Origin: Betaproteobacteria bacterium
GTDB lineage: Bacteria; Pseudomonadota; Gammaproteobacteria; Burkholderiales; SG8-41
Length of the DNA: 64,000 nucleotides
Direction of reading: 5' to 3'
Assembly: GCA_021732605.1 (NCBI GenBank)
Contig: JAKFUS010000012.1
Span: forward strand, 1-64,000
Below, piece after piece: positions 1 to 64,000 of this stretch. Both the position numbers and the translations under genes were made by a program. The notes under the pieces were generated by a model. The model was not told the DNA's origin and did no database searches. It saw only the letters and a list, made by a program, of their open reading frames with translations. Each line of letters begins with the position of its first letter. Position 1 is the stretch's first letter.

Positions 1-93
1 GCGGAGTCACTCTATGTGAAGCCGGGCGATGTCATCGAATGCGCATTCGAAGCGCCGCACATGATACTGCGCAACCGCATCGTCGCACCGTAA
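1..93 (+). CDS. C-terminus of FAH-family hydrolase (partial)
   Basis: The window opens inside a gene whose last 30 codons end in TAA. The tail contains VKPGDVIECAFEAPH followed by LRNRIVAP, which matches the usual end of fumarylacetoacetate hydrolase-family proteins (LKPGD-V-E then LRN-V). Members cleave or isomerise acylpyruvates and related compounds in aromatic catabolism. The catalytic part lies outside the window, so the family assignment rests only on this tail. A strong hairpin follows directly and probably ends its transcript. Confidence 0.55.
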   Translation, partial: AESLYVKPGDVIECAFEAPHMILRNRIVAP

Positions 94-113
94 TCAGCAA
101 TCAATGCAACAAC

Positions 114-140
114 AAAAAGCGGCCCGCGGGCCGCTTTTTT
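114..140. terminator. Rho-independent terminator, bidirectional
   Basis: A perfect inverted repeat, AAAAAGCGGCCC / GGGCCGCTTTTTT, with a 2-base centre and T-runs on both strands. It lies between two convergent genes (stops at 93 and 155) and can serve both. Confidence 0.9.
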
Positions 141-154
141 ATTAACACCGGATT

Positions 155-436
155 CTAAATACCCTGGCGCAGATTGATGTGCGACAAATGCACTTTCTCG
201 ATCGCTTCCAGCTTCTGCAGGCGCTTGTCGATCTGCTCCAGCGCGACCGTAGCCAGCTTCAGCTGCTGGACGCCGTTCAACAGCATCACGCCCCAGTCCA
301 TTTTCGCCAGTTGCACCCGCGTCGCCTCGACCTCCCGGCGCATCGCTCTCAGCTGTATCACCATCACCAGCATCAGTACCGCGGCAGCCAGCAATAACAG
401 CAGCGCCGCGCCTATCAGCATTTTTTCGCCGGTCAT
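155..436 (-). CDS. Small single-pass membrane protein with coiled-coil tail
   Basis: This 93-residue protein has one very hydrophobic segment (about residues 6-27, rich in Leu/Ala/Val) followed by a charged helical tail with regularly spaced Leu, Val and Ile that looks like a coiled coil. I chose the ATG at 436 because a GGGGGCGAGG purine stretch sits just upstream. A longer reading from 469 has no better ribosome site. No enzymatic motif is visible and I do not recognise the family. The topology would suit a membrane-anchored accessory or scaffold protein, but that is inference. It converges on the FAH-family gene across the shared terminator. Confidence 0.6.
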   Translation of the reverse strand: MTGEKMLIGAALLLLLAAAVLMLVMVIQLRAMRREVEATRVQLAKMDWGVMLLNGVQQLKLATVALEQIDKRLQKLEAIEKVHLSHINLRQGI

Positions 437-604
437 AGCCTCGCCCCCCGTGGCCCGCCCGGTGCCCAACGGCCCGGACTGGAGCCCACGATAGCAGAAA
501 TTACCGCCCCGGCAAGCTCATACACCAACAACACCGGGGCTATAATCCGGCACATCGCAGATTCAATCCAAAAATAATGCACGGCTCCTCCCGTGCTACT
601 AAAA

Positions 605-1585
605 ATGATCAGGATACGCAAACTTGCAGTACTCGCCGGTTGCCTGTTGTTAACGGCCCCGGCTTTGGCCGGTGATCCGGCTCCGGCGACTGTTTTTCCT
701 GCCAGAGTGACCGAATGGCCGCTGCCGAAACCGATGTTTGCGCGCAGTTCCGCAGTTGCTCCCGACGGCAGTATTTATATTGCAGTGCCCAACGACAACA
801 AGGTGCTGCGTTTCGATCCCCGGACTCAGACCTTCAAGGATTGGGATCTGCCGAGCAGCCACCAGCCGAACAGCGTGATGGTCGACCGCAAAGGCATGGT
901 CTGGACCGCTGGTTACGGCAACGGCACGATCGGCAAACTCAAACCATCGACAGGTACTATTGCGGAATTTTCAGTGCCTTCGGGCAGCGCCAGCGGGCCG
1001 CATACCCTGGTGCTCAGTAATGATGGTGAAACCCTGTGGTTCACCATGCAAACCGGCAACCGGATCGGCGGCGTCGATACCCACACCGGCAGGATTGCCG
1101 AATACGAGACCTCGGGTAATCCGGGCGGCATCACCATCGACCGTGCCGGTGGTGTCTGGTGGTGCCGCAGCAGTGACGACAAACTGGGGCGCCTGGATCC
1201 GCGGACCGGAAAAATCTCTGAACTGGATATGGGCCGCAGCTCCCGGCCGCGTCGCATCGCCACCGCACCCGATGGAATGCTTTGGGTCACGCTCTCCGGC
1301 AACGGCCGGTTGGCAAAAGTTGATCCGGCCACCCACAAAGTTGTCGATACCTACCTGCTGCCTGGCGGCAATGCAGGCGCTTATTCAGTCGCGGTAGATG
1401 ATGCCGGCATCGTCTGGGCCAACCAGATCAAGCTCGACGCAGTGATACGCTTTGATCCCGCGACTGCATTGATGCAGACCATCAAACTCCCGTCGATCAA
1501 CCCCGGTATCCGCAAGTTGACGACGGATGGCAACCGCGTGTGGTACACCGGATCGCATAACGGCAGGCTGGGCGTCATTGAATAG
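605..1585 (+). CDS. Exported streptogramin-lyase-like beta-propeller protein
   Basis: About 326 residues with an N-terminal signal peptide (basic start, hydrophobic core, cleavage after APALA). The rest is a run of similar strands of the form G-D-RAGGVWW, LGRLDPRTGKI and LAKVDPATHKV, each with a WxT or WxxR turn. This is typical of the Vgb/SMP-30-like six- or seven-bladed propeller. Virginiamycin B lyase linearises streptogramin B, but most chromosomal homologues have unknown substrates, so antibiotic inactivation is not implied. The ATG at 605 gives a normal-length signal peptide; a GTG at 593 is the alternative and neither has a clear ribosome site. Its stop overlaps the start of the next gene, so the two are probably translationally coupled. 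Confidence 0.75.
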   Translation: MIRIRKLAVLAGCLLLTAPALAGDPAPATVFPARVTEWPLPKPMFARSSAVAPDGSIYIAVPNDNKVLRFDPRTQTFKDWDLPSSHQPNSVMVDRKGMVWTAGYGNGTIGKLKPSTGTIAEFSVPSGSASGPHTLVLSNDGETLWFTMQTGNRIGGVDTHTGRIAEYETSGNPGGITIDRAGGVWWCRSSDDKLGRLDPRTGKISELDMGRSSRPRRIATAPDGMLWVTLSGNGRLAKVDPATHKVVDTYLLPGGNAGAYSVAVDDAGIVWANQIKLDAVIRFDPATALMQTIKLPSINPGIRKLTTDGNRVWYTGSHNGRLGVIE

Positions 1586-2150
1586 ACGACGGCTGCTTCT
1601 GTTGCTGCTAACTGCGCTGCCGGTTGTTGCAAGGCCGGTGCAGGCTGCAACCCCCGGTTTGTGGCAACAGCTTAAATCCGGCGGCCATGTGTTGCTGATC
1701 CGCCACGCCGCCACCGACCCCGGCGTTGGTGATCCGCCGGGTTTTGACCTGAGAGACTGCTCAACACAACGCAACCTGAGTGCCGCCGGACGCGCAGATG
1801 CACGGCAACTCGGCATTGCGTTGAAGCAGCTTGGCGTGCCGGTTGCTGCAGTGCGTTCCAGCCGCTGGTGCCGATGCCAGGAGACCGCGAAGCTGGCGTT
1901 TGGCGGCGCGCAACCCTGGCCGGCACTGGACAACACTTTCGAAACACCGGATCGCCGGCCGCAGCAGATCAACGAAATCCGCAAAGCGCTCGCGCAGCCG
2001 GTTACCAGCGGCAATCTCGCGCTGATCACACACGGCGTCAACATCCTGTCGCTGACCGGCATCTCGCCCGCGGAAAGTGAAATCGTTGCACTCCGCACCG
2101 ACAGCGATGGCAAATTCACGGTCATCGGCCGCGGCATTCCGTTTCATTGA
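1578..2150 (+). CDS. Exported histidine phosphatase family protein
   Basis: Histidine phosphatase (phosphoglycerate-mutase-like) fold: the N-terminal LLIRHA motif supplies the phospho-accepting histidine, VRSSRWCRCQET is the usual SSxxxRCxET region, and ALITHGVNI supplies the second catalytic histidine. I place the start at the TTG at 1578, which overlaps the stop of the preceding propeller gene. It gives MNRRRLLLLLLTALPVVARP, an ordinary signal peptide cleaved near VQA. An upstream ATG at 1527 would put a long unrelated leader before the signal peptide. The protein is therefore probably periplasmic and co-translated with the propeller protein. Its substrate cannot be read from sequence. Confidence 0.78.
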   Translation: MNRRRLLLLLLTALPVVARPVQAATPGLWQQLKSGGHVLLIRHAATDPGVGDPPGFDLRDCSTQRNLSAAGRADARQLGIALKQLGVPVAAVRSSRWCRCQETAKLAFGGAQPWPALDNTFETPDRRPQQINEIRKALAQPVTSGNLALITHGVNILSLTGISPAESEIVALRTDSDGKFTVIGRGIPFH

Positions 2151-2369
2151 GCATGACACTCCGTAACAGCCGTCATTGCACGCAAACAGGCGCAAATGTT
2201 GCGGCGCGGCGATATCAGGGCATTTCATCTTGTGGTGCGTCATTGCACCAGCGCAACGAACTGACTACCATTGCGGCTGCTTATTGCGACCACTTTATTT
2301 GCGGCCAGACGGCGAAAAAAACAAAATCCGCGCCGGCTGTCAGATTCATTTCACCTGAGGAGCTTTTAC

Positions 2370-3440
2370 ATGCGTACCTACAAAATCCTGATTCTGGGTG
2401 CCTCTTACGGCTCTCTGCTGGCCACCAAGCTGCTGCTCGCAGGACATACGGTGAAGATGATCTGCCTGCCCGCTGAAGCCGAACTGTTCAACAAGGAAGG
2501 CGCCATTGTGCGCATGCCGATCAAGGGCCGCGAAGGCCTGGTTGAGATCCGTTCAAGCGAGTTGCCAGGCAAACTTTCCGCCGGTGGCCCCGACTCCGCC
2601 AATCCGGCCGACTATGACCTGATCGCGCTGGCGATGCAGGAGCCGCAATACCGCGCCCCCGGCGTGCGTGAACTGCTCGACAAGATCGCCAAATCCCGCG
2701 TGCCCTGCATGTCGATCATGAACATGCCGCCGCTGCCGTACCTGAAACGCATCCCGGGCCTTGATGCCGAAGCCTGCCGCGACTGTTTCACTGACAGCTC
2801 GGTCTGGGACAGTTTTGATCCGAAAACGCTGACGCTGTGCAGCCCCGATCCCCAGGCCTTCCGTCCTCCTGAAGAAAAAATCAACGTGCTGCAGGTACGG
2901 CTGCCGACCAATTTCAAGGCCGCGCGTTTCGACTCCGACGCCCACACCGCCATCCTGCGCCAACTCGAAGCCGATATTGAGGCCATCCGTTTCGATCCGG
3001 GTGACGGCAAAAAAATCGAACTGCCGGTCAAGCTCAAGGTGCATGACTCGGTGTTCGTGCCGCTGGCGAAATGGGCGATGCTGATCGCGGGCAACTACCG
3101 CTGCGTGCAAAAAAACGAAATGCGTCCGATCAAGGATGCCGTGCACAGCGATGCCGAAGCGACGCGTAGCGTCTACGACTGGGTAGTGAGGCTGTGCATA
3201 TCACTGGGCGCCAGCGAAAAAAATCTGGTGCCGTTTGAAAAGTACGCCAACGCCGCACTGTCGCTGGGCAGCCCGTCATCCGCCGCGCGGGCGCTGGCGG
3301 CCGGTGCATCCAACATCGAACGCGTTGACCGCCTGGTCAAAACCGTCGCCGCACAAAAAGGCATGCAACTCGCCGCGGTTGATGAAACCGTGGCGCTGGT
3401 CGACGGCTGGCTGGAAAAAAACCGCAAAAAAGCGGCATAA
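2370..3440 (+). CDS. Ketopantoate reductase-like NAD(P)-binding protein
   Basis: A 356-residue protein that begins with a Rossmann-type nucleotide-binding strand-turn-helix, ILILGASYGSLLATKLLLAG, as in the ApbA/PanE (2-dehydropantoate 2-reductase) superfamily. The turn is GASYGS rather than the classical GxGxxG, and the C-terminal half lacks the clear PanE catalytic Lys-Asn signature. It is therefore probably a family relative with another 2-oxoacid or amino-acid-like substrate. The ATG at 2370 follows a TGAGGAGC ribosome site; readings from further upstream are not needed. It stands alone in its transcription unit. A different ketopantoate-reductase-like protein occurs at 59867 and is not a close copy. 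Confidence 0.65.
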   Translation: MRTYKILILGASYGSLLATKLLLAGHTVKMICLPAEAELFNKEGAIVRMPIKGREGLVEIRSSELPGKLSAGGPDSANPADYDLIALAMQEPQYRAPGVRELLDKIAKSRVPCMSIMNMPPLPYLKRIPGLDAEACRDCFTDSSVWDSFDPKTLTLCSPDPQAFRPPEEKINVLQVRLPTNFKAARFDSDAHTAILRQLEADIEAIRFDPGDGKKIELPVKLKVHDSVFVPLAKWAMLIAGNYRCVQKNEMRPIKDAVHSDAEATRSVYDWVVRLCISLGASEKNLVPFEKYANAALSLGSPSSAARALAAGASNIERVDRLVKTVAAQKGMQLAAVDETVALVDGWLEKNRKKAA

Positions 3441-3513
3441 AACAACGCCGGTAAAAGCGGCATTGCCCCGTCGTCATGACGGCATGCAATGCCGCAGGCC
3501 TTGCGGAAAACAG

Positions 3514-3750
3514 TTACTTCTTTGTATCCGGCGCTTTGGGGGCGGACTTCATGTCGTCCTTGACGGCCTTTTGCGCATCCTTCAGGCATGCAGTGCGCGC
3601 GTCCCCATTCAGCGCGTCGCACTTTTTGGCAGGATCCGCGTACTCGGATCGGACGCGATCCTGGCCGGGTTTCTGCTCCATCTGGGCGTGAGCCGCTGCA
3701 GTCATGCCGAGGGTGGAAATCACTGCAATCATCATCATGCTGTTCTTCAT
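3514..3750 (-). CDS. Small exported protein, two cysteines
   Basis: A 78-residue protein with a clear signal peptide (MKNSMMMIAVISTLGMTAAA, cleavage after AHA). The mature part is short, highly charged and Lys/Asp-rich, with a KKCDALNGDARTACLKDA core carrying two cysteines that could form one disulfide. Short periplasmic proteins of this kind are common in betaproteobacteria and have no assigned function. It lies next to the CsbD-like and entericidin-like genes on the same strand, which suggests a stress or envelope context. I do not recognise a named family. Confidence 0.65.
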   Translation of the reverse strand: MKNSMMMIAVISTLGMTAAAHAQMEQKPGQDRVRSEYADPAKKCDALNGDARTACLKDAQKAVKDDMKSAPKAPDTKK

Positions 3751-3806
3751 TTAAAACTCCTTGTGAAAATCAAGATTGTAGAGACTGGTTGTTGTGTGAA
3801 GCGTGG

Positions 3807-4055
3807 TCAGTGCTGGTCGCTGTGGCGATCGGCCGGTTCCTGCCCGGTGGCCAGAAACGCATTGCGCATCTCCCACGCCATCACCTGGCGCTCAGCCTCT
3901 TCCCGGGCAATGCCGTAGGATTCCTGGATACCGCCGACCAGCTGGTCGCGTTTTCCGGCTATCCGCTCGAGGTGGTCATCCGACAATCGCCCCCACTGTT
4001 CGCGGACCGTGCCCTTTACCTTCCTCCAATTGCCTTCGATGCGATCCCAGTTCAT
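3807..4055 (-). CDS. CsbD family stress-response protein
   Basis: An 82-residue hydrophilic protein starting MNWDRIEGNWRKVKGTVREQ, the hallmark opening of the CsbD family (N-x-D-x-I-x-G-W-K-x-x-K-G). It continues with WGRLSDDHLERIAGKRDQL, which matches the second half of the repeat. CsbD-like proteins are small, general-stress-induced proteins of unknown biochemical role. The ATG at 4055 follows an AAGGAA ribosome site; longer upstream reading is not supported. It follows the entericidin-like lipoprotein gene on the same strand with about 50 bases between them, so the two may be co-expressed. Confidence 0.88.
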   Translation of the reverse strand: MNWDRIEGNWRKVKGTVREQWGRLSDDHLERIAGKRDQLVGGIQESYGIAREEAERQVMAWEMRNAFLATGQEPADRHSDQH

Positions 4056-4107
4056 GAGTATTCCTTGCTTTGAATTGATGAATAAAAAATCCCACCGCGG
4101 TGGAGTG

Positions 4108-4251
4108 CTACATTTTTTCCTTGGTATCCTTCGCGGTACCCTGCAATTTCTCGCCACCGCGTTCGATATCCTTGCCCACGCCCTGCACGGTGTTGCAACC
4201 GGCGAGGACACCCAGCATCAACAGGGCCAATACTGCTACGGTCTTTTTCAT
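4108..4251 (-). CDS. Entericidin A/B family lipoprotein (47 aa)
   Basis: A 47-residue lipoprotein reading MKKTVAVLALLMLGVLAGCN, then TVQGVGKDIERGGEKLQ, then GTAKDTKEKM. The lipobox is LAGC (Cys19). The NTVQGxGKDIexGGekiq core is the entericidin signature. Entericidins are tiny envelope lipoproteins; in E. coli EcnA/EcnB were described as an antidote/toxin pair, but single homologues like this one are widespread and probably act as general envelope stress lipoproteins. The start has an AAGGAG ribosome site eight bases upstream. It is directly upstream of the CsbD-like gene. Confidence 0.9.
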   Translation of the reverse strand: MKKTVAVLALLMLGVLAGCNTVQGVGKDIERGGEKLQGTAKDTKEKM

Positions 4252-4690
4252 GTCGCTGCTCCTTTATGCATTCATTAGAGACGATGGGGTTACGATCGGT
4301 CATGCAACTCTCGCCCGGCCTGCCGTGGTCATCGCGAGTCCAGCGCAAGCGCGCTGTGTTCAGCCAAATCAGCTATGCGTGTGTGACGGCGGGTCGGGTC
4401 GATTGCTGCGGTCGCCGGAAACTGCGCAGCCTGACCGTCTGGCCATAGCTCAGCAGATGCCGTGCCAGAACAATTTTTATCAATAAAAACAGATAGTTAT
4501 ATATTTTATCCGGCTCTTTCAAGCGCACGGAACGTCGCCCGGCGACGACGCTGACCGGCTACTGAAGTCTTGGCCAGGTGAGCACCAGCCCGTCGTCCGC
4601 CGGGGACAACAACTGATGCCGCGGCGTGGCCGACAGGAAGAAAGCGGATGAAACTGCGCGGGAACCGGGGAGGCTACCCGTCGATGGGCA
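4252..4690. other. Gene-free stretch, 439 bases
   Basis: I see no convincing gene on either strand. The stretch holds the upstream region of the entericidin-like gene (proximal part) and one copy of the dispersed AT-rich motif at 4473-4502. The rest is unremarkable GC-rich sequence up to the stop of the TctC gene at 4691. Confidence 0.6.
4473..4502 (-). repeat. Dispersed AT-rich motif, copy 1
   Basis: Read on the minus strand this is AACTATCTGTTTTTATTGAT plus A-rich flanks. It matches the shared core TATTTGTTTTTATTGATAT seen at five other intergenic sites in the window. It is isolated in a GC-rich gap. Confidence 0.55.
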
Positions 4691-5734
4691 TTATTCTTTC
4701 GCTACGCCCGCGGCCTCGACCACTTTTCGCCACTTGGTGATTTCCTGCTTCATCTGTGCAACGAATTCCTGCCGGGTATTGCCTTCAGGTTCGATACCCA
4801 GCGCAACCATGCGCGTGATCACCGACGGCGTCCTGGTCATGGTCATGATGTCCTGCTGAAAACGATCCAGCAGCGTACGCGGTGTGGCCGCCGGCGCAAA
4901 AACGCCGTACCACGAATTCACTTCATAACCAGGCAGCGTCTCACTGATGGTCGGCAACTCCGGTGCTGCCTTCAGGCGTTGGGCGCCAGTCACGGCCAGC
5001 ACGCGCAGCCGCCCGGCCCTGGCATGCGGTGCCACTCCGGAATAGCCGGTGATCAGCATTTGCACCTGGCCGCCAATGACATCGGCCAGTGCCGGCGCCG
5101 CGCCTTTGTACGGTACATGCACGATGTCGATCTTCGCCATCGCCTTGAACAGTTCTCCGGCCAGGTGCGCGGTCGAGCCGGTACCCGCAGACGCAAAATT
5201 GAGCGCCCCCGGCTTTGTTTTTGCCAGAGCAACTAAATCGCCCGCCGATTTCGCCGGGAACGCCGTCGGCACTACCAGCGCAAGATGACCGGCCCCGACA
5301 CGGCTGACCGGCGCAAAATCGCGCAACGGATCGTACGGCATCTTCAGTCGCAGGTTGGGCGCAATGGCCATTTCGCCGTTCGCGCAAAGACCGAGGGTAT
5401 AACCGTCGGGAGCCGCCTGCGACAGAATGGTGGCCGAAATGGTGCCGCCGGCACCCGCCCGGTTGTCGACAATCACCTGCTGCCCCAGCACCGCCGACAG
5501 GTATTCCGCGGTAATGCGCGCGGTAATGTCGTTCGGACCACCTGCGGGGTATCCCACCAGCATGCGCAGCGGCCGGGTGGGAAACACGTCTGCGGCATAC
5601 CCGTAACCCGCCGCAGACAACGCAAGCCCCGCAAGCAGCAGCGCCGGCGCCATCGGCCTGCGCACAAAAGGCAGACAAGCCAACAGATGAACCCACTGCC
5701 TAATCCACAGACGACCCATGCGGCTCCCGATCAT
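4691..5734 (-). CDS. Bug/TctC family periplasmic solute-binding protein
   Basis: Belongs to the Bug (Bordetella uptake gene)/TctC family. It has an N-terminal signal or anchor segment, then FPTRPLRMLVGYPAGGPNDI and QQVIVDNRAGAGGTI, followed by PDGYTLG, HVPYKGAAPAL and a C-terminal KWRKVVEAAGV. These are the conserved ligand-loop and hinge segments of the family. Such proteins bind carboxylates or similar solutes for TctAB-type secondary transporters, or act as orphan sensors. No tctA or tctB lies nearby, so it is an orphan. Several in-frame starts are possible; the first ATG gives an unusually long leader, and an internal ATG about 28 codons in (MAPALLLAGLALSAA) gives a better signal peptide. 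Confidence 0.88.
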   Translation of the reverse strand: MIGSRMGRLWIRQWVHLLACLPFVRRPMAPALLLAGLALSAAGYGYAADVFPTRPLRMLVGYPAGGPNDITARITAEYLSAVLGQQVIVDNRAGAGGTISATILSQAAPDGYTLGLCANGEMAIAPNLRLKMPYDPLRDFAPVSRVGAGHLALVVPTAFPAKSAGDLVALAKTKPGALNFASAGTGSTAHLAGELFKAMAKIDIVHVPYKGAAPALADVIGGQVQMLITGYSGVAPHARAGRLRVLAVTGAQRLKAAPELPTISETLPGYEVNSWYGVFAPAATPRTLLDRFQQDIMTMTRTPSVITRMVALGIEPEGNTRQEFVAQMKQEITKWRKVVEAAGVAKE

Positions 5735-5932
5735 TGTTTATGCCGCAGGACTTGCGGTCACCCCAAAGTCTTAGAATAATCGGCATTGACTGATTTGCCA
5801 AACAGCGTTGCCAACTGTGCAGTCAGTGCATCCGGGCATGCGCGCGATAGGCATCACGAAGCACATTTGCAGCATACTCTCCGGGACAGGATATTTTTAA
5901 CTGGGTAACGGGGACTCAAGGGGACTCAAATT

Positions 5933-8900
5933 TTGGGCAAGACGGCATCTTTTCCGTTGCTCCGCATCGACGGCAACCGGATCGCCGCGGCGTATGTCGC
6001 CGCTTTGTTCCTCGCACTGACCCTGGCCGGCTGGTATCTCGCCAGAGGACTGGAACACCAGGAACTGGAAAATCGCTTTCACGCCAGGGCCGCCGAAATT
6101 CCCTTGCGCATCGAGTCGCGCCTGTCCGGTTACGAACAGGTCCTCCGCGGCAGCGCCGGTTTACTGAGCGCATCGGACGCCGTGAGCCGTGCCGAATGGC
6201 GAAACTACATCGCGTCCCTGCATCTGGATGAACGTTATCCCGGCATCCAGGGCGTCGGTTTCGCGCGACGCGTTCTTCCCGATGAAGTCTCTGCGCATGT
6301 AGCCGCATCACGCGCGGAAGGCTATCCCGAGTACAGGCTGTGGCCGGCCGGCGCCCGCGATGAATACACCGCCATCGTTTATATCGAGCCGTTTACCGGA
6401 CGCAATACGCGCGTCCTCGGTTACGACATGTATTCGGATCCGGTCAGGCGTGAGGCCATGGCACAGGCCCGGGACACCGGCAAAACCGCCATCACCCGCA
6501 AAGTGATCCTGTTGCAGGAAACCGATACTGACCGCCAGCCCGGCTTCCTGATGTATGCGCCACATTACGCGACAGGGCGGCCGGTCGCCGCCGCGGAAAC
6601 GCGCCGCACGGCGCTGGCCGGATACGTCTATGCGCCATTCCGCATGCAGGACTTCATCCGCGGCGCCCTTGGCGACCATTACCGGGATCTGGATGTCACC
6701 ATCTTCGACGGCATTGAACAGGCGCCCGATGCACTGCTCCATGACAGCAGCGCGGGAAACAAGGATGACGCAGGTCATGCGCCGCTGTTCCGGAGCACCA
6801 TTGCACTGGCGCTTTACGGGCAGACCTGGAGCGTGCACGTCAGCTCACTGCCCGCGTTTGAACAACGCATCAATCGCCAGAAACCGCTGCTGGTCCTCGC
6901 CGGCGGCATCCTGATCAGCCTGCTTGCCACCATTGCCTCGCTGTCCCTGATCGTCAGCCGGGAGCGATCCAATGCGCTGAGCCTTGCCAACCGGGAACTG
7001 GTTTCCGTCATCAGCGAACAGCAAACCACCTCGGCGGCACTGTCTCTGGCCAAATCCGAAACCCAGCACATCCTCGAGAGCATTACCGACGCTTTTTTTG
7101 TACTCGACAACGGCTGGCGGTTTACCTACCTGAACCCGAAGGCGGAAGAACTCCTCAAACGCAGCAGCGCGGAGCTGCTGCAGCGGAACATCTGGGATGA
7201 ATTTCCGGAGGCAGTCGACACCGAAATCTATCACCAGTATCACCGTGCCCTGCGCGAGCAGAAAACCATCGAGTTCATCGAATATTATGCACCGCTGCGC
7301 ACCTGGCTCGACATCCGCGTATACCCCTGCGACTCCGGCGTATCGGTGTTTTTACGGGACGTCAACCGGCAGGTACAGCGCGACGAGGCGCTGCGGCTGC
7401 GCGAGCGCGCGATCGAATCCAGCGTCAATGCGATCCTGATCACCGATTACCAGCAGGTCGATCATCCGATCATTTACGTCAACCCGGCGTTTGAACGGAT
7501 GACCGGCTACACGACCGCGGAAGTCATGGGCCAGAACTGCCGTTTCCTGCAGCACGGCGACCGCGATCAACCGGATCTGAAAAAGCTGCGCACGCTGATC
7601 CACGAACAAAGCGAAGGCCGTGTCGTGCTGCGCAATTATCACAAGAACGGCGACCTGTTCTGGAACGAGCTGTATATCGCCCCGGTCAAGGACCACAACG
7701 ACCGGGTCACCCATTTCGTCGGCGTGCTGAATGACATCACCGAAGCCCGGAATTACCAGAACGAACTGGAGCGCCGCGCCACCCATGACCTGCTGACAGG
7801 CCTCGCCAACCGCGGGCTGCTGATGGACCGACTGCAACTGGCCGCCATCCAGGCTAAACGGCGTGGCCAGAAAGTGGCCGTGCTGTTCATTGATCTCGAC
7901 GGATTCAAAACGGTCAACGACGGTTTCGGCCACGCTACCGGCGACCAGGTGCTGAAACTCACCGGCAACCGCCTGGCGGCCATAGTCCGCGAAGGCGACA
8001 CGGTGGGCCGCCTCGGCGGAGACGAGTTCGTGATCGTGCTCAACGACCAGGAGCGCATCGAAGACATCTCCGATGCCGTCACCCGCATCATGGAATCCGT
8101 GCTGCGACCGATTCCGATCCAGACCCACGAGATTACCCTGACCTGCAGCATCGGCATCAGCGTCTGCCCTGACGACGGGGAGGAAGCCGGTGCGCTGCTC
8201 AAATACGCCGATATCGCCATGTACAAAGCCAAGGACGAAGGCAAAAACACATCACGTTTCTATACCCGTGGCATGAACGATACGATCGTCCAGCGAATCA
8301 CGCTGACCAACAACCTGCGGCAGGCACTGGAACGGCGCGAGTTCCTGCTGCACTACCAGCCGCAGGTCGACCTGCAGACCGGCACCGTGCTCGGCACCGA
8401 GGCGCTGATCCGCTGGCAGCATCCGGAATTCGGTCTGATCTCCCCCTCACAGTTCCTCCCGCTGGCCGAGGAATCCGGGCAGATCGTGCACATCGGCGAA
8501 TGGGTGATCGACACCGCCTGCGCGCAGAACATCGCGTTCGGAAAAACCGGCCTGCCGCCGTTGCTGATGTCGGTCAATCTGTCGGCGCGCCAGCTGCGAG
8601 ACAAAAACCTGATCGACCTGATCCGCAACGCGCTCGATATCACCGGCCTGCCGGCGCAGTCACTTGAACTCGAGATCACCGAAAGCATGGTGATGGCCGA
8701 CCTCGAAGCCGGCCTCGATATCCTGAAAAAGATCAAGGATCTGGGGGTGCGTCTAGCGATGGACGATTTCGGCACGGGATACTCCAGCCTGTCCTATCTG
8801 AAACGATTCCCGATTGATCGCCTGAAAATTGACAGATCTTTCGTGCGTGACGTCACCACCGATGCCGACGATGCCGCACTGACCACGGCGATCATTGCGC

Positions 8901-9076
8901 TGGCGCACAAGCTCGGCGTCAAGGTCGTCGCCGAGGGCGTGGAAACCCGGGAACAGCGGGACTTCCTGATCAATGCCGGCTGCGACCAGGCGCAGGGTTA
9001 TCACTACGCCAAGCCGGTCGATGCGGCTGAGTTTCAGCGTCTGATGGCCAGTTCGCGCCAACTCAACGCTGGCTGA
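5933..9076 (+). CDS. CHASE-PAS-LOV-GGDEF-EAL c-di-GMP signalling protein
   Basis: A 1047-residue membrane sensor: TM1 (about 17-38), a periplasmic CHASE domain (about 45-300, with YPGIQGVGFARRV), TM2 (about 317-344), a PAS domain (about 376-480), and a second PAS with LOV-type motifs (about 490-605). Then come GGDEF and EAL domains. In the second PAS, GQNCRFLQ at residues 533-540 carries the cysteine (Cys536) that forms the flavin adduct in LOV photoreceptors; NYHKNGDLFWNE and FVGVLNDIT also fit. GGDEF is intact at 695-699, with an inhibitory RxxD site (REGD, 686-689). EAL is at 823-825, with DDFGTGYSSL and LKIDRSFV downstream. It may both make and degrade c-di-GMP. Translation starts at a TTG (5933) preceded by AAGGGGA. 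Confidence 0.9.
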   Translation: MGKTASFPLLRIDGNRIAAAYVAALFLALTLAGWYLARGLEHQELENRFHARAAEIPLRIESRLSGYEQVLRGSAGLLSASDAVSRAEWRNYIASLHLDERYPGIQGVGFARRVLPDEVSAHVAASRAEGYPEYRLWPAGARDEYTAIVYIEPFTGRNTRVLGYDMYSDPVRREAMAQARDTGKTAITRKVILLQETDTDRQPGFLMYAPHYATGRPVAAAETRRTALAGYVYAPFRMQDFIRGALGDHYRDLDVTIFDGIEQAPDALLHDSSAGNKDDAGHAPLFRSTIALALYGQTWSVHVSSLPAFEQRINRQKPLLVLAGGILISLLATIASLSLIVSRERSNALSLANRELVSVISEQQTTSAALSLAKSETQHILESITDAFFVLDNGWRFTYLNPKAEELLKRSSAELLQRNIWDEFPEAVDTEIYHQYHRALREQKTIEFIEYYAPLRTWLDIRVYPCDSGVSVFLRDVNRQVQRDEALRLRERAIESSVNAILITDYQQVDHPIIYVNPAFERMTGYTTAEVMGQNCRFLQHGDRDQPDLKKLRTLIHEQSEGRVVLRNYHKNGDLFWNELYIAPVKDHNDRVTHFVGVLNDITEARNYQNELERRATHDLLTGLANRGLLMDRLQLAAIQAKRRGQKVAVLFIDLDGFKTVNDGFGHATGDQVLKLTGNRLAAIVREGDTVGRLGGDEFVIVLNDQERIEDISDAVTRIMESVLRPIPIQTHEITLTCSIGISVCPDDGEEAGALLKYADIAMYKAKDEGKNTSRFYTRGMNDTIVQRITLTNNLRQALERREFLLHYQPQVDLQTGTVLGTEALIRWQHPEFGLISPSQFLPLAEESGQIVHIGEWVIDTACAQNIAFGKTGLPPLLMSVNLSARQLRDKNLIDLIRNALDITGLPAQSLELEITESMVMADLEAGLDILKKIKDLGVRLAMDDFGTGYSSLSYLKRFPIDRLKIDRSFVRDVTTDADDAALTTAIIALAHKLGVKVVAEGVETREQRDFLINAGCDQAQGYHYAKPVDAAEFQRLMASSRQLNAG

Positions 9077-9086
9077 GCTGCAGGCC

Positions 9087-9980
9087 CTAGCGCTTTGGCG
9101 GCACAGCCTGCGAAAACAGCGGGGCGCTGCCGGTCCCGATCTGCTCCGACACCTGACTGGGAATAAGCTCGCTGGGCTTCTTTGCCGCACGACCAATCAG
9201 GAAACCCTGCGCATTATCGATGCCCAGATCACGGAGTATGCAAAAGTCGGCCATGGTCTCAACGCCTTCAGCGACCAGCGATGAACCGCAACCTTCCGCG
9301 ATATGCTGCATTGATTTGAGGAAATGGTACTTGACCTCGTCCGTGCTGACGCCCTGAACGAAATGCATGTCGATTTTGACAAAATCCGGCTGCAGCTCGG
9401 ACCACAGCCGCAGGCTTGAAAAGCCCTCGCCCAGATCATCCAGCGCCACCCGGAAACCAGCCTTGCGAAACAGCGTCAGTGCGTCGCGAAAAATCGAGCG
9501 ATCCGAGATGTATTGACTTTCCGTAAGCTCAATCGTGACTTGCGCGATATCCATGCCGCTGTCCTTGATGAATCGGCTGATCCGCTGCACATCGTCGCGC
9601 ACGTCGAGCACAGTCTGGGGGGTTACATTGAGGAACAGTTGCTGCTGAAGACCCAGCCTGGCGTATTGGCGCACCACTTTCAGTGCGCACAGCATGTTCA
9701 ATTCGATCAATTGGCCGGCGCGGGTGGCTGCTTCGAACAGCTTTGTCGGGGTATGCAGCGGGCTGTCATCCGGCCCGCGGATCAAGCCCTCATAGGCGAG
9801 GATCTCGCCGGTGCCGAACGCGAGTATCGGCTGGAACACCGGTTGCACCGAGCGGGTGTCGATAATCCGCAGCAACTCTTCCAATTCACGAAACCGCGAG
9901 TTTTCGCGTGGGGTGGCAGGCGGACTGCCGGCATCCTTGCCGCCGCGTGTTTCGGTATCCTGGATTGTCTTGAAAGTCAT
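9087..9980 (-). CDS. Stand-alone EAL-domain c-di-GMP phosphodiesterase
   Basis: A 297-residue protein that is essentially one EAL domain after a short polar leader. The motif is YEGLIRG (EGL instead of EAL, a common active variant). The other metal and catalytic positions are visible: LFLNVTP (Asn), IELTES (Glu), LDDLGEGFSSL (the Asp pair), VKIDM (Lys), VAEGVET (Glu) and AQGFLIG (Gln). It is therefore predicted to hydrolyse c-di-GMP in the cytoplasm. It is tail-to-tail with the CHASE-LOV-GGDEF-EAL gene, with 10 bases between stops. Its sequence is closest in style to the N-terminal EAL domain of the protein at 38061, which shares the EGLIRGP motif. Confidence 0.9.
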   Translation of the reverse strand: MTFKTIQDTETRGGKDAGSPPATPRENSRFRELEELLRIIDTRSVQPVFQPILAFGTGEILAYEGLIRGPDDSPLHTPTKLFEAATRAGQLIELNMLCALKVVRQYARLGLQQQLFLNVTPQTVLDVRDDVQRISRFIKDSGMDIAQVTIELTESQYISDRSIFRDALTLFRKAGFRVALDDLGEGFSSLRLWSELQPDFVKIDMHFVQGVSTDEVKYHFLKSMQHIAEGCGSSLVAEGVETMADFCILRDLGIDNAQGFLIGRAAKKPSELIPSQVSEQIGTGSAPLFSQAVPPKR

Positions 9981-10162
9981 CTAAAGCCCTGGCTTCTGCC
10001 GCATCTCCGGACCAGTGCACCCGGCACCGGTTCCAGCCTGCTACCGGCCGAAACCTTATTTCAATTAAATCATAATTTCAATGGCTTGCCAGAATTTCTG
10101 CAACAAAAAATACGCAGCGTGCCCGGTGGCAGGTGCTAGTTTGCCGCCCACGCAATGGCGCC

Positions 10163-12094
10163 TTACCTGCCCAGCGCCAGCATCAACTGGTTTAGCCGCT
10201 TGACGAAACCCGCCGGGTCTTCGAGTTGGCCACCTTCGGCGAGCAGTGACTGGTCAAACAATACCCCGGCAAAATCGCCGAAGCGTGACTCTTCGGTTTC
10301 CGCCTGCAGGCGCTGCACCAGCGGATGCTCGGCGTTGATTTCTAGTATGGGTCGCGCCATCGGCACTTTCTGTCCGGCGGCTTTGAGCATGCGCTGCAGG
10401 CCGGCGGTCATGTCGTGGTCATCGGCCACCAGGCAGGCGGGTGATTCGGTCAAGCGCAGGGTCACCCGCACCTCCTTGACCTTATCCCCCAGGGCCTTGC
10501 CGATACGCTCGGTCAATGCCTTGTGCTGCTCCGCAGCCTGCGTCTGCGCCGTTTTTTCAGCTTCGTCTTCAAGTTTGCCGAGGTCGAGCGCACCACGCGC
10601 CACCGACAGCAGCGGCTTACCTTCGAATTCGGTGAGGAAGGACATCATCCATTCATCGACCCGCTCCGACAGCAAAAGCACCTCAACACCTTTTTTGCGT
10701 AATACCTCAAGGTGCGGGCTGGCCTTGGCCGCGATGAACGACTCGGCGGTCACGTAGTAAATTTTTTCCTGCTCTGGCTTCATCCGCGCCACGTAATCCG
10801 CCAGCGACACCTCCTCATCGGCCGTATCTTTCAGCGTCGACGCAAACCGCAATAACTTCGCGATACGGTCGCGGTTGGTCTGGTCTTCGCCAATACCCTC
10901 TTTGAACACCCGGCCGAATTGCTGCCAGAAAGTTGCGAATTTCTCCTTCTGGTTCTCCGAGAGATCCTCGATCATCGACAATACTCGCTTGACCGAGGCA
11001 GCACGGATGGTTTCAATGTCTTTTGATTCCTGCAGGATTTCGCGCGACACGTTCAGCGGCAGGTCGTTGGAATCGATGACGCCACGAATGAAACGCAGGT
11101 AATGCGGCATCAGGTTGTCGGCATCGTCCATGATGAACACACGCCGTACATAGAGCTTGATGCTGCGCCGCTGTTCGCGGTCCCACAGGTCGAACGGCGC
11201 ACGCGCGGGGATGTACAGCAGTTGCGTGTATTCCTTGCGCCCCTCGACCTTGTTGTGCGACCAGGCCAGTGGAGCATCGAAATCATGCGCGACATGCTTA
11301 TAGAATTCGACGTATTGCTCGTCGCTGATGTCGTTTTTCGGCCGTGCCCACAATGCGCTGGCCTGGTTGACGGTTTCATCCTTATCGGTGCTTCGATATT
11401 TCCCCGAATCCTTTTCCCACTCCTCTTCTTTCATCAGGATCGGCAGCGTGATGTGGTCGGAGTATTTACGCAAAATCGTGCGCAGACGCGTGCCCTCGGC
11501 GAATTCATCCTCACCTTCCCGAAGATGCAGCGTGACCTCAGTGCCGCGCTCAGCCTTGTTTGCAGTCTCCAGCGAGTATTCACCGCCGCCGTCGGATTCC
11601 CAGCGCACGCCCTGCTCCGCCGCGAGGCCGGCGCGGCGCGTCACCAGCGTGACCTTGTCGGCAACGACAAACGACGAATAAAACCCCACACCGAACTGGC
11701 CGATCAGATGCGCGTCCTTTGCCGCATCGCCGGTCAGCTTGGCGAGGAACTCGCGGGTTCCGGAACGGGCGATGGTGCCGACATTGGCGATGACTTCCTC
11801 GCGCGACATGCCGATGCCGTTGTCGGTAATGGTTACCGTACGCGCCTGGGGATCAAAAGCGACGCGGATTTTCAATTCGGTGTCGCCGTCCAGCAGCGCC
11901 TTGTCGGTCAGCGCTTCGAAGCGCAGCTTGTCGCAGGCATCCGACGCATTGGAGACCAGTTCACGCAGGAAAATTTCCTTGTTGCTGTACAAGGAATGGA
12001 TCATCAGCTGCAGCAGTTGCTTGACCTCGGCCTGGAAACCCAGGGTTTCCTTTTCAGGCTTGCTGGTCATATCAATATTGGCGGTCTCGGCCAT
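10163..12094 (-). CDS. htpG: Molecular chaperone HtpG (bacterial Hsp90)
   Basis: A 643-residue Hsp90. The N-terminal GHKL ATPase domain shows [31 protein letters not shown] and [11 protein letters not shown]. The middle domain has [19 protein letters not shown] and [11 protein letters not shown] with the catalytic Arg region. The C-terminal dimerisation domain follows, without the eukaryotic MEEVD tail, as expected for bacteria. HtpG folds and remodels client proteins, often with DnaK. I chose the ATG at 12094 because GGAG lies just upstream and it gives the usual family length; an upstream in-frame start at 12118 adds eight residues. It is transcribed alone. Confidence 0.97.
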
Positions 12095-12244
12095 GGCGAC
12101 TCCGGAAGGGGTGAACAATCATGGGGGTGAAAATGCGGATAGCAAAAACATGGGGCCGGCCGCGGCTGATTTCAAGCGCATACCGGTGGCTGCCGGCACA
12201 TTGGCACCGGCAGCAGACTTAACACAAGTTATTGATTTTATTAA

Positions 12245-13588
12245 CTATTTACTTCGGGCACGAGCGGCCAGCAACACCACCACGCCGACGGCCAGCACGA
12301 CCAGTCCGACCAGTGCGTGGGCACCGTGATAAGTCAGGCTGGCATACAACAGATAGCCGCACATCAACACGAACACGGCAGGCAGCACCGGATACAAGGG
12401 CACCTTGAACGGCCGCGGCGCAGCGGGCTCCTTAGCCCGCAGCACGAACAGCGCAATGCCGGTCAGCAGGAAAAAGCCCCAGAACACCGGCAACGAATAT
12501 TCCACCAGGCCCTTGAAGCCGGAGTTCTGCAGGGCGCCGAAACCGACCAGCGCCAGCGCAATCACCCCCTGCACCAGCATCGCGTTCCTCGGCGAACCAC
12601 TCGCCTCGTCCCAGCGACCGAGGTAACCCAGCATCGGCCAGTCACGGCCCAGCGCATAGTTTGAACGCGCGCCGACAATCATCGAGCCATTGACCGAAGT
12701 CAGCGCGGCAATGGCAATCATCACCGCGATCAGTTTTTCACCGGTACTCCCCCACACCGCCTTCAGCAGGTCGGCGGCGACCGCATCCGAACGCGCCATC
12801 GCGTCGTAACCGAGGCCCTTCAGGTACGCCAGGTTGACCAGCAGATAGAGCAGCGTCACCACGCTGATCGCCAGCAGCAGCGCACGTGCCATGTTACGGT
12901 CACGGTCGCGCACTTCAGCGGAAATATACGCGGCATCATTCCAGCCGCCGTAGGTGAACAACACAAAAATCATCGCCGAACCGATGCCGGCGCCCATATA
13001 CCAGGGCTGGCCGGCGCCGGCCGCCGCCGGCACCGCGACCTGCGGCGGTGCCGCGAAAAACAGTCCGGCAACAATGATCAGCACCAGGCCGCCGACTTCG
13101 AGCACAGTGAAAATGTTTTGCGTGGCCTTGCCTTCGCGAATACCGCGGTAATTCACATACGTCAGCACCACCACCACCAGCGCCGCCCAGATCGGTGACG
13201 AATAAGCGCCAAGATTGACCACTCGCGACATGTAATCGCCGAACAGATAAGCAAACACCGCGATTGAGCCGGCGACAATCACCGTCATCCGCGCCCAGCC
13301 GTAGAGGAACGCCAGCGAACGGCCGAAGGCGCGCTGGATGAAGTGATACTCACCGCCCGCGGACGGGAACGCCGTGGCCAGTTCGGCGTAACACAGCGCG
13401 CCGATGATCGAGAAGATGCCGCCGGCGATCCACACCGCATATAACGTGGCCTCGCTGCCGACAGCGCCGGCGACAACCGACGGTGTGCCAAAAATACCGG
13501 CGCCGACGATCAGGCCGACAATCATCGCGCAGGCATCGGTGACGGACAGGGTCTGGCGCGGCGCTGCCGCACTGTTCGGGTTGCTCAT
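12245..13588 (-). CDS. APC family amino-acid/organocation permease
   Basis: A 447-residue integral membrane protein with about 12 hydrophobic segments. The first helix contains the APC signature MIVGLIVGAGIFGTPS, with the broken-helix GxGIF substrate site, and ELATAFPSAGGEYHFIQRAF follows. The C-terminus has FVLRAKEPAAPRPFKVPLYP, as in LAT-like and bacterial APC permeases. The substrate cannot be assigned; amino acids or polyamines are typical. Its start is 24 bases after the stop of a methyltransferase-like gene, so it appears to be the last gene of the exported-methyltransferase operon. That is an unusual partner for an amino-acid permease. Confidence 0.9.
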   Translation of the reverse strand: MSNPNSAAAPRQTLSVTDACAMIVGLIVGAGIFGTPSVVAGAVGSEATLYAVWIAGGIFSIIGALCYAELATAFPSAGGEYHFIQRAFGRSLAFLYGWARMTVIVAGSIAVFAYLFGDYMSRVVNLGAYSSPIWAALVVVVLTYVNYRGIREGKATQNIFTVLEVGGLVLIIVAGLFFAAPPQVAVPAAAGAGQPWYMGAGIGSAMIFVLFTYGGWNDAAYISAEVRDRDRNMARALLLAISVVTLLYLLVNLAYLKGLGYDAMARSDAVAADLLKAVWGSTGEKLIAVMIAIAALTSVNGSMIVGARSNYALGRDWPMLGYLGRWDEASGSPRNAMLVQGVIALALVGFGALQNSGFKGLVEYSLPVFWGFFLLTGIALFVLRAKEPAAPRPFKVPLYPVLPAVFVLMCGYLLYASLTYHGAHALVGLVVLAVGVVVLLAARARSK

Positions 13589-13612
13589 GCGGTTCTCCTC
13601 GGTGATACCTGG

Positions 13613-14533
13613 TTATTTTTCTGCGGCTAGCTCGTCGGCGGCGCGTTTCAGTTCGCCGCGCTGGATCTGCCTCGCACTCCACGGCACCTGCTGCCGCCCG
13701 GCACCTTCTCCGATGACCAGCATGCCCTTGATGGTGCCGTCGCCGATCTGCCCGCTGAACTCGTGCCGCGGCAGACCATCTCGTCCGGCAACCACCATGC
13801 GTATGCTCTCACCCAAGATACGGCCGCGCAGGTCAACGTTACGATCGCGGATTTCGACCTTGCCCTCGATTTCCTGGAATTCCTGCTGCAGATTGAATTC
13901 CAGCGGCGTATCGCGACCGCCGATGTTGACCAGCGACTGCCATTTGCCGGGGACCCGCGCCGGCACCATAAAGTAAAAGAGGTAACTCACGCCCGGGTTG
14001 CCGACTTTTTTCTCGGGTACGATCAGTTCGCGCTGCTCATCAGGATCCCACTCGCCGAGGTGGTAATCGTGGGTCACGATGCGCGTGCCCGGCTTCATCG
14101 CCATGAACTTGGGCCGCAGCCTCAAGTTCATCTCCGGCAGCAGATAGGTGCTGATCACCGTCGCCCGCGACAAATCGGTGGTAAACAGGTTTTCTTCGAT
14201 GAAACGCACCTTGTCGGTGACGCCGGCCTTTTGCGCATTCTGGTTGGCGAGTTTCAACAAGTAGGTGTCGAGATCAACGCCGAACGCGCGGGCGCCGTAT
14301 TTGGTGGCTGCGGTAATGACAAAACGGCCGTCCCCCGAACCGAGGTCGATCAGGAAATCCTTGGGGCCGATCTTGGCCATTTCCAGCATGGTATCGACGA
14401 CGATCTGCGGCGTCGGTACATACACCACGTCGCCGCGGCCATCCTGGGCAACAGCCGGCAATGACAGCCCGCTCAGCACCAGCGCCATGCCGGCCAGTGT
14501 TTTTACAATGTTCAACATGCTTGCCATTTTCAT
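13613..14533 (-). CDS. Exported FAM173-like methyltransferase, copy 6 of 6
   Basis: 306 residues. The signal peptide is cleaved near LSLPAVA. VYVPTPQIVVDTMLEMAKIG comes next and corresponds to the pre-motif of FAM173/ATPSCKMT-type lysine methyltransferases. SAM-binding motif I is LIDLGSGDGRFVITAA and the following acidic strand is AFGVDLD. The segment TDLSRATVISTYLLPEMNLR leads to TRIVTHDYHLGEW. After residue 200 a beta-rich tail of about 100 residues is shared with its five neighbours. The ATG at 14533 has an AAGGAG ribosome site. It lies 28 bases after copy 5 and 24 bases before the permease. The SAM site is intact but the signal peptide predicts a periplasmic location, where SAM is not known to be abundant. 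The substrate is unknown. Confidence 0.82.
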   Translation of the reverse strand: MKMASMLNIVKTLAGMALVLSGLSLPAVAQDGRGDVVYVPTPQIVVDTMLEMAKIGPKDFLIDLGSGDGRFVITAATKYGARAFGVDLDTYLLKLANQNAQKAGVTDKVRFIEENLFTTDLSRATVISTYLLPEMNLRLRPKFMAMKPGTRIVTHDYHLGEWDPDEQRELIVPEKKVGNPGVSYLFYFMVPARVPGKWQSLVNIGGRDTPLEFNLQQEFQEIEGKVEIRDRNVDLRGRILGESIRMVVAGRDGLPRHEFSGQIGDGTIKGMLVIGEGAGRQQVPWSARQIQRGELKRAADELAAEK

Positions 14534-14561
14534 CACCGCTCCTTGTTTGGACTGCCGACCA

Positions 14562-15422
14562 CTACAGGCCGCCGATATTGATTTTGCCTGTTTTAATCCG
14601 TTCCGCCCGCCACGGCAGCGCGCGCTCGCCGCTGCGCAGCACAACCTCGCCGGTGATCCTGTTGCCGTCGATGCGCCCGGTATAACGCTGGACATCCGCG
14701 GTGCCGGACAGCGTAAAACTGACTGCATCTCCCTTGACCCGTGCATCACCCAGCCGCAGCGGCTGGCCTTGTGCCACGGCAGCCCCCACCAGCATCTGGA
14801 ATTTCTGCTCCAGGCGCAACTCGTAAGCGGCGCTCCCCGGCAGCGACCACTGCCAGACGCCAGCCATATTGGCCGGCACAACCCACAGCATGATATCGCT
14901 GCGCGGCGGGCCGTAGGGCTTGTCGGGCACATCGATGGTGATTTTCTGATCGGGCGACCAATCGGAAAAGTCAAAATCATGCGACACAATGCGCGTGCCC
15001 GGCTTCAACTGCTCAAACAGCAGCGGCCGCAGTTGCAGATTGATCGATTGCAGCAAATAGGTCGTCACCACGGTGGCACGGCTGATGTCGGTGCTGAACA
15101 GATTGCGTGCTTCAAACACCAGCTTGTCCGCCACGCCCTGTTTGCGCGCATCGGCGAGCGCCATGCGCACCAGTCTGTCGTCAAGGTCCACTCCCATGCC
15201 GCGGGTGCCGAAACGGGTTGCAGCACGGATCGAAATGCGTCCGTCGCCGGAACCGAGGTCGATCAGATAGTCATCGGGGCCGACACCGCCCAGAACGAGC
15301 ATCGCATCCACCACGTTCATGGAGGTCGGCACATACGGCACATCGGACGCCCGCAACGCGACGGCATGCCAGCACAATGCTGCGAGTGCGATGACACCAC
15401 AGCGCCGCAGCAGCGTAATCAT
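14562..15422 (-). CDS. Exported FAM173-like methyltransferase, copy 5 of 6
   Basis: 286 residues with the shortest leader of the set (MITLLRRCGVIALAALCWHA, cleavage near LRA). VPYVPTSMNVVDAMLVLGGV is the pre-motif and LIDLGSGDGRISIRAATRFG is the SAM-binding loop. GMGVDLDDRLVRMA, TDISRATVVTTYLLQSIN and TRIVSHDFDFSDW follow in family order. Its ATG overlaps the stop of copy 4 by four bases (ATGA), so the two are translationally coupled. The C-terminal beta-rich domain ends WRAERIKTGKINIGGL. All catalytic-region motifs are retained although the sequence differs clearly from its neighbours, which argues for an old duplication kept by selection. Confidence 0.82.
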   Translation of the reverse strand: MITLLRRCGVIALAALCWHAVALRASDVPYVPTSMNVVDAMLVLGGVGPDDYLIDLGSGDGRISIRAATRFGTRGMGVDLDDRLVRMALADARKQGVADKLVFEARNLFSTDISRATVVTTYLLQSINLQLRPLLFEQLKPGTRIVSHDFDFSDWSPDQKITIDVPDKPYGPPRSDIMLWVVPANMAGVWQWSLPGSAAYELRLEQKFQMLVGAAVAQGQPLRLGDARVKGDAVSFTLSGTADVQRYTGRIDGNRITGEVVLRSGERALPWRAERIKTGKINIGGL

Positions 15423-16288
15423 GGCACGGCGCGCACGGCACGCCAGCCGTGCACGGTTTGCGTGATGCCGGTGCCGCGGCGGAACCGGCCTTCGATCACA
15501 TCGCCACTGACACGGCCCTCAAAATAAAGGCTGGCTTCGCTGTCACGGTCGCGGTCATCGACAATGATGAAACTCAGCTGGTCACCGGACAGTCGCGATT
15601 CCCAGACTTGGGCATGGCGGCCGTCGAAACGCGCGAAACCGTCGACTTCCTGGAATTTCTGCCGCAGCTCCAGCGTGATCGAGTGCGCGGTTGCGGATTG
15701 ATCAGCGCCGGGCAGCGAAAATTTCATGTCCCATTTACCTGCTATTTTTGCCGGCACGATCCACAAAAAAGCGTTCTTGCGGATCTGGGTTGTTGCATCC
15801 GGGATCCAGTCCTCGAGCCGGAAGTCATGTGACACCAGCCGCGTTCCCGGCTTCAGGTTGAGCAGCGCCGGCCGCAGCCGCATCATCACGCCGGGCAGCA
15901 GGTACATGGTGATGACGGTTGCCGGGCTGATATCGGTTTTGAACAGATCCTGTTGCAGGAATTTGGCGCGCTCGGCAACACCCGCCGCCGCTGCCGCGTC
16001 AACACTCTCCGCAACCAGATCGCCATCAAGATCGACACCCAAACCTCGCGCGCCGAATTTTTTCGCCGCGGTGATCAGCACGCGGCCGTCACCGGAACCG
16101 AGATCCATCACAAAATCCTGCGGGGTCACCTTGGCCAGCCGCAACATTTCCTCGATCACCACGTACGGCGTCGGCACAAACGGCACATCAAACTGCCATT
16201 GCAGTTGCTGCGCCTGGGCGCGCGGCAGGACCAACAGCGCCAGTCCGGCTGCCAATAAAAAATTATTTAAAAACAATAACTTGCGCAT
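15419..16288 (-). CDS. Exported FAM173-like methyltransferase, copy 4 of 6
   Basis: 289 residues. The leader MRKLLFLNNFLLAAGLALLV ends in PRAQAQ, a normal signal-peptidase site. VPFVPTPYVVIEEMLRLAKV precedes FVMDLGSGDGRVLITAAKKF and GLGVDLDGDLV. TDISPATVITMYLLPGVMMR and TRLVSHDFRLEDWIPD complete the methyltransferase half. The C-terminal half is strand-rich (WIVPAKIAGKWDMKFSLPG onward). The start is 18 bases after the stop of copy 3, and the end overlaps copy 5. The first codons are unusually AT-rich for this genome, from the runs encoding Asn-Asn-Phe and Lys-Leu-Leu-Phe. Confidence 0.82.
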   Translation of the reverse strand: MRKLLFLNNFLLAAGLALLVLPRAQAQQLQWQFDVPFVPTPYVVIEEMLRLAKVTPQDFVMDLGSGDGRVLITAAKKFGARGLGVDLDGDLVAESVDAAAAAGVAERAKFLQQDLFKTDISPATVITMYLLPGVMMRLRPALLNLKPGTRLVSHDFRLEDWIPDATTQIRKNAFLWIVPAKIAGKWDMKFSLPGADQSATAHSITLELRQKFQEVDGFARFDGRHAQVWESRLSGDQLSFIIVDDRDRDSEASLYFEGRVSGDVIEGRFRRGTGITQTVHGWRAVRAVP

Positions 16289-16306
16289 AATCCTATTACG
16301 GCATTC

Positions 16307-17209
16307 TTATTGCGGCATTATTTCCCGGATCACCGGCGGCGGCGCGGTGACATGCAGCGGTTCCTGGATTTCGATGCGCACCGCGCTCCATGCCACGGAT
16401 TGGCCACCACCATCCATGCTGCGCATCTCACCTTCAAAGGCTTGATTGATCCGCCGCCCACTGAACAGGACTCGACCGCGCTCGGGCAACATCAAAGTGA
16501 CTTCAACCACGCGTCCTGTCAGCGTAGCGCGCTCGACCGGCACCCTGCGACCGTCGAGTTTCGCCGCAGCTTCCAGCTTCTGGAAATTCTGACTGAGCGA
16601 CAACTCCAACCACTGCTGCCTGCCGCCAATATCCAGCGGCCAGGTCCAGCGTCCCGCAACCTTGTCGGGCACCACCCAGTACAAGACTTTGCTTTTCTGC
16701 GAACGTCCGACCGGTTTGCCCGGGGCATCCATTTCGTATTCGGTATCCGGCAGCCAGTCACCGATGCCGTAGTCATGCGACACGATGCGCGTCCCCGGCG
16801 CCAGCGCCAGCAGCTTGCTGCGCGCCATCAGGTTCACTTCGGGCAGCAGGTAAATCGTAATCACCGACGCCGGCGAGAGGTCGGTTTCGAACAGGTCGCG
16901 GGCATAAAACTTCGCGCGGTCTGCAACACCGGCCTTGCGCGCATTGGCGTTGGCCAGTTTCACCAGCCGCTTGTCGAGGTCGACACCGAAACCGCGTGCA
17001 CCGCGTTTTTTTGCCGCGGTGATGACCATGCGGCCGTCACCGGAACCGAGGTCGATCACATAATCCTTGTCGGTCACCTTCGCCGTTTCGAGCATTGCAT
17101 CGACGACGTTCTGCGGCGTCTGCACATAAGGGGTGTCACCAAAGTCCTGCGCCTGCACCGTCGCCACCAGGGCCAGCAACAAGGTGCCGGCCATATTCCG
17201 CATCCACAT
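16307..17209 (-). CDS. Exported FAM173-like methyltransferase, copy 3 of 6
   Basis: 300 residues. The short signal peptide (MWMRNMAGTLLLALVATVQA) is followed almost at once by TPYVQTPQNVVDAMLETAKV. Motif I is YVIDLGSGDGRMVITAAKKR; GFGVDLDKRLVKLANANAR is the acidic strand and helix. TDLSPASVITIYLLPEVNLM and TRIVSHDYGIGDWLPD follow. The C-terminal domain is like the others but carries an extra Pro/Val/Ile-rich tail (about 20 residues, PLHVTAPPPVIREIMPQ). Its ATG shares one base with the TGA of copy 2 (TGATG), which implies coupled translation. Confidence 0.82.
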   Translation of the reverse strand: MWMRNMAGTLLLALVATVQAQDFGDTPYVQTPQNVVDAMLETAKVTDKDYVIDLGSGDGRMVITAAKKRGARGFGVDLDKRLVKLANANARKAGVADRAKFYARDLFETDLSPASVITIYLLPEVNLMARSKLLALAPGTRIVSHDYGIGDWLPDTEYEMDAPGKPVGRSQKSKVLYWVVPDKVAGRWTWPLDIGGRQQWLELSLSQNFQKLEAAAKLDGRRVPVERATLTGRVVEVTLMLPERGRVLFSGRRINQAFEGEMRSMDGGGQSVAWSAVRIEIQEPLHVTAPPPVIREIMPQ

Positions 17210-18114
17210 CAGTCAATTACCCCCAAGCCAGCGACGCGCGCTGCGCGCTCGGCGATCCATTCCACACGCGCCGTCAGGCGGCCGCCCGACAGCGTAGCCT
17301 GGCCGATGATGCGGCTGCCATCAACACTGCCGCTGAACTCATGCTTCACCGGCGCGTCATTCACATCCGCGGTGAACGAGAACGTCAGCTCCGCACCGCG
17401 CAATTTTGCATCGGTGATTTTCACCGCACGGCCGTTGACCTGCACCGAGCCGCTGACCATCTGGTATTTCTGCTCAAACATGAATTCATAGGTCTGCGGC
17501 TTGCCGGATACCGGAAACTGGGAGCGCCAGCCACCGCCTGCTTTCGCCGGCACCACCCAGAAATACACATCGCTGTCACCGCCGGCGCCGGAAAACTTGT
17601 CGGCGGCGTCCATGCGCGTCGACGCATCGGCTTTCCAGTCGCCCATGTCGAAATCGTGCGACACCAGACGCGTACCCGGCTTCAGGTCCAGCAGTTTCGG
17701 CCGCAGTTCCAGGTTGACCCGCGGCAACAGGTACATGGTGATCACCGTCGCCTGCGTCAGGTCCGTGTCGAACAGGTTGCGCTGGTAAAACGCCACCTTG
17801 TCGGTAACGCCGTTTTTGCGCGCATTGGCGTTCGCCTCGTCAATCCGCACCGGATTCAGATCCACGCCGAAACCGCGCGCGCCGAATTTTTTTGCGGCGG
17901 TGACAACGATGCGGCCATCACCCGAGCCGAGGTCGATCAGGTAATCCTGAGCCGTGACCTTGGCCATATTCAGCATGCGGTCGACCACTGCCTGTGGTGT
18001 CGGCACGTAAGGCACACTTGGCTGGTCGCCCGCCGCGTGCGCGCCCGATGCCATTAATCCGGCACAAGCCAGTGCCGGCAGCATTTTATTAAGCATCATT
18101 AACAGTCGCTGCAT
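17209..18114 (-). CDS. Exported FAM173-like methyltransferase, copy 2 of 6 (first of operon)
   Basis: 301 residues, first gene of the five-copy run. I placed the start at the ATG at 18114 because GGAGG lies five bases upstream; longer readings are less natural. The leader ends in MASGAHAAG. VPYVPTPQAVVDRMLNMAKV, YLIDLGSGDGRIVVTAAKKF, GFGVDLNPVRIDEANANARK, TDLTQATVITMYLLPRVNLE and TRLVSHDFDMGDWKAD are all present. The beta-rich C-terminal domain begins around YFWVVPAKAGGGW. Relatives in eukaryotes (FAM173A/B) trimethylate lysines of inner-membrane proteins such as ATP-synthase subunit c, which suggests a protein-lysine substrate, but this is inference. The promoter should lie in the 18115-18289 gap shared with the divergent gene. 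Confidence 0.83.
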   Translation of the reverse strand: MQRLLMMLNKMLPALACAGLMASGAHAAGDQPSVPYVPTPQAVVDRMLNMAKVTAQDYLIDLGSGDGRIVVTAAKKFGARGFGVDLNPVRIDEANANARKNGVTDKVAFYQRNLFDTDLTQATVITMYLLPRVNLELRPKLLDLKPGTRLVSHDFDMGDWKADASTRMDAADKFSGAGGDSDVYFWVVPAKAGGGWRSQFPVSGKPQTYEFMFEQKYQMVSGSVQVNGRAVKITDAKLRGAELTFSFTADVNDAPVKHEFSGSVDGSRIIGQATLSGGRLTARVEWIAERAARVAGLGVID

Positions 18115-18289
18115 GATCGCCTCCATGGCACACTGCTCAGCCTGTGCATCGATTGGATTTGGAACCATCGCCACGCGCGGCTCACTATTGCATTTTCAGT
18201 CACCTGGATGAGACTGCGCCTGTGGTAGATTGGCGGCGAATTATAACCGACCATTTTCGCTTTCCACTCTGCCTTTCCACCTCATTTCC

Positions 18290-19894
18290 ATGCCCGCAGT
18301 TATCCTTTTCACCCTGATCTTCATTTCCGGCGGGGCAATCCTGGCGCTCGAACTGCTGGCCTCACGCATCATGACGCCCTATTTCGGCGTCAGTCTCTAC
18401 ATCTGGACCGGAATTCTGTCGATCACGCTGGTCTCATTGGCACTCGGTTACCGGTGGGGCGGCCGCCTCGCCGGCAACGCCGGTGCCGCACCGGCACGAC
18501 GCCTGGGCCTGCTGTTCGCCATCATGCCGGCGCTGGCCGGACTGGCGATCATCGCCGCCTGCGCGATTTATCCTTTCGCATTCCATCCGCTGGCGCGCTG
18601 GAGCCTGAGCGGCGGCGCCTTCGCCGCGTGCATGATCCTGCTGTTCCTGCCGCTGGTCGCCACTTCGGCGATGAATCCGCTGCTGGTGGCGCTGCTGCTG
18701 CAGCAACAGCAGAAACGCAAAGGAGATGCCGGTTCCGGCCTGGTGTTTTTTGTCAGTACGCTCGGCTCCGTCGCCGGCGTGATCATCACCGCCTTCGGTT
18801 TGATCCCCTACATCAGCAACTACACTGCGACATTGATGGTCGCGCTGCTGCTGGGCACGCTGTCACTGGCCGCAGCAATGTCAAAGCTGGTCATGGGCGG
18901 CCGCGGCATGGTCACCACCCTCGGCATCGCCGCCATGTTCGGCGCCGCGCTGCTGGCGTGGCAGGGCGACCGCTACACCGGGCGTATGGGCACGGTAGCC
19001 TTCAGCGGCGCACAGTGGCAGGTCGAGGGCAGCCACAGCTCGCTGTTTGGCACTGTGAAAATCCTGCGCAGCAGCGCCGACGCCGACGGCAAATTCCTGC
19101 GCATGTATTTCCATGACGGCCTGATCCAGAACAGCGTCGATTCAAACCAGCGCTCGATTTCCTTTTACACCTGGGCGCTGGAGGCGCTGGCACTGGCCTA
19201 TCGCCCACAGATGCAGGATGTGCTGATGCTCGGTCTCGGTGCGGGCATCGTGCCCTCACGCCTCGCACGCGACAGCACCCGTGTGTCCGTCGTCGAAATA
19301 GACCCGGCATCACTGGCAGTGGCACAGCAATATTTCGGATTTGATGCCAAACGTGTCACCACGCACCAAGCCGATGCGCGGACGTTTGTCGGCGACTGCG
19401 CGCCGCGCCACGACGTGGTGCTGGTCGATCTGTTTCACGGCGACGGCACGCCTGATTACCTGATCACGCGCGAATTTTTCCGTGACCTGAAACGCTGCCT
19501 GAAACCCGGCGGTGTGGCGATTTTCAACACCTTCGCCAACCTTGATGACACGCGCAGTTATTCCCACTTGCTGGCGACCCTGCAAAGCGAACTGCCGCAT
19601 GTCGCGCTGTACCGGCCCGACTGGCCCGGTGCGCGGCAGATCAACAGTTTCCTGGTGGCATCACCGGCGCAACTGCCGGCACCGCAGCGCGTGACCATCA
19701 GCGATGTGCCGGAGCGCCATGCCGCCACGCTGTGGGACATGCTGGCGAAACCGCAGAGCGTCGGCACCATGGCCGCATCCGGGAAAATCATTTACGACGC
19801 ATGGAATGCCGCGGCGCTGGACATGGCTGCCAGCCAGGCCGCGTTCCGGCAGGGAGTGCTGGATGCCGCCCCGCCGGCATTGCTGATGAACTGA
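18290..19894 (+). CDS. Membrane-embedded spermidine-synthase-like protein
   Basis: About 534 residues. The N-terminal half has about seven hydrophobic segments; the first contains GGAILALELLASRIMTPYFG, the usual opening of fused transporter-like/spermidine-synthase proteins. The soluble C-terminal half (about residues 240-500) is a polyamine-synthase-type Rossmann domain with LMLGLGAGIVPSRLAR, VSVVEIDPASLAVA and HDVVLVDLFHGDG. The usual catalytic DxxDP after strand 4 is replaced by DLFHGDGTP, so aminopropyl transfer is doubtful. I start at the ATG at 18290, since it begins directly with the membrane segment; a TTG at 18230 is an alternative. It is divergent from the exported-methyltransferase operon and separates it from copy 1, so it may belong to the same system. 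Confidence 0.82.
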   Translation: MPAVILFTLIFISGGAILALELLASRIMTPYFGVSLYIWTGILSITLVSLALGYRWGGRLAGNAGAAPARRLGLLFAIMPALAGLAIIAACAIYPFAFHPLARWSLSGGAFAACMILLFLPLVATSAMNPLLVALLLQQQQKRKGDAGSGLVFFVSTLGSVAGVIITAFGLIPYISNYTATLMVALLLGTLSLAAAMSKLVMGGRGMVTTLGIAAMFGAALLAWQGDRYTGRMGTVAFSGAQWQVEGSHSSLFGTVKILRSSADADGKFLRMYFHDGLIQNSVDSNQRSISFYTWALEALALAYRPQMQDVLMLGLGAGIVPSRLARDSTRVSVVEIDPASLAVAQQYFGFDAKRVTTHQADARTFVGDCAPRHDVVLVDLFHGDGTPDYLITREFFRDLKRCLKPGGVAIFNTFANLDDTRSYSHLLATLQSELPHVALYRPDWPGARQINSFLVASPAQLPAPQRVTISDVPERHAATLWDMLAKPQSVGTMAASGKIIYDAWNAAALDMAASQAAFRQGVLDAAPPALLMN

Positions 19895-19896
19895 AA

Positions 19897-19945
19897 TAAC
19901 AGGTGACTGGTAACTGGTGATTGGTGATTGGTGATTGGTGATTGG
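19897..19945 (+). repeat. Heptanucleotide tandem repeat
   Basis: Seven 7-base units in a row: TAACAGG, TGACTGG, TAACTGG, then TGATTGG four times. The array starts three bases after the stop of the spermidine-synthase-like gene and lies between it and the convergent methyltransferase copy 1. The graded first units and identical last four suggest growth by slippage. Confidence 0.85.
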
Positions 19946-19971
19946 TTAGGAACTGCGCTCTGAGCTCCAGT

Positions 19972-20838
19972 TCAGGACCCTTTGCTCGCGCTCCAGCGCA
20001 TAGCCTTGCCATCGCCGAAATTCGCGGTGCCTTCCATTCGATTGCCGTTGACCTTGCCGGAAAACTGACCGCGAGTTGCACCTTGTAACAGCACAAAATT
20101 GATTTCAGTGCCCTTCATCTTCGGTTCGAGCAAGCCGGCCTGACGCCCCTTGGTCTCGACCGTGCCCTCAAGGTTCTGGTAACGCTGCTTCAGCACCAGG
20201 CTGTATTCGCCACCACCGTCAAGCTGCAAGCGCCAGGCGCCCTCAACCTTGGCCGGCACGATCCACAGGTACAGGGTCGCATGCGGCACGCCGGAAATGA
20301 ATTCCTTCTCCGGCACATCGAAACTGAGATCATCATCGTGCTGCCACTCGTCGAAATGATAATCGTGCGACACGATGCGCGTGCCCGGTTTCAGCTCGTT
20401 GAACAGCTTGGGCCGCAGCCGGCGCATGAACTCCGGCAACAGATACAGCGTGACTACGGTGGCTTTGCTGACGTCCGTCTTGAAAATGTCCTTGGCTTCA
20501 AACAGCACCCGCCCGGAAACACCAAGGCTTTTTGCGCGCAGGTTGCTGAGCCGTATCAGCTCCTCGTCGATGTCGACGCCATAACCGCTGGATTTACGCT
20601 GGTGGGCCGCCGTGAGCACGATGATGCCGTCACCGGAACCGAGGTCGATCACATAATCACTCGCGCCGACATTGGCCAGAGTCAGCATCTGGTCCACCAC
20701 CACGTTCGGCGTCGGCACATACGGCCCGCCTTCGCGTTCGTATTCCGGCGGCACATTCGGCTGTTTTTGCGCCCCAGCCGCAATGCACGCCCACATCATC
20801 CCCGTCACCACTGCTGCTGACCGCCAACCGCTTTTCAT
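19972..20838 (-). CDS. Exported FAM173-like methyltransferase, copy 1 of 6 (separate)
   Basis: 288 residues from the ATG at 20838, which has a GGGGGAAG ribosome site; an upstream in-frame reading from 20892 would bury the signal peptide. The leader ends in CIAAGAQ. The pre-motif is GPYVPTPNVVVDQMLTLANV and motif I is YVIDLGSGDGIIVLTAAHQR, where the usual Arg after GDG is Ile. GYGVDIDEELIRLSNLRAK, TDVSKATVVTLYLLPEFMRR and TRIVSHDYHFDEWQHD follow, then the strand-rich C-terminal half. It is the most divergent of the six and is split from the other five by the oppositely oriented spermidine-synthase-like gene. The small exported protein gene lies just upstream on the same strand. Confidence 0.82.
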   Translation of the reverse strand: MKSGWRSAAVVTGMMWACIAAGAQKQPNVPPEYEREGGPYVPTPNVVVDQMLTLANVGASDYVIDLGSGDGIIVLTAAHQRKSSGYGVDIDEELIRLSNLRAKSLGVSGRVLFEAKDIFKTDVSKATVVTLYLLPEFMRRLRPKLFNELKPGTRIVSHDYHFDEWQHDDDLSFDVPEKEFISGVPHATLYLWIVPAKVEGAWRLQLDGGGEYSLVLKQRYQNLEGTVETKGRQAGLLEPKMKGTEINFVLLQGATRGQFSGKVNGNRMEGTANFGDGKAMRWSASKGS

Positions 20839-20901
20839 TTTTCGCTTCCCCCTAACATTAACGTCCCAGATGGCCATGTTTGCGCGCGCCAATATAACGC
20901 A

Positions 20902-21204
20902 TCAGCGGCGGGTGGCGCCGCCTTTGCTCGCAGCGCAGGTTTCGGCCAGCTCATGGATGGAAATTTCACTGGTGAACGTCAACCGCACCGCGCGCCGCAT
21001 CATCGCCAGCTCGTCGGGCTTGAAGCGTTCGCGCAAATCGCCTTTTTCGGTTTCAGCCATCACCTGGTTCAGTGACGCGCCGCGATCACGCATTTCCAGG
21101 CCCGCCTGCGCCCCGGCAACAATCTGCTCACAGGTCAATGCGCTCTGCGCAGACGCCGTAACACTGCACAGCACACTCAATAATCCGAACAACACACGCA
21201 CCAT
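20902..21204 (-). CDS. Small exported hypothetical protein
   Basis: About 100 residues. The signal peptide (MVRVLFGLLSVLCSVTASAQ) is followed by a short helical mature part with two cysteines (LTCEQIV near the start, AETCAASKG near the end). The ATG at 21204 is better spaced from a GAGGGT ribosome site than the ATG at 21210. The gene starts about ten bases after the stop of the acyl-CoA dehydrogenase gene and ends 63 bases before methyltransferase copy 1, so it could be co-transcribed with either. It resembles short periplasmic proteins of unknown function; no family is recognised. Confidence 0.65.
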   Translation of the reverse strand: MVRVLFGLLSVLCSVTASAQSALTCEQIVAGAQAGLEMRDRGASLNQVMAETEKGDLRERFKPDELAMMRRAVRLTFTSEISIHELAETCAASKGGATRR

Positions 21205-21214
21205 GTCCATACCC

Positions 21215-23005
21215 TCAGAATGCCGCTACATCCAGCGCCAGCGTACTCGCCGCGCCCCGGGTCACAGTCTGCGCCAGCGCGCCGGCCTGCGGCAGCAGGT
21301 GTTCAAGATAAAACCGTGTGGTCGCCAATTTCCCCTCTAAAAATGCGCGATCGGCATCTGTTTCATTCAGCCGCTCACGCGCAATCAATGCTGCGCGCGC
21401 CATCAACCAGCCGCCGGCCACCGTGCCGAACAGCTTCAGATACGGCACCGCGACCGCAGCAGCAGCTTCGGGCTCTTGCCGGTAATGGTCAACCAGCCAG
21501 AGCGTCGCCGCTTCCAACCCGTCCACTGCCTGCGTGAATGACGCGCGCATCGCCGTGAATGTCTCCCCGGCCGCAAGCAGCGGGGCATCGAGCGCACGCA
21601 TTTCGGCAATCAGCGCCAGCGCGGTCGCCCCCTTTTCCGCGCCGACCTTGCGCCCGATCAAATCATTGGCCTGGATGCCGGTAGTGCCTTCGTAAATGGT
21701 GGTGATGCGTGCATCGCGCAGGTACTGCGCGGCGCCGGTCTCCTCGATAAAACCCATGCCGCCGTGGACCTGCACACCAAGGGAGGCAATCTCAACGGCG
21801 AGCTCGGTACACCAGCCCTTGACCACTGGCGTCAGCAAGTCAAGCCGCGACTGGTGACCGGCACGTTGCTGCGCATCGGCATGGCGTTTGGCGCGATCCA
21901 GTGTGCCCGCAGCGTAATAACCCAGCGCGCGCATGGCTTCGGTCTGGGCGCGCATGGTCAGCAGCATGCGCCGCACATCCGGGTGATGGATGATGGTCAC
22001 TCGATCACCGCTGCGCTGGCCGATTGCGCGACCCTGCACCCGTGTTTTGGCGTATTCCAGCGCATGCTGATAAGCGCGCTCGGCAATCGCCACACCTTCC
22101 ATGCCGACACCCAGCCGCGCATGATTCATCATCGTGAACATGTATTCGAGGCCGCGGTTGGCCTCACCCACCAGGTAACCGGTCGCCCCGCCTTTATCCC
22201 CATACGCCAGCACACAGGTCGGGCTGCCGTGGATACCCAGCTTGTGTTCGATGGACACGCAGCGGATATCGTTGCGCGCGCCGGGACTGCCGTCGGCATT
22301 GAGCATGAACTTCGGCACCACGAACATCGAAATGCCTTTCACACCCTCGGGTGCATCGGGTAAGCGGGCGAGCACGAGATGCACGATGTTGCCCGTCATG
22401 TCGTGTTCACCCCAGGTAATGAATATCTTCGTGCCCTGGATGCGGTAATGGTCACCTTCAGGGACCGCGCGGGTGCGCACCGCCGACAGGTCAGAACCAG
22501 CCTGCGGCTCGGTCAGGTTCATGGTGCCGGTCCACTCGCCGGACACCAGTTTCGGCATATAGGTTTTGACCAGATCGGCAGAACCGTGATGGACCAGCGC
22601 TTCCTGCACGCCGGTGGTCAGCATCGGGCACAGGCAGAACGCCATGTTGGCGCTGTTCCACATTTCCTGCAGTGGCAGGGCGATGCTGTGCGGCAATCCC
22701 TGCCCGCCGTGGTCCACGCTGCCACCGAGGCTGTTCCAGCCCGCTTCCGCGAATTGTGCGTAGGCCTCCTTGAACCCGGCCGGCGCAGTGACCACGCCAT
22801 CGCGCCATTGCGCACCCTGTTTGTCGCCGCTGCGGTTCAACGGATCGAGCACGCCTTGCGCGAATTTGCCGGCTTCCGTCAGCACCGCCTCCACCAGATC
22901 AGCGTTTACTTCGCTACAGCCCGGCAACGCTGTAATGCCGTCGAGTCCGGCGAACTCGGCGATGGCGAACTGCATGTCCTTCAACGGCGCGTTATAGGTC
23001 GACAT
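21215..23005 (-). CDS. Acyl-CoA dehydrogenase
   Basis: A 596-residue flavoprotein of the acyl-CoA dehydrogenase family, long-form class with an extra C-terminal domain. Recognisable parts are MNLTEPQAGSDLSAVRTRAV (FAD/substrate loop), KIFITWGEHD, NHARLGVGMEGVAIAERAYQ, QVHGGMGFIEETGAAQYLRD and ITTIYEGTTGIQANDLIGRK (catalytic Glu in YEG). It oxidises acyl-CoA thioesters in fatty-acid or related catabolism and passes electrons to ETF. The ATG at 23005 (MSTYNAPLKDMQF) has a GGAGA ribosome site; the longer upstream reading is not needed. The etfBA genes lie directly upstream on the same strand, separated by a terminator hairpin, which fits the shared pathway. Confidence 0.93.
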   Translation of the reverse strand: MSTYNAPLKDMQFAIAEFAGLDGITALPGCSEVNADLVEAVLTEAGKFAQGVLDPLNRSGDKQGAQWRDGVVTAPAGFKEAYAQFAEAGWNSLGGSVDHGGQGLPHSIALPLQEMWNSANMAFCLCPMLTTGVQEALVHHGSADLVKTYMPKLVSGEWTGTMNLTEPQAGSDLSAVRTRAVPEGDHYRIQGTKIFITWGEHDMTGNIVHLVLARLPDAPEGVKGISMFVVPKFMLNADGSPGARNDIRCVSIEHKLGIHGSPTCVLAYGDKGGATGYLVGEANRGLEYMFTMMNHARLGVGMEGVAIAERAYQHALEYAKTRVQGRAIGQRSGDRVTIIHHPDVRRMLLTMRAQTEAMRALGYYAAGTLDRAKRHADAQQRAGHQSRLDLLTPVVKGWCTELAVEIASLGVQVHGGMGFIEETGAAQYLRDARITTIYEGTTGIQANDLIGRKVGAEKGATALALIAEMRALDAPLLAAGETFTAMRASFTQAVDGLEAATLWLVDHYRQEPEAAAAVAVPYLKLFGTVAGGWLMARAALIARERLNETDADRAFLEGKLATTRFYLEHLLPQAGALAQTVTRGAASTLALDVAAF

Positions 23006-23062
23006 GATAAATCTCCAGACTGCGCTCCAGACTGCGTCCACAAACAAAATGCAGCCACAAAC

Positions 23063-23092
23063 AAAAAGGGCGCTCCCGCAGAAGCGCCTTTC
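23063..23092 (-). terminator. Rho-independent terminator after etfA
   Basis: On the minus strand a hairpin with AGGCGCTT / AGCGCCC arms is followed by a T-rich run (TTTTTGTTTGT). It lies between the etfA stop (23122) and the acyl-CoA dehydrogenase start (23005), so the two transcripts may be separate. Confidence 0.7.
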
Positions 23093-23121
23093 ATGTTACC
23101 TCAGGTTCTTATCCCAGTTCC

Positions 23122-24063
23122 TTATCCCAATTCCTGGGTCAGTTCCGGCACCGCCTTGAACAGATCCTCTTCCAACCAGTAATCGGCCACCGCAAAAATC
23201 GGCGCTTCCGGATCCTTGTTGATGGCGATGATGACCTTGCTGTCTTTCATGCCGGCCAGGTGCTGGATCGCGCCGGAGATGCCGACGGCGATGTACAAAT
23301 CGGGCGCGACGATCTTGCCGGTCTGCCCGACCTGGTAGTCATTCGGCACAAAACCCGAATCCACGGCGGCGCGCGAGGCGCCGACCGCAGCACCCAGCTT
23401 GTCGGCCAGCGCTTCGAGGATTTTGAAATTCTCGCCGCTGCCCATGCCGCGGCCGCCGGAAACAATGATGCGCGCTGCGGTGAGTTCAGGCCGGTCGGAC
23501 TTGGACAATTCCTGGCCATTGAATTTCGCCAGGCCCGTATCCGGTGCCGCCGCAAGATTTTCAACGGCAGCACTGCCACCCTCATTGCCGACTTCAGCAG
23601 CCGCATCAAAGCCGGTGGCGCGCACGGTGATGACCTTGACCTTGTCCGCGGACTGCACGGTGGCCAGCGCATTGCCGGCATAGATCGGCCGCACAAAAGT
23701 ATCGGCTGAGACCACGGCACTGATTTCTGAAATCTGCTGCACATCCAGCGTCGCGGCCACGCGCGGCATGAAGTTTTTGCCGAAACCGGTGGCCGGCGCA
23801 AGGATATGGGTGTACTGGCCGGCAATGGTCAGCACCAGCGCAGCGATGTTTTCCGCCACCCCGCCGGCATACTGCGGTGCGTCAGCAAGCAGCACTTTTT
23901 TGACACCGGCGATTTTTGCCGCGGCCTGCGCTGCACCGGCGCATTGCTGTCCGGCGACCAGCACGGTGATGTCGCCGCCGATTTTCGCTGCGGCGGTGAC
24001 GGTGTTGGTGGTGCCGGGCTTGAGTTGTTTGCCGTCGTGTTCGGCAATGACGAGTATGGACAT
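23122..24063 (-). CDS. etfA: Electron transfer flavoprotein, alpha subunit
   Basis: A 313-residue ETF alpha. It starts [18 protein letters not shown] and has the FAD-binding C-terminal segment with [33 protein letters not shown], then [20 protein letters not shown] and [17 protein letters not shown], all diagnostic. With EtfB it carries electrons from acyl-CoA dehydrogenases to ETF:ubiquinone oxidoreductase. The start codon shares one base with the etfB stop (TGATG), so translation is coupled. A terminator hairpin follows. Confidence 0.97.
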
Positions 24064-24815
24064 CAGATTACCCTGGCTTCATTTCTGAGTTTGGCTACGA
24101 GTTCTTTCACATCGGCGACTTTGACGCCGGCGCTGCGTTTCGGCGGCTCTTCGACCTTCAGCGTTTTCAGCCGCGGCGTGACATCCACACCCAGCGTTTC
24201 CGGTTTCAGCGTCTCCAGCGGCTTTTTCTTCGCCTTCATGATGTTGGGCAGCGTCACATAACGCGGCTCATTCAAGCGCAGGTCGGTGGTGATCACCGCC
24301 GGCAGCTTGATGGTCAGTTTCTCCAGCCCGCCATCGATTTCGCGGGTGACGTCAGCCGTGTCACCGTTGACGGTGATTGCCGAGGTGAACGCCGACTGCG
24401 GCCAGCCGAGCAGCGCTGACACCATCTGTCCGGTCTGGTTGGCATCGTCATCGATGGCCTGTTTGCCCATGATCACCAGTCTGGGTTGTTCCTTGTCGAT
24501 GATCGCCTTCACCAGCTTGGCCACCGCCAGCGGCTGCATGTCGGTCGTCCCGGTCTCGACGAGAATGCCGCGGTCGGCCCCCATCGCCATGGCAGTGCGC
24601 AGCGTTTCCTGGCATTGCGGCGCACCGATCGACACCGCGACGATTTCGGTCACAACACCGGCCTCTTTCATGCGCACCGCCTGCTCAATGGCGATTTCGC
24701 AGAACGGATTCATTGCCATCTTGACGTTGGCGGTCTCCACGCCGCTGCCATCGGACTTGACGCGCACTTTCACGTACGGGTCGATGACACGTTTGACTGT
24801 CACTAAAACCTTCAT
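24063..24815 (-). CDS. etfB: Electron transfer flavoprotein, beta subunit
   Basis: A 250-residue ETF beta, the usual length, starting [20 protein letters not shown] at the ATG at 24815. Family features include [20 protein letters not shown], the AMP-binding region [32 protein letters not shown] and [20 protein letters not shown], the recognition-loop region next to the site methylated in human ETF beta. It forms the heterodimer with EtfA encoded immediately downstream. An in-frame extension upstream to 24893 has no support. Confidence 0.97.
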
Positions 24816-25001
24816 GAGTACTCCGGAAATGAAAACACGGTACAAACATGGGACAAACACAAAAACACCACGGAATCCAGCACGCCACTGCACAGCGAAT
24901 CAGCGCTGGAAGGACGGGCATTTTAACGCATCGCCGTAGCCGGCGAAACCGCGCTTGCCCTTACATTAAGCCGGATTACTGTGGCCGCGTGGCCGGCGGT
25001 A

Positions 25002-25859
25002 TTACCCGCGGAAACCCTGCTTGGCCAGAAAATCCCGCACCAGCGGCGCCCATATGTCGAACCCGCGCGTGAACATCAGGTGTCCATTGTCACCGAAGGC
25101 CGGCAGCAGCATGAATTCGCCGCTGCCGCCGTTGGCGCGGAACGCTGCAAACCAGGCCTCGGTATGGCGCGGACTGAAATACAAATCGTTTTCGGTATAA
25201 ACCCAAAGCGTCGGCACGCGCGTGTTGTGGCCGTAACCGCCGAATGTTGCAGTCGAGATCGACGCCGAACAGGGTTCGCCGGACCGCGTTTCGGGATTGC
25301 CTCCGCCGCCACCGGCAAAATTGATGGCGGCGACCACCCCCGGCAGCTTGCGCGCAGCCACCGCAATGCTGGCCGCGCCGCCATAGGATTGCCCGGCAAT
25401 CACGATGCGCCGCGCGTCGATGCGCGACTCTCGGCGCGCATGGTCGATCACCTGCTGCACCTGGTCGGCGGCAATACCGAAAGAACGCGCGAAATTGCGG
25501 TTGTCACAGGATCCGGCATCTTCGGCATCCACGGCAGTGCCGCTGGCGCCGTAACCAATCCGCGTCGGCACCCATACCGAAAACCCCAGTGACGCAAAAA
25601 AACGCGCGGCCTGCTCGTAACGCACACGGCGCAGGCTGGCGCGATCCGACACCGGACGACCGTGATTCAGTACCAGCAACGGATAGGACATGCGGCCGCG
25701 TTCCTCGAACACGGTGACCACAATATCTTGCGCCAGCGCGGCGCCAGTCGCGTCGCGGATCTGCACCGGCAGCAGGATGATGCGTTCATCAAGGTCGGCC
25801 GCAGTGGCGGTCGCCATGACGCACATCAGCAATCCGCAGCAAAGTCCGTGCAGACGCAT
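25002..25859 (-). CDS. Exported alpha/beta hydrolase (dienelactone-hydrolase-like)
   Basis: 285 residues with a signal peptide (cleavage near TATAADL). The alpha/beta-hydrolase triad is visible: VIAGQSYGGAASI supplies the nucleophile Ser in GxSxG, VYTENDLYF the acid region, and FGDNGHLMF the His. Two cysteines (GSCDN and GEPCSA) may form a disulfide in the periplasm. Family members are esterases or dienelactone-hydrolase-like enzymes with varied substrates. Its start lies three bases after the livM stop, so it appears to be the last gene of the liv-type operon and may hydrolyse an ester or amide whose product the transporter imports. This is inference from position. Confidence 0.78.
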   Translation of the reverse strand: MRLHGLCCGLLMCVMATATAADLDERIILLPVQIRDATGAALAQDIVVTVFEERGRMSYPLLVLNHGRPVSDRASLRRVRYEQAARFFASLGFSVWVPTRIGYGASGTAVDAEDAGSCDNRNFARSFGIAADQVQQVIDHARRESRIDARRIVIAGQSYGGAASIAVAARKLPGVVAAINFAGGGGGNPETRSGEPCSASISTATFGGYGHNTRVPTLWVYTENDLYFSPRHTEAWFAAFRANGGSGEFMLLPAFGDNGHLMFTRGFDIWAPLVRDFLAKQGFRG

Positions 25860-25862
25860 CGG

Positions 25863-26795
25863 CTACAGCGGCCGCTTCAGCAAACGCCCCAGTTCCCCGA
25901 CGATGCCGCGCCGGAAAATCAGCACGCAGATGACAAAAATGAGCCCCATGATCACCTGCACCCAGGACCCCACCTTGTCCGCGAGCTGGTTTTGCAGGCC
26001 GATGATGACGAATGCCCCCACCACCGGGCCAAATACCGTGCCGAGGCCGCCGAGCAGGGTCATCAGCACGACCTCCCCCGACATGTGCCAGTGCGCATCA
26101 GTCAGCGACGCCAATTGAAACACCAGCGTTTTGGTTGCGCCGGCGAGCCCTGACAACGCTGCAGAGAGCACGAACACCACCAGTTTGTAGCGGTCGACGT
26201 CATAACCCAGAGAAATTGCACGCGGCTCATTCTCGCGGATCGCCTGCAGTACCTGGCCGAAGGGAGAATGGATCACCCGGTGTATCAGGGAAAAACCCGC
26301 CAGAAAAATCACAAATACCAGGTAATACAGATTGGTATTGTTCGACAGGTCAATCACGCCGAACAGTGCGCCCCGCGGCACCCCCTGCAGGCCATCCTCG
26401 CCGCCGGTGAATTTCATCTGCAGCCAGACGAAATAAAGCATCTGAGCCAGCGCCAGTGTGATCATCGCAAAATAGATGCCGGCGCGGCGGATCGCCAGAC
26501 TGCCGAACACATAGCCGAGTGCGCCTGCGCTCAGGGTGCCGGCGAGGATGCCCCACTCCGGCCCGAACCCCCAACTCCTGATCGCATGCCCGGTCACGTA
26601 AGCCGCCACACTGAGAAAGGCCGCGTGCCCGAAAGACAACAGACCGGTATATCCCAGCAGCAGATTGAAAGCGCAGGCAAACAGCGCAAAACACCAGCAT
26701 TTCATCAGGAAGGTCGGGTAAATACCGGCGACCGGCGCCAGCAGGCCGAAACCGATCAACACGATAAAACCCCAGCGCATGTGTCCGGTGTTCAT
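25863..26795 (-). CDS. livM: Branched-chain amino-acid-type ABC permease LivM
   Basis: A 310-residue LivM-type inner-membrane permease with about eight to ten hydrophobic segments. Characteristic pieces are NLLLGYTGLLSFGHAAFLSV near the N-terminus, YFAMITLALAQMLYFVWLQM, and the EAA-like coupling loop region around RAISLGYDVDRYKLVVFVLS. It pairs with LivH, whose stop overlaps its start by four bases (ATGA). Substrates of such systems range from branched-chain amino acids to amides, urea and aromatic acids. Confidence 0.93.
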   Translation of the reverse strand: MNTGHMRWGFIVLIGFGLLAPVAGIYPTFLMKCWCFALFACAFNLLLGYTGLLSFGHAAFLSVAAYVTGHAIRSWGFGPEWGILAGTLSAGALGYVFGSLAIRRAGIYFAMITLALAQMLYFVWLQMKFTGGEDGLQGVPRGALFGVIDLSNNTNLYYLVFVIFLAGFSLIHRVIHSPFGQVLQAIRENEPRAISLGYDVDRYKLVVFVLSAALSGLAGATKTLVFQLASLTDAHWHMSGEVVLMTLLGGLGTVFGPVVGAFVIIGLQNQLADKVGSWVQVIMGLIFVICVLIFRRGIVGELGRLLKRPL

Positions 26796-27706
26796 CGCTC
26801 CCTCCCGAACAGTCCGGCGGGCCGCACCAGCAATACGATCGCCATGATTACAAAAATCACCACCGCGGACGCTTCCGGATAAAACACCCGGGTCAGCCCC
26901 TCGATCAGACCGAGCCCGATGCCGGTGACGATGGCGCCAAAGATGGAGCCCATGCCGCCGATGACCACCACGGCAAACACCACGATGATCAGGTCCGCCC
27001 CCATCTTGGGCGAAACGGTAAAAATGGGCGCCGCCAGCACGCCGGCAAACGCCGCCAGGGCGACGCCATAACCGTAGGTCAGCGTGATCATCAACGGTAC
27101 ATTGACCCCGAAAGCCTGGGTCAGACGCGGATTTTCAGTGCCTGCACGCAGATACGACCCGAGCTTGGTGCGCTCGATGACATACCAGCTCAAGAAACAC
27201 ACGGTGAGCGCGGCAACCACCACCCAAGCCCGGTACTTGGGCAGGAACATGAAGCCGAGATTGATCGTCCCCTGAAAGACTTCCGGAATTTCGTATTGCT
27301 GCCCGGAAACGCCATACCAGTCGCGAAACAGTCCCTCGATGATCAGCGCAATGCCGAAAGTCAGCAGCAGGCCGTAGAGATGATCCAGCTTGTACAGCCG
27401 GCGCAGCATGGTGCGCTCGATGAACACCCCGAATGCCCCGACAATCAGCGGCACCAGCACCAGCGCAGCCCAGTAATTGATCACAAAATCGGGATTGCCA
27501 AGCCATTGCGGCAGCTGCGTCAAGCCGATCCATGCCACGAAAGCGCCCATCATGTACTGGGCGCCATGACTGAAATTGATGATGTTCAGCAGCCCGAAAA
27601 TGATCGCCAGCCCGAGACTCAGCACGGCATAGAACGAACCGTTGATCAGTCCGATCAACAACTGACCATAGAGTGCCTGCGGGGAAATGCCGAGCAGTTC
27701 AAACAC
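26792..27706 (-). CDS. livH: Branched-chain amino-acid-type ABC permease LivH
   Basis: A 304-residue LivH-type permease. NGSFYAVLSLGLAIIFGLLN and NFSHGAQYMMGAFVAW near the N-terminus and a glycine-rich GGMGSIFGAIVTGIGLGLIE motif near the C-terminus are typical. It forms the transmembrane channel with LivM. The substrate-binding protein gene lies upstream with a gap of about 107 bases, and LivM follows with a four-base overlap. Confidence 0.93.
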   Translation of the reverse strand: MFELLGISPQALYGQLLIGLINGSFYAVLSLGLAIIFGLLNIINFSHGAQYMMGAFVAWIGLTQLPQWLGNPDFVINYWAALVLVPLIVGAFGVFIERTMLRRLYKLDHLYGLLLTFGIALIIEGLFRDWYGVSGQQYEIPEVFQGTINLGFMFLPKYRAWVVVAALTVCFLSWYVIERTKLGSYLRAGTENPRLTQAFGVNVPLMITLTYGYGVALAAFAGVLAAPIFTVSPKMGADLIIVVFAVVVIGGMGSIFGAIVTGIGLGLIEGLTRVFYPEASAVVIFVIMAIVLLVRPAGLFGRER

Positions 27707-27813
27707 GGAAAGACATCCTGGAATGCGTCATCGTACAGGGGAAGGACAAAGGGGAAAAAGGAAGGGGGAAATGCAGGGCGCAGCCAGGCGCCCAGCCCTC
27801 CTTTTTTACCGAT

Positions 27814-29034
27814 TTATTTCTTGAGCAGCGGACACTCGCTTTTCGCGGCTGGAATCGCCGCATCCGCTGCCGGAATCACCTGGCGCACGTGGTAATAGTC
27901 CCACGGCCCCTTCGATTCCGCCGGCGTCTTCACCTGCAGCAGATAGAAGTCATGCAGCAGCCGCCCGTCCTCGCGGATACGTCCGTTCTGTGCAAAAAAA
28001 TCATTGACCGGCGTGTCCTTCATTTTTCTGACCACCGCCTTCGCCTCGTCAGTGCCCGCATCCTTGACCGCTTTCAGATAATGCATGGTGGAGGAATAAA
28101 TGCCCGCCTGCACCATGGTCGGCATGCGCTTGTGCTGGTCAAAGAAACGTTTCGACCAGGCGCGGGTCGCATCGCTGAAATCCCAGTAAAAACCCTCGGT
28201 CAGGTACATGCCTCCCGCGGTTTTCAGCGACAGGCTGTGCACGTCGGTAATGAACATCAGCAATCCGGCCAGCGACTGTTTTGGAGTGATCCCGAATTCT
28301 GCCGCCTGTTTGATCGAATTGGTGGTGTCGGTGCCGGCATTGGCGAGCCCGATCACCTTGGCACCCGAGGCCTGCGCCTTCAGCAGGAATGAGGAAAAAT
28401 CCGTGCCGGGAAACGGATGGCGCACAGCACCAAGCACCTTGCCGCCCATCGCGGTCACCACGTCACTGGTGTCTTTTTCCAGTGAATGGCCGAAAGCATA
28501 ATCTGCCGTCAGAAAAAACCAGGAGTCTCCGCCCTGCTTCACCACCGCGCGCCCGGTGCCGATGGCCAGCGCAAAGGTATCGTAGGCGTAATGGACATTC
28601 AGGTCGGTGCAGGCCTTGCCGGTAATGTTGGTCGAAGCGGCGCCGTTGACAATGGTCACCCGGTTCATCTCCTTGGCCACCGGCATCACGGCGAGCGCGG
28701 TGGAGGACGTCACCAGATCGCCGATCATGTCCACACCGTCGCGCTCGAACCACTCGCGGGCCTTGTTCGAGGCCACGTCACCCTTGTTCTGGTGATCCGC
28801 CGAAACCAGTTCAATCTTGAACGGGTTTTTTTCCTGCTTCAGAAAATCATCTATTGCCATGCGCGCTGCGACCAGCGAACCCTGACCAGACAGGTCGGAA
28901 TAAAGGCCGGACAGATCAGTCAGGATGCCAATCTTGACCACGCCGCCGGAAAGTTTGGCCTGCTGCGCCGGCACTACTGCTGCCATTCCCAAAAATGCAG
29001 CGGCAATGGCCATAAACATCAGCTTTTTTTTCAT
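27814..29034 (-). CDS. Periplasmic ABC substrate-binding protein (LivJ/K-like)
   Basis: A 406-residue periplasmic binding protein of the branched-chain amino-acid family. The signal peptide ends near AVVPAQQ. VVKIGILTDLSGLYSDLSGQ opens the first lobe, DHQNKGDVASNKAREWFERD follows the first hinge, and WFFLTADYAFGHSLEKDTSD and VRHPFPGTDFSSFLLKAQAS are typical. The start is the ATG at 29034, with GGAGG spaced seven bases upstream; a TTG two codons earlier is less likely. The sequence resembles the subgroup often linked to aromatic or amide substrates, so the ligand should not be assumed to be leucine. Confidence 0.92.
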   Translation of the reverse strand: MKKKLMFMAIAAAFLGMAAVVPAQQAKLSGGVVKIGILTDLSGLYSDLSGQGSLVAARMAIDDFLKQEKNPFKIELVSADHQNKGDVASNKAREWFERDGVDMIGDLVTSSTALAVMPVAKEMNRVTIVNGAASTNITGKACTDLNVHYAYDTFALAIGTGRAVVKQGGDSWFFLTADYAFGHSLEKDTSDVVTAMGGKVLGAVRHPFPGTDFSSFLLKAQASGAKVIGLANAGTDTTNSIKQAAEFGITPKQSLAGLLMFITDVHSLSLKTAGGMYLTEGFYWDFSDATRAWSKRFFDQHKRMPTMVQAGIYSSTMHYLKAVKDAGTDEAKAVVRKMKDTPVNDFFAQNGRIREDGRLLHDFYLLQVKTPAESKGPWDYYHVRQVIPAADAAIPAAKSECPLLKK

Positions 29035-29070
29035 GATCAACTCCTCCCTTTCATTGATTAAAATACGGAA

Positions 29071-29805
29071 TCAGACCCCCAGCAACTCGTGCAGCCGACC
29101 CATGCGCGAGGACAATTCGTCCTTCGTCACGGATTCGACAATCCGGCCATGTTCGATGACGTAATGCCGGTCGGCCAGTGGTGCTGCAAAACGGAAATTC
29201 TGTTCGACCATCACAATGGTGTAGCCCTGTGCCTTCAGCTTGCGTATGGTTGCACCCAGCGCCTGCACGATGACCGGCGCCAGTCCCTCGCTGATCTCGT
29301 CAAGCAACAGCAGTCGGGCACCAGTACGCAGAATACGCGCAATCGCGAGCATCTGTTGTTCGCCGCCGGACAGTCGGGAACCGGGGCTACGGCGCCGCTC
29401 ATGCAGATTGGGAAACATGCCGTAAATTTCCTCCACGGCCATGCCGCCGCCGGCGACAACGGGGGGCAACAACAGGTTTTCTTCCGCGCTGAGGCTGGCA
29501 AAAATCCCGCGCTCCTCCGGACAATAGCCGATGCCGAGATGCGCAATCTGGTGGGTGGGCAACGTGATTGTCTCGCGCCCATTGACCATGATCGAGCCGC
29601 TGCGCTGCCCGGTCAGGCCAAGCACCGCGCGCAGCGTCGAGGTGCGGCCCGCGCCATTGCGGCCGAGCAAACTCACCACTTCGCCGCGATTGACATTGAA
29701 ATCGATGCCGTGCAACACATGGGACTCGCCATAAAACGCATGCAGCCCGGCGACCCGCAGCATTTCAGTGTCCGTGCTGAGCGGGCCGGTCGTGGCGCCG
29801 CTCAC
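29071..29805 (-). CDS. livF: ABC transporter ATP-binding protein LivF, with altered Walker A
   Basis: A 244-residue LivF-type ATPase. LSGGEQQMLAIARIL is the signature, LLLLDEISEGLAP is Walker B with the catalytic Glu, and MVEQNFRFA is the switch region (Gln instead of His, usual for LivF). Walker A reads LLGRNGAGRTSTL: Arg54 stands where nearly all ABC ATPases have the phosphate-binding Lys. The codon at 29646-29644 is CGC. If real, this half-site would bind or hydrolyse ATP poorly, leaving LivG (intact GPNGAGKTT) as the main motor. The start overlaps the livG stop by four bases. Confidence 0.92.
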   Translation of the reverse strand: MSGATTGPLSTDTEMLRVAGLHAFYGESHVLHGIDFNVNRGEVVSLLGRNGAGRTSTLRAVLGLTGQRSGSIMVNGRETITLPTHQIAHLGIGYCPEERGIFASLSAEENLLLPPVVAGGGMAVEEIYGMFPNLHERRRSPGSRLSGGEQQMLAIARILRTGARLLLLDEISEGLAPVIVQALGATIRKLKAQGYTIVMVEQNFRFAAPLADRHYVIEHGRIVESVTKDELSSRMGRLHELLGV

Positions 29806-30584
29806 GCCGCCGCCTCCTGCACCTTACCGACCTGCTCCGAACCAACATAGGCCTCCAGCACCTGCGCATTGCGCGATACTTCCGCGTACGGCCCCTCGGC
29901 CAGCACGGCGCCCCGGGCCAGCACGGTAATGGTGTCCGACAAATCGGCCACTACGTTCATGTTGTGCTCCACCATCAGCACGGTGCGATTGACCGCCACC
30001 TTGCGGATCAGGTCGACCACGCGACCGACATCCTCATGCCCCATGCCCTGCGTCGGCTCATCAAGCAGCATCATTTCCGGATCAAGCGCCAGCGTAGTGG
30101 CGATCTCGAGCGCGCGCTTGCGCCCGTAGGGCAACTCGACCGTCAGGGCGCCGGCGAATGCGCCGAGGTCCACCGCCTCGAGCAATTCCAGCGCCCGTCC
30201 GTTCAACTGGTCCAGTACGCGGCCGGACTTCCAGAAGTGCATGGAAATACCGGTCTTGCGCTGCAGCGCCACCCGCACATTTTCCAGTACCGTCATGTGC
30301 GGAAAAGTGGCGGAAATCTGGAAGGATCGCACCAGGCCGAGGCGGGCAATGGCCGCCGGGTGCATGCGCGTGATATCGCGGCCGTTGAAGGTGATCGTAC
30401 CGTGCGTCGGCGCAAGAAAACGCGTCAGCAGATTGAAGCAGGTAGTCTTGCCGGCGCCATTGGGCCCGATCAGCGCGTGTATCGTGCCGCGACGCACACG
30501 CAGATCCACGCCATCGACTGCGACAAAACCACTAAAGGTCTTGGTCAGTCCGCGTATTTCCAGGATGGTGTCAGTGTCGGCCAT
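29802..30584 (-). CDS. livG: ABC transporter ATP-binding protein LivG
   Basis: A 260-residue LivG-type ATPase, first gene of the transporter operon. Walker A is IGPNGAGKTTCFNLLT, Walker B is MMLLDEPTQGMGHE and the switch histidine is in LMVEHNMNVV. The segment between LARLGLVRSFQISATFPHMT and ENVRVALQ is the LivG Q-loop region. The ABC signature itself is weak (ALTVELPYGRKRALEIATTL; PYGRKR in place of LSGGQ), which is common in LivG proteins. It heterodimerises with LivF. Its upstream gap holds the AT-rich motif at 30610-30639. Confidence 0.93.
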   Translation of the reverse strand: MADTDTILEIRGLTKTFSGFVAVDGVDLRVRRGTIHALIGPNGAGKTTCFNLLTRFLAPTHGTITFNGRDITRMHPAAIARLGLVRSFQISATFPHMTVLENVRVALQRKTGISMHFWKSGRVLDQLNGRALELLEAVDLGAFAGALTVELPYGRKRALEIATTLALDPEMMLLDEPTQGMGHEDVGRVVDLIRKVAVNRTVLMVEHNMNVVADLSDTITVLARGAVLAEGPYAEVSRNAQVLEAYVGSEQVGKVQEAAA

Positions 30585-30609
30585 GCGTCAGGAAGATCAA
30601 TAATTTTTC

Positions 30610-30639
30610 TTATAATTATCAATAAAATCAATTACTTAC
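30610..30639 (-). repeat. Dispersed AT-rich motif, copy 2
   Basis: Minus strand: TAAGTAATTGATTTTATTGA then TAATTATA. It matches the core shared by the other copies with a few changes. It lies 26 bases upstream of the livG start. Confidence 0.5.
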
Positions 30640-30757
30640 AGTAAACTGCCCTGCAACCCGAGCGCCCCCCGCTGCAGAAAGAATAACGCTGGCAGAACGA
30701 TCCAATAGCAACACCAAATCAGTTTACCGGAAAATCCTTACTGCGCCCTGAATCCGC

Positions 30758-32146
30758 TCAGGTCCCGCCAAATCCATCGCGAAAACCGATGACGGCATCC
30801 TCGATGCGGCGCACCGCCATGATTTTCAGGCCGGCAATCACCTGCCGTGGCGCGTTGGCATGCGGAATCAGCGCATGGGTAAACCCAAGCTTGGCCGCCT
30901 CTTTCAACCGCTCCTGGCCGCGCTGCACCGGCCGCACTTCGCCGGCCAGCCCCACTTCGCCGAACACCACCAGTTTTTTCGGCAGCGGTTTGTCCTTCAG
31001 CGAACTGACCACTGCCATCAGCACCGCGAGGTCGGCTGCGGGTTCTGAAATACGCACCCCACCCACTGCGTTGACGAATACATCCTGATCAAAACAGGCG
31101 ATGCCCGAATGGCGATGCAATACCGCCAATAACAATGCCAGGCGATTCTGTTCGAGACCGACGCTCAGGCGCCGCGGATTCGGCGCATGCGCCTCATCGA
31201 CCAGCGCCTGGATTTCCACCAACAGCGGCCGCGTACCCTCCTGTGTCACCAGCACGCAGGACCCCGCCACCTCGGTGTCGTGCTGCGACAGGAACAGCGC
31301 CGACGGATTGGCCACACCTTTCAGCCCCTTGTCGGTCATCGCGAACACACCCAGTTCATTCACCGCGCCATAACGGTTCTTGAAGGCGCGAATCAGGCGG
31401 AAACTGGAGTGCGTATCACCTTCGAAATAGAGCACGGTATCGACCATGTGCTCGAGCACGCGCGGTCCGGCCAGCGTGCCTTCCTTGGTGACATGACCAA
31501 CGAAAATAATGGTGGTGCCGCTGGCCTTGGCCAGCCGCGTCAGTTGCGCCGCGCATTCGCGCACCTGCGCCACCGAACCCGGCGCCGAGGTCAGCGCGTC
31601 GGAATACAAAGTCTGGATCGAATCAATGACGGCAATTTCCGGTTTTTCGTTCTGGATCACCGCCTGGATTTTGCCGAGACTGGTTTCGGGCAGCACGTGT
31701 ACATGATCGGCGTTGGCGTTGAGCCGTTTCGCACGCAGCGCGATCTGCTGCGGCGACTCCTCGCCTGACACATAAATGACTTTGCGCGCGGCGCCCGCAG
31801 TTGACCCCATCGTTGCCAGCGACTGCAACAGCAGTGTTGATTTGCCGATGCCGGGATCACCGCCGATCAGCACCACCGCGCCCGGCACCAATCCGCCGCC
31901 GAGCACGCGGTCGAATTCATCAATACCGCTGGACACGCGCGACTCCTCGCGCGCCTCGACTTCCGACAGCCGCTGCAGCTTGCCGGTTTCGGCGATCAGC
32001 GAAAACCGGTTCGCCGACGGCGCCGCGGATTCCGCCACCGATTCGACCAGCGTATTCCAGGCCTGGCAATGCGGGCACTGGCCCTGCCACTTCAAAGCCT
32101 GACCACCGCATTCGGTGCAGACATAAAGTGTTTTGGCTTTGGCCAT
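30758..32146 (-). CDS. radA: DNA repair protein RadA
   Basis: A 462-residue RadA (Sms). It has an N-terminal four-cysteine zinc finger (Cys10, 13, 24 and 27 in YVCTECGG and GQCPHCQAW), a RecA-like ATPase with Walker A LIGGDPGIGKSTLLLQ, and IAVIDSIQTLYSD as Walker B. The RadA-specific KNRFG motif appears here as FKNRYGAVNELGVF, a conservative change. The C-terminal Lon-like domain has RLSVGLEQNRLALLLAVLHR and FVNAVGGVRISEPAADLAVL. RadA drives branch migration in recombination and transformation. The ATG at 32146 gives the zinc finger its usual position; a longer reading to 32353 is spurious. The gene follows a hydrolase gene by seven bases. Confidence 0.96.
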   Translation of the reverse strand: MAKAKTLYVCTECGGQALKWQGQCPHCQAWNTLVESVAESAAPSANRFSLIAETGKLQRLSEVEAREESRVSSGIDEFDRVLGGGLVPGAVVLIGGDPGIGKSTLLLQSLATMGSTAGAARKVIYVSGEESPQQIALRAKRLNANADHVHVLPETSLGKIQAVIQNEKPEIAVIDSIQTLYSDALTSAPGSVAQVRECAAQLTRLAKASGTTIIFVGHVTKEGTLAGPRVLEHMVDTVLYFEGDTHSSFRLIRAFKNRYGAVNELGVFAMTDKGLKGVANPSALFLSQHDTEVAGSCVLVTQEGTRPLLVEIQALVDEAHAPNPRRLSVGLEQNRLALLLAVLHRHSGIACFDQDVFVNAVGGVRISEPAADLAVLMAVVSSLKDKPLPKKLVVFGEVGLAGEVRPVQRGQERLKEAAKLGFTHALIPHANAPRQVIAGLKIMAVRRIEDAVIGFRDGFGGT

Positions 32147-32153
32147 GTTCGCC

Positions 32154-33032
32154 TTATGCGGCCAGCTTATGCGATGCACGCAAGTGCCGCAGCATCGCCT
32201 GGTTGATCGGGTGCCCGGAGTCGGCCTGCATCGGGATCGTGCTGAAGTGCCCCTCGTGCGGCACGATGATGACCTCGACCTTGCAGCCGGCGCGCTCGCA
32301 CAGCGTTGCGTACTCGTGCGTCTGTGCCACCCAGCCCGGCGCTTCTTCGCCACCTGCCGCGAGCACCAGCGGCACCGGCCGCTGCGGCGGATGAAACTGC
32401 GGGCTCAGCGCGTTCACCCGGTCCGGGGTCAGCCGGATCAGGTCATTCACTGAAATGTGCAGCACCGGTTCGACATCGTAAATACCGGACACCAAGGTAG
32501 CGCCGCAGATCAGGTCTGCGGGCAGGCCGTGCCGCGTCCAGTCCTCGGCGAGGCCCAAGGCGGCGAGATGCGCGCCCGCGGAATGGCCATACAGATAGAT
32601 GCGCCGGCCGTCGCCGCCAATGCGTTGCGCATTCTGCGCCGTCCAGACAATGCCGCGCATGACCTGCGCAACGATGGTGTCGAGCGAAGCCGCAGGACAC
32701 AAATCGGTACCCAGCATCACCACCGGAAACCCGGCCTGCACCAGCGGTTCGGCCAGTATCGCCTGCTTTTCCTTCTCGCCGACGCGCCAGTAGCCGCCAT
32801 GCAGGTAGACCACGATCGGTGCGCTGCCCTCATTTTCGCGCTTATCAGCGATATAAATGTCCAGCGCCTGGCGCGGCGTGTCGCCATACGCCACGTTGAA
32901 CTCGCCTTTCAAGCGCGCGCGAGCCGCCGCCGAGAGTTTGCCGCGCAATGCATGCTGCGCCTCGACATCCGTCGCCCATGCCCGCGGATTGAATTGCCGC
33001 TCAATATCGTCCTGCCAGTCACGCCACGGCAT
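32154..33032 (-). CDS. Alpha/beta hydrolase, arylformamidase-like
   Basis: A 292-residue cytoplasmic alpha/beta hydrolase. VVYLHGGYWRVGEK carries the HGGYW oxyanion motif of kynurenine-formamidase-type and carboxylesterase-type enzymes, LYGHSAGAHLAAL supplies the Ser nucleophile, and VPHEGHFSTI supplies the His. Arylformamidase (N-formylkynurenine to kynurenine) is the closest functional suggestion, but no kyn genes are nearby, so esterase or amidase of unknown substrate is the safer reading. It lies between alr (19 bases) and radA (7 bases) and probably belongs to the same transcript. Confidence 0.8.
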   Translation of the reverse strand: MPWRDWQDDIERQFNPRAWATDVEAQHALRGKLSAAARARLKGEFNVAYGDTPRQALDIYIADKRENEGSAPIVVYLHGGYWRVGEKEKQAILAEPLVQAGFPVVMLGTDLCPAASLDTIVAQVMRGIVWTAQNAQRIGGDGRRIYLYGHSAGAHLAALGLAEDWTRHGLPADLICGATLVSGIYDVEPVLHISVNDLIRLTPDRVNALSPQFHPPQRPVPLVLAAGGEEAPGWVAQTHEYATLCERAGCKVEVIIVPHEGHFSTIPMQADSGHPINQAMLRHLRASHKLAA

Positions 33033-33051
33033 CGCCCGCTCCTCTGCTTGT

Positions 33052-34137
33052 TTAATGGTTGCTCATTGATGATTGCTCAATCACCGGTACGCGCGCCGCC
33101 AGTGCACACATCAATTCATAACTGACGGTGCCCGCCGTCTGCGCCACGACATCCACTGGATTACCCTCGCCCCACAACACGACACGCGTGCCGATACCCG
33201 CTTCGGGCATATCGGTGATGTCGGCGCACAACATATCCATCGACACCCGGCCCACGGTTGTCGTCATCCGGTCGCCCACCCGCAGCGGAGTGCCGCTGGG
33301 CGCATGGCGCGGATAACCATCAGCATAACCGCAGGCGACGATGCCGATGCGCATCATTCGTTCGGCACGGAATGTCCCGCCGTAACCCACAGTGTCGCCG
33401 GGCTTCAGGTCACAGACAGCGATGATCGCGGAAGCCAGCGTCATCACCGGCTTGAGCCCTAGTTCCGCCGCGCTGCGGTCGGTAAACGGCGAAGAACCAT
33501 AAAGCATGATCCCCGGGCGGATCCAGTCAAAATGGGTTTCCGGATAACGCAGCGTCGCCGCGGAATTAGCCAGGCTGCGCGGGGCGGCAATACCCGCCAC
33601 CGCGCGTTCGAACACCGTCATCTGCGCGGCCACGCCACCCGCGCCGTCAGCATCGGCAAAATGGCTCATCAATGTGATCTTGCCGACACCGGGATTTTCC
33701 TGCACCGTTTCATAGGCGCCGCGCACCGCCTCCGGCATGAATCCCAGGCGGTTCATGCCGCTGTTGATTTTCAGCAGCACATCGAGCCTGGACCCACTGG
33801 CCAGCGGATCGATCCAGGCGAACTGCTCCTCGGTATGTACCACGCTGGAAAGTTTTTGCGCAGCACCTTCTACCGCCTCGCGGGCGTCAAAAAAACCTTC
33901 CAATAAAACAATACGTTGCGCGTAACCGGCATCGCGCAGCCGGATCGCCGCATCGAATTCGAGCACCGCAAAACCGTCGGCCCCGCGCAACGCAGCCGCC
34001 ACCCGCAACAGGCCGTGGCCGTAGGCGTTGGCCTTGATCACCGCGAACACTTTCGCATGTGGCGCATGCGCGCGCGCGACGCCAAGGTTATGCGTCAGCG
34101 CGGCGAGATCTATGGTGGCAGTTATCGGTCTTGGCAT
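33052..34137 (-). CDS. alr: Alanine racemase
   Basis: A 361-residue fold-type III PLP enzyme. VFAVIKANAYGHGL supplies the PLP lysine (Lys35), LLKINSGMNRLGF the following conserved region, LANSAATLRYPE the substrate-binding loop, and TVGYGGTFRAERMMRIGIV contains the second catalytic residue (Tyr). VSMDMLCADITD completes the pattern. It converts L- to D-alanine for peptidoglycan. The order lplT / alr / radA is common in betaproteobacteria; here a LysR gene and a small gene lie between lplT and alr. Confidence 0.96.
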   Translation of the reverse strand: MPRPITATIDLAALTHNLGVARAHAPHAKVFAVIKANAYGHGLLRVAAALRGADGFAVLEFDAAIRLRDAGYAQRIVLLEGFFDAREAVEGAAQKLSSVVHTEEQFAWIDPLASGSRLDVLLKINSGMNRLGFMPEAVRGAYETVQENPGVGKITLMSHFADADGAGGVAAQMTVFERAVAGIAAPRSLANSAATLRYPETHFDWIRPGIMLYGSSPFTDRSAAELGLKPVMTLASAIIAVCDLKPGDTVGYGGTFRAERMMRIGIVACGYADGYPRHAPSGTPLRVGDRMTTTVGRVSMDMLCADITDMPEAGIGTRVVLWGEGNPVDVVAQTAGTVSYELMCALAARVPVIEQSSMSNH

Positions 34138-34181
34138 GGACTGTTAATCAAAAATTCGGGGAATGCCCCGCTCCGCACTCA

Positions 34182-34547
34182 TCACTCATCACTCCGCATT
34201 GTCTTTTCGCTTCGCGCTGTCTTTGCATGGCGCAGTGCAAACACCGCTTCGAGTTCATCAATGACTTCCGCGGCCGCACGGCCTTGCAGCGCATGCTGCG
34301 CCATCAGCAATGACACCGGCCCCATCAGCCGGCTCCGCTCGAACGCCGGATATACGCGGGTCAAGCGCTTGATCGCCGCCACTACCGACTCTTCGGCAGG
34401 ACGCGGCTCCGGCCGGATCGCTGCCGGTGCAGGAACGTCATCACGCGCCGCCAGAGTCGCGGCGAATTCCATCAATATGTCCTGCTGCCGCGCGTCCAGT
34501 TGCTCAAAAGCTGCGAGCAAGGCCTGCCGCCGTTCATCCCCGGTCAT
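34182..34547 (-). CDS. Conserved hypothetical protein (121 aa)
   Basis: A 121-residue helical, charged protein with no signal peptide or membrane segment. Its start overlaps the stop of the LysR gene by four bases (ATGA), so the two are translationally coupled. A Pro/Glu-rich linker (PAPAAIRPEPRPAEESV) separates a short N-terminal helical part from a C-terminal helical part containing YPAFERSRLMGPVSLLMAQH. I do not recognise the family. The coupling suggests a role linked to the regulator or simply operon position. Confidence 0.68.
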   Translation of the reverse strand: MTGDERRQALLAAFEQLDARQQDILMEFAATLAARDDVPAPAAIRPEPRPAEESVVAAIKRLTRVYPAFERSRLMGPVSLLMAQHALQGRAAAEVIDELEAVFALRHAKTARSEKTMRSDE

Positions 34548-35452
34548 TGCGCAGCAGCCATGTCCCTCATCCGCGTCATCGCGAATTCGACGAAGGTCGA
34601 TACCAGGCGCGAGCGGAATTTGTTGTGCGGCGTCACCACCGACAGTGCGCGGATCAGCGGCGGATCCAACGGTACCGCCATCAATACGCCGAGCTTCAGC
34701 TCCTTGGCCACCGTCGCGCGCGACAATACGGACACGCCAAGCCCGGTGGCGACCACACCCTTGATCGCCTCGGGACTGCCCAGTTCCATGACGATATTGA
34801 TCGCATCAGGCGGAATCCTGTTCTGCTGGAAATAGTGGTCGGAAAACTCGCGCGTGCCGGATCCTGACTCGCGGCTGACAAACGGCTCGCCGGCGATTTC
34901 GGCTGCCGACACTTTTTTGGCTTTGGCCAGCTTGTATTTCGGGCTGCAGATCATCACCAGCACATCCTCGCAGCACACTTCTGTCTGCACCCCGGCCAGG
35001 TGCGAAGGGGACTCAATCAGGCCGAGATCCAGCGCATGCTCGGCGACGCGAGATTCTATGGCCTCGGAATTGGCGACGGTCATATGCACCTGCACATGGG
35101 GATGCACCGCCTTGAACTCACCGAGGATCTGCGGCAGGTAGAACTCGGCGATCGTGGTGCTGGCGCCGAGCAGCAACGGCCCGCTGATCGCCCCGGTAAG
35201 CTCACCAACGCGGGTTTCCAGCTCCTCGGACAGGCTAAGAATCTTTTCGGCGTATCCCAGCACCAGCTCCCCGGCAGGGGTCAGCGCAATGCGGCCATGG
35301 CTGCGTTCGAACAGCCGTGCATTGAGGTGTTCCTCCAGCTGCTTGATCTGGAAGGTCACTGCGGGCTGGGTCATGAACAACTGCTCCGCGGCCTTCGTGA
35401 ACGAAAGCTGGCGGGCAACGGCATGGAAAACCTGCAGGCGACGATCGGCCAT
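34544..35452 (-). CDS. LysR family transcriptional regulator
   Basis: A 302-residue LysR regulator. The winged-helix N-terminus reads LQVFHAVARQLSFTKAAEQL, then FMTQPAVTFQIKQLEEHLNA and LFERSHGRIALTPAG. The effector-binding domain follows with LGASTTIAEFYLPQILGEFK. This wording (QPAVTFQIKQLE, GASTTIAEFYLP) is close to the subgroup containing CbbR- and YeiE-like regulators. Its target is not obvious; the gene is divergent from lplT with a 287-base gap that should carry its operator. An AT-rich GGTATAAAAC stretch at about 35589 could be part of a promoter. Confidence 0.9.
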   Translation of the reverse strand: MADRRLQVFHAVARQLSFTKAAEQLFMTQPAVTFQIKQLEEHLNARLFERSHGRIALTPAGELVLGYAEKILSLSEELETRVGELTGAISGPLLLGASTTIAEFYLPQILGEFKAVHPHVQVHMTVANSEAIESRVAEHALDLGLIESPSHLAGVQTEVCCEDVLVMICSPKYKLAKAKKVSAAEIAGEPFVSRESGSGTREFSDHYFQQNRIPPDAINIVMELGSPEAIKGVVATGLGVSVLSRATVAKELKLGVLMAVPLDPPLIRALSVVTPHNKFRSRLVSTFVEFAMTRMRDMAAAQ

Positions 35453-35739
35453 GGAGAATCGGGGGATGTCCGGCGCAAAAGGGGAGCAAACGCGGATACT
35501 ACCCGTTCAGGCCGTACCGACAAAGCCAAAGGGCAGAAAGCCGGTGCAGACCCGCGGCCCCGGAACCGCAATATCCCTATGAAACTATGGTATAAAACCG
35601 CGGTTCCTGTAGGCTAACTCTATAGGCGAATCATGTCGACTAAGTAAGCCCGAATCAGCCTTCCCGCACCCAGCACGATTTTTTTCAACAACATAACAAA
35701 AAAACAACCACCACACACCTCGGCGCCCTCCCCCGATTC

Positions 35740-37041
35740 ATGCCCTTAGGTTTTTACACCATCATGGCGGCGCAGTTTTTTTCGTCGCTCGCCGACAACG
35801 CGCTGCTGGTCGCCGCGATCGCGCTGCTGATACAAATGCAGTCGCCGGAGTGGATGACGCCGCTGCTGAAATTCTTTTTTACCATTTCCTACGTGCTGTT
35901 TGCTGCCTTCGTCGGCGCCTTCGCCGACTCGATGCGCAAGGGCCGTGTGATGTTCATCACAAACACGGTCAAGATCGTTGGCTGCTTGCTGCTGTTTTTC
36001 CATGATCTGTGGAACATCCCCGGCACTTCGGAATACATGACCATATTGATGGCCTACGCCGTGGTCGGACTCGGCGCTGCCGCGTACTCGCCGGCCAAAT
36101 ACGGCATCCTCACCGAATATCTGCCGCATCACCGGCTGGTCGTTGCCAACGGCTGGATTGAGGGTCTGACCGTGGGCTCCATCATCATCGGCACACTGCT
36201 CGGCGGGGTGCTGATCAGTTCTACAGTATCAAGCAAGCTGCTCGCCATCGACCTGCCGCAAATCAATACCGGCGTCGATACGCCGGCCGAGGCCGCCATC
36301 GCCATCATCATGCTGTTCTACGGCATTGCCGCGGTATTCAACCTCTACATACCCGATACCGGCGTCGATCACCGCCCACCGAGCAAGAATCCCTTGTATC
36401 TGATACGCGAGTTCGCGCACTGCGTAAAACTGCTGTGGACCGACAAACTGGGTCAGATATCACTGGCCACCACGACGCTGTTCTGGGGCGCCGGTGCCAC
36501 GCTGCAGTTCATCGTATTGAAATGGGCGGAGGTCGCACTAGGCTACTCGCTGTCACAGGCCACGCTGCTGCAGGGCATCTGCGCGGTAGGCATTGCCGCC
36601 GGCGCCATCATCGCCGCCAAACTCGTGCCGCTGCACAAGGCTGTGAACGTAGTGCCGGTCGGCATCGCGATGGGCATCATCGTCATCGCAATGAACTTCG
36701 CCACCTCGCTGTCCGTCGCGATACCGCTGCTGCTGCTGATCGGCGGCCTCGCCGGATTTTTCGTGGTACCGATGAACGCGCTGCTGCAGCACCGCGGCCA
36801 TATCCTGATGGGCGCCGGACATTCCATCGCGGTGCAGAATTTCAACGAAAACCTGTCGATCCTTGCGATGCTCAGCCTGTATGCGCTGCTGATCTGGCTG
36901 AATATATCGATTTACTGGGTGATCGCGTTGTTCGGCCTGTTCGTCTCGCTGTCGATGGTGCTGGTACGCAAGCGCCATCTGCACAATCTCGCCAGCGGCC
37001 CGCTGCCGGCCATCCCCATCGACGCGCCGCTGCATCCATAA
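35740..37041 (+). CDS. lplT: Lysophospholipid transporter LplT
   Basis: A 433-residue MFS-type protein with about 12 membrane segments. FYTIMAAQFFSSLADNALLV at the start and GRVMFITNTVKIVGCLLLFF and YSPAKYGILTEYLPHHRLVV are characteristic of LplT, which flips lysophospholipids across the inner membrane for re-acylation. In E. coli it works with the Aas acyltransferase; no aas homologue lies in this window. The start at 35740 keeps the conserved N-terminal segment. A bidirectional terminator follows the stop. Confidence 0.9.
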   Translation: MPLGFYTIMAAQFFSSLADNALLVAAIALLIQMQSPEWMTPLLKFFFTISYVLFAAFVGAFADSMRKGRVMFITNTVKIVGCLLLFFHDLWNIPGTSEYMTILMAYAVVGLGAAAYSPAKYGILTEYLPHHRLVVANGWIEGLTVGSIIIGTLLGGVLISSTVSSKLLAIDLPQINTGVDTPAEAAIAIIMLFYGIAAVFNLYIPDTGVDHRPPSKNPLYLIREFAHCVKLLWTDKLGQISLATTTLFWGAGATLQFIVLKWAEVALGYSLSQATLLQGICAVGIAAGAIIAAKLVPLHKAVNVVPVGIAMGIIVIAMNFATSLSVAIPLLLLIGGLAGFFVVPMNALLQHRGHILMGAGHSIAVQNFNENLSILAMLSLYALLIWLNISIYWVIALFGLFVSLSMVLVRKRHLHNLASGPLPAIPIDAPLHP

Positions 37042-37069
37042 CGAGACCAGAGGCAAGCAAATGGAATGC

Positions 37070-37097
37070 AAAAGGCCGCCCCCCCGGGCGGCCTTTT
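37070..37097. terminator. Rho-independent terminator, bidirectional
   Basis: Arms AAAGGCCGCCC / GGGCGGCCTTT with T-rich flanks on both strands, between the convergent lplT and the 45-bp repeat array. It can end both transcripts. Confidence 0.88.
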
Positions 37098-37115
37098 TCT
37101 TTAATTTGGAAGCAG

Positions 37116-37290
37116 TTCAGACCTGCTCGAACTTGAAGCGCTTCACCTTTGCCATAACCATTCAGACCTGCTCGAACTTGAAGCGCTTCACCTTTGCCAC
37201 AACCATTCAGACCTGCTCGAACTTGAAGCGCTTGACCTTTGCCACAACCATTCAGACCTGCTCGAACTTGAAGCGCTTGACCTTTGCCAT
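37116..37290 (-). repeat. 45-bp tandem array of a gene's 3' end
   Basis: Nearly four copies of a 45-base unit starting at 37116, 37161, 37206 and 37251 (period exactly 45). The last copy is the true 3' end of the cupin-like gene (KVKRFKFEQV then TGA). Each further copy, read on the minus strand, is a 15-codon frame: ATG, 13 sense codons, TGA, then directly the next ATG. Predicted peptides read MVVAKVKRFKFEQV, with one Val-to-Met change in the distal copy and one synonymous change (GTC to GTG) in the two distal copies. Confidence 0.95.
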
Positions 37291-37752
37291 ATTAGTGCCT
37301 TCGATGCGAATCAGGCTGGTCGGCCCCTCACGCTTCGGCGAATGCAGGTCGCCTTCGTTGTAGACGTGGGCGATGCCCGGGGTCAGCTTGTAGGTTCGCG
37401 TGTGCTTCACCTTGCCTGCCTTGTCGGCGCTGCCCGGCTCAAGCAACTGGTAATCGCGCATCTCGGTCTCGCCGCGGGCCTGGCCGTAGATCGCCCAGGA
37501 ATGGCCGTGGTCATGCGGCCCGCTGGTTTTGGCATCGGTGTAATCATGGGCCAGGATGCAGAAACCGAATTCCGGATCCTCGTAAATGATCTTGCGTTCG
37601 CCGACGCTCGGATCGACATGTCTGTCGATGAATTGTTTGTCCTTCAGTACTTCCTGCAGCAATGCAGCGACTTTTTTGCGCCCGGCCGGACCCGGCTCGG
37701 CCTTGATGAAGTCGTGGCATTGTGCGGCAAACTGTTCCAGTGTGTGTCCCAT
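37252..37752 (-). CDS. Cupin-type (double-stranded beta-helix) metal-binding protein
   Basis: A 166-residue protein with a cupin-like core: TSGPHDHGHSWAIYGQARGE carries HxHGH and the downstream Glu, typical metal ligands, and GIAHVYNEGDLHSP supplies the later His. It resembles the cysteine-dioxygenase-like or predicted metal-dependent enzymes of this superfamily, but the reaction cannot be named. The ATG at 37752 follows GGGGAAG. The 3' end is unusual: the last 13 codons are repeated downstream as a 45-bp tandem array with stop-start junctions. No other gene is in the transcript. Confidence 0.78.
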   Translation of the reverse strand: MGHTLEQFAAQCHDFIKAEPGPAGRKKVAALLQEVLKDKQFIDRHVDPSVGERKIIYEDPEFGFCILAHDYTDAKTSGPHDHGHSWAIYGQARGETEMRDYQLLEPGSADKAGKVKHTRTYKLTPGIAHVYNEGDLHSPKREGPTSLIRIEGTNMAKVKRFKFEQV

Positions 37753-38060
37753 GGTTCTTCCCCGTTTTACGATTTGTGATGCCCATTCTGCCGGAACCGG
37801 GCGCGCATTGAAAATACTGCGTGCAATTCCCGGTTTTTCATGGTGCGGCACAGAAGGTCTACCGCAATACTGACTTGCGTATCCGCAATCATGTCCCGCC
37901 CGGCGGGCTCAGCCACCAATCGTGCGATTTCGCACACTCACAGAAAGGCAGTCTGTTAATTTTTAATGACATTCCGGGTACGCACTGATACTTCCCTAGA
38001 ATATAAATCATTCCTGAACAAAACAAACAAGCGCGCCGCATCCAGCGGCCGGGGGCCAAT

Positions 38061-39887
38061 ATGCAAAATGTCGTGTTAGAGCAAGTGTTACAGCAAGTCT
38101 TGGGTGAAGAGGAGTTGCTGGCCCGGATCATCCGTTTCCGCCTGCTCCGCCCCGTATTTCAGCCCTTGTTCAACACCGATGATTGTTCGGTGTACGGTTT
38201 CGAGGGTCTGATCCGCGGACCGGAGGGCTCTGCGCTGCACTCCCCGCTGGCGCTTTTTGCAGCGGCAGAACGGCATGGTGTGCGCACCCAGCTGGAAGTG
38301 CTCGCCGGGCAGACCATTATCGACGACTTCGGCGGACGCAATCTGCCGGGATATCTGTTCGTCAACATGAGTTGCCCCGCACTGATCGCGCTGTCAAACC
38401 GCGCCGAAAAAACGCTGGAGCTCATCAGCCGATCCACGCTGTCGCCGGCAAGTATTGTCATCGAGTTGACCGAGCATGATCGCGTGGTCGATCCGGAAGC
38501 GCTGGTGAAAATGGTCAAACCTTTCCGCGACGCCGGCGTCCGCTTCGCGCTGGACGACTTCGGCAACGGCCACTCGAACCTGCGCTTATGGATGGACCTG
38601 AGGCCGCAACTGGTCAAGATTGACCGGTTTTTCGTGGATGGCCTCTCCGGTAGCGGCGACAAATTCGAAATCATCCGTCTGTTGAAGCGGCTCGGCGACA
38701 TGTTCAATACCCAACTGGTCGCCGAAGGAATCGAGCGCGAGTCCGATCTGGCGGTTGCCAAGGATCTCGGCATCCCGATCGCGCAGGGCTATCTGCTCGC
38801 CCGGCCGGCGGCCGATCCGGCGCGCCGTCCAGCCGAAGCCGCCTACGCAGTCCTCCGTTCCAGCAAGATCGCCGTGCAACCGCAGCCCAGCCAGCCTCCA
38901 GAGCGTTGCTCGCTAGTAGGCGAAATTGTCGTTCCGATACCGCCAGTGGAAACCGAAACGCAAAACGATGTATTGGCAAAACTATTCGTAAGCCATGCCG
39001 ATTTTCATGCGGTCGCCGTTGTCAGGGATGAAAAACCCATCGGCCTGATCAATCGCCGGAAATTCATGGACCAGTTTGCGCAACAGTATTATCGCGAGCT
39101 ATTCGGCCGCAAGTCGTGCACAACCTTCATGCAACTCGAACCGCTGATCGTCGACCGTCGCACGCCGCTGGAATCGCTGCAGAATATCCTCACCGGCGCC
39201 GACCAGCGTTACCTGCATGACGGCTTCATCATTACCGACAATGGCCGATATGTCGGCCTTGGCACCGGAGAAAGCCTGGTGCGCGCGGTGACTGAACTGC
39301 GGATCGAGGCCGCACGTTACGCCAATCCACTGACTGCACTGCCGGGCAATATCCCCATTACCGAACATCTTGACCGGTTGCTGGCGGGCCACAAGCCGTT
39401 CGTGGTCTGTTATGCCGACCTCAACAACTTCAAGCCCTTCAACGACCAGTACGGTTATTGGCGCGGCGACCTGGTCATCCGCCTGGTCGCCAGCATACTG
39501 GTTAAATATGCAGACCCGCAGGTCGATTTCATCGGTCACGTCGGCGGCGATGACTTCATCGTCGTATTCCAAAGCGACGCCTGGGAGAGCCGCTGCCTGC
39601 AAATCATCAGCGATTTCAACCTCGGAGTGCGGGAAAATTTTTCCAAATCCGATATTGAGCAGAACGGTTTCTGGGGCGAAGACCGGAAAGGCGGACGCTG
39701 CTTCTTCCCGATGACATCGCTGAGCATCGGTGCAGTGATCACGAAGCCCGGGGCATTCTCGACCAGCGAAGAGGTGGCATCTGCCGCCGCCGCAGCCAAA
39801 CGCAACGCAAAACATTCAGGTCAGGGTTTTTACATCGCCCAGGATGCCTTGGACGTGGATAAAACGCTGCAGGCCGTCGCCGGTTAG
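38061..39887 (+). CDS. EAL-CBS-GGDEF c-di-GMP signalling protein
   Basis: A 608-residue soluble protein in the order EAL, CBS pair, GGDEF. The EAL motif is FEGLIRG (Glu48), and VIELTEHDRVVD, LDDFGNGHSNLRLW, VKIDRFFVDG and AEGIERE retain the catalytic Glu, Asp pair and Lys. The CBS pair covers about residues 300-425. The GGDEF motif is degenerate at GGDDF (495-499), and the inhibitory RxxD position reads PQVD, so feedback inhibition is probably lost; diguanylate cyclase activity is uncertain. GFWGEDRKGGRCFFP is an insertion typical of this EAL-CBS-GGDEF architecture. No membrane segment is present. It is monocistronic. Confidence 0.9.
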   Translation: MQNVVLEQVLQQVLGEEELLARIIRFRLLRPVFQPLFNTDDCSVYGFEGLIRGPEGSALHSPLALFAAAERHGVRTQLEVLAGQTIIDDFGGRNLPGYLFVNMSCPALIALSNRAEKTLELISRSTLSPASIVIELTEHDRVVDPEALVKMVKPFRDAGVRFALDDFGNGHSNLRLWMDLRPQLVKIDRFFVDGLSGSGDKFEIIRLLKRLGDMFNTQLVAEGIERESDLAVAKDLGIPIAQGYLLARPAADPARRPAEAAYAVLRSSKIAVQPQPSQPPERCSLVGEIVVPIPPVETETQNDVLAKLFVSHADFHAVAVVRDEKPIGLINRRKFMDQFAQQYYRELFGRKSCTTFMQLEPLIVDRRTPLESLQNILTGADQRYLHDGFIITDNGRYVGLGTGESLVRAVTELRIEAARYANPLTALPGNIPITEHLDRLLAGHKPFVVCYADLNNFKPFNDQYGYWRGDLVIRLVASILVKYADPQVDFIGHVGGDDFIVVFQSDAWESRCLQIISDFNLGVRENFSKSDIEQNGFWGEDRKGGRCFFPMTSLSIGAVITKPGAFSTSEEVASAAAAAKRNAKHSGQGFYIAQDALDVDKTLQAVAG

Positions 39888-39893
39888 TCCGGC

Positions 39894-40592
39894 TCAGGCC
39901 CCCTCGGGCGCAATGCGAAATTCGACGACCGAGGCTTCGTTTTTAAGCTGCTCTGACAGCGCGTGCATATTGCGCCGGTTCAGCGTCTTCATACCCATGC
40001 GGTATTCAAAACTCTGCCCGCCATCGGTCAGTTCAAAGGTCATGTTGGCGATCGAAAAACCCAGAGCTTCGGTAATCGCGCGCAGCTCCGCCTCGGACAT
40101 GACGCTGGTGCGTTTGAACTTGATATGGAACTGGGCATAAAACTCGGTGGGCATCCGGCTTTCGATCCAGCGGAACGACGACAGAGTGAACAAGGTCGCC
40201 GCGACCGCCAGCATTGCCGGGATATAGAAGCCGATACCGAACAGGATGCCGATCGCCGCCGTCACCCAGATTGACGCCGCTGTGGTCAGGCCGCGCACCG
40301 ACAGGCCCTCACGCATGATCACGCCGGCGCCAAGGAAGCCGATGCCGGTCATGATGCCCTGCGCCATGCGTGTCGGGTCGATCACCACCCGTGAGTTGCC
40401 ATGCTGCGTAAACCACTGGCTTTCATAGACTGTGACCAGCATCAGCAGCGCCGACGCCAGGCACACCAGCGTATGCGTGCGAAACCCAGCGGGACGGCCA
40501 TGGTAGCTGCGTTCGAGACCGATCAAACCGCCTGCCGCCAGCGCCGCACCCAGCCGCACCGTCATGTCCAGCAATTCACTGCTGATCATCAT
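39894..40592 (-). CDS. MgtC/SapB family membrane protein
   Basis: A 232-residue membrane protein with four to five hydrophobic segments. AAGGLIGLERSYHGRPAGFR, THTLVCLASALLML, and GIGFLGAGVIMREGLSVRGL with TTAASIWVTAAIGI are the MgtC/SapB signature. A cytoplasmic ACT-like C-terminal part follows. MgtC proteins modulate membrane potential and Mg-limited growth or acid adaptation. It is tail-to-tail with the EAL-CBS-GGDEF gene, seven bases between stops, and lies just downstream of the VWA gene on the same strand. Confidence 0.92.
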   Translation of the reverse strand: MMISSELLDMTVRLGAALAAGGLIGLERSYHGRPAGFRTHTLVCLASALLMLVTVYESQWFTQHGNSRVVIDPTRMAQGIMTGIGFLGAGVIMREGLSVRGLTTAASIWVTAAIGILFGIGFYIPAMLAVAATLFTLSSFRWIESRMPTEFYAQFHIKFKRTSVMSEAELRAITEALGFSIANMTFELTDGGQSFEYRMGMKTLNRRNMHALSEQLKNEASVVEFRIAPEGA

Positions 40593-40617
40593 CGCCGCGT
40601 CCTCCTAGTTATCATTA

Positions 40618-43125
40618 TCAGCGCCGCAGCCGCAGGTAAATTTCCGGCAATTTATTCGGCAGGCTGTTGATATTGTCCAGCACCAGGTAATGGCCCGGCC
40701 CGAAAATCTGCGGCAGATACTGGTTCGCCATGGTATCAACCGTGACGCAGAACGGGTGCACGCCCTTGGCCACGGCCTCCTTGACCGCCATGCGCGTGTC
40801 TTCGTGCAGATAACGCCGGTCGCCGCCATCGTCATAATCTTCGGGGCGGCCGTCGGACAGCAGCAATAACAGCCGGCGACGACTTTCGACACCGTCGAAC
40901 GAAGCCGTGGCATGACGGATCGCCGCACCCATGCGAGTCGCCAGCCGCCCCGACATGCCGCCGATCTGTGCGCGGACCTCTTCAGTCAGTTCCTCGTCGA
41001 AATCCTTGAGCATGTAATAGCTGACGTTATCGCGGTACTTGGAGCAGAACCCGGCAATCGAGTAGGCATCACCCACTTCCTCCATGCCCTCAGCGAACAG
41101 CAGCACCCCCGCACGCACGCGATCGACCAGCCGGCCGCCGCCTTCGGGCAGATGCTGCATGATTGAAGTCGACATGTCGGCAAGCAGCGTGACCGCGACC
41201 TCGCGCTTGCGGATTTCGCGGCGCTTGTAAATGTTCGGGCGCGGTGAACGGCCGGCGCGTTTTTCCGCGACATAACTGACCACGGCGTTGAGATCCATGT
41301 CGTCGCCATCGAGCTGCTGGGTCAGCGGCGCGGTGCGCGTCGGTTTTTGCGACTGGATGGCTTTTTTCAGGCGCTTCAGCGCATTCGCGTACTGCTTCAT
41401 CAGCCGGCTGGTCTCGCCCATGTTCGATTCAGCGAGCCGCTTTTCCTGCACCCAGCTCCAGTTGCGTTTGTAGCGCGACTCGCGGTAATCCCATTCCGGA
41501 TACGGGATACCCTTGTCGCTGCTGCCTTGGCCCGGGGTTTCCTTGTCACTTTGCCCGGAAGCGCGCGCCGACTGGCCCGACGAATCGCCGTAACTGGGCA
41601 TTTCCTTTTTGTCGCCGTCGTCGCGCTGGTCCCCCGACTCGGCGTTCTGCTGCGCTTCGGTTTCTTCGCCGCCCTCTTCCTGCTGTTCGCTTTTCTGCTC
41701 GGAACCGGCCTGCGTCTGCTGCGACTGGTCGTCACTTTCCTGTGGATGCGCCATGCGCGATGCGTTCGGGCTGCGCCCCGGCAGATACGCGGCATGGAAG
41801 GCTTCGAGATCGGTGACCACGGGCAGGGTCATCGCGCTGTAGATTTTTGCCGCCGCGCGCCAGGCATCGGCGATGGTTGCGCCCTCCACGAACAGCGGCG
41901 CAAAACGTTCATCGACAGCGCCGCCGGCATAATGCGCCAGCGCGGCCTCAATGCTCTCCAGGGCCAGATCATAATAAGCCGCGGTCTCCGGATGGCGCAC
42001 ACCCAGGCCGTGCGCGGCATTGCGCAGGCGCTTCAGGTAATTCGGCACGTTGCGCTGCACGCGGAAATCAACACGCAGGTCTTCACAAATATCCAGAATC
42101 AACTGGAACCGCAGTGCGTCGTCGCCAAAACGCAGGAACAGCGGCCCCCAGGACACCGGGCCCTTGGCCGGAAAATCGACTTTCGCCTCGGCAAACATGG
42201 CCTGCATCGCCGTGCGCTCGAAGGTGCGGTAGTACATGTGGCCGGCGACATGCAGCACAGCGAGGATGGCTTCTTCACGGTCAGCCATTACAGCAGGGAA
42301 ATAAATGCTCTTGCCGTCGGTCTCGATGAACGGCCGGCCCTTCTCCGGCGACCAGGTGCTTTCCTTCAGCTCGAACTCGCCGCCGAACCACACATCGAGC
42401 AGCATGCCCAGCAGGCGGTTGCGGTCGGTCAGCCGGTAACCCGGCAGGTGTTCCAGCAACAGTGAAAGACTTTCCTCGGATTCAAGTCGGAAATAAGCTT
42501 CTCCACGCGCCCGCCCCGACTGCAGGATGTCGGCGCCGCGCGACGCCCAGGGCAGGATTGCCTGCGCGCCGAGCAGGTTGCGCACGCGAATCGCGCCTGA
42601 CAGGTACGTCGACAGCATCAGCTTGCGCGACTCGAACAGTTCATCGACCGGCGTCGCCAGTTGCTCAATCGCAGCAATGCCGCCGTGGCGTCCGGCAAGA
42701 TCCACCACCGGCGTCGCAAAATACGCCGCGCCACTTTCCATCTGCCGCGCGCACCAGCCAAAACCGATTTCCGCCCAGCGTTCCTCGCCGGCATGACCCA
42801 GCGTGCCGTAAGCGCGGGCGACATTGACCATGAAACCTTCCAGCGCGCGCCACGACGCGCGCCATTGCATGAAGGCCATGGCCTGCCCGGTCCACGGCAG
42901 TACGGTTTCCGAAACCTGCTCGGCCTCAAAACTGCCGCGAATGAATGCCCGGCCTGCATCGCGCTCAAAACTGAGCAATGCAACACAGGCCGCCAGCCAT
43001 TGCAGCGTCACGGCTTCGCCATGCGGCACGATCGCCGGCAGCACCTGCTCGACCTCGCGGTGAGCAACGGCGCTGAGTTCCTTGATCTGGCTGACCGCCT
43101 TGTCGACGGCGGGGGTATTAGTCAT
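40618..43125 (-). CDS. VWA-domain protein, NorD/CbbO type
   Basis: An 835-residue cytoplasmic protein. The C-terminal von Willebrand A domain carries the MIDAS motif LLADMSTSIMQ (DxSxS, about residue 650). The middle is a low-complexity Gln/Glu/Ser/Asp-rich stretch (about residues 460-560). The N-terminal helical part with an HVAGHMYYRTFERTAMQAMF region resembles NorD/CbbO. Together with the AAA+ protein encoded upstream it forms the CbbO/CbbQ or NorD/NorQ-type pair, which remodels target enzymes such as Rubisco or nitric-oxide reductase. Neither target is seen in this window. The 43126-43290 gap to the AAA+ gene contains a long imperfect palindrome. Confidence 0.85.
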   Translation of the reverse strand: MTNTPAVDKAVSQIKELSAVAHREVEQVLPAIVPHGEAVTLQWLAACVALLSFERDAGRAFIRGSFEAEQVSETVLPWTGQAMAFMQWRASWRALEGFMVNVARAYGTLGHAGEERWAEIGFGWCARQMESGAAYFATPVVDLAGRHGGIAAIEQLATPVDELFESRKLMLSTYLSGAIRVRNLLGAQAILPWASRGADILQSGRARGEAYFRLESEESLSLLLEHLPGYRLTDRNRLLGMLLDVWFGGEFELKESTWSPEKGRPFIETDGKSIYFPAVMADREEAILAVLHVAGHMYYRTFERTAMQAMFAEAKVDFPAKGPVSWGPLFLRFGDDALRFQLILDICEDLRVDFRVQRNVPNYLKRLRNAAHGLGVRHPETAAYYDLALESIEAALAHYAGGAVDERFAPLFVEGATIADAWRAAAKIYSAMTLPVVTDLEAFHAAYLPGRSPNASRMAHPQESDDQSQQTQAGSEQKSEQQEEGGEETEAQQNAESGDQRDDGDKKEMPSYGDSSGQSARASGQSDKETPGQGSSDKGIPYPEWDYRESRYKRNWSWVQEKRLAESNMGETSRLMKQYANALKRLKKAIQSQKPTRTAPLTQQLDGDDMDLNAVVSYVAEKRAGRSPRPNIYKRREIRKREVAVTLLADMSTSIMQHLPEGGGRLVDRVRAGVLLFAEGMEEVGDAYSIAGFCSKYRDNVSYYMLKDFDEELTEEVRAQIGGMSGRLATRMGAAIRHATASFDGVESRRRLLLLLSDGRPEDYDDGGDRRYLHEDTRMAVKEAVAKGVHPFCVTVDTMANQYLPQIFGPGHYLVLDNINSLPNKLPEIYLRLRR

Positions 43126-43172
43126 TTATTCAGATTGCTAACTTAAAAAATAATCGTCGAAGAAGCGTCACG

Positions 43173-43275
43173 AGCAGGCCGGGGCGCAAGGAGCCGCGCA
43201 GCCAAATGGTGAGGCATAACCCAGCCGTTGGGCGAGACATTTGGTGAGCACGCGACGCCGCGCACCGGCCGCGCT
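43173..43275. repeat. Imperfect palindromic intergenic element (about 100 bp)
   Basis: Outer arms AGCAGGCCGGGGCGC (43173-43187) and GCGCACCGGCCGCGCT (43260-43275) pair imperfectly. Inner arms CCAAATG (43202-43208) and CATTTGG (43238-43244) pair exactly, with a CCCA / TGGG centre. It lies between the AAA+ and VWA genes. It could fold as a large hairpin in RNA or be a REP-like mobile repeat; the sequence alone does not decide. Confidence 0.5.
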
Positions 43276-43290
43276 TAGCTTATCCGGCGA

Positions 43291-44139
43291 TTATGAGAAA
43301 TGCGCCTGCACGATTTCCATCAGCGCATCCGCCAGTTCGGGATCATCGGTAATCGGATTGACCATCGCCACCTGGCAGGCCGTCACCGGATCGAGCCCGG
43401 CGGCCATCATGCTCGCTGCGTAAACCAGCGCGCGGGTTGACGTCGATTCCTCAAGACCGTGATCCTTCAGCAGCCGTGCCTTGCGGCCGATGGCCACCAG
43501 TTGCTGCGCGATTTCCGGCTTGGTGCCCGGCACTTCCCTGACCAGGATCTTGCGCTCGACTTCCTCCTGCGGGAAATCGAAATTGATCGCAATGAAACGC
43601 TGCTTGGTCGATGGCTTCAGATCCTTCAGCACCGTCTGGTAACCGGGGTTGTACGAAATCACCAGCATGAAATCCTCATGCGCGTCGATTTCCTGGCCTT
43701 TCTTTTCGATGGTCAGCTTGCGGCGGTGATCGGTCAGCGAATGAATCACCACCGTTGAATCGGTGCGCGCCTCGACGATTTCGTCGAGATAACACAAGGC
43801 GCCAACTTTCACTGCGCGCGTCAACGGCCCGTCATGCCAAACCGTGTCCGAGCCCTCGAGCAGGAAGCGGCCGACCAGATCGGAACTGGTCAGATCCTCA
43901 TGGCAGGACACCGTCACCAGCGGACGCTTCAGCTGAAAGGCCATGTGCTCCAGGAACCGTGTCTTGCCGCAACCCGTCGGGCCTTTCAGCATCACCGGCA
44001 GCCGGCGTTTATAAGCGGCCTCGAATACCGCGACTTCATTGCCCTGCGGCTCGTAATACGGCGCAGCTTCTCCGACCTGCGGCATCTGCACGATGTCGTG
44101 TTCGACGCCGCGCACGCGGTTTGTTGCTGTCTTCATCAA
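43291..44139 (-). CDS. AAA+ ATPase, CbbQ/NirQ/NorQ (MoxR) type
   Basis: A 282-residue MoxR-class AAA+ ATPase. Walker A is [15 protein letters not shown], Walker B with sensor is [34 protein letters not shown] is the MoxR insertion, and [20 protein letters not shown] is the segment after the sensor with the arginine finger. It should form a hexamer and, with the VWA protein encoded downstream, remodel a partner enzyme. CbbQ and NorQ cannot be told apart by eye. The order is AAA+ then VWA, on one strand with 165 bases between. Confidence 0.92.
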
Positions 44140-44532
44140 TACTCCAGAGTCAGTTCAGGATTCACTCAAGCATTCGTCGCGGGGCTGCCGGCCAGCCGGC
44201 ACGGACACCACGCGCCCTTCACCCGATATTAATACAGTTGCAGCGGTTCAACGGCGGTGCCACATCGTACGCACCGGCACTGCGAGCGCGACGGGCTCTG
44301 CCTGCAGCAATGATTCGACCATCGTGGCACAGCACACCGTGCAGATTTTAATAAACGTTTAAAAACAAAGGCTTATAAATTAATCACGGCTATGTGGCCA
44401 AGCAGCCGGTGCATCCTTCGGAACGGACGCATCATGACTTCCACTGCGCAACATGCGGACCACAACCAACCACGGGATTTAATCGCTCTATCATTGCCGG
44501 GCAGGCAAGCCGGAATCAGCCAAGGAAAATTC
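44140..44532. other. Gene-free divergent stretch, 393 bases
   Basis: Divergent promoter region between the AAA+ gene (minus) and the metallopeptidase gene (plus). Short overlapping frames here look like shadows. A loose relative of the dispersed AT-rich motif (TTTGTTTTTAAACGTTTATT on the minus strand, near 44350-44370) is the only structure I see. Confidence 0.55.
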
Positions 44533-45393
44533 ATGCGGTGGGGTGGCGGCAGGGAAAGTGAAAACGTTGAAGACCGCCGCAGCGGCGGTGGCGGCATGGG
44601 CCGCGGCATCGCCGGCGGCGGCATCGGCGTCATCGTGATTGCCGTTGCCGCGATGTTCCTCGGCGTTGACCCATCGGTGGTGATGAGCGTACTCGAAGGC
44701 ACCGCGCCCGGCATTTCCGCGCAGGCGCCGGCACAAAAGCCGCCGGCAAATGATATGCAGGCAAAATTTGTTTCCGTCGTACTCGCCGACACCGAAGACA
44801 CCTGGCGTGCCCTGTTCCAGAAGGGCGGCGCACAATACCGCGAGCCGAAGCTGGTGCTGTTCCGCGGCGCGGTGCAGTCGGCCTGCGGCCACGCCCAAGC
44901 CGCGATGGGGCCGTTTTACTGCCCCGGCGATGAAAAGGTGTATATCGACCTGGCGTTTTTTGACGATCTGCAAAAGCGCTTCAAGGCGCCGGGCGATTTC
45001 GCCCAGGCTTACGTGATCGCGCACGAAATCGGCCACCACGTGCAGAACCTGCTGGGCATTTCCGACAAAGTGCATGCTGCGCGGCAGCGTGTCTCGGAAG
45101 CCGAATACAACAAATTGTCGGTGCGCCTCGAACTGCAGGCCGACTGCCTCTCCGGCATCTGGGCGCATCATGCCAACCGCTCACGACAAATTCTCGAAAG
45201 CGGTGATGTCGAGGAAGCGCTCAACGCCGCCACCGCCGTCGGCGACGACCGCATGCAGATGCAGGCGCGCGGTTATGTCTCACCGGAATCCTTCAGTCAC
45301 GGCAGTTCTGAGCAGCGCGCGCGCTGGTTCCGCCGCGGCCTGGACAGCGGCGAGTTCGCGCAATGCGATACGTTCAAGGCGCGCAATCTGTAA
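44533..45393 (+). CDS. YpfJ family neutral zinc metallopeptidase
   Basis: A 286-residue membrane-anchored protein starting MRWGGGRESENVEDRRSGGG at the ATG at 44533 (AAGGAA ribosome site). A single hydrophobic helix (GIAGGGIGVIVIAVAAMFLG) follows the Gly/Arg-rich start. The catalytic HExxH is in YVIAHEIGHHVQN and the third ligand region LQADCLSGIWAHH follows, as in the putative neutral zinc metallopeptidase family. Its substrate is unknown; the active domain is probably periplasmic. Frames starting further upstream are not supported. Confidence 0.92.
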   Translation: MRWGGGRESENVEDRRSGGGGMGRGIAGGGIGVIVIAVAAMFLGVDPSVVMSVLEGTAPGISAQAPAQKPPANDMQAKFVSVVLADTEDTWRALFQKGGAQYREPKLVLFRGAVQSACGHAQAAMGPFYCPGDEKVYIDLAFFDDLQKRFKAPGDFAQAYVIAHEIGHHVQNLLGISDKVHAARQRVSEAEYNKLSVRLELQADCLSGIWAHHANRSRQILESGDVEEALNAATAVGDDRMQMQARGYVSPESFSHGSSEQRARWFRRGLDSGEFAQCDTFKARNL

Positions 45394-45400
45394 AATCATC

Positions 45401-45430
45401 ATAAGTATCTGTTTTTATTAATATTTTTAA
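45401..45430 (+). repeat. Dispersed AT-rich motif, copy 3
   Basis: ATAAGTATCTGTTTTTATTA then ATATTTTTAA, eight bases after the metallopeptidase stop and 21 bases before the next start. It differs from copy 4 in only two positions over the core. Confidence 0.6.
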
Positions 45431-45450
45431 TACCCAGCAAAGGATGCCCG

Positions 45451-46368
45451 ATGCAACGCGCCACCACCAGACTCCGCGCCCTGGTCAAGGCCGGCAAATT
45501 CCTCGAATTGCCGGCCATCCACGACCCGCTGACCGCCAAGCTCGCGGAGAGTATCGGCTTCAAAACCATCTATAACGGCGGCTTTGTCACCGGCGGCAGC
45601 ACCACCATCAGCGAACCGCTGCTGTCGATGAATGAACAGATCACTGTCGCCAGCAACATGGCCAACGCGGTGAACATTCCCGTGATCATGGATGCCGGTG
45701 CCGGCTGGGGTGAGCCGCTGCACACCATGCGCACGGTGCGTGAATGCATCCGCGCGGGGATCGCCGGCGTGCACATTGAAGACCAGTTGTTCCCCAAACG
45801 CGCGCATTACCACACCTATGTCGCGCACAACATTCCCATCGACGAATTCCGCGACAAGATCCGCCTCGCCTGCGTGCAGCGCGACCAGACTGACAAGGAT
45901 TTTGTCATCATCGCCCGCTCCGACGCCTGCCGCGAACAAGGTTACAAGGAAGCCGTCAAACGCATGCTGCTGGCGCGCGATCAGGGCGCGGACATGGGAC
46001 TGATATTCCCGCGCACGCCGGAAGAAACCAAAAAAGCGCCGAAGCAGTGCAAGCTGCCGATGATCTACGTGCAAAGCCGCGGCAACCGCGATGGCCGGCC
46101 GCTCTACTCCTTCAAACAGCTCGAAGACATGGGTTACGCCGGCAGCATCGACGCCATCCTGTCGGTGGGCGTGCAGTTCCATTTCATGCGCAAGGCACTG
46201 CTGGAACTGAAAAAGACCGGTGACTACACCGGCATCACGCAAAAGGAATATGTGATCGCGCGCAAAGGCGTCGAGGACATGATCGGGCTGGAGGCGTATT
46301 ACAAAATCGAGGAAGAAACCGTCGAGAAAATGTACCGCAAGAAAAAACGCAAGCTAGGACGCAAGTAA
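45451..46368 (+). CDS. PEP mutase / isocitrate lyase family enzyme
   Basis: A 305-residue (beta/alpha)8 enzyme. IPVIMDAGAGWGEPLHTMRT supplies the metal-binding Asp region, GVHIEDQLFPKRAHYH replaces the usual EDQxxPKxCGH (Cys absent), and FVIIARSDACREQGYKEAVK is the RTDA-like segment. The missing Cys of the KKCGH motif argues against isocitrate or methylisocitrate lyase proper and fits the oxaloacetate-decarboxylase or PEP-mutase-like members of the superfamily. A basic C-terminal tail (RKKKRKLGRK) is unusual. The gene starts at 45451; a weak AGGATG lies upstream. Confidence 0.82.
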   Translation: MQRATTRLRALVKAGKFLELPAIHDPLTAKLAESIGFKTIYNGGFVTGGSTTISEPLLSMNEQITVASNMANAVNIPVIMDAGAGWGEPLHTMRTVRECIRAGIAGVHIEDQLFPKRAHYHTYVAHNIPIDEFRDKIRLACVQRDQTDKDFVIIARSDACREQGYKEAVKRMLLARDQGADMGLIFPRTPEETKKAPKQCKLPMIYVQSRGNRDGRPLYSFKQLEDMGYAGSIDAILSVGVQFHFMRKALLELKKTGDYTGITQKEYVIARKGVEDMIGLEAYYKIEEETVEKMYRKKKRKLGRK

Positions 46369-46384
46369 GCGCACAAACAAGGAC

Positions 46385-47269
46385 TCAACATCCCCGTTTT
46401 TTCAACTGCGATTGCGCGGTGCTGTACAGCACGTCGCTGCCCGACTTACCGGCCCTCAGGATCTGAGCACAGGTCGCACGAGGGGCATAAATCACCGCCA
46501 CCGACAGAAAATATTCCGGCGCCTCGCGCGCAGCCAGCCGGTCGAACACGTCCCGCGGCGTCGCTGGATTTTTCACCAACGCCGCCAGCACATAGGTCTG
46601 ATACAGACTGTATTCGACATCGTGGATGAAATCGCCACGGCTGATATTCGCCAGGCGCTGCGCCATCGCCGGCGTCAGGCGCGTATTGCCGGCAAGGCCG
46701 GCCACCCGGTCATACCGCAACGGCCCCGTGGCAATTTTTTCAAGCGCCGCCATCGGTGTATTGGCATGGGCACCGGCCAGCGACACCAGATAGTTGTCGC
46801 GACCGACATCGACCACGGCAGTCAGCATCGCGGCCGGCGTCGCCGGATTTTTCAGCAGCGCCTCATCCACATCGCGTCGACCCAGCGGCAGCCAGGACTG
46901 GCTGATCTCCGCCAGCATCTCCGGCGTGGCCTGCGCATCACCCGCCACACCCAACGCATTGCGGAACAACAGCAAAGCGCTGATCACCAGCAGCGCAAGC
47001 GCCAGCAGGATTGAAGCCGTCAGCACATGCCCGCTGCGCCACGACTGCCGTCCGGCAATCGCATCGGCAAAAGTAAAACCGACATACACCACCGCCCAGC
47101 CGATCATCCCTGCCAGCACACCATACACCGGCACGAACAGCAGGCCGATGGCCGCGGTGGAACTGGTGGAGGTGAAGGCTACGTAGAGTATGTAAGCGGT
47201 CGCGCAGAGAAAGCCGGCGACGGCGCCGAGGGCGTAGATCAGTTTGCGAGAGCGGTTCTGTGGAACCAT
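46385..47269 (-). CDS. Membrane protein with LRV-like helical repeats
   Basis: About 294 residues. Three hydrophobic helices near the N-terminus (about 11-35, 38-65 and 80-105) are followed by a soluble part built of short repeats: LLKNPATPAAMLTAV, LAGNTRLTPAMAQRLA and LVKNPATPRDVFDRLA. The pattern L-x-x-NPxTPxxxLxxLA is like variant leucine-rich (LRV) repeats, which form short superhelices and may bind proteins. I chose the ATG at 47269; an in-frame start at 47284 is close. Function unknown. It is convergent with the preceding gene and ends next to the restriction island. Confidence 0.65.
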   Translation of the reverse strand: MVPQNRSRKLIYALGAVAGFLCATAYILYVAFTSTSSTAAIGLLFVPVYGVLAGMIGWAVVYVGFTFADAIAGRQSWRSGHVLTASILLALALLVISALLLFRNALGVAGDAQATPEMLAEISQSWLPLGRRDVDEALLKNPATPAAMLTAVVDVGRDNYLVSLAGAHANTPMAALEKIATGPLRYDRVAGLAGNTRLTPAMAQRLANISRGDFIHDVEYSLYQTYVLAALVKNPATPRDVFDRLAAREAPEYFLSVAVIYAPRATCAQILRAGKSGSDVLYSTAQSQLKKRGC

Positions 47270-47310
47270 GATAAGCGAGAACAAACGAGTTCGATTACAG
47301 CGCCCCGCGA

Positions 47311-47517
47311 TTACGGATATAACTTCCAGACAGCCCGCATATATAAACCACCCATTCCCGCAATATTAATCTGCTGAAAGGCATATTCCGCGTCAGCTCT
47401 GGCATCAAATTCGATCAGCTGGTGCGATACTCCGGTGCCGTAGGTGTGCTGCCGGGCCGGGAGTGGATCGTCATAACCAAAGGTCACGGTCTCAATAAGA
47501 ATCTTGAACTTACCCAT
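47311..47517 (-). CDS. Small hypothetical protein (68 aa)
   Basis: A 68-residue soluble protein, MGKFKILIETVTFGYDDPLP onward, with a GGAGGG ribosome site about ten bases upstream. The pattern of alternating hydrophobic and charged residues (ILIETVTF, EFDARADAEYAFQQI) would suit a small alpha/beta fold. It lies at the edge of the restriction island, downstream of hsdR. No family is recognised and the coding status is only moderately supported. Confidence 0.5.
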   Translation of the reverse strand: MGKFKILIETVTFGYDDPLPARQHTYGTGVSHQLIEFDARADAEYAFQQINIAGMGGLYMRAVWKLYP

Positions 47518-47601
47518 CTGGAATTACCCTCCTCGCTAGTGGAGCGGCATGTAAAAGCCGCGCCCAGAAAACAACGTCGACCCCAACGCCTGATTCTTGA
47601 T

Positions 47602-50328
47602 TTATGCCACAGTCCGCTGTTCGTACAGATATTTCTGAAACCCGCTGAACACCTGGCCGATTTCCTCGGGCTGCCCGAGGTCGGCGACGGCATCCGCCAG
47701 TGAATCGTGGTACTGCAGTCGCAGCAGCGGCGTCAGCTTTTCCTGATCCAATTCCTCGACGCCGACGCTGATGTAGTGCGACAACACGAAGTCGATGAAC
47801 ACCTGCTGCTTGCCATTGAAATGCGTGCTGACCACGGCCATCGCACGATTGGCGCGCTCCTCGCGCGTCAGCGGTGCCAAGGCATAAGCGACATGGGCCA
47901 GCACATCGAACAAGTCGCTCTTTTCGGCATCGATAATTTTCTGCATCTCTGTCAGTTGCTGTTTACCGAAGCCTTTCTCGGCCAACCCATCCAGCAGTTT
48001 CCGACGAGTGTCCGGCGCGCTCCACAGCTTGCGCAGTTCACCTTCATCCCGGAAAAACTCCGGCAGTTTGCCGAACAGCGCCTCCATGAACTGCTGCGCT
48101 GACATCGGCGTACCGTCCGGATGCCAGAAACTGGTCGATGTCATGTGCTGGATGGTCCGTGCCTTGCCGTCAGCGAGCTTGACCTTGGCCTTTTGCGGCG
48201 GCACGTAATCCGGCGGGGTTTGTCTCGCCTTGGGCGGCTGACGATCGCCACCATCGGGTTTCGGCGGTTCCGGCTCGATCGGTTCGCCATCCCACTCCGG
48301 GTCACTGAAATGGTGATGCGCCTTCACAAAATCGTAGATCGTGAAGTAATCCTTGCCGTCATACAGTCGTGTGCCGCGGCCAATGATCTGCTTGAACTCG
48401 ATCATTGAATTGATCGGCCGCAGCAACACAATGTTGCGTACGTTGCGGGCATCCACACCCGTTGAAAGTTTTTGCGACGTGGTCAGGATGGTGGGAATGC
48501 TCTTCTCGTTGTCCTGGAAGTCACGCAGGAACTGCTCACCCAATGCACCGTCGTTGGCCGTGACCCGCTCGCAGTAATGCGGGTCGCTGCTGGTTTTCAT
48601 CTGGTTGACCAGATCACGGATCGCCAGCGCATGCGCTTGGTTGGCGCAAAACACCAGCGTCTTTTCCCGTTGGTCAATTTGCGCCATGAAAATCTCAACG
48701 CGTTTTTTCTCGCGCTCACGGATTTCGATAATCTTGTTGAAATCCTTTTCCTCGTAACGCCTGCCGGCCTCAATCTCGCCCTCGACCACGGTGTCATCCG
48801 GCGTAAACACGTATTCGTCCATCGTAGTCGCGATCTGCTTGACGCGGAACGGCGTCAAGAAACCGTCATTGATGCCTTCCCGCAGCGAATACACAAACAC
48901 CGGCTCACCGAAATAAGCATAGGTATCGACGTTGTCGCGGCGCTTGGGTGTCGCAGTCAGCCCAAGCTGCACCGCGGGCGCGAAATAATCGAGGATGCTG
49001 CGCCAGTTGCTTTCATCGTTGGCGCCACCACGGTGACACTCATCGATGACAATGAAATCGAAAAAATCTGGCGGATACTCCCCGAAATTCCCTTCGACAG
49101 GCTCAGGGACCGCCCTCTCCTCGACAGGACCTACCGGAGTCTCGGTGGCTGAGCCCGTCGAAGCCGAAAGTGCTGGAAGGCTTTGGGTATCGCCCGTGAT
49201 CAGAGCAATTTTCTTCGCCCTACTCCAACCCTGCACCTGTTTCTCGCGTTCAAAAGCCTCGTCGATTCGATCGAACGGTTCGTAATAGACCAACGCGACC
49301 GGTCGTCGTGCTTTAGTGTGCTGCACGCCTTCCCCCGTTTCATGTTGGATGAGCCGCGCCTTCAAATCTTTCGCGCTACCAACATAGAAACTTCCATCCG
49401 CACATTCCAAAATATACATATATCCGTAAGCATCGCGAATATCAGTCGTCTCGATTTTGATCAGATCAGTTCCCGCCGAAGCCCCGGTGGCTGAGCCTGT
49501 CGAAGCCATGAAGGTCTGGAATATCGTAAAGAAAATACTGCCGTTCTTTGGCACCCGCCCCTTCTTGCGGATGTCATCGGGCGCAATGCGCACCAAAGAT
49601 CCCGGCTCAGCATCCTCGAACGCCGAAAACGCGTTGTAGGCCTGGTCAGCGAGGATATTGCGATCAGCAAGGAACAGGATGCGCGGCCGGCGCTGCGGTT
49701 CCGCGCCCGACTTGTGGTCGAGCAGATTCCAGCGGCTGTTGTAGAGCTTCCACGCCAGTTGGAAAGCAATGAAGGTCTTGCCTGTTCCGGTGGCCAGCGT
49801 CAGCAGCACACGGTCGCGGCCCTCAGCAATCGCCGCCAGCACGCGATCAATGGCGATGTCCTGATAGTAACGGCCCTGAAAATAACCGCCCCTGTCCTCG
49901 AAAGGCACCGCGGCGAAGCGGTCGCGCCAGATGTTTTGTGTCGCATACAGCCGCTGCCACAGTTCTTCCGGCCCCGGAAATTGCGCCACCTCGGCCTCGG
50001 CCCCGGTGTGCATGTCGATGGCGTAGATGCCCTGGCCGTTGCTGGAATAGGTAAAGCGGATCGCCAGCTTCGCGGCGTAATCCTTGGCCTGGCCCACGCC
50101 CTCGGTCAGCGGCTTGTCCCAGGCCTTGGCTTCGACCACCGCGAGTTTGGTATTACGATACTCCAGCACATAGTCCGCAGTCAGCGCCTTGCCGCGTTTG
50201 CCTGCGCCTTCAATGCGCCCCGGCGCGATCGCATACTCGCGCCGTACCCGGCTACCATCGACCACGCCCCAGCCCGCAGCCTTGAGGGCGGGGTCGATAT
50301 GTTCAGCGCGGGTTTCGGCTTCGTTCAA
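47602..50328 (-). CDS. hsdR: Type I restriction enzyme R subunit with internal GIY-YIG domain
   Basis: 908 residues. An N-terminal PD-(D/E)xK nuclease (ADYVLEYRNTKLAVVEAKAW) is followed by a superfamily 2 helicase: Walker A LATGTGKTFIAF (about residue 175), DECH box VIDECHRGG (about 430) and IGRGTRLYDGKDYF (motif VI). Between motif I and the DECH box, residues about 275-412 form an in-frame insertion with a complete GIY-YIG nuclease-like domain (YMYILECADGSFYVGS, ARLIQHETGEG, EAFEREKQVQGWSRAKKIAL). HsdR with HsdM/HsdS cuts unmodified DNA after translocation. The gene is separated from hsdMS by three toxin-antitoxin-like genes. Confidence 0.92.
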   Translation of the reverse strand: MNEAETRAEHIDPALKAAGWGVVDGSRVRREYAIAPGRIEGAGKRGKALTADYVLEYRNTKLAVVEAKAWDKPLTEGVGQAKDYAAKLAIRFTYSSNGQGIYAIDMHTGAEAEVAQFPGPEELWQRLYATQNIWRDRFAAVPFEDRGGYFQGRYYQDIAIDRVLAAIAEGRDRVLLTLATGTGKTFIAFQLAWKLYNSRWNLLDHKSGAEPQRRPRILFLADRNILADQAYNAFSAFEDAEPGSLVRIAPDDIRKKGRVPKNGSIFFTIFQTFMASTGSATGASAGTDLIKIETTDIRDAYGYMYILECADGSFYVGSAKDLKARLIQHETGEGVQHTKARRPVALVYYEPFDRIDEAFEREKQVQGWSRAKKIALITGDTQSLPALSASTGSATETPVGPVEERAVPEPVEGNFGEYPPDFFDFIVIDECHRGGANDESNWRSILDYFAPAVQLGLTATPKRRDNVDTYAYFGEPVFVYSLREGINDGFLTPFRVKQIATTMDEYVFTPDDTVVEGEIEAGRRYEEKDFNKIIEIREREKKRVEIFMAQIDQREKTLVFCANQAHALAIRDLVNQMKTSSDPHYCERVTANDGALGEQFLRDFQDNEKSIPTILTTSQKLSTGVDARNVRNIVLLRPINSMIEFKQIIGRGTRLYDGKDYFTIYDFVKAHHHFSDPEWDGEPIEPEPPKPDGGDRQPPKARQTPPDYVPPQKAKVKLADGKARTIQHMTSTSFWHPDGTPMSAQQFMEALFGKLPEFFRDEGELRKLWSAPDTRRKLLDGLAEKGFGKQQLTEMQKIIDAEKSDLFDVLAHVAYALAPLTREERANRAMAVVSTHFNGKQQVFIDFVLSHYISVGVEELDQEKLTPLLRLQYHDSLADAVADLGQPEEIGQVFSGFQKYLYEQRTVA
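49092..49505 (-). mobile_element. GIY-YIG domain element bounded by inverted repeats, inside hsdR
   Basis: The segment is 414 bases, a multiple of three. It is bounded by CTTCGACAGGCTCAG (49092-49106) and CTGAGCCTGTCGAAG (49491-49505), an inverted pair, with an extra CTGAGCCCGTCGAAG at 49149-49163. The repeat encodes low-complexity STGSATG- and PVEG-type peptides. CTTCGACAGGCTCAG-type repeats are widespread in proteobacteria and often flank small GIY-YIG genes. The reading frame through hsdR is kept. Confidence 0.72.
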
Positions 50329-50359
50329 GAGAGCACTTTGGGGCTTTGGAAAGGGATAA

Positions 50360-50842
50360 TTACCTAAAAACCGCGCCCGACTGCTTCAGATACTCCACGA
50401 ACTTCTTATGAGGCACCGCGACTTGCGGCATTGCACATACAGCAGGAATTTTTCGTTTTGAGGGTACTCTTGGTACAGCCGGTTGCCTCTCCTCCTCTGA
50501 AATTAACTCCGCACCGACCGAACGAGCTGCGGCGATAATCAAGAGATCATTCTCACCAACGCCTTTTGCGTGATAACCGTCATCTACGATAGCGAGTAAT
50601 CCTTTAATTCGTTGCGCATCCCGGAGGATCTCACCGGTGATTTCCAGAATAGCCACCCCTTTATCTTCCAACCAAGCCCCGCAGTCAGGGCTCTTGGCCT
50701 GTATCTCATCAAACGCCACCTTGGGAATACTAATTGCATCGCTTCGAATTTGCCCTTCAATCCATGTCCAGAGAGGCGGAAATTGCTGGGGTGGATAGTT
50801 GTCCCACGCATAAATCACTGAAGAAGCATCAAAGACCGGCAT
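50360..50842 (-). CDS. DUF4411 / PIN-like protein, likely toxin
   Basis: A 160-residue protein beginning MPVFDASSVIYAWDNYPPQQ, the start of the DUF4411 family, which is thought to be PIN-like. An early Asp (FDASS) and later acidic residues (GENDLLIIAAA) suit a metal-dependent RNase site. It overlaps the ImmA-type gene by 14 bases, and this two-gene arrangement (XRE-ImmA-DUF4411) is a known toxin-antitoxin-like pattern. The activity is inferred from family and context. Confidence 0.78.
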   Translation of the reverse strand: MPVFDASSVIYAWDNYPPQQFPPLWTWIEGQIRSDAISIPKVAFDEIQAKSPDCGAWLEDKGVAILEITGEILRDAQRIKGLLAIVDDGYHAKGVGENDLLIIAAARSVGAELISEEERQPAVPRVPSKRKIPAVCAMPQVAVPHKKFVEYLKQSGAVFR

Positions 50843-51980
50843 AGTGCTGCTCCAGCTTATGCAGGTCGGTGATCTTCAAGGTGTCCAGATAGGAACTAGC
50901 CTTGGCTAACGTAATCTGTCGCGCATTGAGTGCACTTAAAACAGTTTTTACAAAAGTATCGCCGAAGACATGCTTTGGTTCGCGATGCCTGTAAGCACGA
51001 CTACCGCCCTCATCATCTCTCCCTACCGCAACATTCGCTCGCCATGTGCGATATGCGGTATAGAGATTCCTTTCCAAACGACCCTGGTCCATCAAGCGCC
51101 TCAGAATCACCTCGACGCTGACCCCCCACTCCCTCCTAGGCTGCTCCAGCCAATTCTCGAACTCCGTTACATCGTTTGGCCGCGCACGATCAGATATTCG
51201 CGCCAGAAAACCATCCGGCACCAAAAATCTTCCGGCAAAAGCATTGGCTTCCCTCTCCCAGCCCTGCTGGGACGCAAAGTCATTTTCATCGTCAATAGAG
51301 CTTTCCCGGTGCAACAACACGTGTGCAAGTTCATGGATGAGCGTAAAAGATTGCCTTGGCTCATAGGACAACTTCTTCACTACGATCACTGGACACTGAG
51401 GATCGTATAAAGAGAATCCTAAAATCGGACTTTCTTTGGCAATCTGCCATTGCCCTTTGTAGCCATTGCTGCGGAACACCAAAATGCCCTTTGCCTCCAC
51501 CGCAGCGCGATAAGTGTCAAAGGTATTTTCTGCACCGATCGCAAGCCACTCCCTCGCCAATCGAGCGGCCTCCGGCACATCATTTGCTGGCAATGGAGGT
51601 GGATCGAATACCGCCTGCTCGACATCGTCCAGGTCTTCCTTGAGACTCAGATAAACGTCGCGCTGTCGCTCCACTCGCTCAATCAGTGTTTTGAGTTTTG
51701 GGGACAGCTCTGGTTTTTGGTTAGCCAAGGATCGGAATTGCGGGGTATGGGCATTTGCCTCATTAACGGGGTCAGGCTCGATAAAGAAAAGTACCCCTCT
51801 ACCGAAAAAATCAGCAATTTTGCGGAGCTGTTTGTAGGTTAAGCCAGCGGACTCCGGACCAAGCTGTTCCAACGTGGCAACCGCAATACCCGTTTCGCGC
51901 GCGAGATCCGTCAACGTGATGCCGCGATCAGCGCAGCACCAGCGAATACGTTCGGCGTTAACAAACGGTATGCGTTCCAT
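50829..51980 (-). CDS. XRE-family HTH plus ImmA/IrrE metallopeptidase
   Basis: A 383-residue protein with an N-terminal helix-turn-helix (CADRGITLTDLARETGIAVA, about 15-35) and a C-terminal ImmA/IrrE peptidase with FTLIHELAHVLLHRE (HExxH near residue 220) and the downstream Glu region WEREANAFAGRFLVPD. Such proteins act as antitoxin-regulators or phage-type repressor proteases. It overlaps the DUF4411 gene by 14 bases, so the two are coupled. Base composition here is less GC-rich than the core genome around it. Confidence 0.87.
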   Translation of the reverse strand: MERIPFVNAERIRWCCADRGITLTDLARETGIAVATLEQLGPESAGLTYKQLRKIADFFGRGVLFFIEPDPVNEANAHTPQFRSLANQKPELSPKLKTLIERVERQRDVYLSLKEDLDDVEQAVFDPPPLPANDVPEAARLAREWLAIGAENTFDTYRAAVEAKGILVFRSNGYKGQWQIAKESPILGFSLYDPQCPVIVVKKLSYEPRQSFTLIHELAHVLLHRESSIDDENDFASQQGWEREANAFAGRFLVPDGFLARISDRARPNDVTEFENWLEQPRREWGVSVEVILRRLMDQGRLERNLYTAYRTWRANVAVGRDDEGGSRAYRHREPKHVFGDTFVKTVLSALNARQITLAKASSYLDTLKITDLHKLEQHYAGL

Positions 51981-51991
51981 TTTCCAGAGAA

Positions 51992-52564
51992 CTACCCAAA
52001 GTCGATCAAAACGATTGGATTATCCGCCAAAACGCGATTGACGAAGGAATCTGCCTCGGTGCGGCGTTTGGCGAATTCAGCCGGCATGTACAGCGTCGGA
52101 TTCACCTTGCGCCCGAGCAGGACCTCGGCATGCGCCAGCGTCTGCAGCACGCGCGAAAGAGTGAGTTTGCCACCGCCGACGATCATCACGTCGATGTCGC
52201 TGCCGGCGGTATCCGTGCCCTTGGCATAGGAACCGTAAATCCACGCGCCGTCGATATCGGCGGCCAGCGGCTGCAGAGCATCACGCAGCAGCGGCTCCGC
52301 ACCCAGCGTCTTGCGGGTCAGTTCGACCAGCTCTTCAAAAACGGGACTTTGCGGGTTGGCGCGGAAGCGGCGCAGATTGCCCACCCGCTCCGACAGCACC
52401 AGGCCGGCATCGGCCAGCCGGTTCAGTTCGCGCTGCACGGACGCGCTGCTCAGGCCGGTCAGCCGGAGCAGTTCATTGAGATGAAACTCGCGCTCAGGCT
52501 GGCCGAAGACCCAGCGGAACACGCGGGACTGGCCTTCAGTAAACAGGGCGGTGGTGATCGACAT
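51992..52564 (-). CDS. Winged-helix regulator fused to nucleotidyltransferase domain
   Basis: 190 residues. The N-terminal winged helix is FHLNELLRLTGLSSASVQRE, and GLVLSERVGNLRRFRANPQS is the wing. The C-terminal nucleotidyltransferase has GAWIYGSYAKGTDTAGSDID (GSxAKG and DxD). Related proteins are MNT-like antitoxins or regulators; the fusion suggests self-regulation through the HTH. An inverted repeat 12 bases upstream of the start is a likely operator. It lies between hsdS and the ImmA gene, oriented the same way. Confidence 0.85.
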   Translation of the reverse strand: MSITTALFTEGQSRVFRWVFGQPEREFHLNELLRLTGLSSASVQRELNRLADAGLVLSERVGNLRRFRANPQSPVFEELVELTRKTLGAEPLLRDALQPLAADIDGAWIYGSYAKGTDTAGSDIDVMIVGGGKLTLSRVLQTLAHAEVLLGRKVNPTLYMPAEFAKRRTEADSFVNRVLADNPIVLIDFG

Positions 52565-52575
52565 GGCCGGATGCT

Positions 52576-52610
52576 AGCACGGTCATGCTTAAATTGAGCA
52601 TGATCGTGCT
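52576..52610. promoter_or_regulatory. Inverted-repeat operator upstream of HTH-nucleotidyltransferase gene
   Basis: Arms AGCACGGTCATGCT (52576-52589) and AGCATGATCGTGCT (52597-52610) match with a single mismatch around a 7-base spacer; a half-site TAGCATGAT follows at 52617. The position just upstream of a winged-helix gene suggests autoregulation. Confidence 0.75.
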
Positions 52611-52650
52611 AATTTTTAGCATGATTTAATGAGTGCCAGAGCGGGGGTTA

Positions 52651-52680
52651 TTATAAGTATTTGTTTTTATTGATATTTTA
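52651..52680 (+). repeat. Dispersed AT-rich motif, copy 4
   Basis: TTATAAGTATTTGTTTTTAT then TGATATTTTA, close to the consensus. It lies between the hsdS stop and the HTH-nucleotidyltransferase gene's upstream region. On the minus strand its far end reads TTATAATA, a -10-like hexamer pointing to that gene. Confidence 0.6.
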
Positions 52681-52688
52681 TAAGGAAT

Positions 52689-53822
52689 CTACAGCGCGCC
52701 GCTGAACGCCTGATGCAGTAGCGACTGCTTCAGTTCGTCCAGCGCGGCGAGTTTGCGCTGGTAGATGGATTCGAGGTGCCGGCCCTCGCTACCAAACTGC
52801 TCAAGCCGATCAACAATCTTGCGCTGCTCATCTATCGGTGGCACAGGAATAACCAAGTCAGCAAGCACGCCTTGGCTCAAGCTTTTGATGTTTGTACCAA
52901 TCCCACTATCAATCATCTTCCTGCGCGCAACCGAAGACTTCAGAAAATGGCAGATGTATTTCGGGAACAAGCCTTGCCCTTGCAGCCTCGCCCTGATCGT
53001 AAAACCTGAGTGAGCTATTCGCTCCTTTACAGGCCCGACAAGAACACAACGGCCGATCAGTTCAACATTTCCATTGGAGCGCACAAACACCAGGTCATTT
53101 TCCTTGAGCGCATCCGCCTCGGAAAACTCCCCCTGAACAGTCACGGAATCCAAAGCATCCAATGGCGCCCAGAAATTGTTCTTAAAATTCCTTACGCCCA
53201 GTATCGGAATAGTCTCCCCACGACTCGACTTCGTGAAATTGACGCCGTTTCTGAACTCAGCCAACTCTCCAAACGCTTGATCTTTCCAACCCCGCCCTCG
53301 CCTCGCAAAAACAGACTGCAAGTAACCATCAGATAACGCGCGGGCGTTTTGGAGATTCTTTTCGGCGTTGGCTTTGGCGAAGGCAATGCCGTCAAACGCT
53401 TCGTCGAGGATCCTGACGATGCGCCGCTGCTCAGGAAGCTGCGGGACTTTCGTCGATTTTGAATAGACTTCGTTACGATTAATGCCAGGCTTAACACCTT
53501 TCGCGAGACTTGGAAGGTCAAGCGTCTTGAGAAGGTAGTAAAGAAACCGCAAGTCATATTGCTGCTGGTCAAACGTAACAAAATAAGTGACATCCAAAGG
53601 CCAGAATTTAGGCTCAGTGAGATTTATTTCTCCAGCAGAGCCTTTGCGTCCGACAATAATGCTGGCGCTATCGCGATAGAACTTGTCAGTCCTACCCTTC
53701 TGACCATTTGCCCCATATATTGGATAGCGACCGTTGGGCTTCCTATCTGTATCGTCCAGTGGTTTCCCATACTCCAACTGGAGAATTTCACCAATGTTCT
53801 TTGTCTGCCACTCCAGCTTCAT
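52689..53822 (-). CDS. hsdS: Type I restriction-modification specificity subunit
   Basis: A 377-residue HsdS with two target-recognition domains, the first about residues 5-115 (YPIYGANGQKGRTDKFYRDS) and the second about 185-330. Each is followed by a conserved helical region (LPEQRRIVRILDEAFDGIAF; PPIDEQRKIVDRLEQFGSEG). The C-terminus has the usual LDELKQSLLHQAFSGAL. It sets the DNA target of the methylase and nuclease. Its start overlaps the hsdM stop (ATGA). HsdS units exchange recognition domains, so specificity cannot be read from sequence. Confidence 0.93.
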   Translation of the reverse strand: MKLEWQTKNIGEILQLEYGKPLDDTDRKPNGRYPIYGANGQKGRTDKFYRDSASIIVGRKGSAGEINLTEPKFWPLDVTYFVTFDQQQYDLRFLYYLLKTLDLPSLAKGVKPGINRNEVYSKSTKVPQLPEQRRIVRILDEAFDGIAFAKANAEKNLQNARALSDGYLQSVFARRGRGWKDQAFGELAEFRNGVNFTKSSRGETIPILGVRNFKNNFWAPLDALDSVTVQGEFSEADALKENDLVFVRSNGNVELIGRCVLVGPVKERIAHSGFTIRARLQGQGLFPKYICHFLKSSVARRKMIDSGIGTNIKSLSQGVLADLVIPVPPIDEQRKIVDRLEQFGSEGRHLESIYQRKLAALDELKQSLLHQAFSGAL

Positions 53823-55270
53823 ACCAACGCCTTGATTTTCCTCAATACACCGGCACTCTCCTCATCCAGTACAGAAATCTCGTCCAGAATCAGCCGGGGA
53901 CTGCGGTGCTTAACCACTTCCCCGCCACTTGGATTCTTAACTGACAGGTCAAACGTCGAAGGATCAACTGCCGTCACCTCCACGCACCAACTTTTATCCG
54001 AATCTTCCTTTTTCTTCTGCAGCTTCACGAACTCGGCCAGATCGTCGTCATTCAGCGGATTGGTCTTGCCCATGTTGCGGCCGGGATCCAACTGGTAGTA
54101 CCAGACCTTGCGCGTCTTGCTGCCCTTCTCGAAGAACAGCACCACGGTTTTCACGCCCGCACCCAGGAAGGTGCCGCCCGGCATGTCGAGCACGGTGTGC
54201 AGATTGCAGGATTCGAGCAATTCGCGGCGCAAACTGACCGAAGCATTGTCGGTGTTGGACAGGAAGGTGTTCTTGATCACCACCGCGCCACGTCCTCCCG
54301 CCTTCATCATCCGGATGAAATGCTGCAGGAACAGGAATGCGGTTTCGCCGGTACGGATCGGGAAGTTCTGCTGCACTTCCTTGCGCTCCTTGCTGCCGAA
54401 GGGCGGGTTGGCGAGGATGATGTCGTAGCGGTCCTTGTCCTGGATGTCGGCGAGGTTCTCGGCCAGCGTGTTGGTGTGGATGATGTTCGGCGCCTCGATG
54501 CCGTGCAGGATCATGTTCATGATCGCGATCACATAGGCCAGCGACTTCTTTTCCTTGCCGTAGAAGGTTTTTTCCTGCAGCACCTTGCGCGCAGAGGTGG
54601 AAGTCGCCTGCGGCAGCAGGTAATCGTAGGCCTCGCATAAAAAGCCTGCCGAACCGCAGGCGCCGTCGTAGATGCGTTCACCGACTTTCGGCGCCGTCAC
54701 CTGGATCATCGCGCGGATCAGCGGCCGCGGCGTGTAGTACTCACCGCCGTTGCGCCCGGCGTTGCCCATGTTCTTGATCTTGGCTTCGTAGAGGTGCGAC
54801 AACTCGTGTTTTTCGGTCTGCGAACGGAAGCGCAGTTCATCGATGTGGTCGATGATCTCGCGCAGGTTGTAACCGCTGCGGATCTTGTTCTGGATTTCGG
54901 CAAAGATTTCGCCGATCTTGTATTCGATGGTGTTCGGCCCAGTGGCACGCCGCGTGAATTTCTGCAAGTACGGCACCAGTTTGCCGTCGACGAATTCGAC
55001 AAGGTCTTTGCCGGTGGCTGCCTTGTTGTGGTCGAGCTTCCCATCTTTACCGCGTGGCGCGGCCCACACTTCCCAGCGATAGTCCTTGTCGAGGATGTAA
55101 TCGTATTTCTTGCCATCGAGCCGCGCCGCCATCGCGCGATCCTGCTCAAGACCATCAAGGTATTTCAGGAACAACAGCCAGGAGGTCTGCTCGGTGTAGT
55201 CGAGTTCGGTGGTGCAGCCATCCTCTTTCCACAGGATGTCGTCGATATTCTTGAAGGCTTGTTCAAACAT
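53819..55270 (-). CDS. hsdM: Type I restriction-modification methylase subunit
   Basis: A 483-residue HsdM adenine-N6 methyltransferase. Motif I is IYDGACGSAGFLCEA and the catalytic NPPF is in DIILANPPFGSKE. An N-terminal helical domain (FEQAFKNIDDILWKEDGCTT) recognises HsdS and DNA, as in the HsdM_N family. It forms the methylase with HsdS encoded immediately downstream. The AT-rich motif lies 41 bases upstream, where a promoter would be expected. Confidence 0.95.
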   Translation of the reverse strand: MFEQAFKNIDDILWKEDGCTTELDYTEQTSWLLFLKYLDGLEQDRAMAARLDGKKYDYILDKDYRWEVWAAPRGKDGKLDHNKAATGKDLVEFVDGKLVPYLQKFTRRATGPNTIEYKIGEIFAEIQNKIRSGYNLREIIDHIDELRFRSQTEKHELSHLYEAKIKNMGNAGRNGGEYYTPRPLIRAMIQVTAPKVGERIYDGACGSAGFLCEAYDYLLPQATSTSARKVLQEKTFYGKEKKSLAYVIAIMNMILHGIEAPNIIHTNTLAENLADIQDKDRYDIILANPPFGSKERKEVQQNFPIRTGETAFLFLQHFIRMMKAGGRGAVVIKNTFLSNTDNASVSLRRELLESCNLHTVLDMPGGTFLGAGVKTVVLFFEKGSKTRKVWYYQLDPGRNMGKTNPLNDDDLAEFVKLQKKKEDSDKSWCVEVTAVDPSTFDLSVKNPSGGEVVKHRSPRLILDEISVLDEESAGVLRKIKALV

Positions 55271-55310
55271 GTAAGTCCCGGAGGTGTTCGGCAGGAATTC
55301 GATAAATATT

Positions 55311-55340
55311 CATAAATATTTGATTTTATTGATATTTTTA
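55311..55340 (+). repeat. Dispersed AT-rich motif, copy 5
   Basis: CATAAATATTTGATTTTATT then GATATTTTTA, matching the consensus with one or two changes, in the gap upstream of hsdM. Confidence 0.58.
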
Positions 55341-55416
55341 TATGGCGTCATAGACGGAATAATGCCCGCCACGGAGCGGCAACGCAACCGGAAATCCACG
55401 CCGACGCGCAGCATTT

Positions 55417-55725
55417 TCAGTTCAAAGCATGCGGTGGTGTGTCGTCCGGCACGCGCGGATATACCCGCGCAAGTTCTTTCGGCAATTTCCAGTGTTGGCC
55501 GAGCACTACGGCAAGGTCAGCAGGGTTGCGCGCCGGATCAGTGATGTTGAATATGGTCGGGTAGGGATGCCCGAGCACGATGCCGTCACGCACCGCCTCG
55601 GCAATGAGTTGCTCCACCGCCAGGGCATCGCGACCGCGGAACAAGCCAGCCTCGGCATCCCACTCAAAAACAAGATCAAGGCCGCAACGAGTCGAAATCT
55701 GCTGCAGCTTGAATTTGCGGTACAT
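55417..55725 (-). CDS. Hypothetical protein (102 aa) in the defence island
   Basis: A 102-residue soluble protein, MYRKFKLQQISTRCGLDLVF onward, with no signal peptide, membrane segment or recognised motif. A WDAEAGLFRGRDALAVEQLI stretch suggests a compact alpha/beta domain. It follows the antitoxin remnant by about 27 bases and precedes hsdM on the same strand, so it could be a toxin-linked or cargo gene. Coding status is moderately supported by its orientation and spacing. Confidence 0.55.
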   Translation of the reverse strand: MYRKFKLQQISTRCGLDLVFEWDAEAGLFRGRDALAVEQLIAEAVRDGIVLGHPYPTIFNITDPARNPADLAVVLGQHWKLPKELARVYPRVPDDTPPHALN

Positions 55726-55752
55726 CGTGACTATCCAGCCCTTGCCATCAGA

Positions 55753-55966
55753 TCAGGCATGACGAATCGGTTCAACCGCCAGCCGCATGCCCATCGCCTT
55801 GAGGACTGCTGTCAGGCTGCGCCATCTGGCGCAACGCGATCTGCAAATCAGCCTGAGCGCCTTCTCCTTCTTCAAGCACGCTGTTCAAGTACTGCGTCGC
55901 GAAATCCGGATCCTCGCGGAAGAGTTCGGCCATGCCTGCATCGTGCGCCCGGTCTTTCATCATCAC
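55753..55966 (-). pseudogene. Antitoxin remnant (MKDRxHDxxM type), internally deleted and frameshifted
   Basis: The N-terminal part reads MKDRAHDAGMAELFREDPDF then ATQYLNSVLEEGE, which matches the start of addiction-module antitoxins of about 100 residues (KDRxHDExMAELFRxDPxxA). After LQIALRQMAQ the frame changes: the current frame ends after PDSSPQGDGHAAGG, but another frame continues LTAVLKAMGMRLAVEPIRHA then TGA at 55755-55753, the usual antitoxin C-terminus. The middle helix-turn-helix portion is missing, so the gene is broken by a deletion plus frameshift. Confidence 0.78.
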
Positions 55967-55990
55967 CTCCGTTGCCAGTCCGTCACCAAC

Positions 55991-56263
55991 TTATCGCCGC
56001 TTGTAAATCTCCCGTCGATGGCCAATCGACAGTGCGTAAACGATCAGGCGCTGATCCTGAATTTCGCAGATAACCCGGAAATCACCGATGCGATAACGCC
56101 ACAAACCACCGAGTTCGCCCCGTAGCGGCTCGCCGAAATGTCGCGGATTTACTTCCCCTTCGAGGCGGGATTCCAGCCAGTCGAAGATGCGCGCCGCGGT
56201 CGGTTTGTCGAGTTTGCTGAACTGCTTCTGCGCAAACGCCGAAAACTCAACCGTCCAGGCCAA
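55991..56263 (-). CDS. RelE/ParE-type toxin
   Basis: A 90-residue RelE-superfamily protein: WTVEFSAFAQKQFSKLDKPT at the start, then GELGGLWRYRIGDFRVICEI and VYALSIGHRREIYKRR. The strand-rich core with basic residues and the C-terminal HRREIYKR are typical of ribosome-dependent RNase toxins of the RelE/StbE group. It overlaps the antitoxin gene by 17 bases, the usual toxin-antitoxin layout, with antitoxin first. Confidence 0.9.
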   Translation of the reverse strand: MAWTVEFSAFAQKQFSKLDKPTAARIFDWLESRLEGEVNPRHFGEPLRGELGGLWRYRIGDFRVICEIQDQRLIVYALSIGHRREIYKRR

Positions 56264-56459
56264 GCGCTTTCCTCATCTCGGCGATGGTCTTGGCACGCCC
56301 GCCCGCTTTTTTCGCCTGTTCGGCCAAAGCAATGTCCTCGCGGTCTTCGAGATAACGCACGACAGCCTCGCGGATCACGCCACTCTTGGTGCTGCCATCC
56401 ACTTCCGCGATACGCTCAATCGCGGTCTCCAATTGCTTTTCCAGTCTTACAGCCAGCAT
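56247..56459 (-). CDS. RelB-type antitoxin, ribbon-helix-helix
   Basis: A 70-residue protein beginning MLAVRLEKQLETAIERIAEV, then STKSGVIREAVVRYLEDRED, a ribbon-helix-helix fold as in CopG/RelB antitoxins, followed by a toxin-binding tail. The ATG at 56459 has a GGAG ribosome site; a longer reading from 56501 is not needed. It overlaps the toxin gene downstream and an operator-like palindrome lies upstream. Confidence 0.88.
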   Translation of the reverse strand: MLAVRLEKQLETAIERIAEVDGSTKSGVIREAVVRYLEDREDIALAEQAKKAGGRAKTIAEMRKALGLDG

Positions 56460-56476
56460 GTCGGTCTCCTGCAACA

Positions 56477-56504
56477 GTTGTTGTATGACATTGTATAACA
56501 ACAG
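56477..56504 (-). promoter_or_regulatory. Operator/promoter of the RelBE-type pair
   Basis: An imperfect palindrome TGTTGTATG-N6-TATAACAACA (56479-56503). On the minus strand it includes TTATACAAT, a -10-like sequence. The spacing to the antitoxin start fits autorepression by the antitoxin. Confidence 0.7.
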
Positions 56505-56573
56505 ACTGCATCGAACACCATCGGCAGATTAAAAATAGTTAAGTAAAAACAATTGGTTATGAGTTACCCCAAT

Positions 56574-56600
56574 AAAAAACCGGGGCAAACCCCGGCTTTC
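56574..56600 (-). terminator. Rho-independent terminator after the TcuA-like gene
   Basis: Arms CCGGGG / CCCCGG with a 4-base loop, followed on the minus strand by a run of six T. It ends the flavoprotein gene (stop at 56621) and insulates the defence island. Confidence 0.85.
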
Positions 56601-56620
56601 TTTCCCAGATCTACAAATGA

Positions 56621-58195
56621 CTACTTCTTCTTCACCGCTTTTTTCTTCGTCGGCGTTTTTTTCGCCGCCGCCTTTTTCGCGGCTGCGTTCTTCACAGTCT
56701 TGCCCTGCGTCTTGCCACCCATCGCCTCTTTCGCCGCACTCTTCCCGGCAATCCGCCCGAACACCGCGCCCGACATCAATCCCGTGCCCAGCGCATAGTT
56801 GTAATGGAACAGTCCGCCGACCATCTCGCCGCAGGTGTAGAGGCCGGGGATGGGTTTCCAGCCGGTGGAGATCACGCGCGCGTCCTTGTCGATTTTCAAA
56901 CCACCGAAGGTGAAGGTGATGCCGCCGGTGACCGGCCAGGACACATACGGCGGCGTGTCGAGTTTTTGCGCCCAGTTGGATTTTGGCGGGGTTATGCCTT
57001 CGGTGTGCAGGCCGTCGAGCACCGCGGCATTGAACGGGCCGCCGTGGCCGCAGGCGGCGTTGTATTTCTTCAGCGTTTGCATCGCCTGCGCCTGATCGAG
57101 CTTTAATTGTTTGACCAGACCTTCCAGCGTGTCGGAGCGGAAGGGTTCGCTGCTCGAATAACGCGGCTCGAGCAGGTGCATCGTTTTGGCGTCGAAGATC
57201 TGGTAGACCATGCCCTTGGGCTGCTTCAGGATCAGACCGCCGTATTTTGCGTAGGTGAAGGCCTGGAAATCGACAGCTTCGTCGATCCAGCGCTTGCCTT
57301 CGACGTTGATCATCACCCCGTAGGGGTACGACAGGCGGTTGGTCTTGTCGGTGAGATCGCGGCGGCCATAGTCGGGCGCGTCGGTGACGATCGGCGTGGC
57401 GTGGCAGCCGCCCCAGTGGCCCCAGGGCATGGCACCCGCTTCGATCGCCATGCGCAGGCCGTCACCGTAGTTGAAGTTGGAGCCGCGCACCTTGGCGTGG
57501 CCCCATTCCTGGCCGAGAAAATGCGTGCGCCAGGCGGGATTGGTTTCAAAACCACCGCTGCCGAGGATGACGGCGCGGGCCTTGAGGGTCTGCAACCCTT
57601 TTTCACCGCGCACCTTGACGCCACGCACTGCGCCCTGCCCGTCCATGGCCAAATCGAGCACATGCGCCTCGTAACGGATTTCGATCCCCATGTCTTCGCA
57701 GGTCTTGAACCACTGCTTCGACAGTCCCACACCTTCATGTACGGTGCGGATGATGGCGCCCCGCGGCCACTTGATTTTGTCGCCGACCTTGATGCCCATC
57801 ACCGATTTGGCAAGTTCGAAATGATGTTTGCCCACATCCTGCATCCAGCAGGTGGTGTCGTACGATTCGTCGATCATCAGCTTCGACAGCTCGGGGTCGG
57901 TCTTGCCTTCGGTGACGCGCATCAGGTCTTCGGTGAAAGCCGCGTGCGGATAAACCGGCACACCGCTGCGGAACCCGGGATATTCTTCTTCGGCATCGGG
58001 CACAAAGCGGTCGAGCTGGTCGACATGGTCGAACACGAAACGGAAAATCGCACCGCTGAAATGGGTGTTGCCGCCGCGCTGCGCCTTGGGGGCTTTTTCC
58101 AGCAGCAAAACTTTTTTCGCACCGTTTTCACGGGCCGACACGGCTGCCGCGCAGGCTGCGTTACCGCCGCCGACGACGATCACGTCATAATCCAT
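56621..58195 (-). CDS. FAD-dependent tricarballylate-dehydrogenase-like protein
   Basis: A 524-residue flavoprotein of the fumarate-reductase/succinate-dehydrogenase family. The FAD dinucleotide motif is DVIVVGGGNAACAAAVSARE, GGNTHFSGAIF follows, and GLYTCGEMVGGLFHYNYALG with GTGLMSGAVFGR is the C-terminal FAD region. The closest characterised relative is TcuA, which oxidises tricarballylate to cis-aconitate. The last about 30 residues (KKAAAKKTPTKKKAVKKK) form a histone-like basic tail that is not part of the family fold. The gene is divergent from the MmgE/PrpD gene, which suggests a shared tricarboxylate or related pathway. Confidence 0.85.
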   Translation of the reverse strand: MDYDVIVVGGGNAACAAAVSARENGAKKVLLLEKAPKAQRGGNTHFSGAIFRFVFDHVDQLDRFVPDAEEEYPGFRSGVPVYPHAAFTEDLMRVTEGKTDPELSKLMIDESYDTTCWMQDVGKHHFELAKSVMGIKVGDKIKWPRGAIIRTVHEGVGLSKQWFKTCEDMGIEIRYEAHVLDLAMDGQGAVRGVKVRGEKGLQTLKARAVILGSGGFETNPAWRTHFLGQEWGHAKVRGSNFNYGDGLRMAIEAGAMPWGHWGGCHATPIVTDAPDYGRRDLTDKTNRLSYPYGVMINVEGKRWIDEAVDFQAFTYAKYGGLILKQPKGMVYQIFDAKTMHLLEPRYSSSEPFRSDTLEGLVKQLKLDQAQAMQTLKKYNAACGHGGPFNAAVLDGLHTEGITPPKSNWAQKLDTPPYVSWPVTGGITFTFGGLKIDKDARVISTGWKPIPGLYTCGEMVGGLFHYNYALGTGLMSGAVFGRIAGKSAAKEAMGGKTQGKTVKNAAAKKAAAKKTPTKKKAVKKK

Positions 58196-58434
58196 TTACT
58201 GGACTCCTGATGGATATCTTGGAATATAGAGCAGGTAAAACACCGGTCGTCTGATGTGCCGCCAGGGCCGGCTCCTCCAGCACTTCGCCTGCATGTCCAG
58301 TATGCGGCGCGGGTAGAAACAGTGTCAAGAAAGAGGACTCGGCCTTGATTTTGATATGTGGACTAACCCATGCACATCCGCGTTACATCACGACGCGCTG
58401 AGGTAAACTGCGCGCAGTCACGAGGAGAACCACC

Positions 58435-59841
58435 ATGAACGACGACCGCCGCGCTACGGCTGCGCACACTGCTGCACCTACCCCTGCTCCGACTCGAGAG
58501 CTCGCCGCCTGGATCAGCGGGCTCAAGTACGAAGACATTCCTGCGCGCACGCGTGAAGTCGTGCGCATCGCCATCCTCGACACACTGGGCTGCGGCATCT
58601 ACGGATTCGGCACGCCGTGGGCTGCGATGATGCTGCAATGGGCGCGCGCCGGCAGCGCCGGCCGCGGTGACGCCACGGTGTGGGGCGAAAAATCGCCGTC
58701 GCTGCGCGTTGCCGATGCGGCGATGGTCAATGGTTCCGCCGCGCACGCTTTCGAACTCGACGATTATCACAACGCCAAGCTGCACGCCGGTGCGATTGCC
58801 GTCCCGGCAGCACTCGCGATGGGTGAAAAACTCAACTCCGACGGCAAGGCGATCATTACCGCCATCGCCGCCGGTTACGAGACCATGATCCGCTCCAGCC
58901 TCGCCTCCAATCCGTCGGCAACCCGCCTGCGCGGCTGGCACATCACCGGCATCTACGGGCCCTTCGCTGCTGCTGCGGCCTGCGCATCACTGATGAAACT
59001 CAATCCCGAACAGACCGCTTGGGCGCTGGGTCTCGCTGGCACACAGGGTGCCGGCACCTGGGCCTTCAATGCCGACGGCACCATGAGCAAGCGTCTGCAT
59101 GCCGGCAAGGCCGCACATTCCGGTGTGCTCGCCGCGGAACTCGCTGCGATGGGTTACAGCGGACCGACGCAGATTTACGAATTCGAAGACGGCGGCGTGC
59201 TGAAGGCGCATTCTGACCACATCGATATCACGTTGCTCACGCGCGACCTCGGCCGCGTCTGGCACACCGACAAGAATTCAATCAAGCCCTACTCTTGCTG
59301 CGGCAGCGCACATGCCTACATTGATGCCGCGCTGGCCGTGCGCAAAAAGATTGGCGCGCCGTGGAACAGCCAGCAACGCGTCAAGGTCGGCCTGTCGAAA
59401 GTGGTCGATGTGCAATGCGGCTTTGATTACGCACCGGGCAGCGCACTGAACGCGCAGATGAGCGTGCGTTACGTGATCGCCGCAGCACTCGCCGACGGCC
59501 AGGTGCTGCCGCCGCAGTTCACTGACGAACGCATGGGTGATCCTGTGCTGGTCAAACTCGCCGCACAACTCGAATGCGAGCACGACCCGAAACTCGACGC
59601 GCTGTATCCGGCGCATTTCGCTGGCTGGGTGGCTGCAGAGAAGGACGGTCAGTGGGTGCGCCAGGACATCCTCAATCCGACAGGTTCGGTAGACAATCCG
59701 GTGGATGCCAAAGGGGTCACCGAAAAAATCCGCGGCATCCTGCCGCATGTGCCGGTGGATGCCATTGCCAAAGTAGCGCTGAACATCGAGAACCACAGCG
59801 TGCGCGAACTGCTGGCACTGGCAGCACAGCACAAAGCCTGA
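58435..59841 (+). CDS. MmgE/PrpD family protein
   Basis: A 468-residue protein of the MmgE/PrpD (2-methylcitrate dehydratase, cis-aconitate decarboxylase) family. NGSAAHAFELDDYHNAKLHA carries the conserved acid-base residues, KRLHAGKAAHSGVLAAELAA the second substrate loop, and KPYSCCGSAHAYIDAAL the third. Members dehydrate 2-methylcitrate or decarboxylate cis-aconitate, or act on related substituted carboxylates. An AGGAG ribosome site lies six bases before the ATG. Its neighbours (TcuA-like flavoprotein, two TctC proteins, a ketopantoate-reductase-like protein) suggest a carboxylate catabolic operon. Confidence 0.9.
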   Translation: MNDDRRATAAHTAAPTPAPTRELAAWISGLKYEDIPARTREVVRIAILDTLGCGIYGFGTPWAAMMLQWARAGSAGRGDATVWGEKSPSLRVADAAMVNGSAAHAFELDDYHNAKLHAGAIAVPAALAMGEKLNSDGKAIITAIAAGYETMIRSSLASNPSATRLRGWHITGIYGPFAAAAACASLMKLNPEQTAWALGLAGTQGAGTWAFNADGTMSKRLHAGKAAHSGVLAAELAAMGYSGPTQIYEFEDGGVLKAHSDHIDITLLTRDLGRVWHTDKNSIKPYSCCGSAHAYIDAALAVRKKIGAPWNSQQRVKVGLSKVVDVQCGFDYAPGSALNAQMSVRYVIAAALADGQVLPPQFTDERMGDPVLVKLAAQLECEHDPKLDALYPAHFAGWVAAEKDGQWVRQDILNPTGSVDNPVDAKGVTEKIRGILPHVPVDAIAKVALNIENHSVRELLALAAQHKA

Positions 59842-59866
59842 TCATTCCTCAAAAACAGCAACCACC

Positions 59867-60901
59867 ATGACCACAAAAAAAATAGCAGTACTCGGCGCAG
59901 GCGCGATCGGCAGCAGCATCGGCGCTGACCTGACACAGGCTGGTTTCGACGTAACCCTGATCGACCAATGGCCGGCGCATGTCCGTGCCATGAAAAACAA
60001 CGGCCTGCAGGTGCAGTTCAAGGACTCGCAGTTCCAGGTGCCGGTAAAGGCGTTGCAGCTTTGCCATATGGCGTCGTCCAAGCTGCAGTTCGACATCGTG
60101 TTCCTTGCTGCCAAATCCAACGACACCCGCTGGATGGCCGAGTTCATCAAACCGTACCTGAAAGCGGACGGCATCATCGTCGGCACGCAGAACGGCATGA
60201 ACGACGACGCCATCGCCTCCATCGTCGGCCGCGAGCGCGTGATCGGCTGCGTGGTTGAACTCCAGGCGGAACTGTTCACACCGGGGCAGATCCAGCGCAA
60301 CACCACGCGCAAGGGCACTTGGTTCAGCGTCGGCGAACTTGACGGCAGCTACACACCGCGGGTCAAGGAAATCGCCGCAATCATGGGCAAGGTCGGGCGC
60401 TGCGATGTGACCAACAATATCTACGGCGCAAAGTGGACCAAGCTGATCGCCAATACCATGACCATGGGACCGTTCAGCCTGTTGGGGCTGCGCAATTACG
60501 AGGCCGTGGCTCTACCCGGCATGTTCGACATCTCGATAAAACTTGGGCGGGAATCACTCGCCGTGGGCGCCGCCCTCGGCTACCGCATGGAACCGTTGTT
60601 CGGCCTGCGCGCCGACGAGTTCGCGGGGTCCAGCGATGAGAACCTGATCACCACCATGAAAACCCTGATGTCGCATGTCGGCGGCGGCCGTACTGCGCCG
60701 ATTCACGACCACCTGAAGGGCCGCAACAGCGAAATCGAATTCATCAGCGGTCTGGTCGCACGCAAGGGGCGCGAACTGGGCATCGTCACTTCAGCCAACG
60801 AAGTGGTGACCGCCCTCGACGGCCGGATCAACCGCGGCGAAATCACCATGGATGCCGCAAATTATTCATTGCTGCAGGCCGGCGTCGGCGCTGCAGCGTA
60901 A
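59867..60901 (+). CDS. Ketopantoate reductase family protein
   Basis: A 344-residue NAD(P)-dependent oxidoreductase of the ApbA/PanE family. The dinucleotide loop IAVLGAGAIGSSIGADLTQA has the full GxGxxG, and GAKWTKLIANTMTMGPFSL carries the conserved catalytic Lys and Asn of PanE-like enzymes. The C-terminal helical domain follows. It is probably a family relative rather than the pantothenate enzyme because of its operon context (MmgE/PrpD upstream by 25 bases, TctC downstream by 21). It probably reduces a 2-oxo acid or oxidises a hydroxy acid in the same pathway. Confidence 0.88.
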   Translation: MTTKKIAVLGAGAIGSSIGADLTQAGFDVTLIDQWPAHVRAMKNNGLQVQFKDSQFQVPVKALQLCHMASSKLQFDIVFLAAKSNDTRWMAEFIKPYLKADGIIVGTQNGMNDDAIASIVGRERVIGCVVELQAELFTPGQIQRNTTRKGTWFSVGELDGSYTPRVKEIAAIMGKVGRCDVTNNIYGAKWTKLIANTMTMGPFSLLGLRNYEAVALPGMFDISIKLGRESLAVGAALGYRMEPLFGLRADEFAGSSDENLITTMKTLMSHVGGGRTAPIHDHLKGRNSEIEFISGLVARKGRELGIVTSANEVVTALDGRINRGEITMDAANYSLLQAGVGAAA

Positions 60902-60922
60902 GATGTTTTCGATGGAGAAAAA

Positions 60923-61882
60923 ATGTACCGAATCCTGATCCCTGCCCTGTTGTTGGCTGCCGCCTGCGCCACAGCCGGCGCCGCTGGATTCCCTGAACGC
61001 CCGGTGCGCATGCTGGCGGCGTCCGCCGCGGGCGGCGGCACTGACATCATCGCGCGACTGCTGTCGCAGCAACTGACCACGGTCTGGGGCCAGCAGGTCA
61101 TCGTCGACAACCGTCCCGGTGGCGGCGGCGTGATCGCCACCGACATCACCGCCAAGGCCGTGCCCGACGGTTATACCTTGCTGCTGCAAAGCGTCGGCAT
61201 CTCCTACGCGCCGGCCTTGTACAAAAACCTGCCCTTCGACGTCAAGCGCGACATCGTCGCCGTGACCATCGTCGGCAGCCAGCCCTTTGTGGTCGCCGTA
61301 CATCCTTCGGTGGCGGCAAAATCCGTCACCGAACTGGTGCAGCTCGCCAAAACCAAACCCGGTGAAATCCGTTTTGCCTCGGGTGGCGTCAGCGGCGCAT
61401 CCCATCTCGGCTCGGAACTGTTCCGCGTCATTGCCGGCGTCAATATGGTGCATGTGCCGTACAAAGGTACGGGCCCCGGCACCACCGCATTGCTGAGCGG
61501 CGAAGTGCAGATGGTGATTGCCGGGGTCGGCACCATACTGCCGCACGCAAAAAGCGGCAAAGTGCGCGCACTGGCGGTCACCGGCGCCAAACGCAGCCCG
61601 GCCGCACCGGATCTGCCGACGGTCGCCGAGAACGGTCTGCCCGGTTATGCCTTTGATGTCTGGTACGGCGTGTTTGCCTCGGCGAAAACGCCGCGTGCGA
61701 CGCTGCTCATAATCAACACCGATGCCAACACCGCGCTGCGCGATGGAGAAACCATCAAACGGTTTGGCGGCGCCGGCGTCGACCTCATCGGCGGCAGCGT
61801 CGACGAATCCAACAAATACCTGCAGTCGGAAATGACCAAGTGGGCCAAGGTCATCCGCGAAGCAGGCATCACTGCGGATTGA
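60923..61882 (+). CDS. Bug/TctC family periplasmic binding protein, first of pair
   Basis: 319 residues. The signal peptide is cleaved near TAGAAG. FPERPVRMLAASAAGGGTDI and QQVIVDNRPGGGGVIATDI are the Bug family hallmarks; HVPYKGTGPGTTALLSGEVQ is the ligand loop. It is followed 36 bases later by a second, clearly different TctC gene, so the two probably bind related but distinct ligands. No tctAB transporter is seen. The stop codon lies inside a three-unit heptanucleotide repeat (GGATTGA). Confidence 0.93.
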   Translation: MYRILIPALLLAAACATAGAAGFPERPVRMLAASAAGGGTDIIARLLSQQLTTVWGQQVIVDNRPGGGGVIATDITAKAVPDGYTLLLQSVGISYAPALYKNLPFDVKRDIVAVTIVGSQPFVVAVHPSVAAKSVTELVQLAKTKPGEIRFASGGVSGASHLGSELFRVIAGVNMVHVPYKGTGPGTTALLSGEVQMVIAGVGTILPHAKSGKVRALAVTGAKRSPAAPDLPTVAENGLPGYAFDVWYGVFASAKTPRATLLIINTDANTALRDGETIKRFGGAGVDLIGGSVDESNKYLQSEMTKWAKVIREAGITAD

Positions 61883-61896
61883 GGATTGAGGATTGA
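61876..61896 (+). repeat. Heptanucleotide tandem repeat (GGATTGA)x3
   Basis: Three identical GGATTGA units; the first contains the TGA stop of the upstream TctC gene. It resembles in unit length and location the seven-unit array at 19897-19945. Confidence 0.85.
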
Positions 61897-61918
61897 GTAA
61901 TCACTGGAGAAGAAAAAT

Positions 61919-62896
61919 ATGAACAGGTTCAAATATCTGTCTGCCGTATTGGCCGCAACCGCGGTCTGCGCATTGCCCGCCGTGGCGTATGCACAAACCG
62001 ACAAATATCCGACACGGCCGATCCGCATGCTGGTGCCCTTCGCACCGGGCGGCGGCACCGACATCACCGCGCGCCTGATCGCCGCGAACGCGACGGCATC
62101 CTTCGGCCAGCAGGTCATCGTCGACAACCGTGCCGGTGGCGGCGGCACCATCGGCGCAGAAACTGCGGTGCGCGCAGCACCCGACGGCTATACCGTGATC
62201 ATGGTCTCCGGCAGTTACGGCACCAATGCCGCGCTCTACAAACTGCCCTACGATCCGGTGAAGGACATCCAGTCGATTGTGATGATCGGCGATACCGGCT
62301 TTGTACTGGCGCTGCATCCTGCGGTAGCAGCGAAAACGGTCCCTGAACTGATCGCCTATGCCAAGGCCAATCCGAACAAGCTCAATTTCGCGTCCACCGG
62401 CACCGGCGGCATCACCCACCTCGCCACCGAGCTGTTCAACCTGCTCGCCGCCACCCAGATGACGCACATCCCGTACAAGGGCACCGGTCCCGCCATCGCC
62501 GACCTGCTCGGCGGCCAGGTGCAGCTGATTTTCGGCGCGATGCCCGCGACCATCCCGCAGGTCAAAGCCGGCAAGCTGCGTGGCATCGGCGTGACCACTG
62601 CGAAACGTACACCGGCATTGCCGGACGCGCCGGCGATTGGCGAATTCGTCAAGGATTACGAAGCTGCGCTGTGGTACGGCATGTGGGGCCCGAAAGGCCT
62701 GCCCAAAACCGTGGTCACGCGCTGGAACCAGGAAGTGGCGCGTGCGCTGCAGACCGAGGAGATGAAAAAGCGCCTCGCCGCGGATGGCGTCGAACCCGCG
62801 GGTGGCCCACCGGAGCAGTTTCTCAACGCCATCACCCGTGACGTCGAGAAATGGAAAAAAGTGGTCAAGGCCGCGAATATCAAAGTCACGAGCTGA
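61919..62896 (+). CDS. Bug/TctC family periplasmic binding protein, second of pair
   Basis: 325 residues with a signal peptide (cleavage near AVAYAQT). YPTRPIRMLVPFAPGGGTDI and QQVIVDNRAGGGGTIGAETA open the mature protein, PDGYTVIMVSGSYG and HIPYKGTGPAIADLLGGQVQ follow. It is a divergent paralogue of the preceding gene rather than a recent copy. A GGAGAAG ribosome site precedes the ATG. Ligand unknown; carboxylates of the pathway in this cluster are the first guess. Confidence 0.93.
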   Translation: MNRFKYLSAVLAATAVCALPAVAYAQTDKYPTRPIRMLVPFAPGGGTDITARLIAANATASFGQQVIVDNRAGGGGTIGAETAVRAAPDGYTVIMVSGSYGTNAALYKLPYDPVKDIQSIVMIGDTGFVLALHPAVAAKTVPELIAYAKANPNKLNFASTGTGGITHLATELFNLLAATQMTHIPYKGTGPAIADLLGGQVQLIFGAMPATIPQVKAGKLRGIGVTTAKRTPALPDAPAIGEFVKDYEAALWYGMWGPKGLPKTVVTRWNQEVARALQTEEMKKRLAADGVEPAGGPPEQFLNAITRDVEKWKKVVKAANIKVTS

Positions 62897-62969
62897 TATC
62901 AAACCATCGGTTTGATGTGGTAAAAAAGGCGCTGTGGGCAGGACTGTGCCTGCAATACCGTTGTTTTTA

Positions 62970-62999
62970 AAAATATCAATAAAAACAAATGTTTATAAT
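62970..62999 (-). repeat. Dispersed AT-rich motif, copy 6
   Basis: Minus strand: ATTATAAACATTTGTTTTTA then TTGATATTTT. On the plus strand it ends in TTTATAATG, a -10-like sequence, and the cupin gene starts about 75 bases downstream. Confidence 0.6.
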
Positions 63000-63073
63000 G
63001 TTTTTTGCTGGCGCCAAGCGTCGGCGCTTTTTAACCTGGCCGTAGAGCCGTATTACTGGAGATTGCAGCAATC

Positions 63074-63523
63074 ATGAAATTCCGCAGAGTCGTCACCGAT
63101 ACCAATAAGGAAGGCAAGGCTTACATCAAATTCGACAGCGTCATCGATCCGATCCCGATGCGCCCGGGTTTCCACAACCTTCCGATGTGGGCCACCAAAA
63201 AATTGCCGGCGGAAATGACCCAGGAAGATCCGAATACCTGGGAACTGGGCACCAGCCTCGCCGGCGGCAGCGTGTTCCGTCTCGCCAAGTACGACCCGGG
63301 CGTGGCCAAACGCTGGCACGTCACCGACTCCGTGGATTATGCGATCTGCCTCGCGGGTGAACTGTGGATGCAACTGGACGGCGGCGAAGAAGTACACCTG
63401 ACGCCGGGCACCGTGATCATCCAGCGCGCGACCAACCATAACTGGGAAAACCGCGGCAAGGAACCCTGCATCATGGCGTATGTACTGCTCGCTACCGAAG
63501 GTGCGAAAACCACGGGCTGGTAA
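63074..63523 (+). CDS. Cupin domain protein
   Basis: A 149-residue cupin. KRWHVTDSVDYAICLAGELW and VHLTPGTVIIQRATNHNWEN are the two cupin motifs; the first carries His but not the full HxH, the second retains His and Asn in place of the usual G-x-xHxW, so metal binding is uncertain. Such small cupins occur in aromatic or carboxylate catabolic operons. It follows the TctC pair at a distance of about 180 bases, with its own AT-rich upstream region, so it may be a separate unit. A hairpin follows the stop. Confidence 0.8.
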   Translation: MKFRRVVTDTNKEGKAYIKFDSVIDPIPMRPGFHNLPMWATKKLPAEMTQEDPNTWELGTSLAGGSVFRLAKYDPGVAKRWHVTDSVDYAICLAGELWMQLDGGEEVHLTPGTVIIQRATNHNWENRGKEPCIMAYVLLATEGAKTTGW

Positions 63524-63536
63524 GGCCACTGTCCGA

Positions 63537-63564
63537 CCGCCTTCAGCACAGACACTGAAGGCGG
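63537..63564 (+). promoter_or_regulatory. Perfect hairpin downstream of the cupin gene
   Basis: Arms CCGCCTTCAG / CTGAAGGCGG are exact, with an 8-base loop. There is no T-run afterwards, so it is more likely an RNA stabiliser or attenuator between the cupin gene and the PH-domain gene than an ordinary terminator. Confidence 0.65.
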
Positions 63565-63615
63565 AAGCGGCAACCCCCGGCAGACTGCGCGACACAGACT
63601 TACCAGGAAAAATCC

Positions 63616-64000
63616 ATGTCGTATATCGATGAGTCCCTGTCCACCGGCGAAGAAGTATCGGCACTCTTCAAGCTGCACTGGGTGACGCGCATCCCGCTCG
63701 CGCTGTGGCTGCTGCTGGGCATTCCCACCTTCGGCATCACGCTGGTGATTGCGCTGTATGAATACCTGCGCGTGCGCCACATTGAACAGGGCGTCACCAA
63801 CAAACGCGTGATTTTCAAGACCGGCATCATCAGCCGCAAATCCGAGGAAATGAAACTGGCGTCGATCGAAACCGTCGAAATCGACCAGGGCATCATCGGT
63901 CGCATGCTCGGCTACGGCAACGTGAAAGTCACCGGACGCGGCACCAGCGACGTGTTGTTCCGCCTGATTAACGATCCGATGGCCGTCAAACGCGCCATCG
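63616..64000 (+). CDS. PH-domain-containing membrane protein (partial, 3' end cut)
   Basis: The window ends inside this gene. The first about 128 residues, MSYIDESLSTGEEVSALFKL onward, contain a hydrophobic helical hairpin (IPLALWLLLGIPTFGITLVI) followed by EYLRVRHIEQGVTNKRVIFK and TGIISRKSEEMKLASIETVE, the bacterial PH-like (bPH2) domain. Such proteins are small inner-membrane proteins of mostly unknown role. A CAGGAAAAATCC ribosome region precedes the ATG. It continues past position 64000. Confidence 0.82.
   Translation, partial: MSYIDESLSTGEEVSALFKLHWVTRIPLALWLLLGIPTFGITLVIALYEYLRVRHIEQGVTNKRVIFKTGIISRKSEEMKLASIETVEIDQGIIGRMLGYGNVKVTGRGTSDVLFRLINDPMAVKRAI

Follow-up and report, generated by a model that had tools for sequence, protein, structure and literature searches.

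Bacterial SAM-dependent methylation is generally taken as cytoplasmic. The stretch of DNA analyzed here (64,000 nucleotides of a Betaproteobacteria bacterium contig, hereafter the window) encodes six paralogous methyltransferases, c1 to c6, that carry export-type leaders, and it raises the question of what such enzymes could do outside the inner membrane and where they would find a methyl donor. The in silico basis for an answer consists of homology, fold, an intact SAM pocket, export-type leaders and recurrent pairing with a permease. With moderate confidence, we read the locus as one for extracytoplasmic methylation, in which exported enzymes of the aKMT/FAM173 type would act most likely on protein lysines and the permease would move the donor, a by-product or the substrate.

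Organization of the locus

Five of the paralogues, placed by open reading frame and start codon, lie on the minus strand in close succession: c2 (17209-18114), the presumed first gene of the operon, c3 (16307-17209), c4 (15419-16288), c5 (14562-15422) and c6 (13613-14533). They are followed on the same strand by an APC permease gene of the LAT type (12245-13588). The original prediction described five packed genes, with overlaps or gaps under 30 bases and a permease 24 bases further on, and the coordinates and start codons bear this out: c2 and c3 overlap by 1 base, c3 and c4 are 18 bases apart, c4 and c5 overlap by 4, and gaps of 28 and 24 bases separate c5 from c6 and c6 from the permease. 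Judged from the sequence, c2 probably starts at the ATG at 18114, which has GGAG before it, and the listed GTG at 18174 is probably too early; for c6, the TTG at 14989 given in the list of reading frames was rejected as spurious, and the ATG that follows AAGGAG was used instead. Neither promoter-like sites (1 versus 2.7 in shuffled sequence) nor terminator-like sites (10 versus 8.6) were in excess at the locus, so a single transcript for c2 to c6 and the permease is suggested by spacing alone.

The sixth paralogue, c1 (19972-20838, minus strand), has an acyl-CoA dehydrogenase gene upstream. Between c1 and c2, convergent with the former and divergent from the latter, a gene on the opposite strand (18230-19894, plus) encodes a protein with seven predicted transmembrane (TM) helices and a spermidine-synthase-like domain (NF037959); this "MFS/spermidine synthase" gene was absent from the original prediction. 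Across the whole genome there are nine strong methyltransferase matches, namely c1 to c6 and three elsewhere that the original prediction did not mention, plus three weak ones.

The methyltransferase domains keep their SAM pocket

In profile searches, all six copies match class I methyltransferase, DOT1 and aKMT models. Identity to c6 ranges from 38 to 46% among the other five copies, and none of the six departs from DLGSGDG in the loop, as had been claimed for c2 to c6. An aKMT-type domain with its pre-motif and SAM loop is present, which places the copies in the aKMT/FAM173 group of seven-beta-strand methyltransferases. In NCBIfam, every copy scores best against the protein-lysine N-methyltransferase equivalog NF041081 (101 to 124 bits); none reaches its curated cut-off of 200 bits, and we therefore call the copies homologues rather than members of the equivalog. 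The predicted kinship with FAM173 is thus supported in silico, with aKMT as the closest characterized relative.

The predicted structure of c6 (pLDDT 94.1) agrees with this placement. It matches the SAH complex 5bxy (Z 27.2, rmsd 1.1, 46% identity over 154 residues) and the aKMT SAH and SAM complexes 5fad and 5fa8 (Z 26.9 and 25.8, 36 to 37% identity). Among the homologue domains aligned, the motif-I Asp and first Gly, the ribose-binding D/E and the strand-3 D/N are each kept in 415 of 415, and the remaining DLGSGDG positions in 405 to 414. By model and sequence the SAM pocket is intact, and SAM binding itself is predicted. Decay of spare copies was ruled out by dN/dS values of 0.11 to 0.26 for the six copies together with the conserved pocket, in agreement with the earlier argument from loop retention.

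An intact pocket and a permease as the usual neighbor would also suit proteins that are enzymes no longer, which would capture SAM, SAH or a similar nucleoside on the outer side of the membrane and pass it to the permease for scavenging; the problem of the donor would then disappear. Residues beyond the SAM loop, however, are nearly as conserved as the loop itself (R151 in 414/415, H155 in 398/415, D156 in 380/415, W162 in 408/412), the R, H and W positions being common to aKMT and the D156 position being E there, and the scavenging of one ligand would hardly account for a genome's six or more diverged copies. We give this explanation a low probability, and the conservation beyond the loop likewise disfavors the earlier suggestion that the fold was repurposed for another ligand.

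Export-type leaders and the side of the membrane

On visual inspection each of the six leaders resembles a Sec signal, and in five of them the end is an AxA-like site, with A or V at -3. The original prediction of a Sec-type signal peptide with such a site in every copy therefore stands for the leader type but not for the site in c5, which has Leu at -3. A crude leader test that combined a hydrophobic core, an AxA site and a positive N-region was passed by 358 of 413 homologues and by 6 of 89 cytoplasmic controls (HtpG 4/53, acyl-CoA dehydrogenase 2/24, EAL 0/12). The controls could begin anywhere within the first 90 frame residues, and each methyltransferase was given one best start. Hydrophobicity alone discriminates poorly, with 11 of 12 EAL controls passing. 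A cytosolic or matrix location would be expected for the aKMT/FAM173 group; the passes among the homologues, which are sequence patterns only, point away from that location.

The leader could instead be an uncleaved membrane anchor that leaves the enzyme in the cytoplasm, much as FAM173 lies on the matrix side: FAM173B is described with a putative membrane anchor at its N terminus, and the ANT lysine methylated by FAM173A faces the matrix (PMC9006661, in excerpt). Positive N-regions in 398 of 413 homologues and AxA-like sites in 382 of 413 nevertheless predict that the domain would be outside even if the leader stayed uncleaved. Some relatives also have Tat-like leaders (22 of 413 by a strict twin-arginine pattern, which is a pattern match and not a predictor) or lipobox leaders (four sequences judged by eye; a lipobox pattern count of 13/413 mostly picks up ordinary leaders). 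On this leader evidence a cytoplasm-facing anchor, which had been offered as one explanation of the leaders, was rejected as the main reading, and we consider it very improbable.

Sec is the route for unfolded protein. The twin-arginine-like leaders would permit enzymes that leave the cytoplasm already folded and charged with a single SAM, then act once or ferry the SAM out. Most leaders look Sec-dependent, all six in the window included, and making a whole protein for each turnover would be expensive, which makes such preloading scarcely plausible.

A predicted avidin-like second domain

In the structure prediction proposed for the C-terminal domain, the second domain models as a barrel of predicted avidin-like fold, and it is absent from Pfam. 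Among eight-stranded barrels of the avidin/calycin kind the model matches streptavidin (Z 14.1, with 94 residues superposed at 1.7 A; Foldseek E 1.1e-3), followed closely by a domain of quinohemoprotein amine dehydrogenase (Z 13.2) and by designed barrels (Z 12.9). By sequence, the best PDB match has an E value of 0.83; in Pfam, ten families each drew a hit from a single member out of 74 (E up to 0.1), and the c6 domain of the window matched none.

A permease recurs beside the methyltransferases

The permease belongs to the APC superfamily (PF13520, 188.8 bits against a gathering cut-off of 27) and is the sole PF13520 match at E <= 1e-10 in the host genome, which is 96.5% complete. Among solved structures it comes closest to 9h76 and 6f2g (about 3e-54), both named amino acid/polyamine transporters. 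Two permease lineages, mutually 48% identical, fill the same slot in relatives, even inside one genus. The permease type is not exclusive to the pair, since permeases 36 to 45% identical occur without a methyltransferase nearby in 7 of the 7 regions retrieved for them.

Within the host family, homologues occur in 37 of 37 genomes, and the permease follows the methyltransferases in 31 of the 33 cluster regions retrieved, the remaining two reaching a contig end; this comparison covered 31 of the 36 other genomes. The cluster is thus not unique to the host organism. Orthologues of c1 (29 rows/27 loci), c2 (31 loci), c3 (33 loci), c4 (31 loci) and c5 (26 rows/25 loci) form five well-separated groups, and that of c6 (38 rows/35 loci, support only 79) is looser. 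Because HtpG and acyl-CoA dehydrogenase are also conserved there, gene order within the family is weak evidence alone, and we place the weight on pairing outside it.

Outside the family, we sampled 33 genomes chosen for carrying the methyltransferase, a subset of the positive genomes; at one locus (L231) the contig breaks off a short way upstream of the copy, and C71 and C276 of G062 and other copies of G038 and G041 were left out. The permease lies beside at least one methyltransferase copy in 22 of these genomes and beside none of the copies examined in the other 11. It is the most frequent neighbor seen and is on the same strand in 22 of 23 adjacent cases; chance adjacency would be about 0.2% per gene (arithmetic from 39 PF13520 genes in about 73 Mb). 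The pair is found in at least two phyla, Pseudomonadota and Cyanobacteriota, and of the four distinct contexts on plasmids, three contain it (Agrobacterium salinitolerans, Chelatococcus sp. CO-6 and Leptolyngbya boryana). Among the 11 genomes with no adjacent permease, G058, G185 and G221 have no PF13520 match and G074 and G593 have one elsewhere, which means that the methyltransferase does not strictly depend on having the permease. Scattered extra copies mostly have no permease beside them (9/9 regions in G041, 5/6 in G046, 3/4 in G994 and 3/4 in G038). The proposed search of genome neighborhoods gave a divided answer: genomes outside the host family often have the gene as a single copy or dispersed, but the permease link recurs. 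A more widespread two-gene unit of methyltransferase and permease has been expanded into the five-gene operon in one lineage.

An amino-acid-type (LAT-like) carrier as the commonest neighbor, and a second domain that resembles ligand-binding barrels such as avidins, would fit enzymes that methylate a small molecule or lipid in the periplasm, with the permease importing or exporting that compound. This reading is rather unlikely: the characterized relatives aKMT and FAM173A/B act on protein lysines (PMC9006661, PMC5828452, both in excerpt), one-domain versions that lack the barrel make up 8 of the 23 permease-adjacent genes, and SAM would still be required outside.

A membrane protein with an altered spermidine synthase motif

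The 7-TM protein of the window (554 residues) scores 172.5 bits against NF037959 (MFS_SpdSyn; cut-off 40 bits). The motif GLGAG stands where GxG(D/E)G is expected, and the acid for decarboxy-SAM is missing; Ala holds that position in all 46 distinct homologues with a recognized motif (the motif was unrecognized in 15 of 61). As that acid is needed for spermidine synthase (PMC10349129, in excerpt), spermidine synthesis by this protein is disfavored. K/R residues number 10 on the N-terminal side versus 4, which weakly predicts the catalytic domain outside; in a crude scan, homologues have four to seven TM helices, and of the 16 with seven (of 83), 15 show an excess of K/R on that same N-terminal side. 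We suggest that it is probably a membrane-anchored methyltransferase that faces the same compartment as the exported enzymes. The gene is not part of the core unit beyond multi-copy clusters, since, besides the cluster of G041, it was found only in G048 among 60 regions.

A model for methylation outside the cytoplasm

SAM carriers supply mitochondria and the Golgi, and we know of no periplasmic SAM source in bacteria. In the reading that we favor, c1 to c6 would go to the periplasm as SAM-dependent methyltransferases, each modifying its own envelope target, likeliest protein lysines, and the avidin-like barrel probably helps to choose or hold that target. By analogy with known carriers, the APC permease, as the usual partner, would most likely carry SAM outward through the inner membrane and return SAH or methionine. 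More tentatively, there may be a dedicated SAM economy outside the membrane, in which the permease exports SAM or swaps it for SAH and the exported enzymes, with the 7-TM protein at multi-copy loci, methylate envelope or periplasmic proteins. The earlier idea that a cofactor is brought in, perhaps by the permease, gains support. Against the favored reading stand the 11 outside genomes with no adjacent permease, the scattered copies without one, the related permeases that occur without a methyltransferase, the transporter names of the nearest solved permeases and the scores below the NF041081 cut-off.

Among the open-licence PMC papers listed we found neither an exported bacterial FAM173-like or periplasmic methyltransferase nor a periplasmic SAM source. 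What is new here is the leader survey, the kept SAM pocket, the recurrent methyltransferase-permease unit, the avidin-like barrel and the NHMT-like 7-TM protein. The recurrence in two phyla of a permease beside a methyltransferase with an export-type leader makes it concretely testable whether the periplasm contains SAM and whether this permease puts it there, and because three of the pairs lie on plasmids of cultured organisms, this can be done without growing the uncultured host. If the model is true, proteins of the envelope would be methylated, bacteria would have a SAM transporter, and mitochondrial FAM173 would have a topological counterpart.

Comparison with known systems

Archaeal aKMT (PDB 5fa8, 5fad and 5jwj; NF041081) resembles c1 to c6 in the whole methyltransferase domain, the YVPT pre-motif, the DLGxGDGR loop and the TRxVSH segment. 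The solved protein, however, is a leaderless single domain of about 160 residues, whereas the window copies score below the NF041081 cut-off and have an export-type leader, a permease neighbor and, often among homologues, a second barrel domain. The closest solved structure, the SAH-bound 5bxy of Salinibacter ruber, has one domain in the crystal and was named "RNA methyltransferase" by its depositors. The permease shares PF13520 with LAT-type APC permeases (9h76, 6f2g, SLC7 carriers) and differs from them in its methyltransferase partner.

FAM173A and FAM173B (ANT-KMT and ATPSc-KMT) depend on SAM imported into mitochondria. They are distant aKMT homologues that are membrane-associated and act on inner-membrane proteins (PMC9006661, in excerpt). 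They work on the matrix side, which is topologically cytoplasm, and no barrel is described for them in the excerpted source, whereas the domain of the window proteins is predicted to be outside. The 7-TM protein is most like NHMT, a fungal ER N-terminal histidine methyltransferase of 558 residues that methylates secreted proteins and has, as predicted for the window protein, seven TM helices followed by a spermidine-synthase-like domain that lacks the D/E of GxG(D/E)G; according to the same excerpted source, this type of 7-TM domain is found almost only in Pezizomycotina (PMC10349129). The likeness, judged on the helices, the domain and this motif, is a comparison of how the two proteins may work and not of membership.

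Organization of the locus in the window and its family

The six methyltransferase paralogues (c1 to c6) lie on the minus strand, with c1 (19972-20838) separated from c2 by an opposite-strand "spermidine synthase"-like gene (the 7-TM gene; 18230-19894, plus strand), and the PF13520 APC permease gene (12245-13588, minus strand) comes last after c2, c3, c4, c5, and c6. By ORF coordinates, neighboring genes in the c2-to-permease run either overlap, by 1 or 4 bases, or lie 18, 28, or 24 bases apart, in agreement with the tight packing and the permease 24 bases on that were described in the original prediction.

All 37 genomes searched from the window's family, f1, carry 5 to 18 homologues at E ≤ 1e-15. 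Of the 36 f1 genomes other than the window's, 31 supplied the 33 cluster regions that we examined. As far as contigs extend, these hold c1, the opposite-strand 7-TM gene, c2 to c6, and the permease, with some copies lost and some extra; the permease was present in 31 of the 33 regions, and the remaining two stop at a contig end. A FastTree phylogeny of 196 rows gave each window copy a separate orthologue group with repeated loci at 10% or less (c1, 27 loci; c2, 31; c3, 33; c4, 31; c5, 25; c6, 35; window included), the weakest being that of c6 (support of 79, two scattered copies included). The dN/dS of the six copies against two relatives was 0.11 to 0.26.

In transcription order, c1 is downstream of an acyl-CoA dehydrogenase gene and a gene for a 102-residue protein (20902-21210, minus strand) that shows an export-type leader and then two cysteines. 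This protein had no match in Pfam or NCBIfam, and relatives were found in 14 of the 33 f1 regions (38 to 77% identity) and in G041, a genome outside f1 (33%). Elsewhere in the window, positions 47602-55270 hold what we take to be type I restriction-modification-like genes and an ImmA/IrrE-like gene; the region is partly low in G+C (0.53 at 50 to 54 kb versus about 0.60) and is perhaps an acquired island. One frame there, presumably HsdR-like (47602-50328, minus strand), encloses an internal segment between short repeats translating to STGSAT and PEPVEG, which we assume to be GIY-YIG-like.

The methyltransferase domain and its SAM pocket

All six proteins matched PF13847- and PF08123-type models, and the top NCBIfam match of each was NF041081, the archaeal protein-lysine methyltransferase (aKMT), at 101 to 124 bits. 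Because the cut-off of 200 was not reached, membership in this equivalog was rejected and we refer to c1 to c6 as aKMT homologues. The closest solved structures by sequence were 5bxy and aKMT entries. When mature c6 was modelled with AlphaFold2 (mean pLDDT 94.1), its N-terminal domain matched the SAH complex 5bxy (Z 27.2, rmsd 1.1 Å over 154 residues) and aKMT in complex with SAH (Z 26.9) and SAM (Z 25.8), supporting the intact SAM pocket for which structure prediction had been proposed.

Conservation was counted on the 415 of 458 distinct homologous cores that cover the whole domain. The motif-I Asp and first Gly were invariant, the remaining DLGSGDG positions were conserved in 405 to 414, and the ribose-binding position was D or E in all 415; P148, G149, and R151 were conserved in 413 to 414, and W162 in 408 of 412. 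In class I methyltransferases, these positions contact SAM. Judged from the alignment, a loss of SAM binding would hardly give such a pattern.

Export-type leaders

Removing 40 cores without the loop pattern and 5 without a start codon left 413 for the leader test. A leader was scored on three features: its N-region had to be positive, its hydrophobic core 11 residues long, and an AxA-like site present. The hydrophobic core was found in 395 and all three features in 358. Among controls, for which any start within the first 90 residues was permitted, all three were found in 4/53 HtpG, 2/24 acyl-CoA dehydrogenase, and 0/12 EAL proteins, and hydrophobicity alone in 8/53, 4/24, and 11/12, respectively. 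Twin-arginine-like leaders were detected in 22 of the 413 by a strict pattern, and lipobox-like leaders were judged by eye in four relatives (L205/L272, L207/L230, L271, and Leptolyngbya L301). In three relatives (L269, L270, and L276) no leader is visible, and L236 is ambiguous; none of these four adjoins a permease. All of these leader assignments are sequence patterns. Since the apparent export routes vary within one family, we argue that the destination, rather than an anchor, would be under selection.

The C-terminal barrel and the 7-TM protein

The shared beta-rich C-terminal domain anticipated by the original prediction was recovered when that of c6 was modelled alone, giving a predicted eight-stranded barrel (pLDDT 89.5), although no convincing Pfam family or PDB sequence match was found for it. 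Avidins dominate its structural matches (streptavidin, Z 14.1, 1.7 Å over 94 residues), and Foldseek ranked rhizavidin first, at E 1.1e-3; GID4, a peptide-binding barrel, was among its other matches. Scores close behind streptavidin were obtained for an amine dehydrogenase domain, at Z 13.2, and for designed barrels, at Z 12.9, so the domain is likely of the avidin-like fold class, a likeness that does not by itself imply kinship. Its conserved motifs, G-x-W at the start and W-x-A-x-R at the end, recall what we take to be the calycin signature.

The 7-TM protein matched NF037959 (NCBIfam) and has seven hydrophobic segments by a crude scan that found seven in only 16 of 83 homologues. Positive charges number 10 on the N-terminal side versus 4, a bias that would place the catalytic domain outside. 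The protein reads GLGAG at the site where, according to a report on a fungal methyltransferase (PMC10349129), spermidine synthases require D/E.

Pairing of methyltransferase and permease

At E ≤ 1e-25, the window's order has homologues in 60 of the 300 genomes searched (nine f1 genomes and the window's own counted). For its class the count was 9 of 369 and for its phylum 9 of 398, the window's own counted in both. Homologues also occur in ten environmental MAG records (L050, L056, L059, L060, L072, L077, L093, L094, L108, and L114) titled Bordetella parapertussis or Klebsiella pneumoniae, names that look misassigned.

The original prediction had set single copies without the permease against an exported system. 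Pairing proved recurrent, the two genes adjoining in 22 of 33 genomes examined outside f1 (21 plus the G041 cluster), but scattered extra copies mostly stand without a permease (9/9 regions in G041, 5/6 in G046, 3/4 in G994, and 3/4 in G038). Among the 77 methyltransferase genes in 60 non-f1 regions, 23 had a permease within 500 bases, in either order; 22 of these share its strand, and eight of the 23 encode one-domain methyltransferases. Genome G048 (L239 and L298, contig C11) has a 14-copy array that ends in the permease, with an opposite-strand 7-TM gene at its other end. Several copies in this array have twin-arginine-like leaders.

A search of 18 genomes, about 73 Mb in total, found 39 PF13520 genes (between none and 7 per genome), a density at which about 0.2% of genes would have such a neighbor by chance. 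A PF13520 gene lay beside the methyltransferase in 12 of the 18 and was the only one in the window's genome, G075, G099, G136, and G270; G074 and G593 have a single one located elsewhere, and this search found none in G058, G185, and G221. With the permease as query, six of the 398 phylum genomes besides the window's had a match at 44 to 53% identity, four paired and two without the methyltransferase, which was also absent from 7/7 regions examined around permeases at 36 to 45% identity.

Relatives of c2 at E ≤ 1e-15 were found in five of 72,556 plasmid records. A permease neighbor was present in Agrobacterium salinitolerans, Chelatococcus sp. CO-6, and Leptolyngbya boryana IU 594, and no permease adjoined the Gloeothece copy; a second Leptolyngbya record had two matches at coordinates identical to the first. 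The permease query returned the Agrobacterium, Chelatococcus, and both Leptolyngbya records (46 to 47% identity) and one further match in Gemmatirosa (38%), which had no methyltransferase match within 4 kb.

The 33 locus permeases compared (window, 31 f1 regions, and G041) split into lineages of 21 and 12 rows, with SH-aLRT of 100 on the dividing branch and a mean identity of 48% between them. Both occur within the window's genus, where loci L127 and L134 differ from the others in permease lineage while their c2 to c6 are still 70 to 86% identical to the window's; the permease there appears replaced in situ. A slot refilled by a different permease suggests that the methyltransferase locus requires one, a claim that we limit because some genomes keep the methyltransferase without it.

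Comparison with known systems

The analysis shows in silico the homology and fold of the proteins, the pocket, the patterns of the leaders, and a pairing that recurs, whereas chemistry, compartment, and cargo are what we infer: we think that the methyl transfer takes place outside the cytoplasm and that SAM, SAH, or the substrate is carried by the permease. A fungal 7-TM, spermidine-synthase-like methyltransferase is described in PMC10349129 as ER-resident and acting on secreted proteins, with SAM supply named as a possible limit. Each protein of the locus falls in a known superfamily; if the extracytoplasmic SAM reading is true, the parts together would make up a new category of system.
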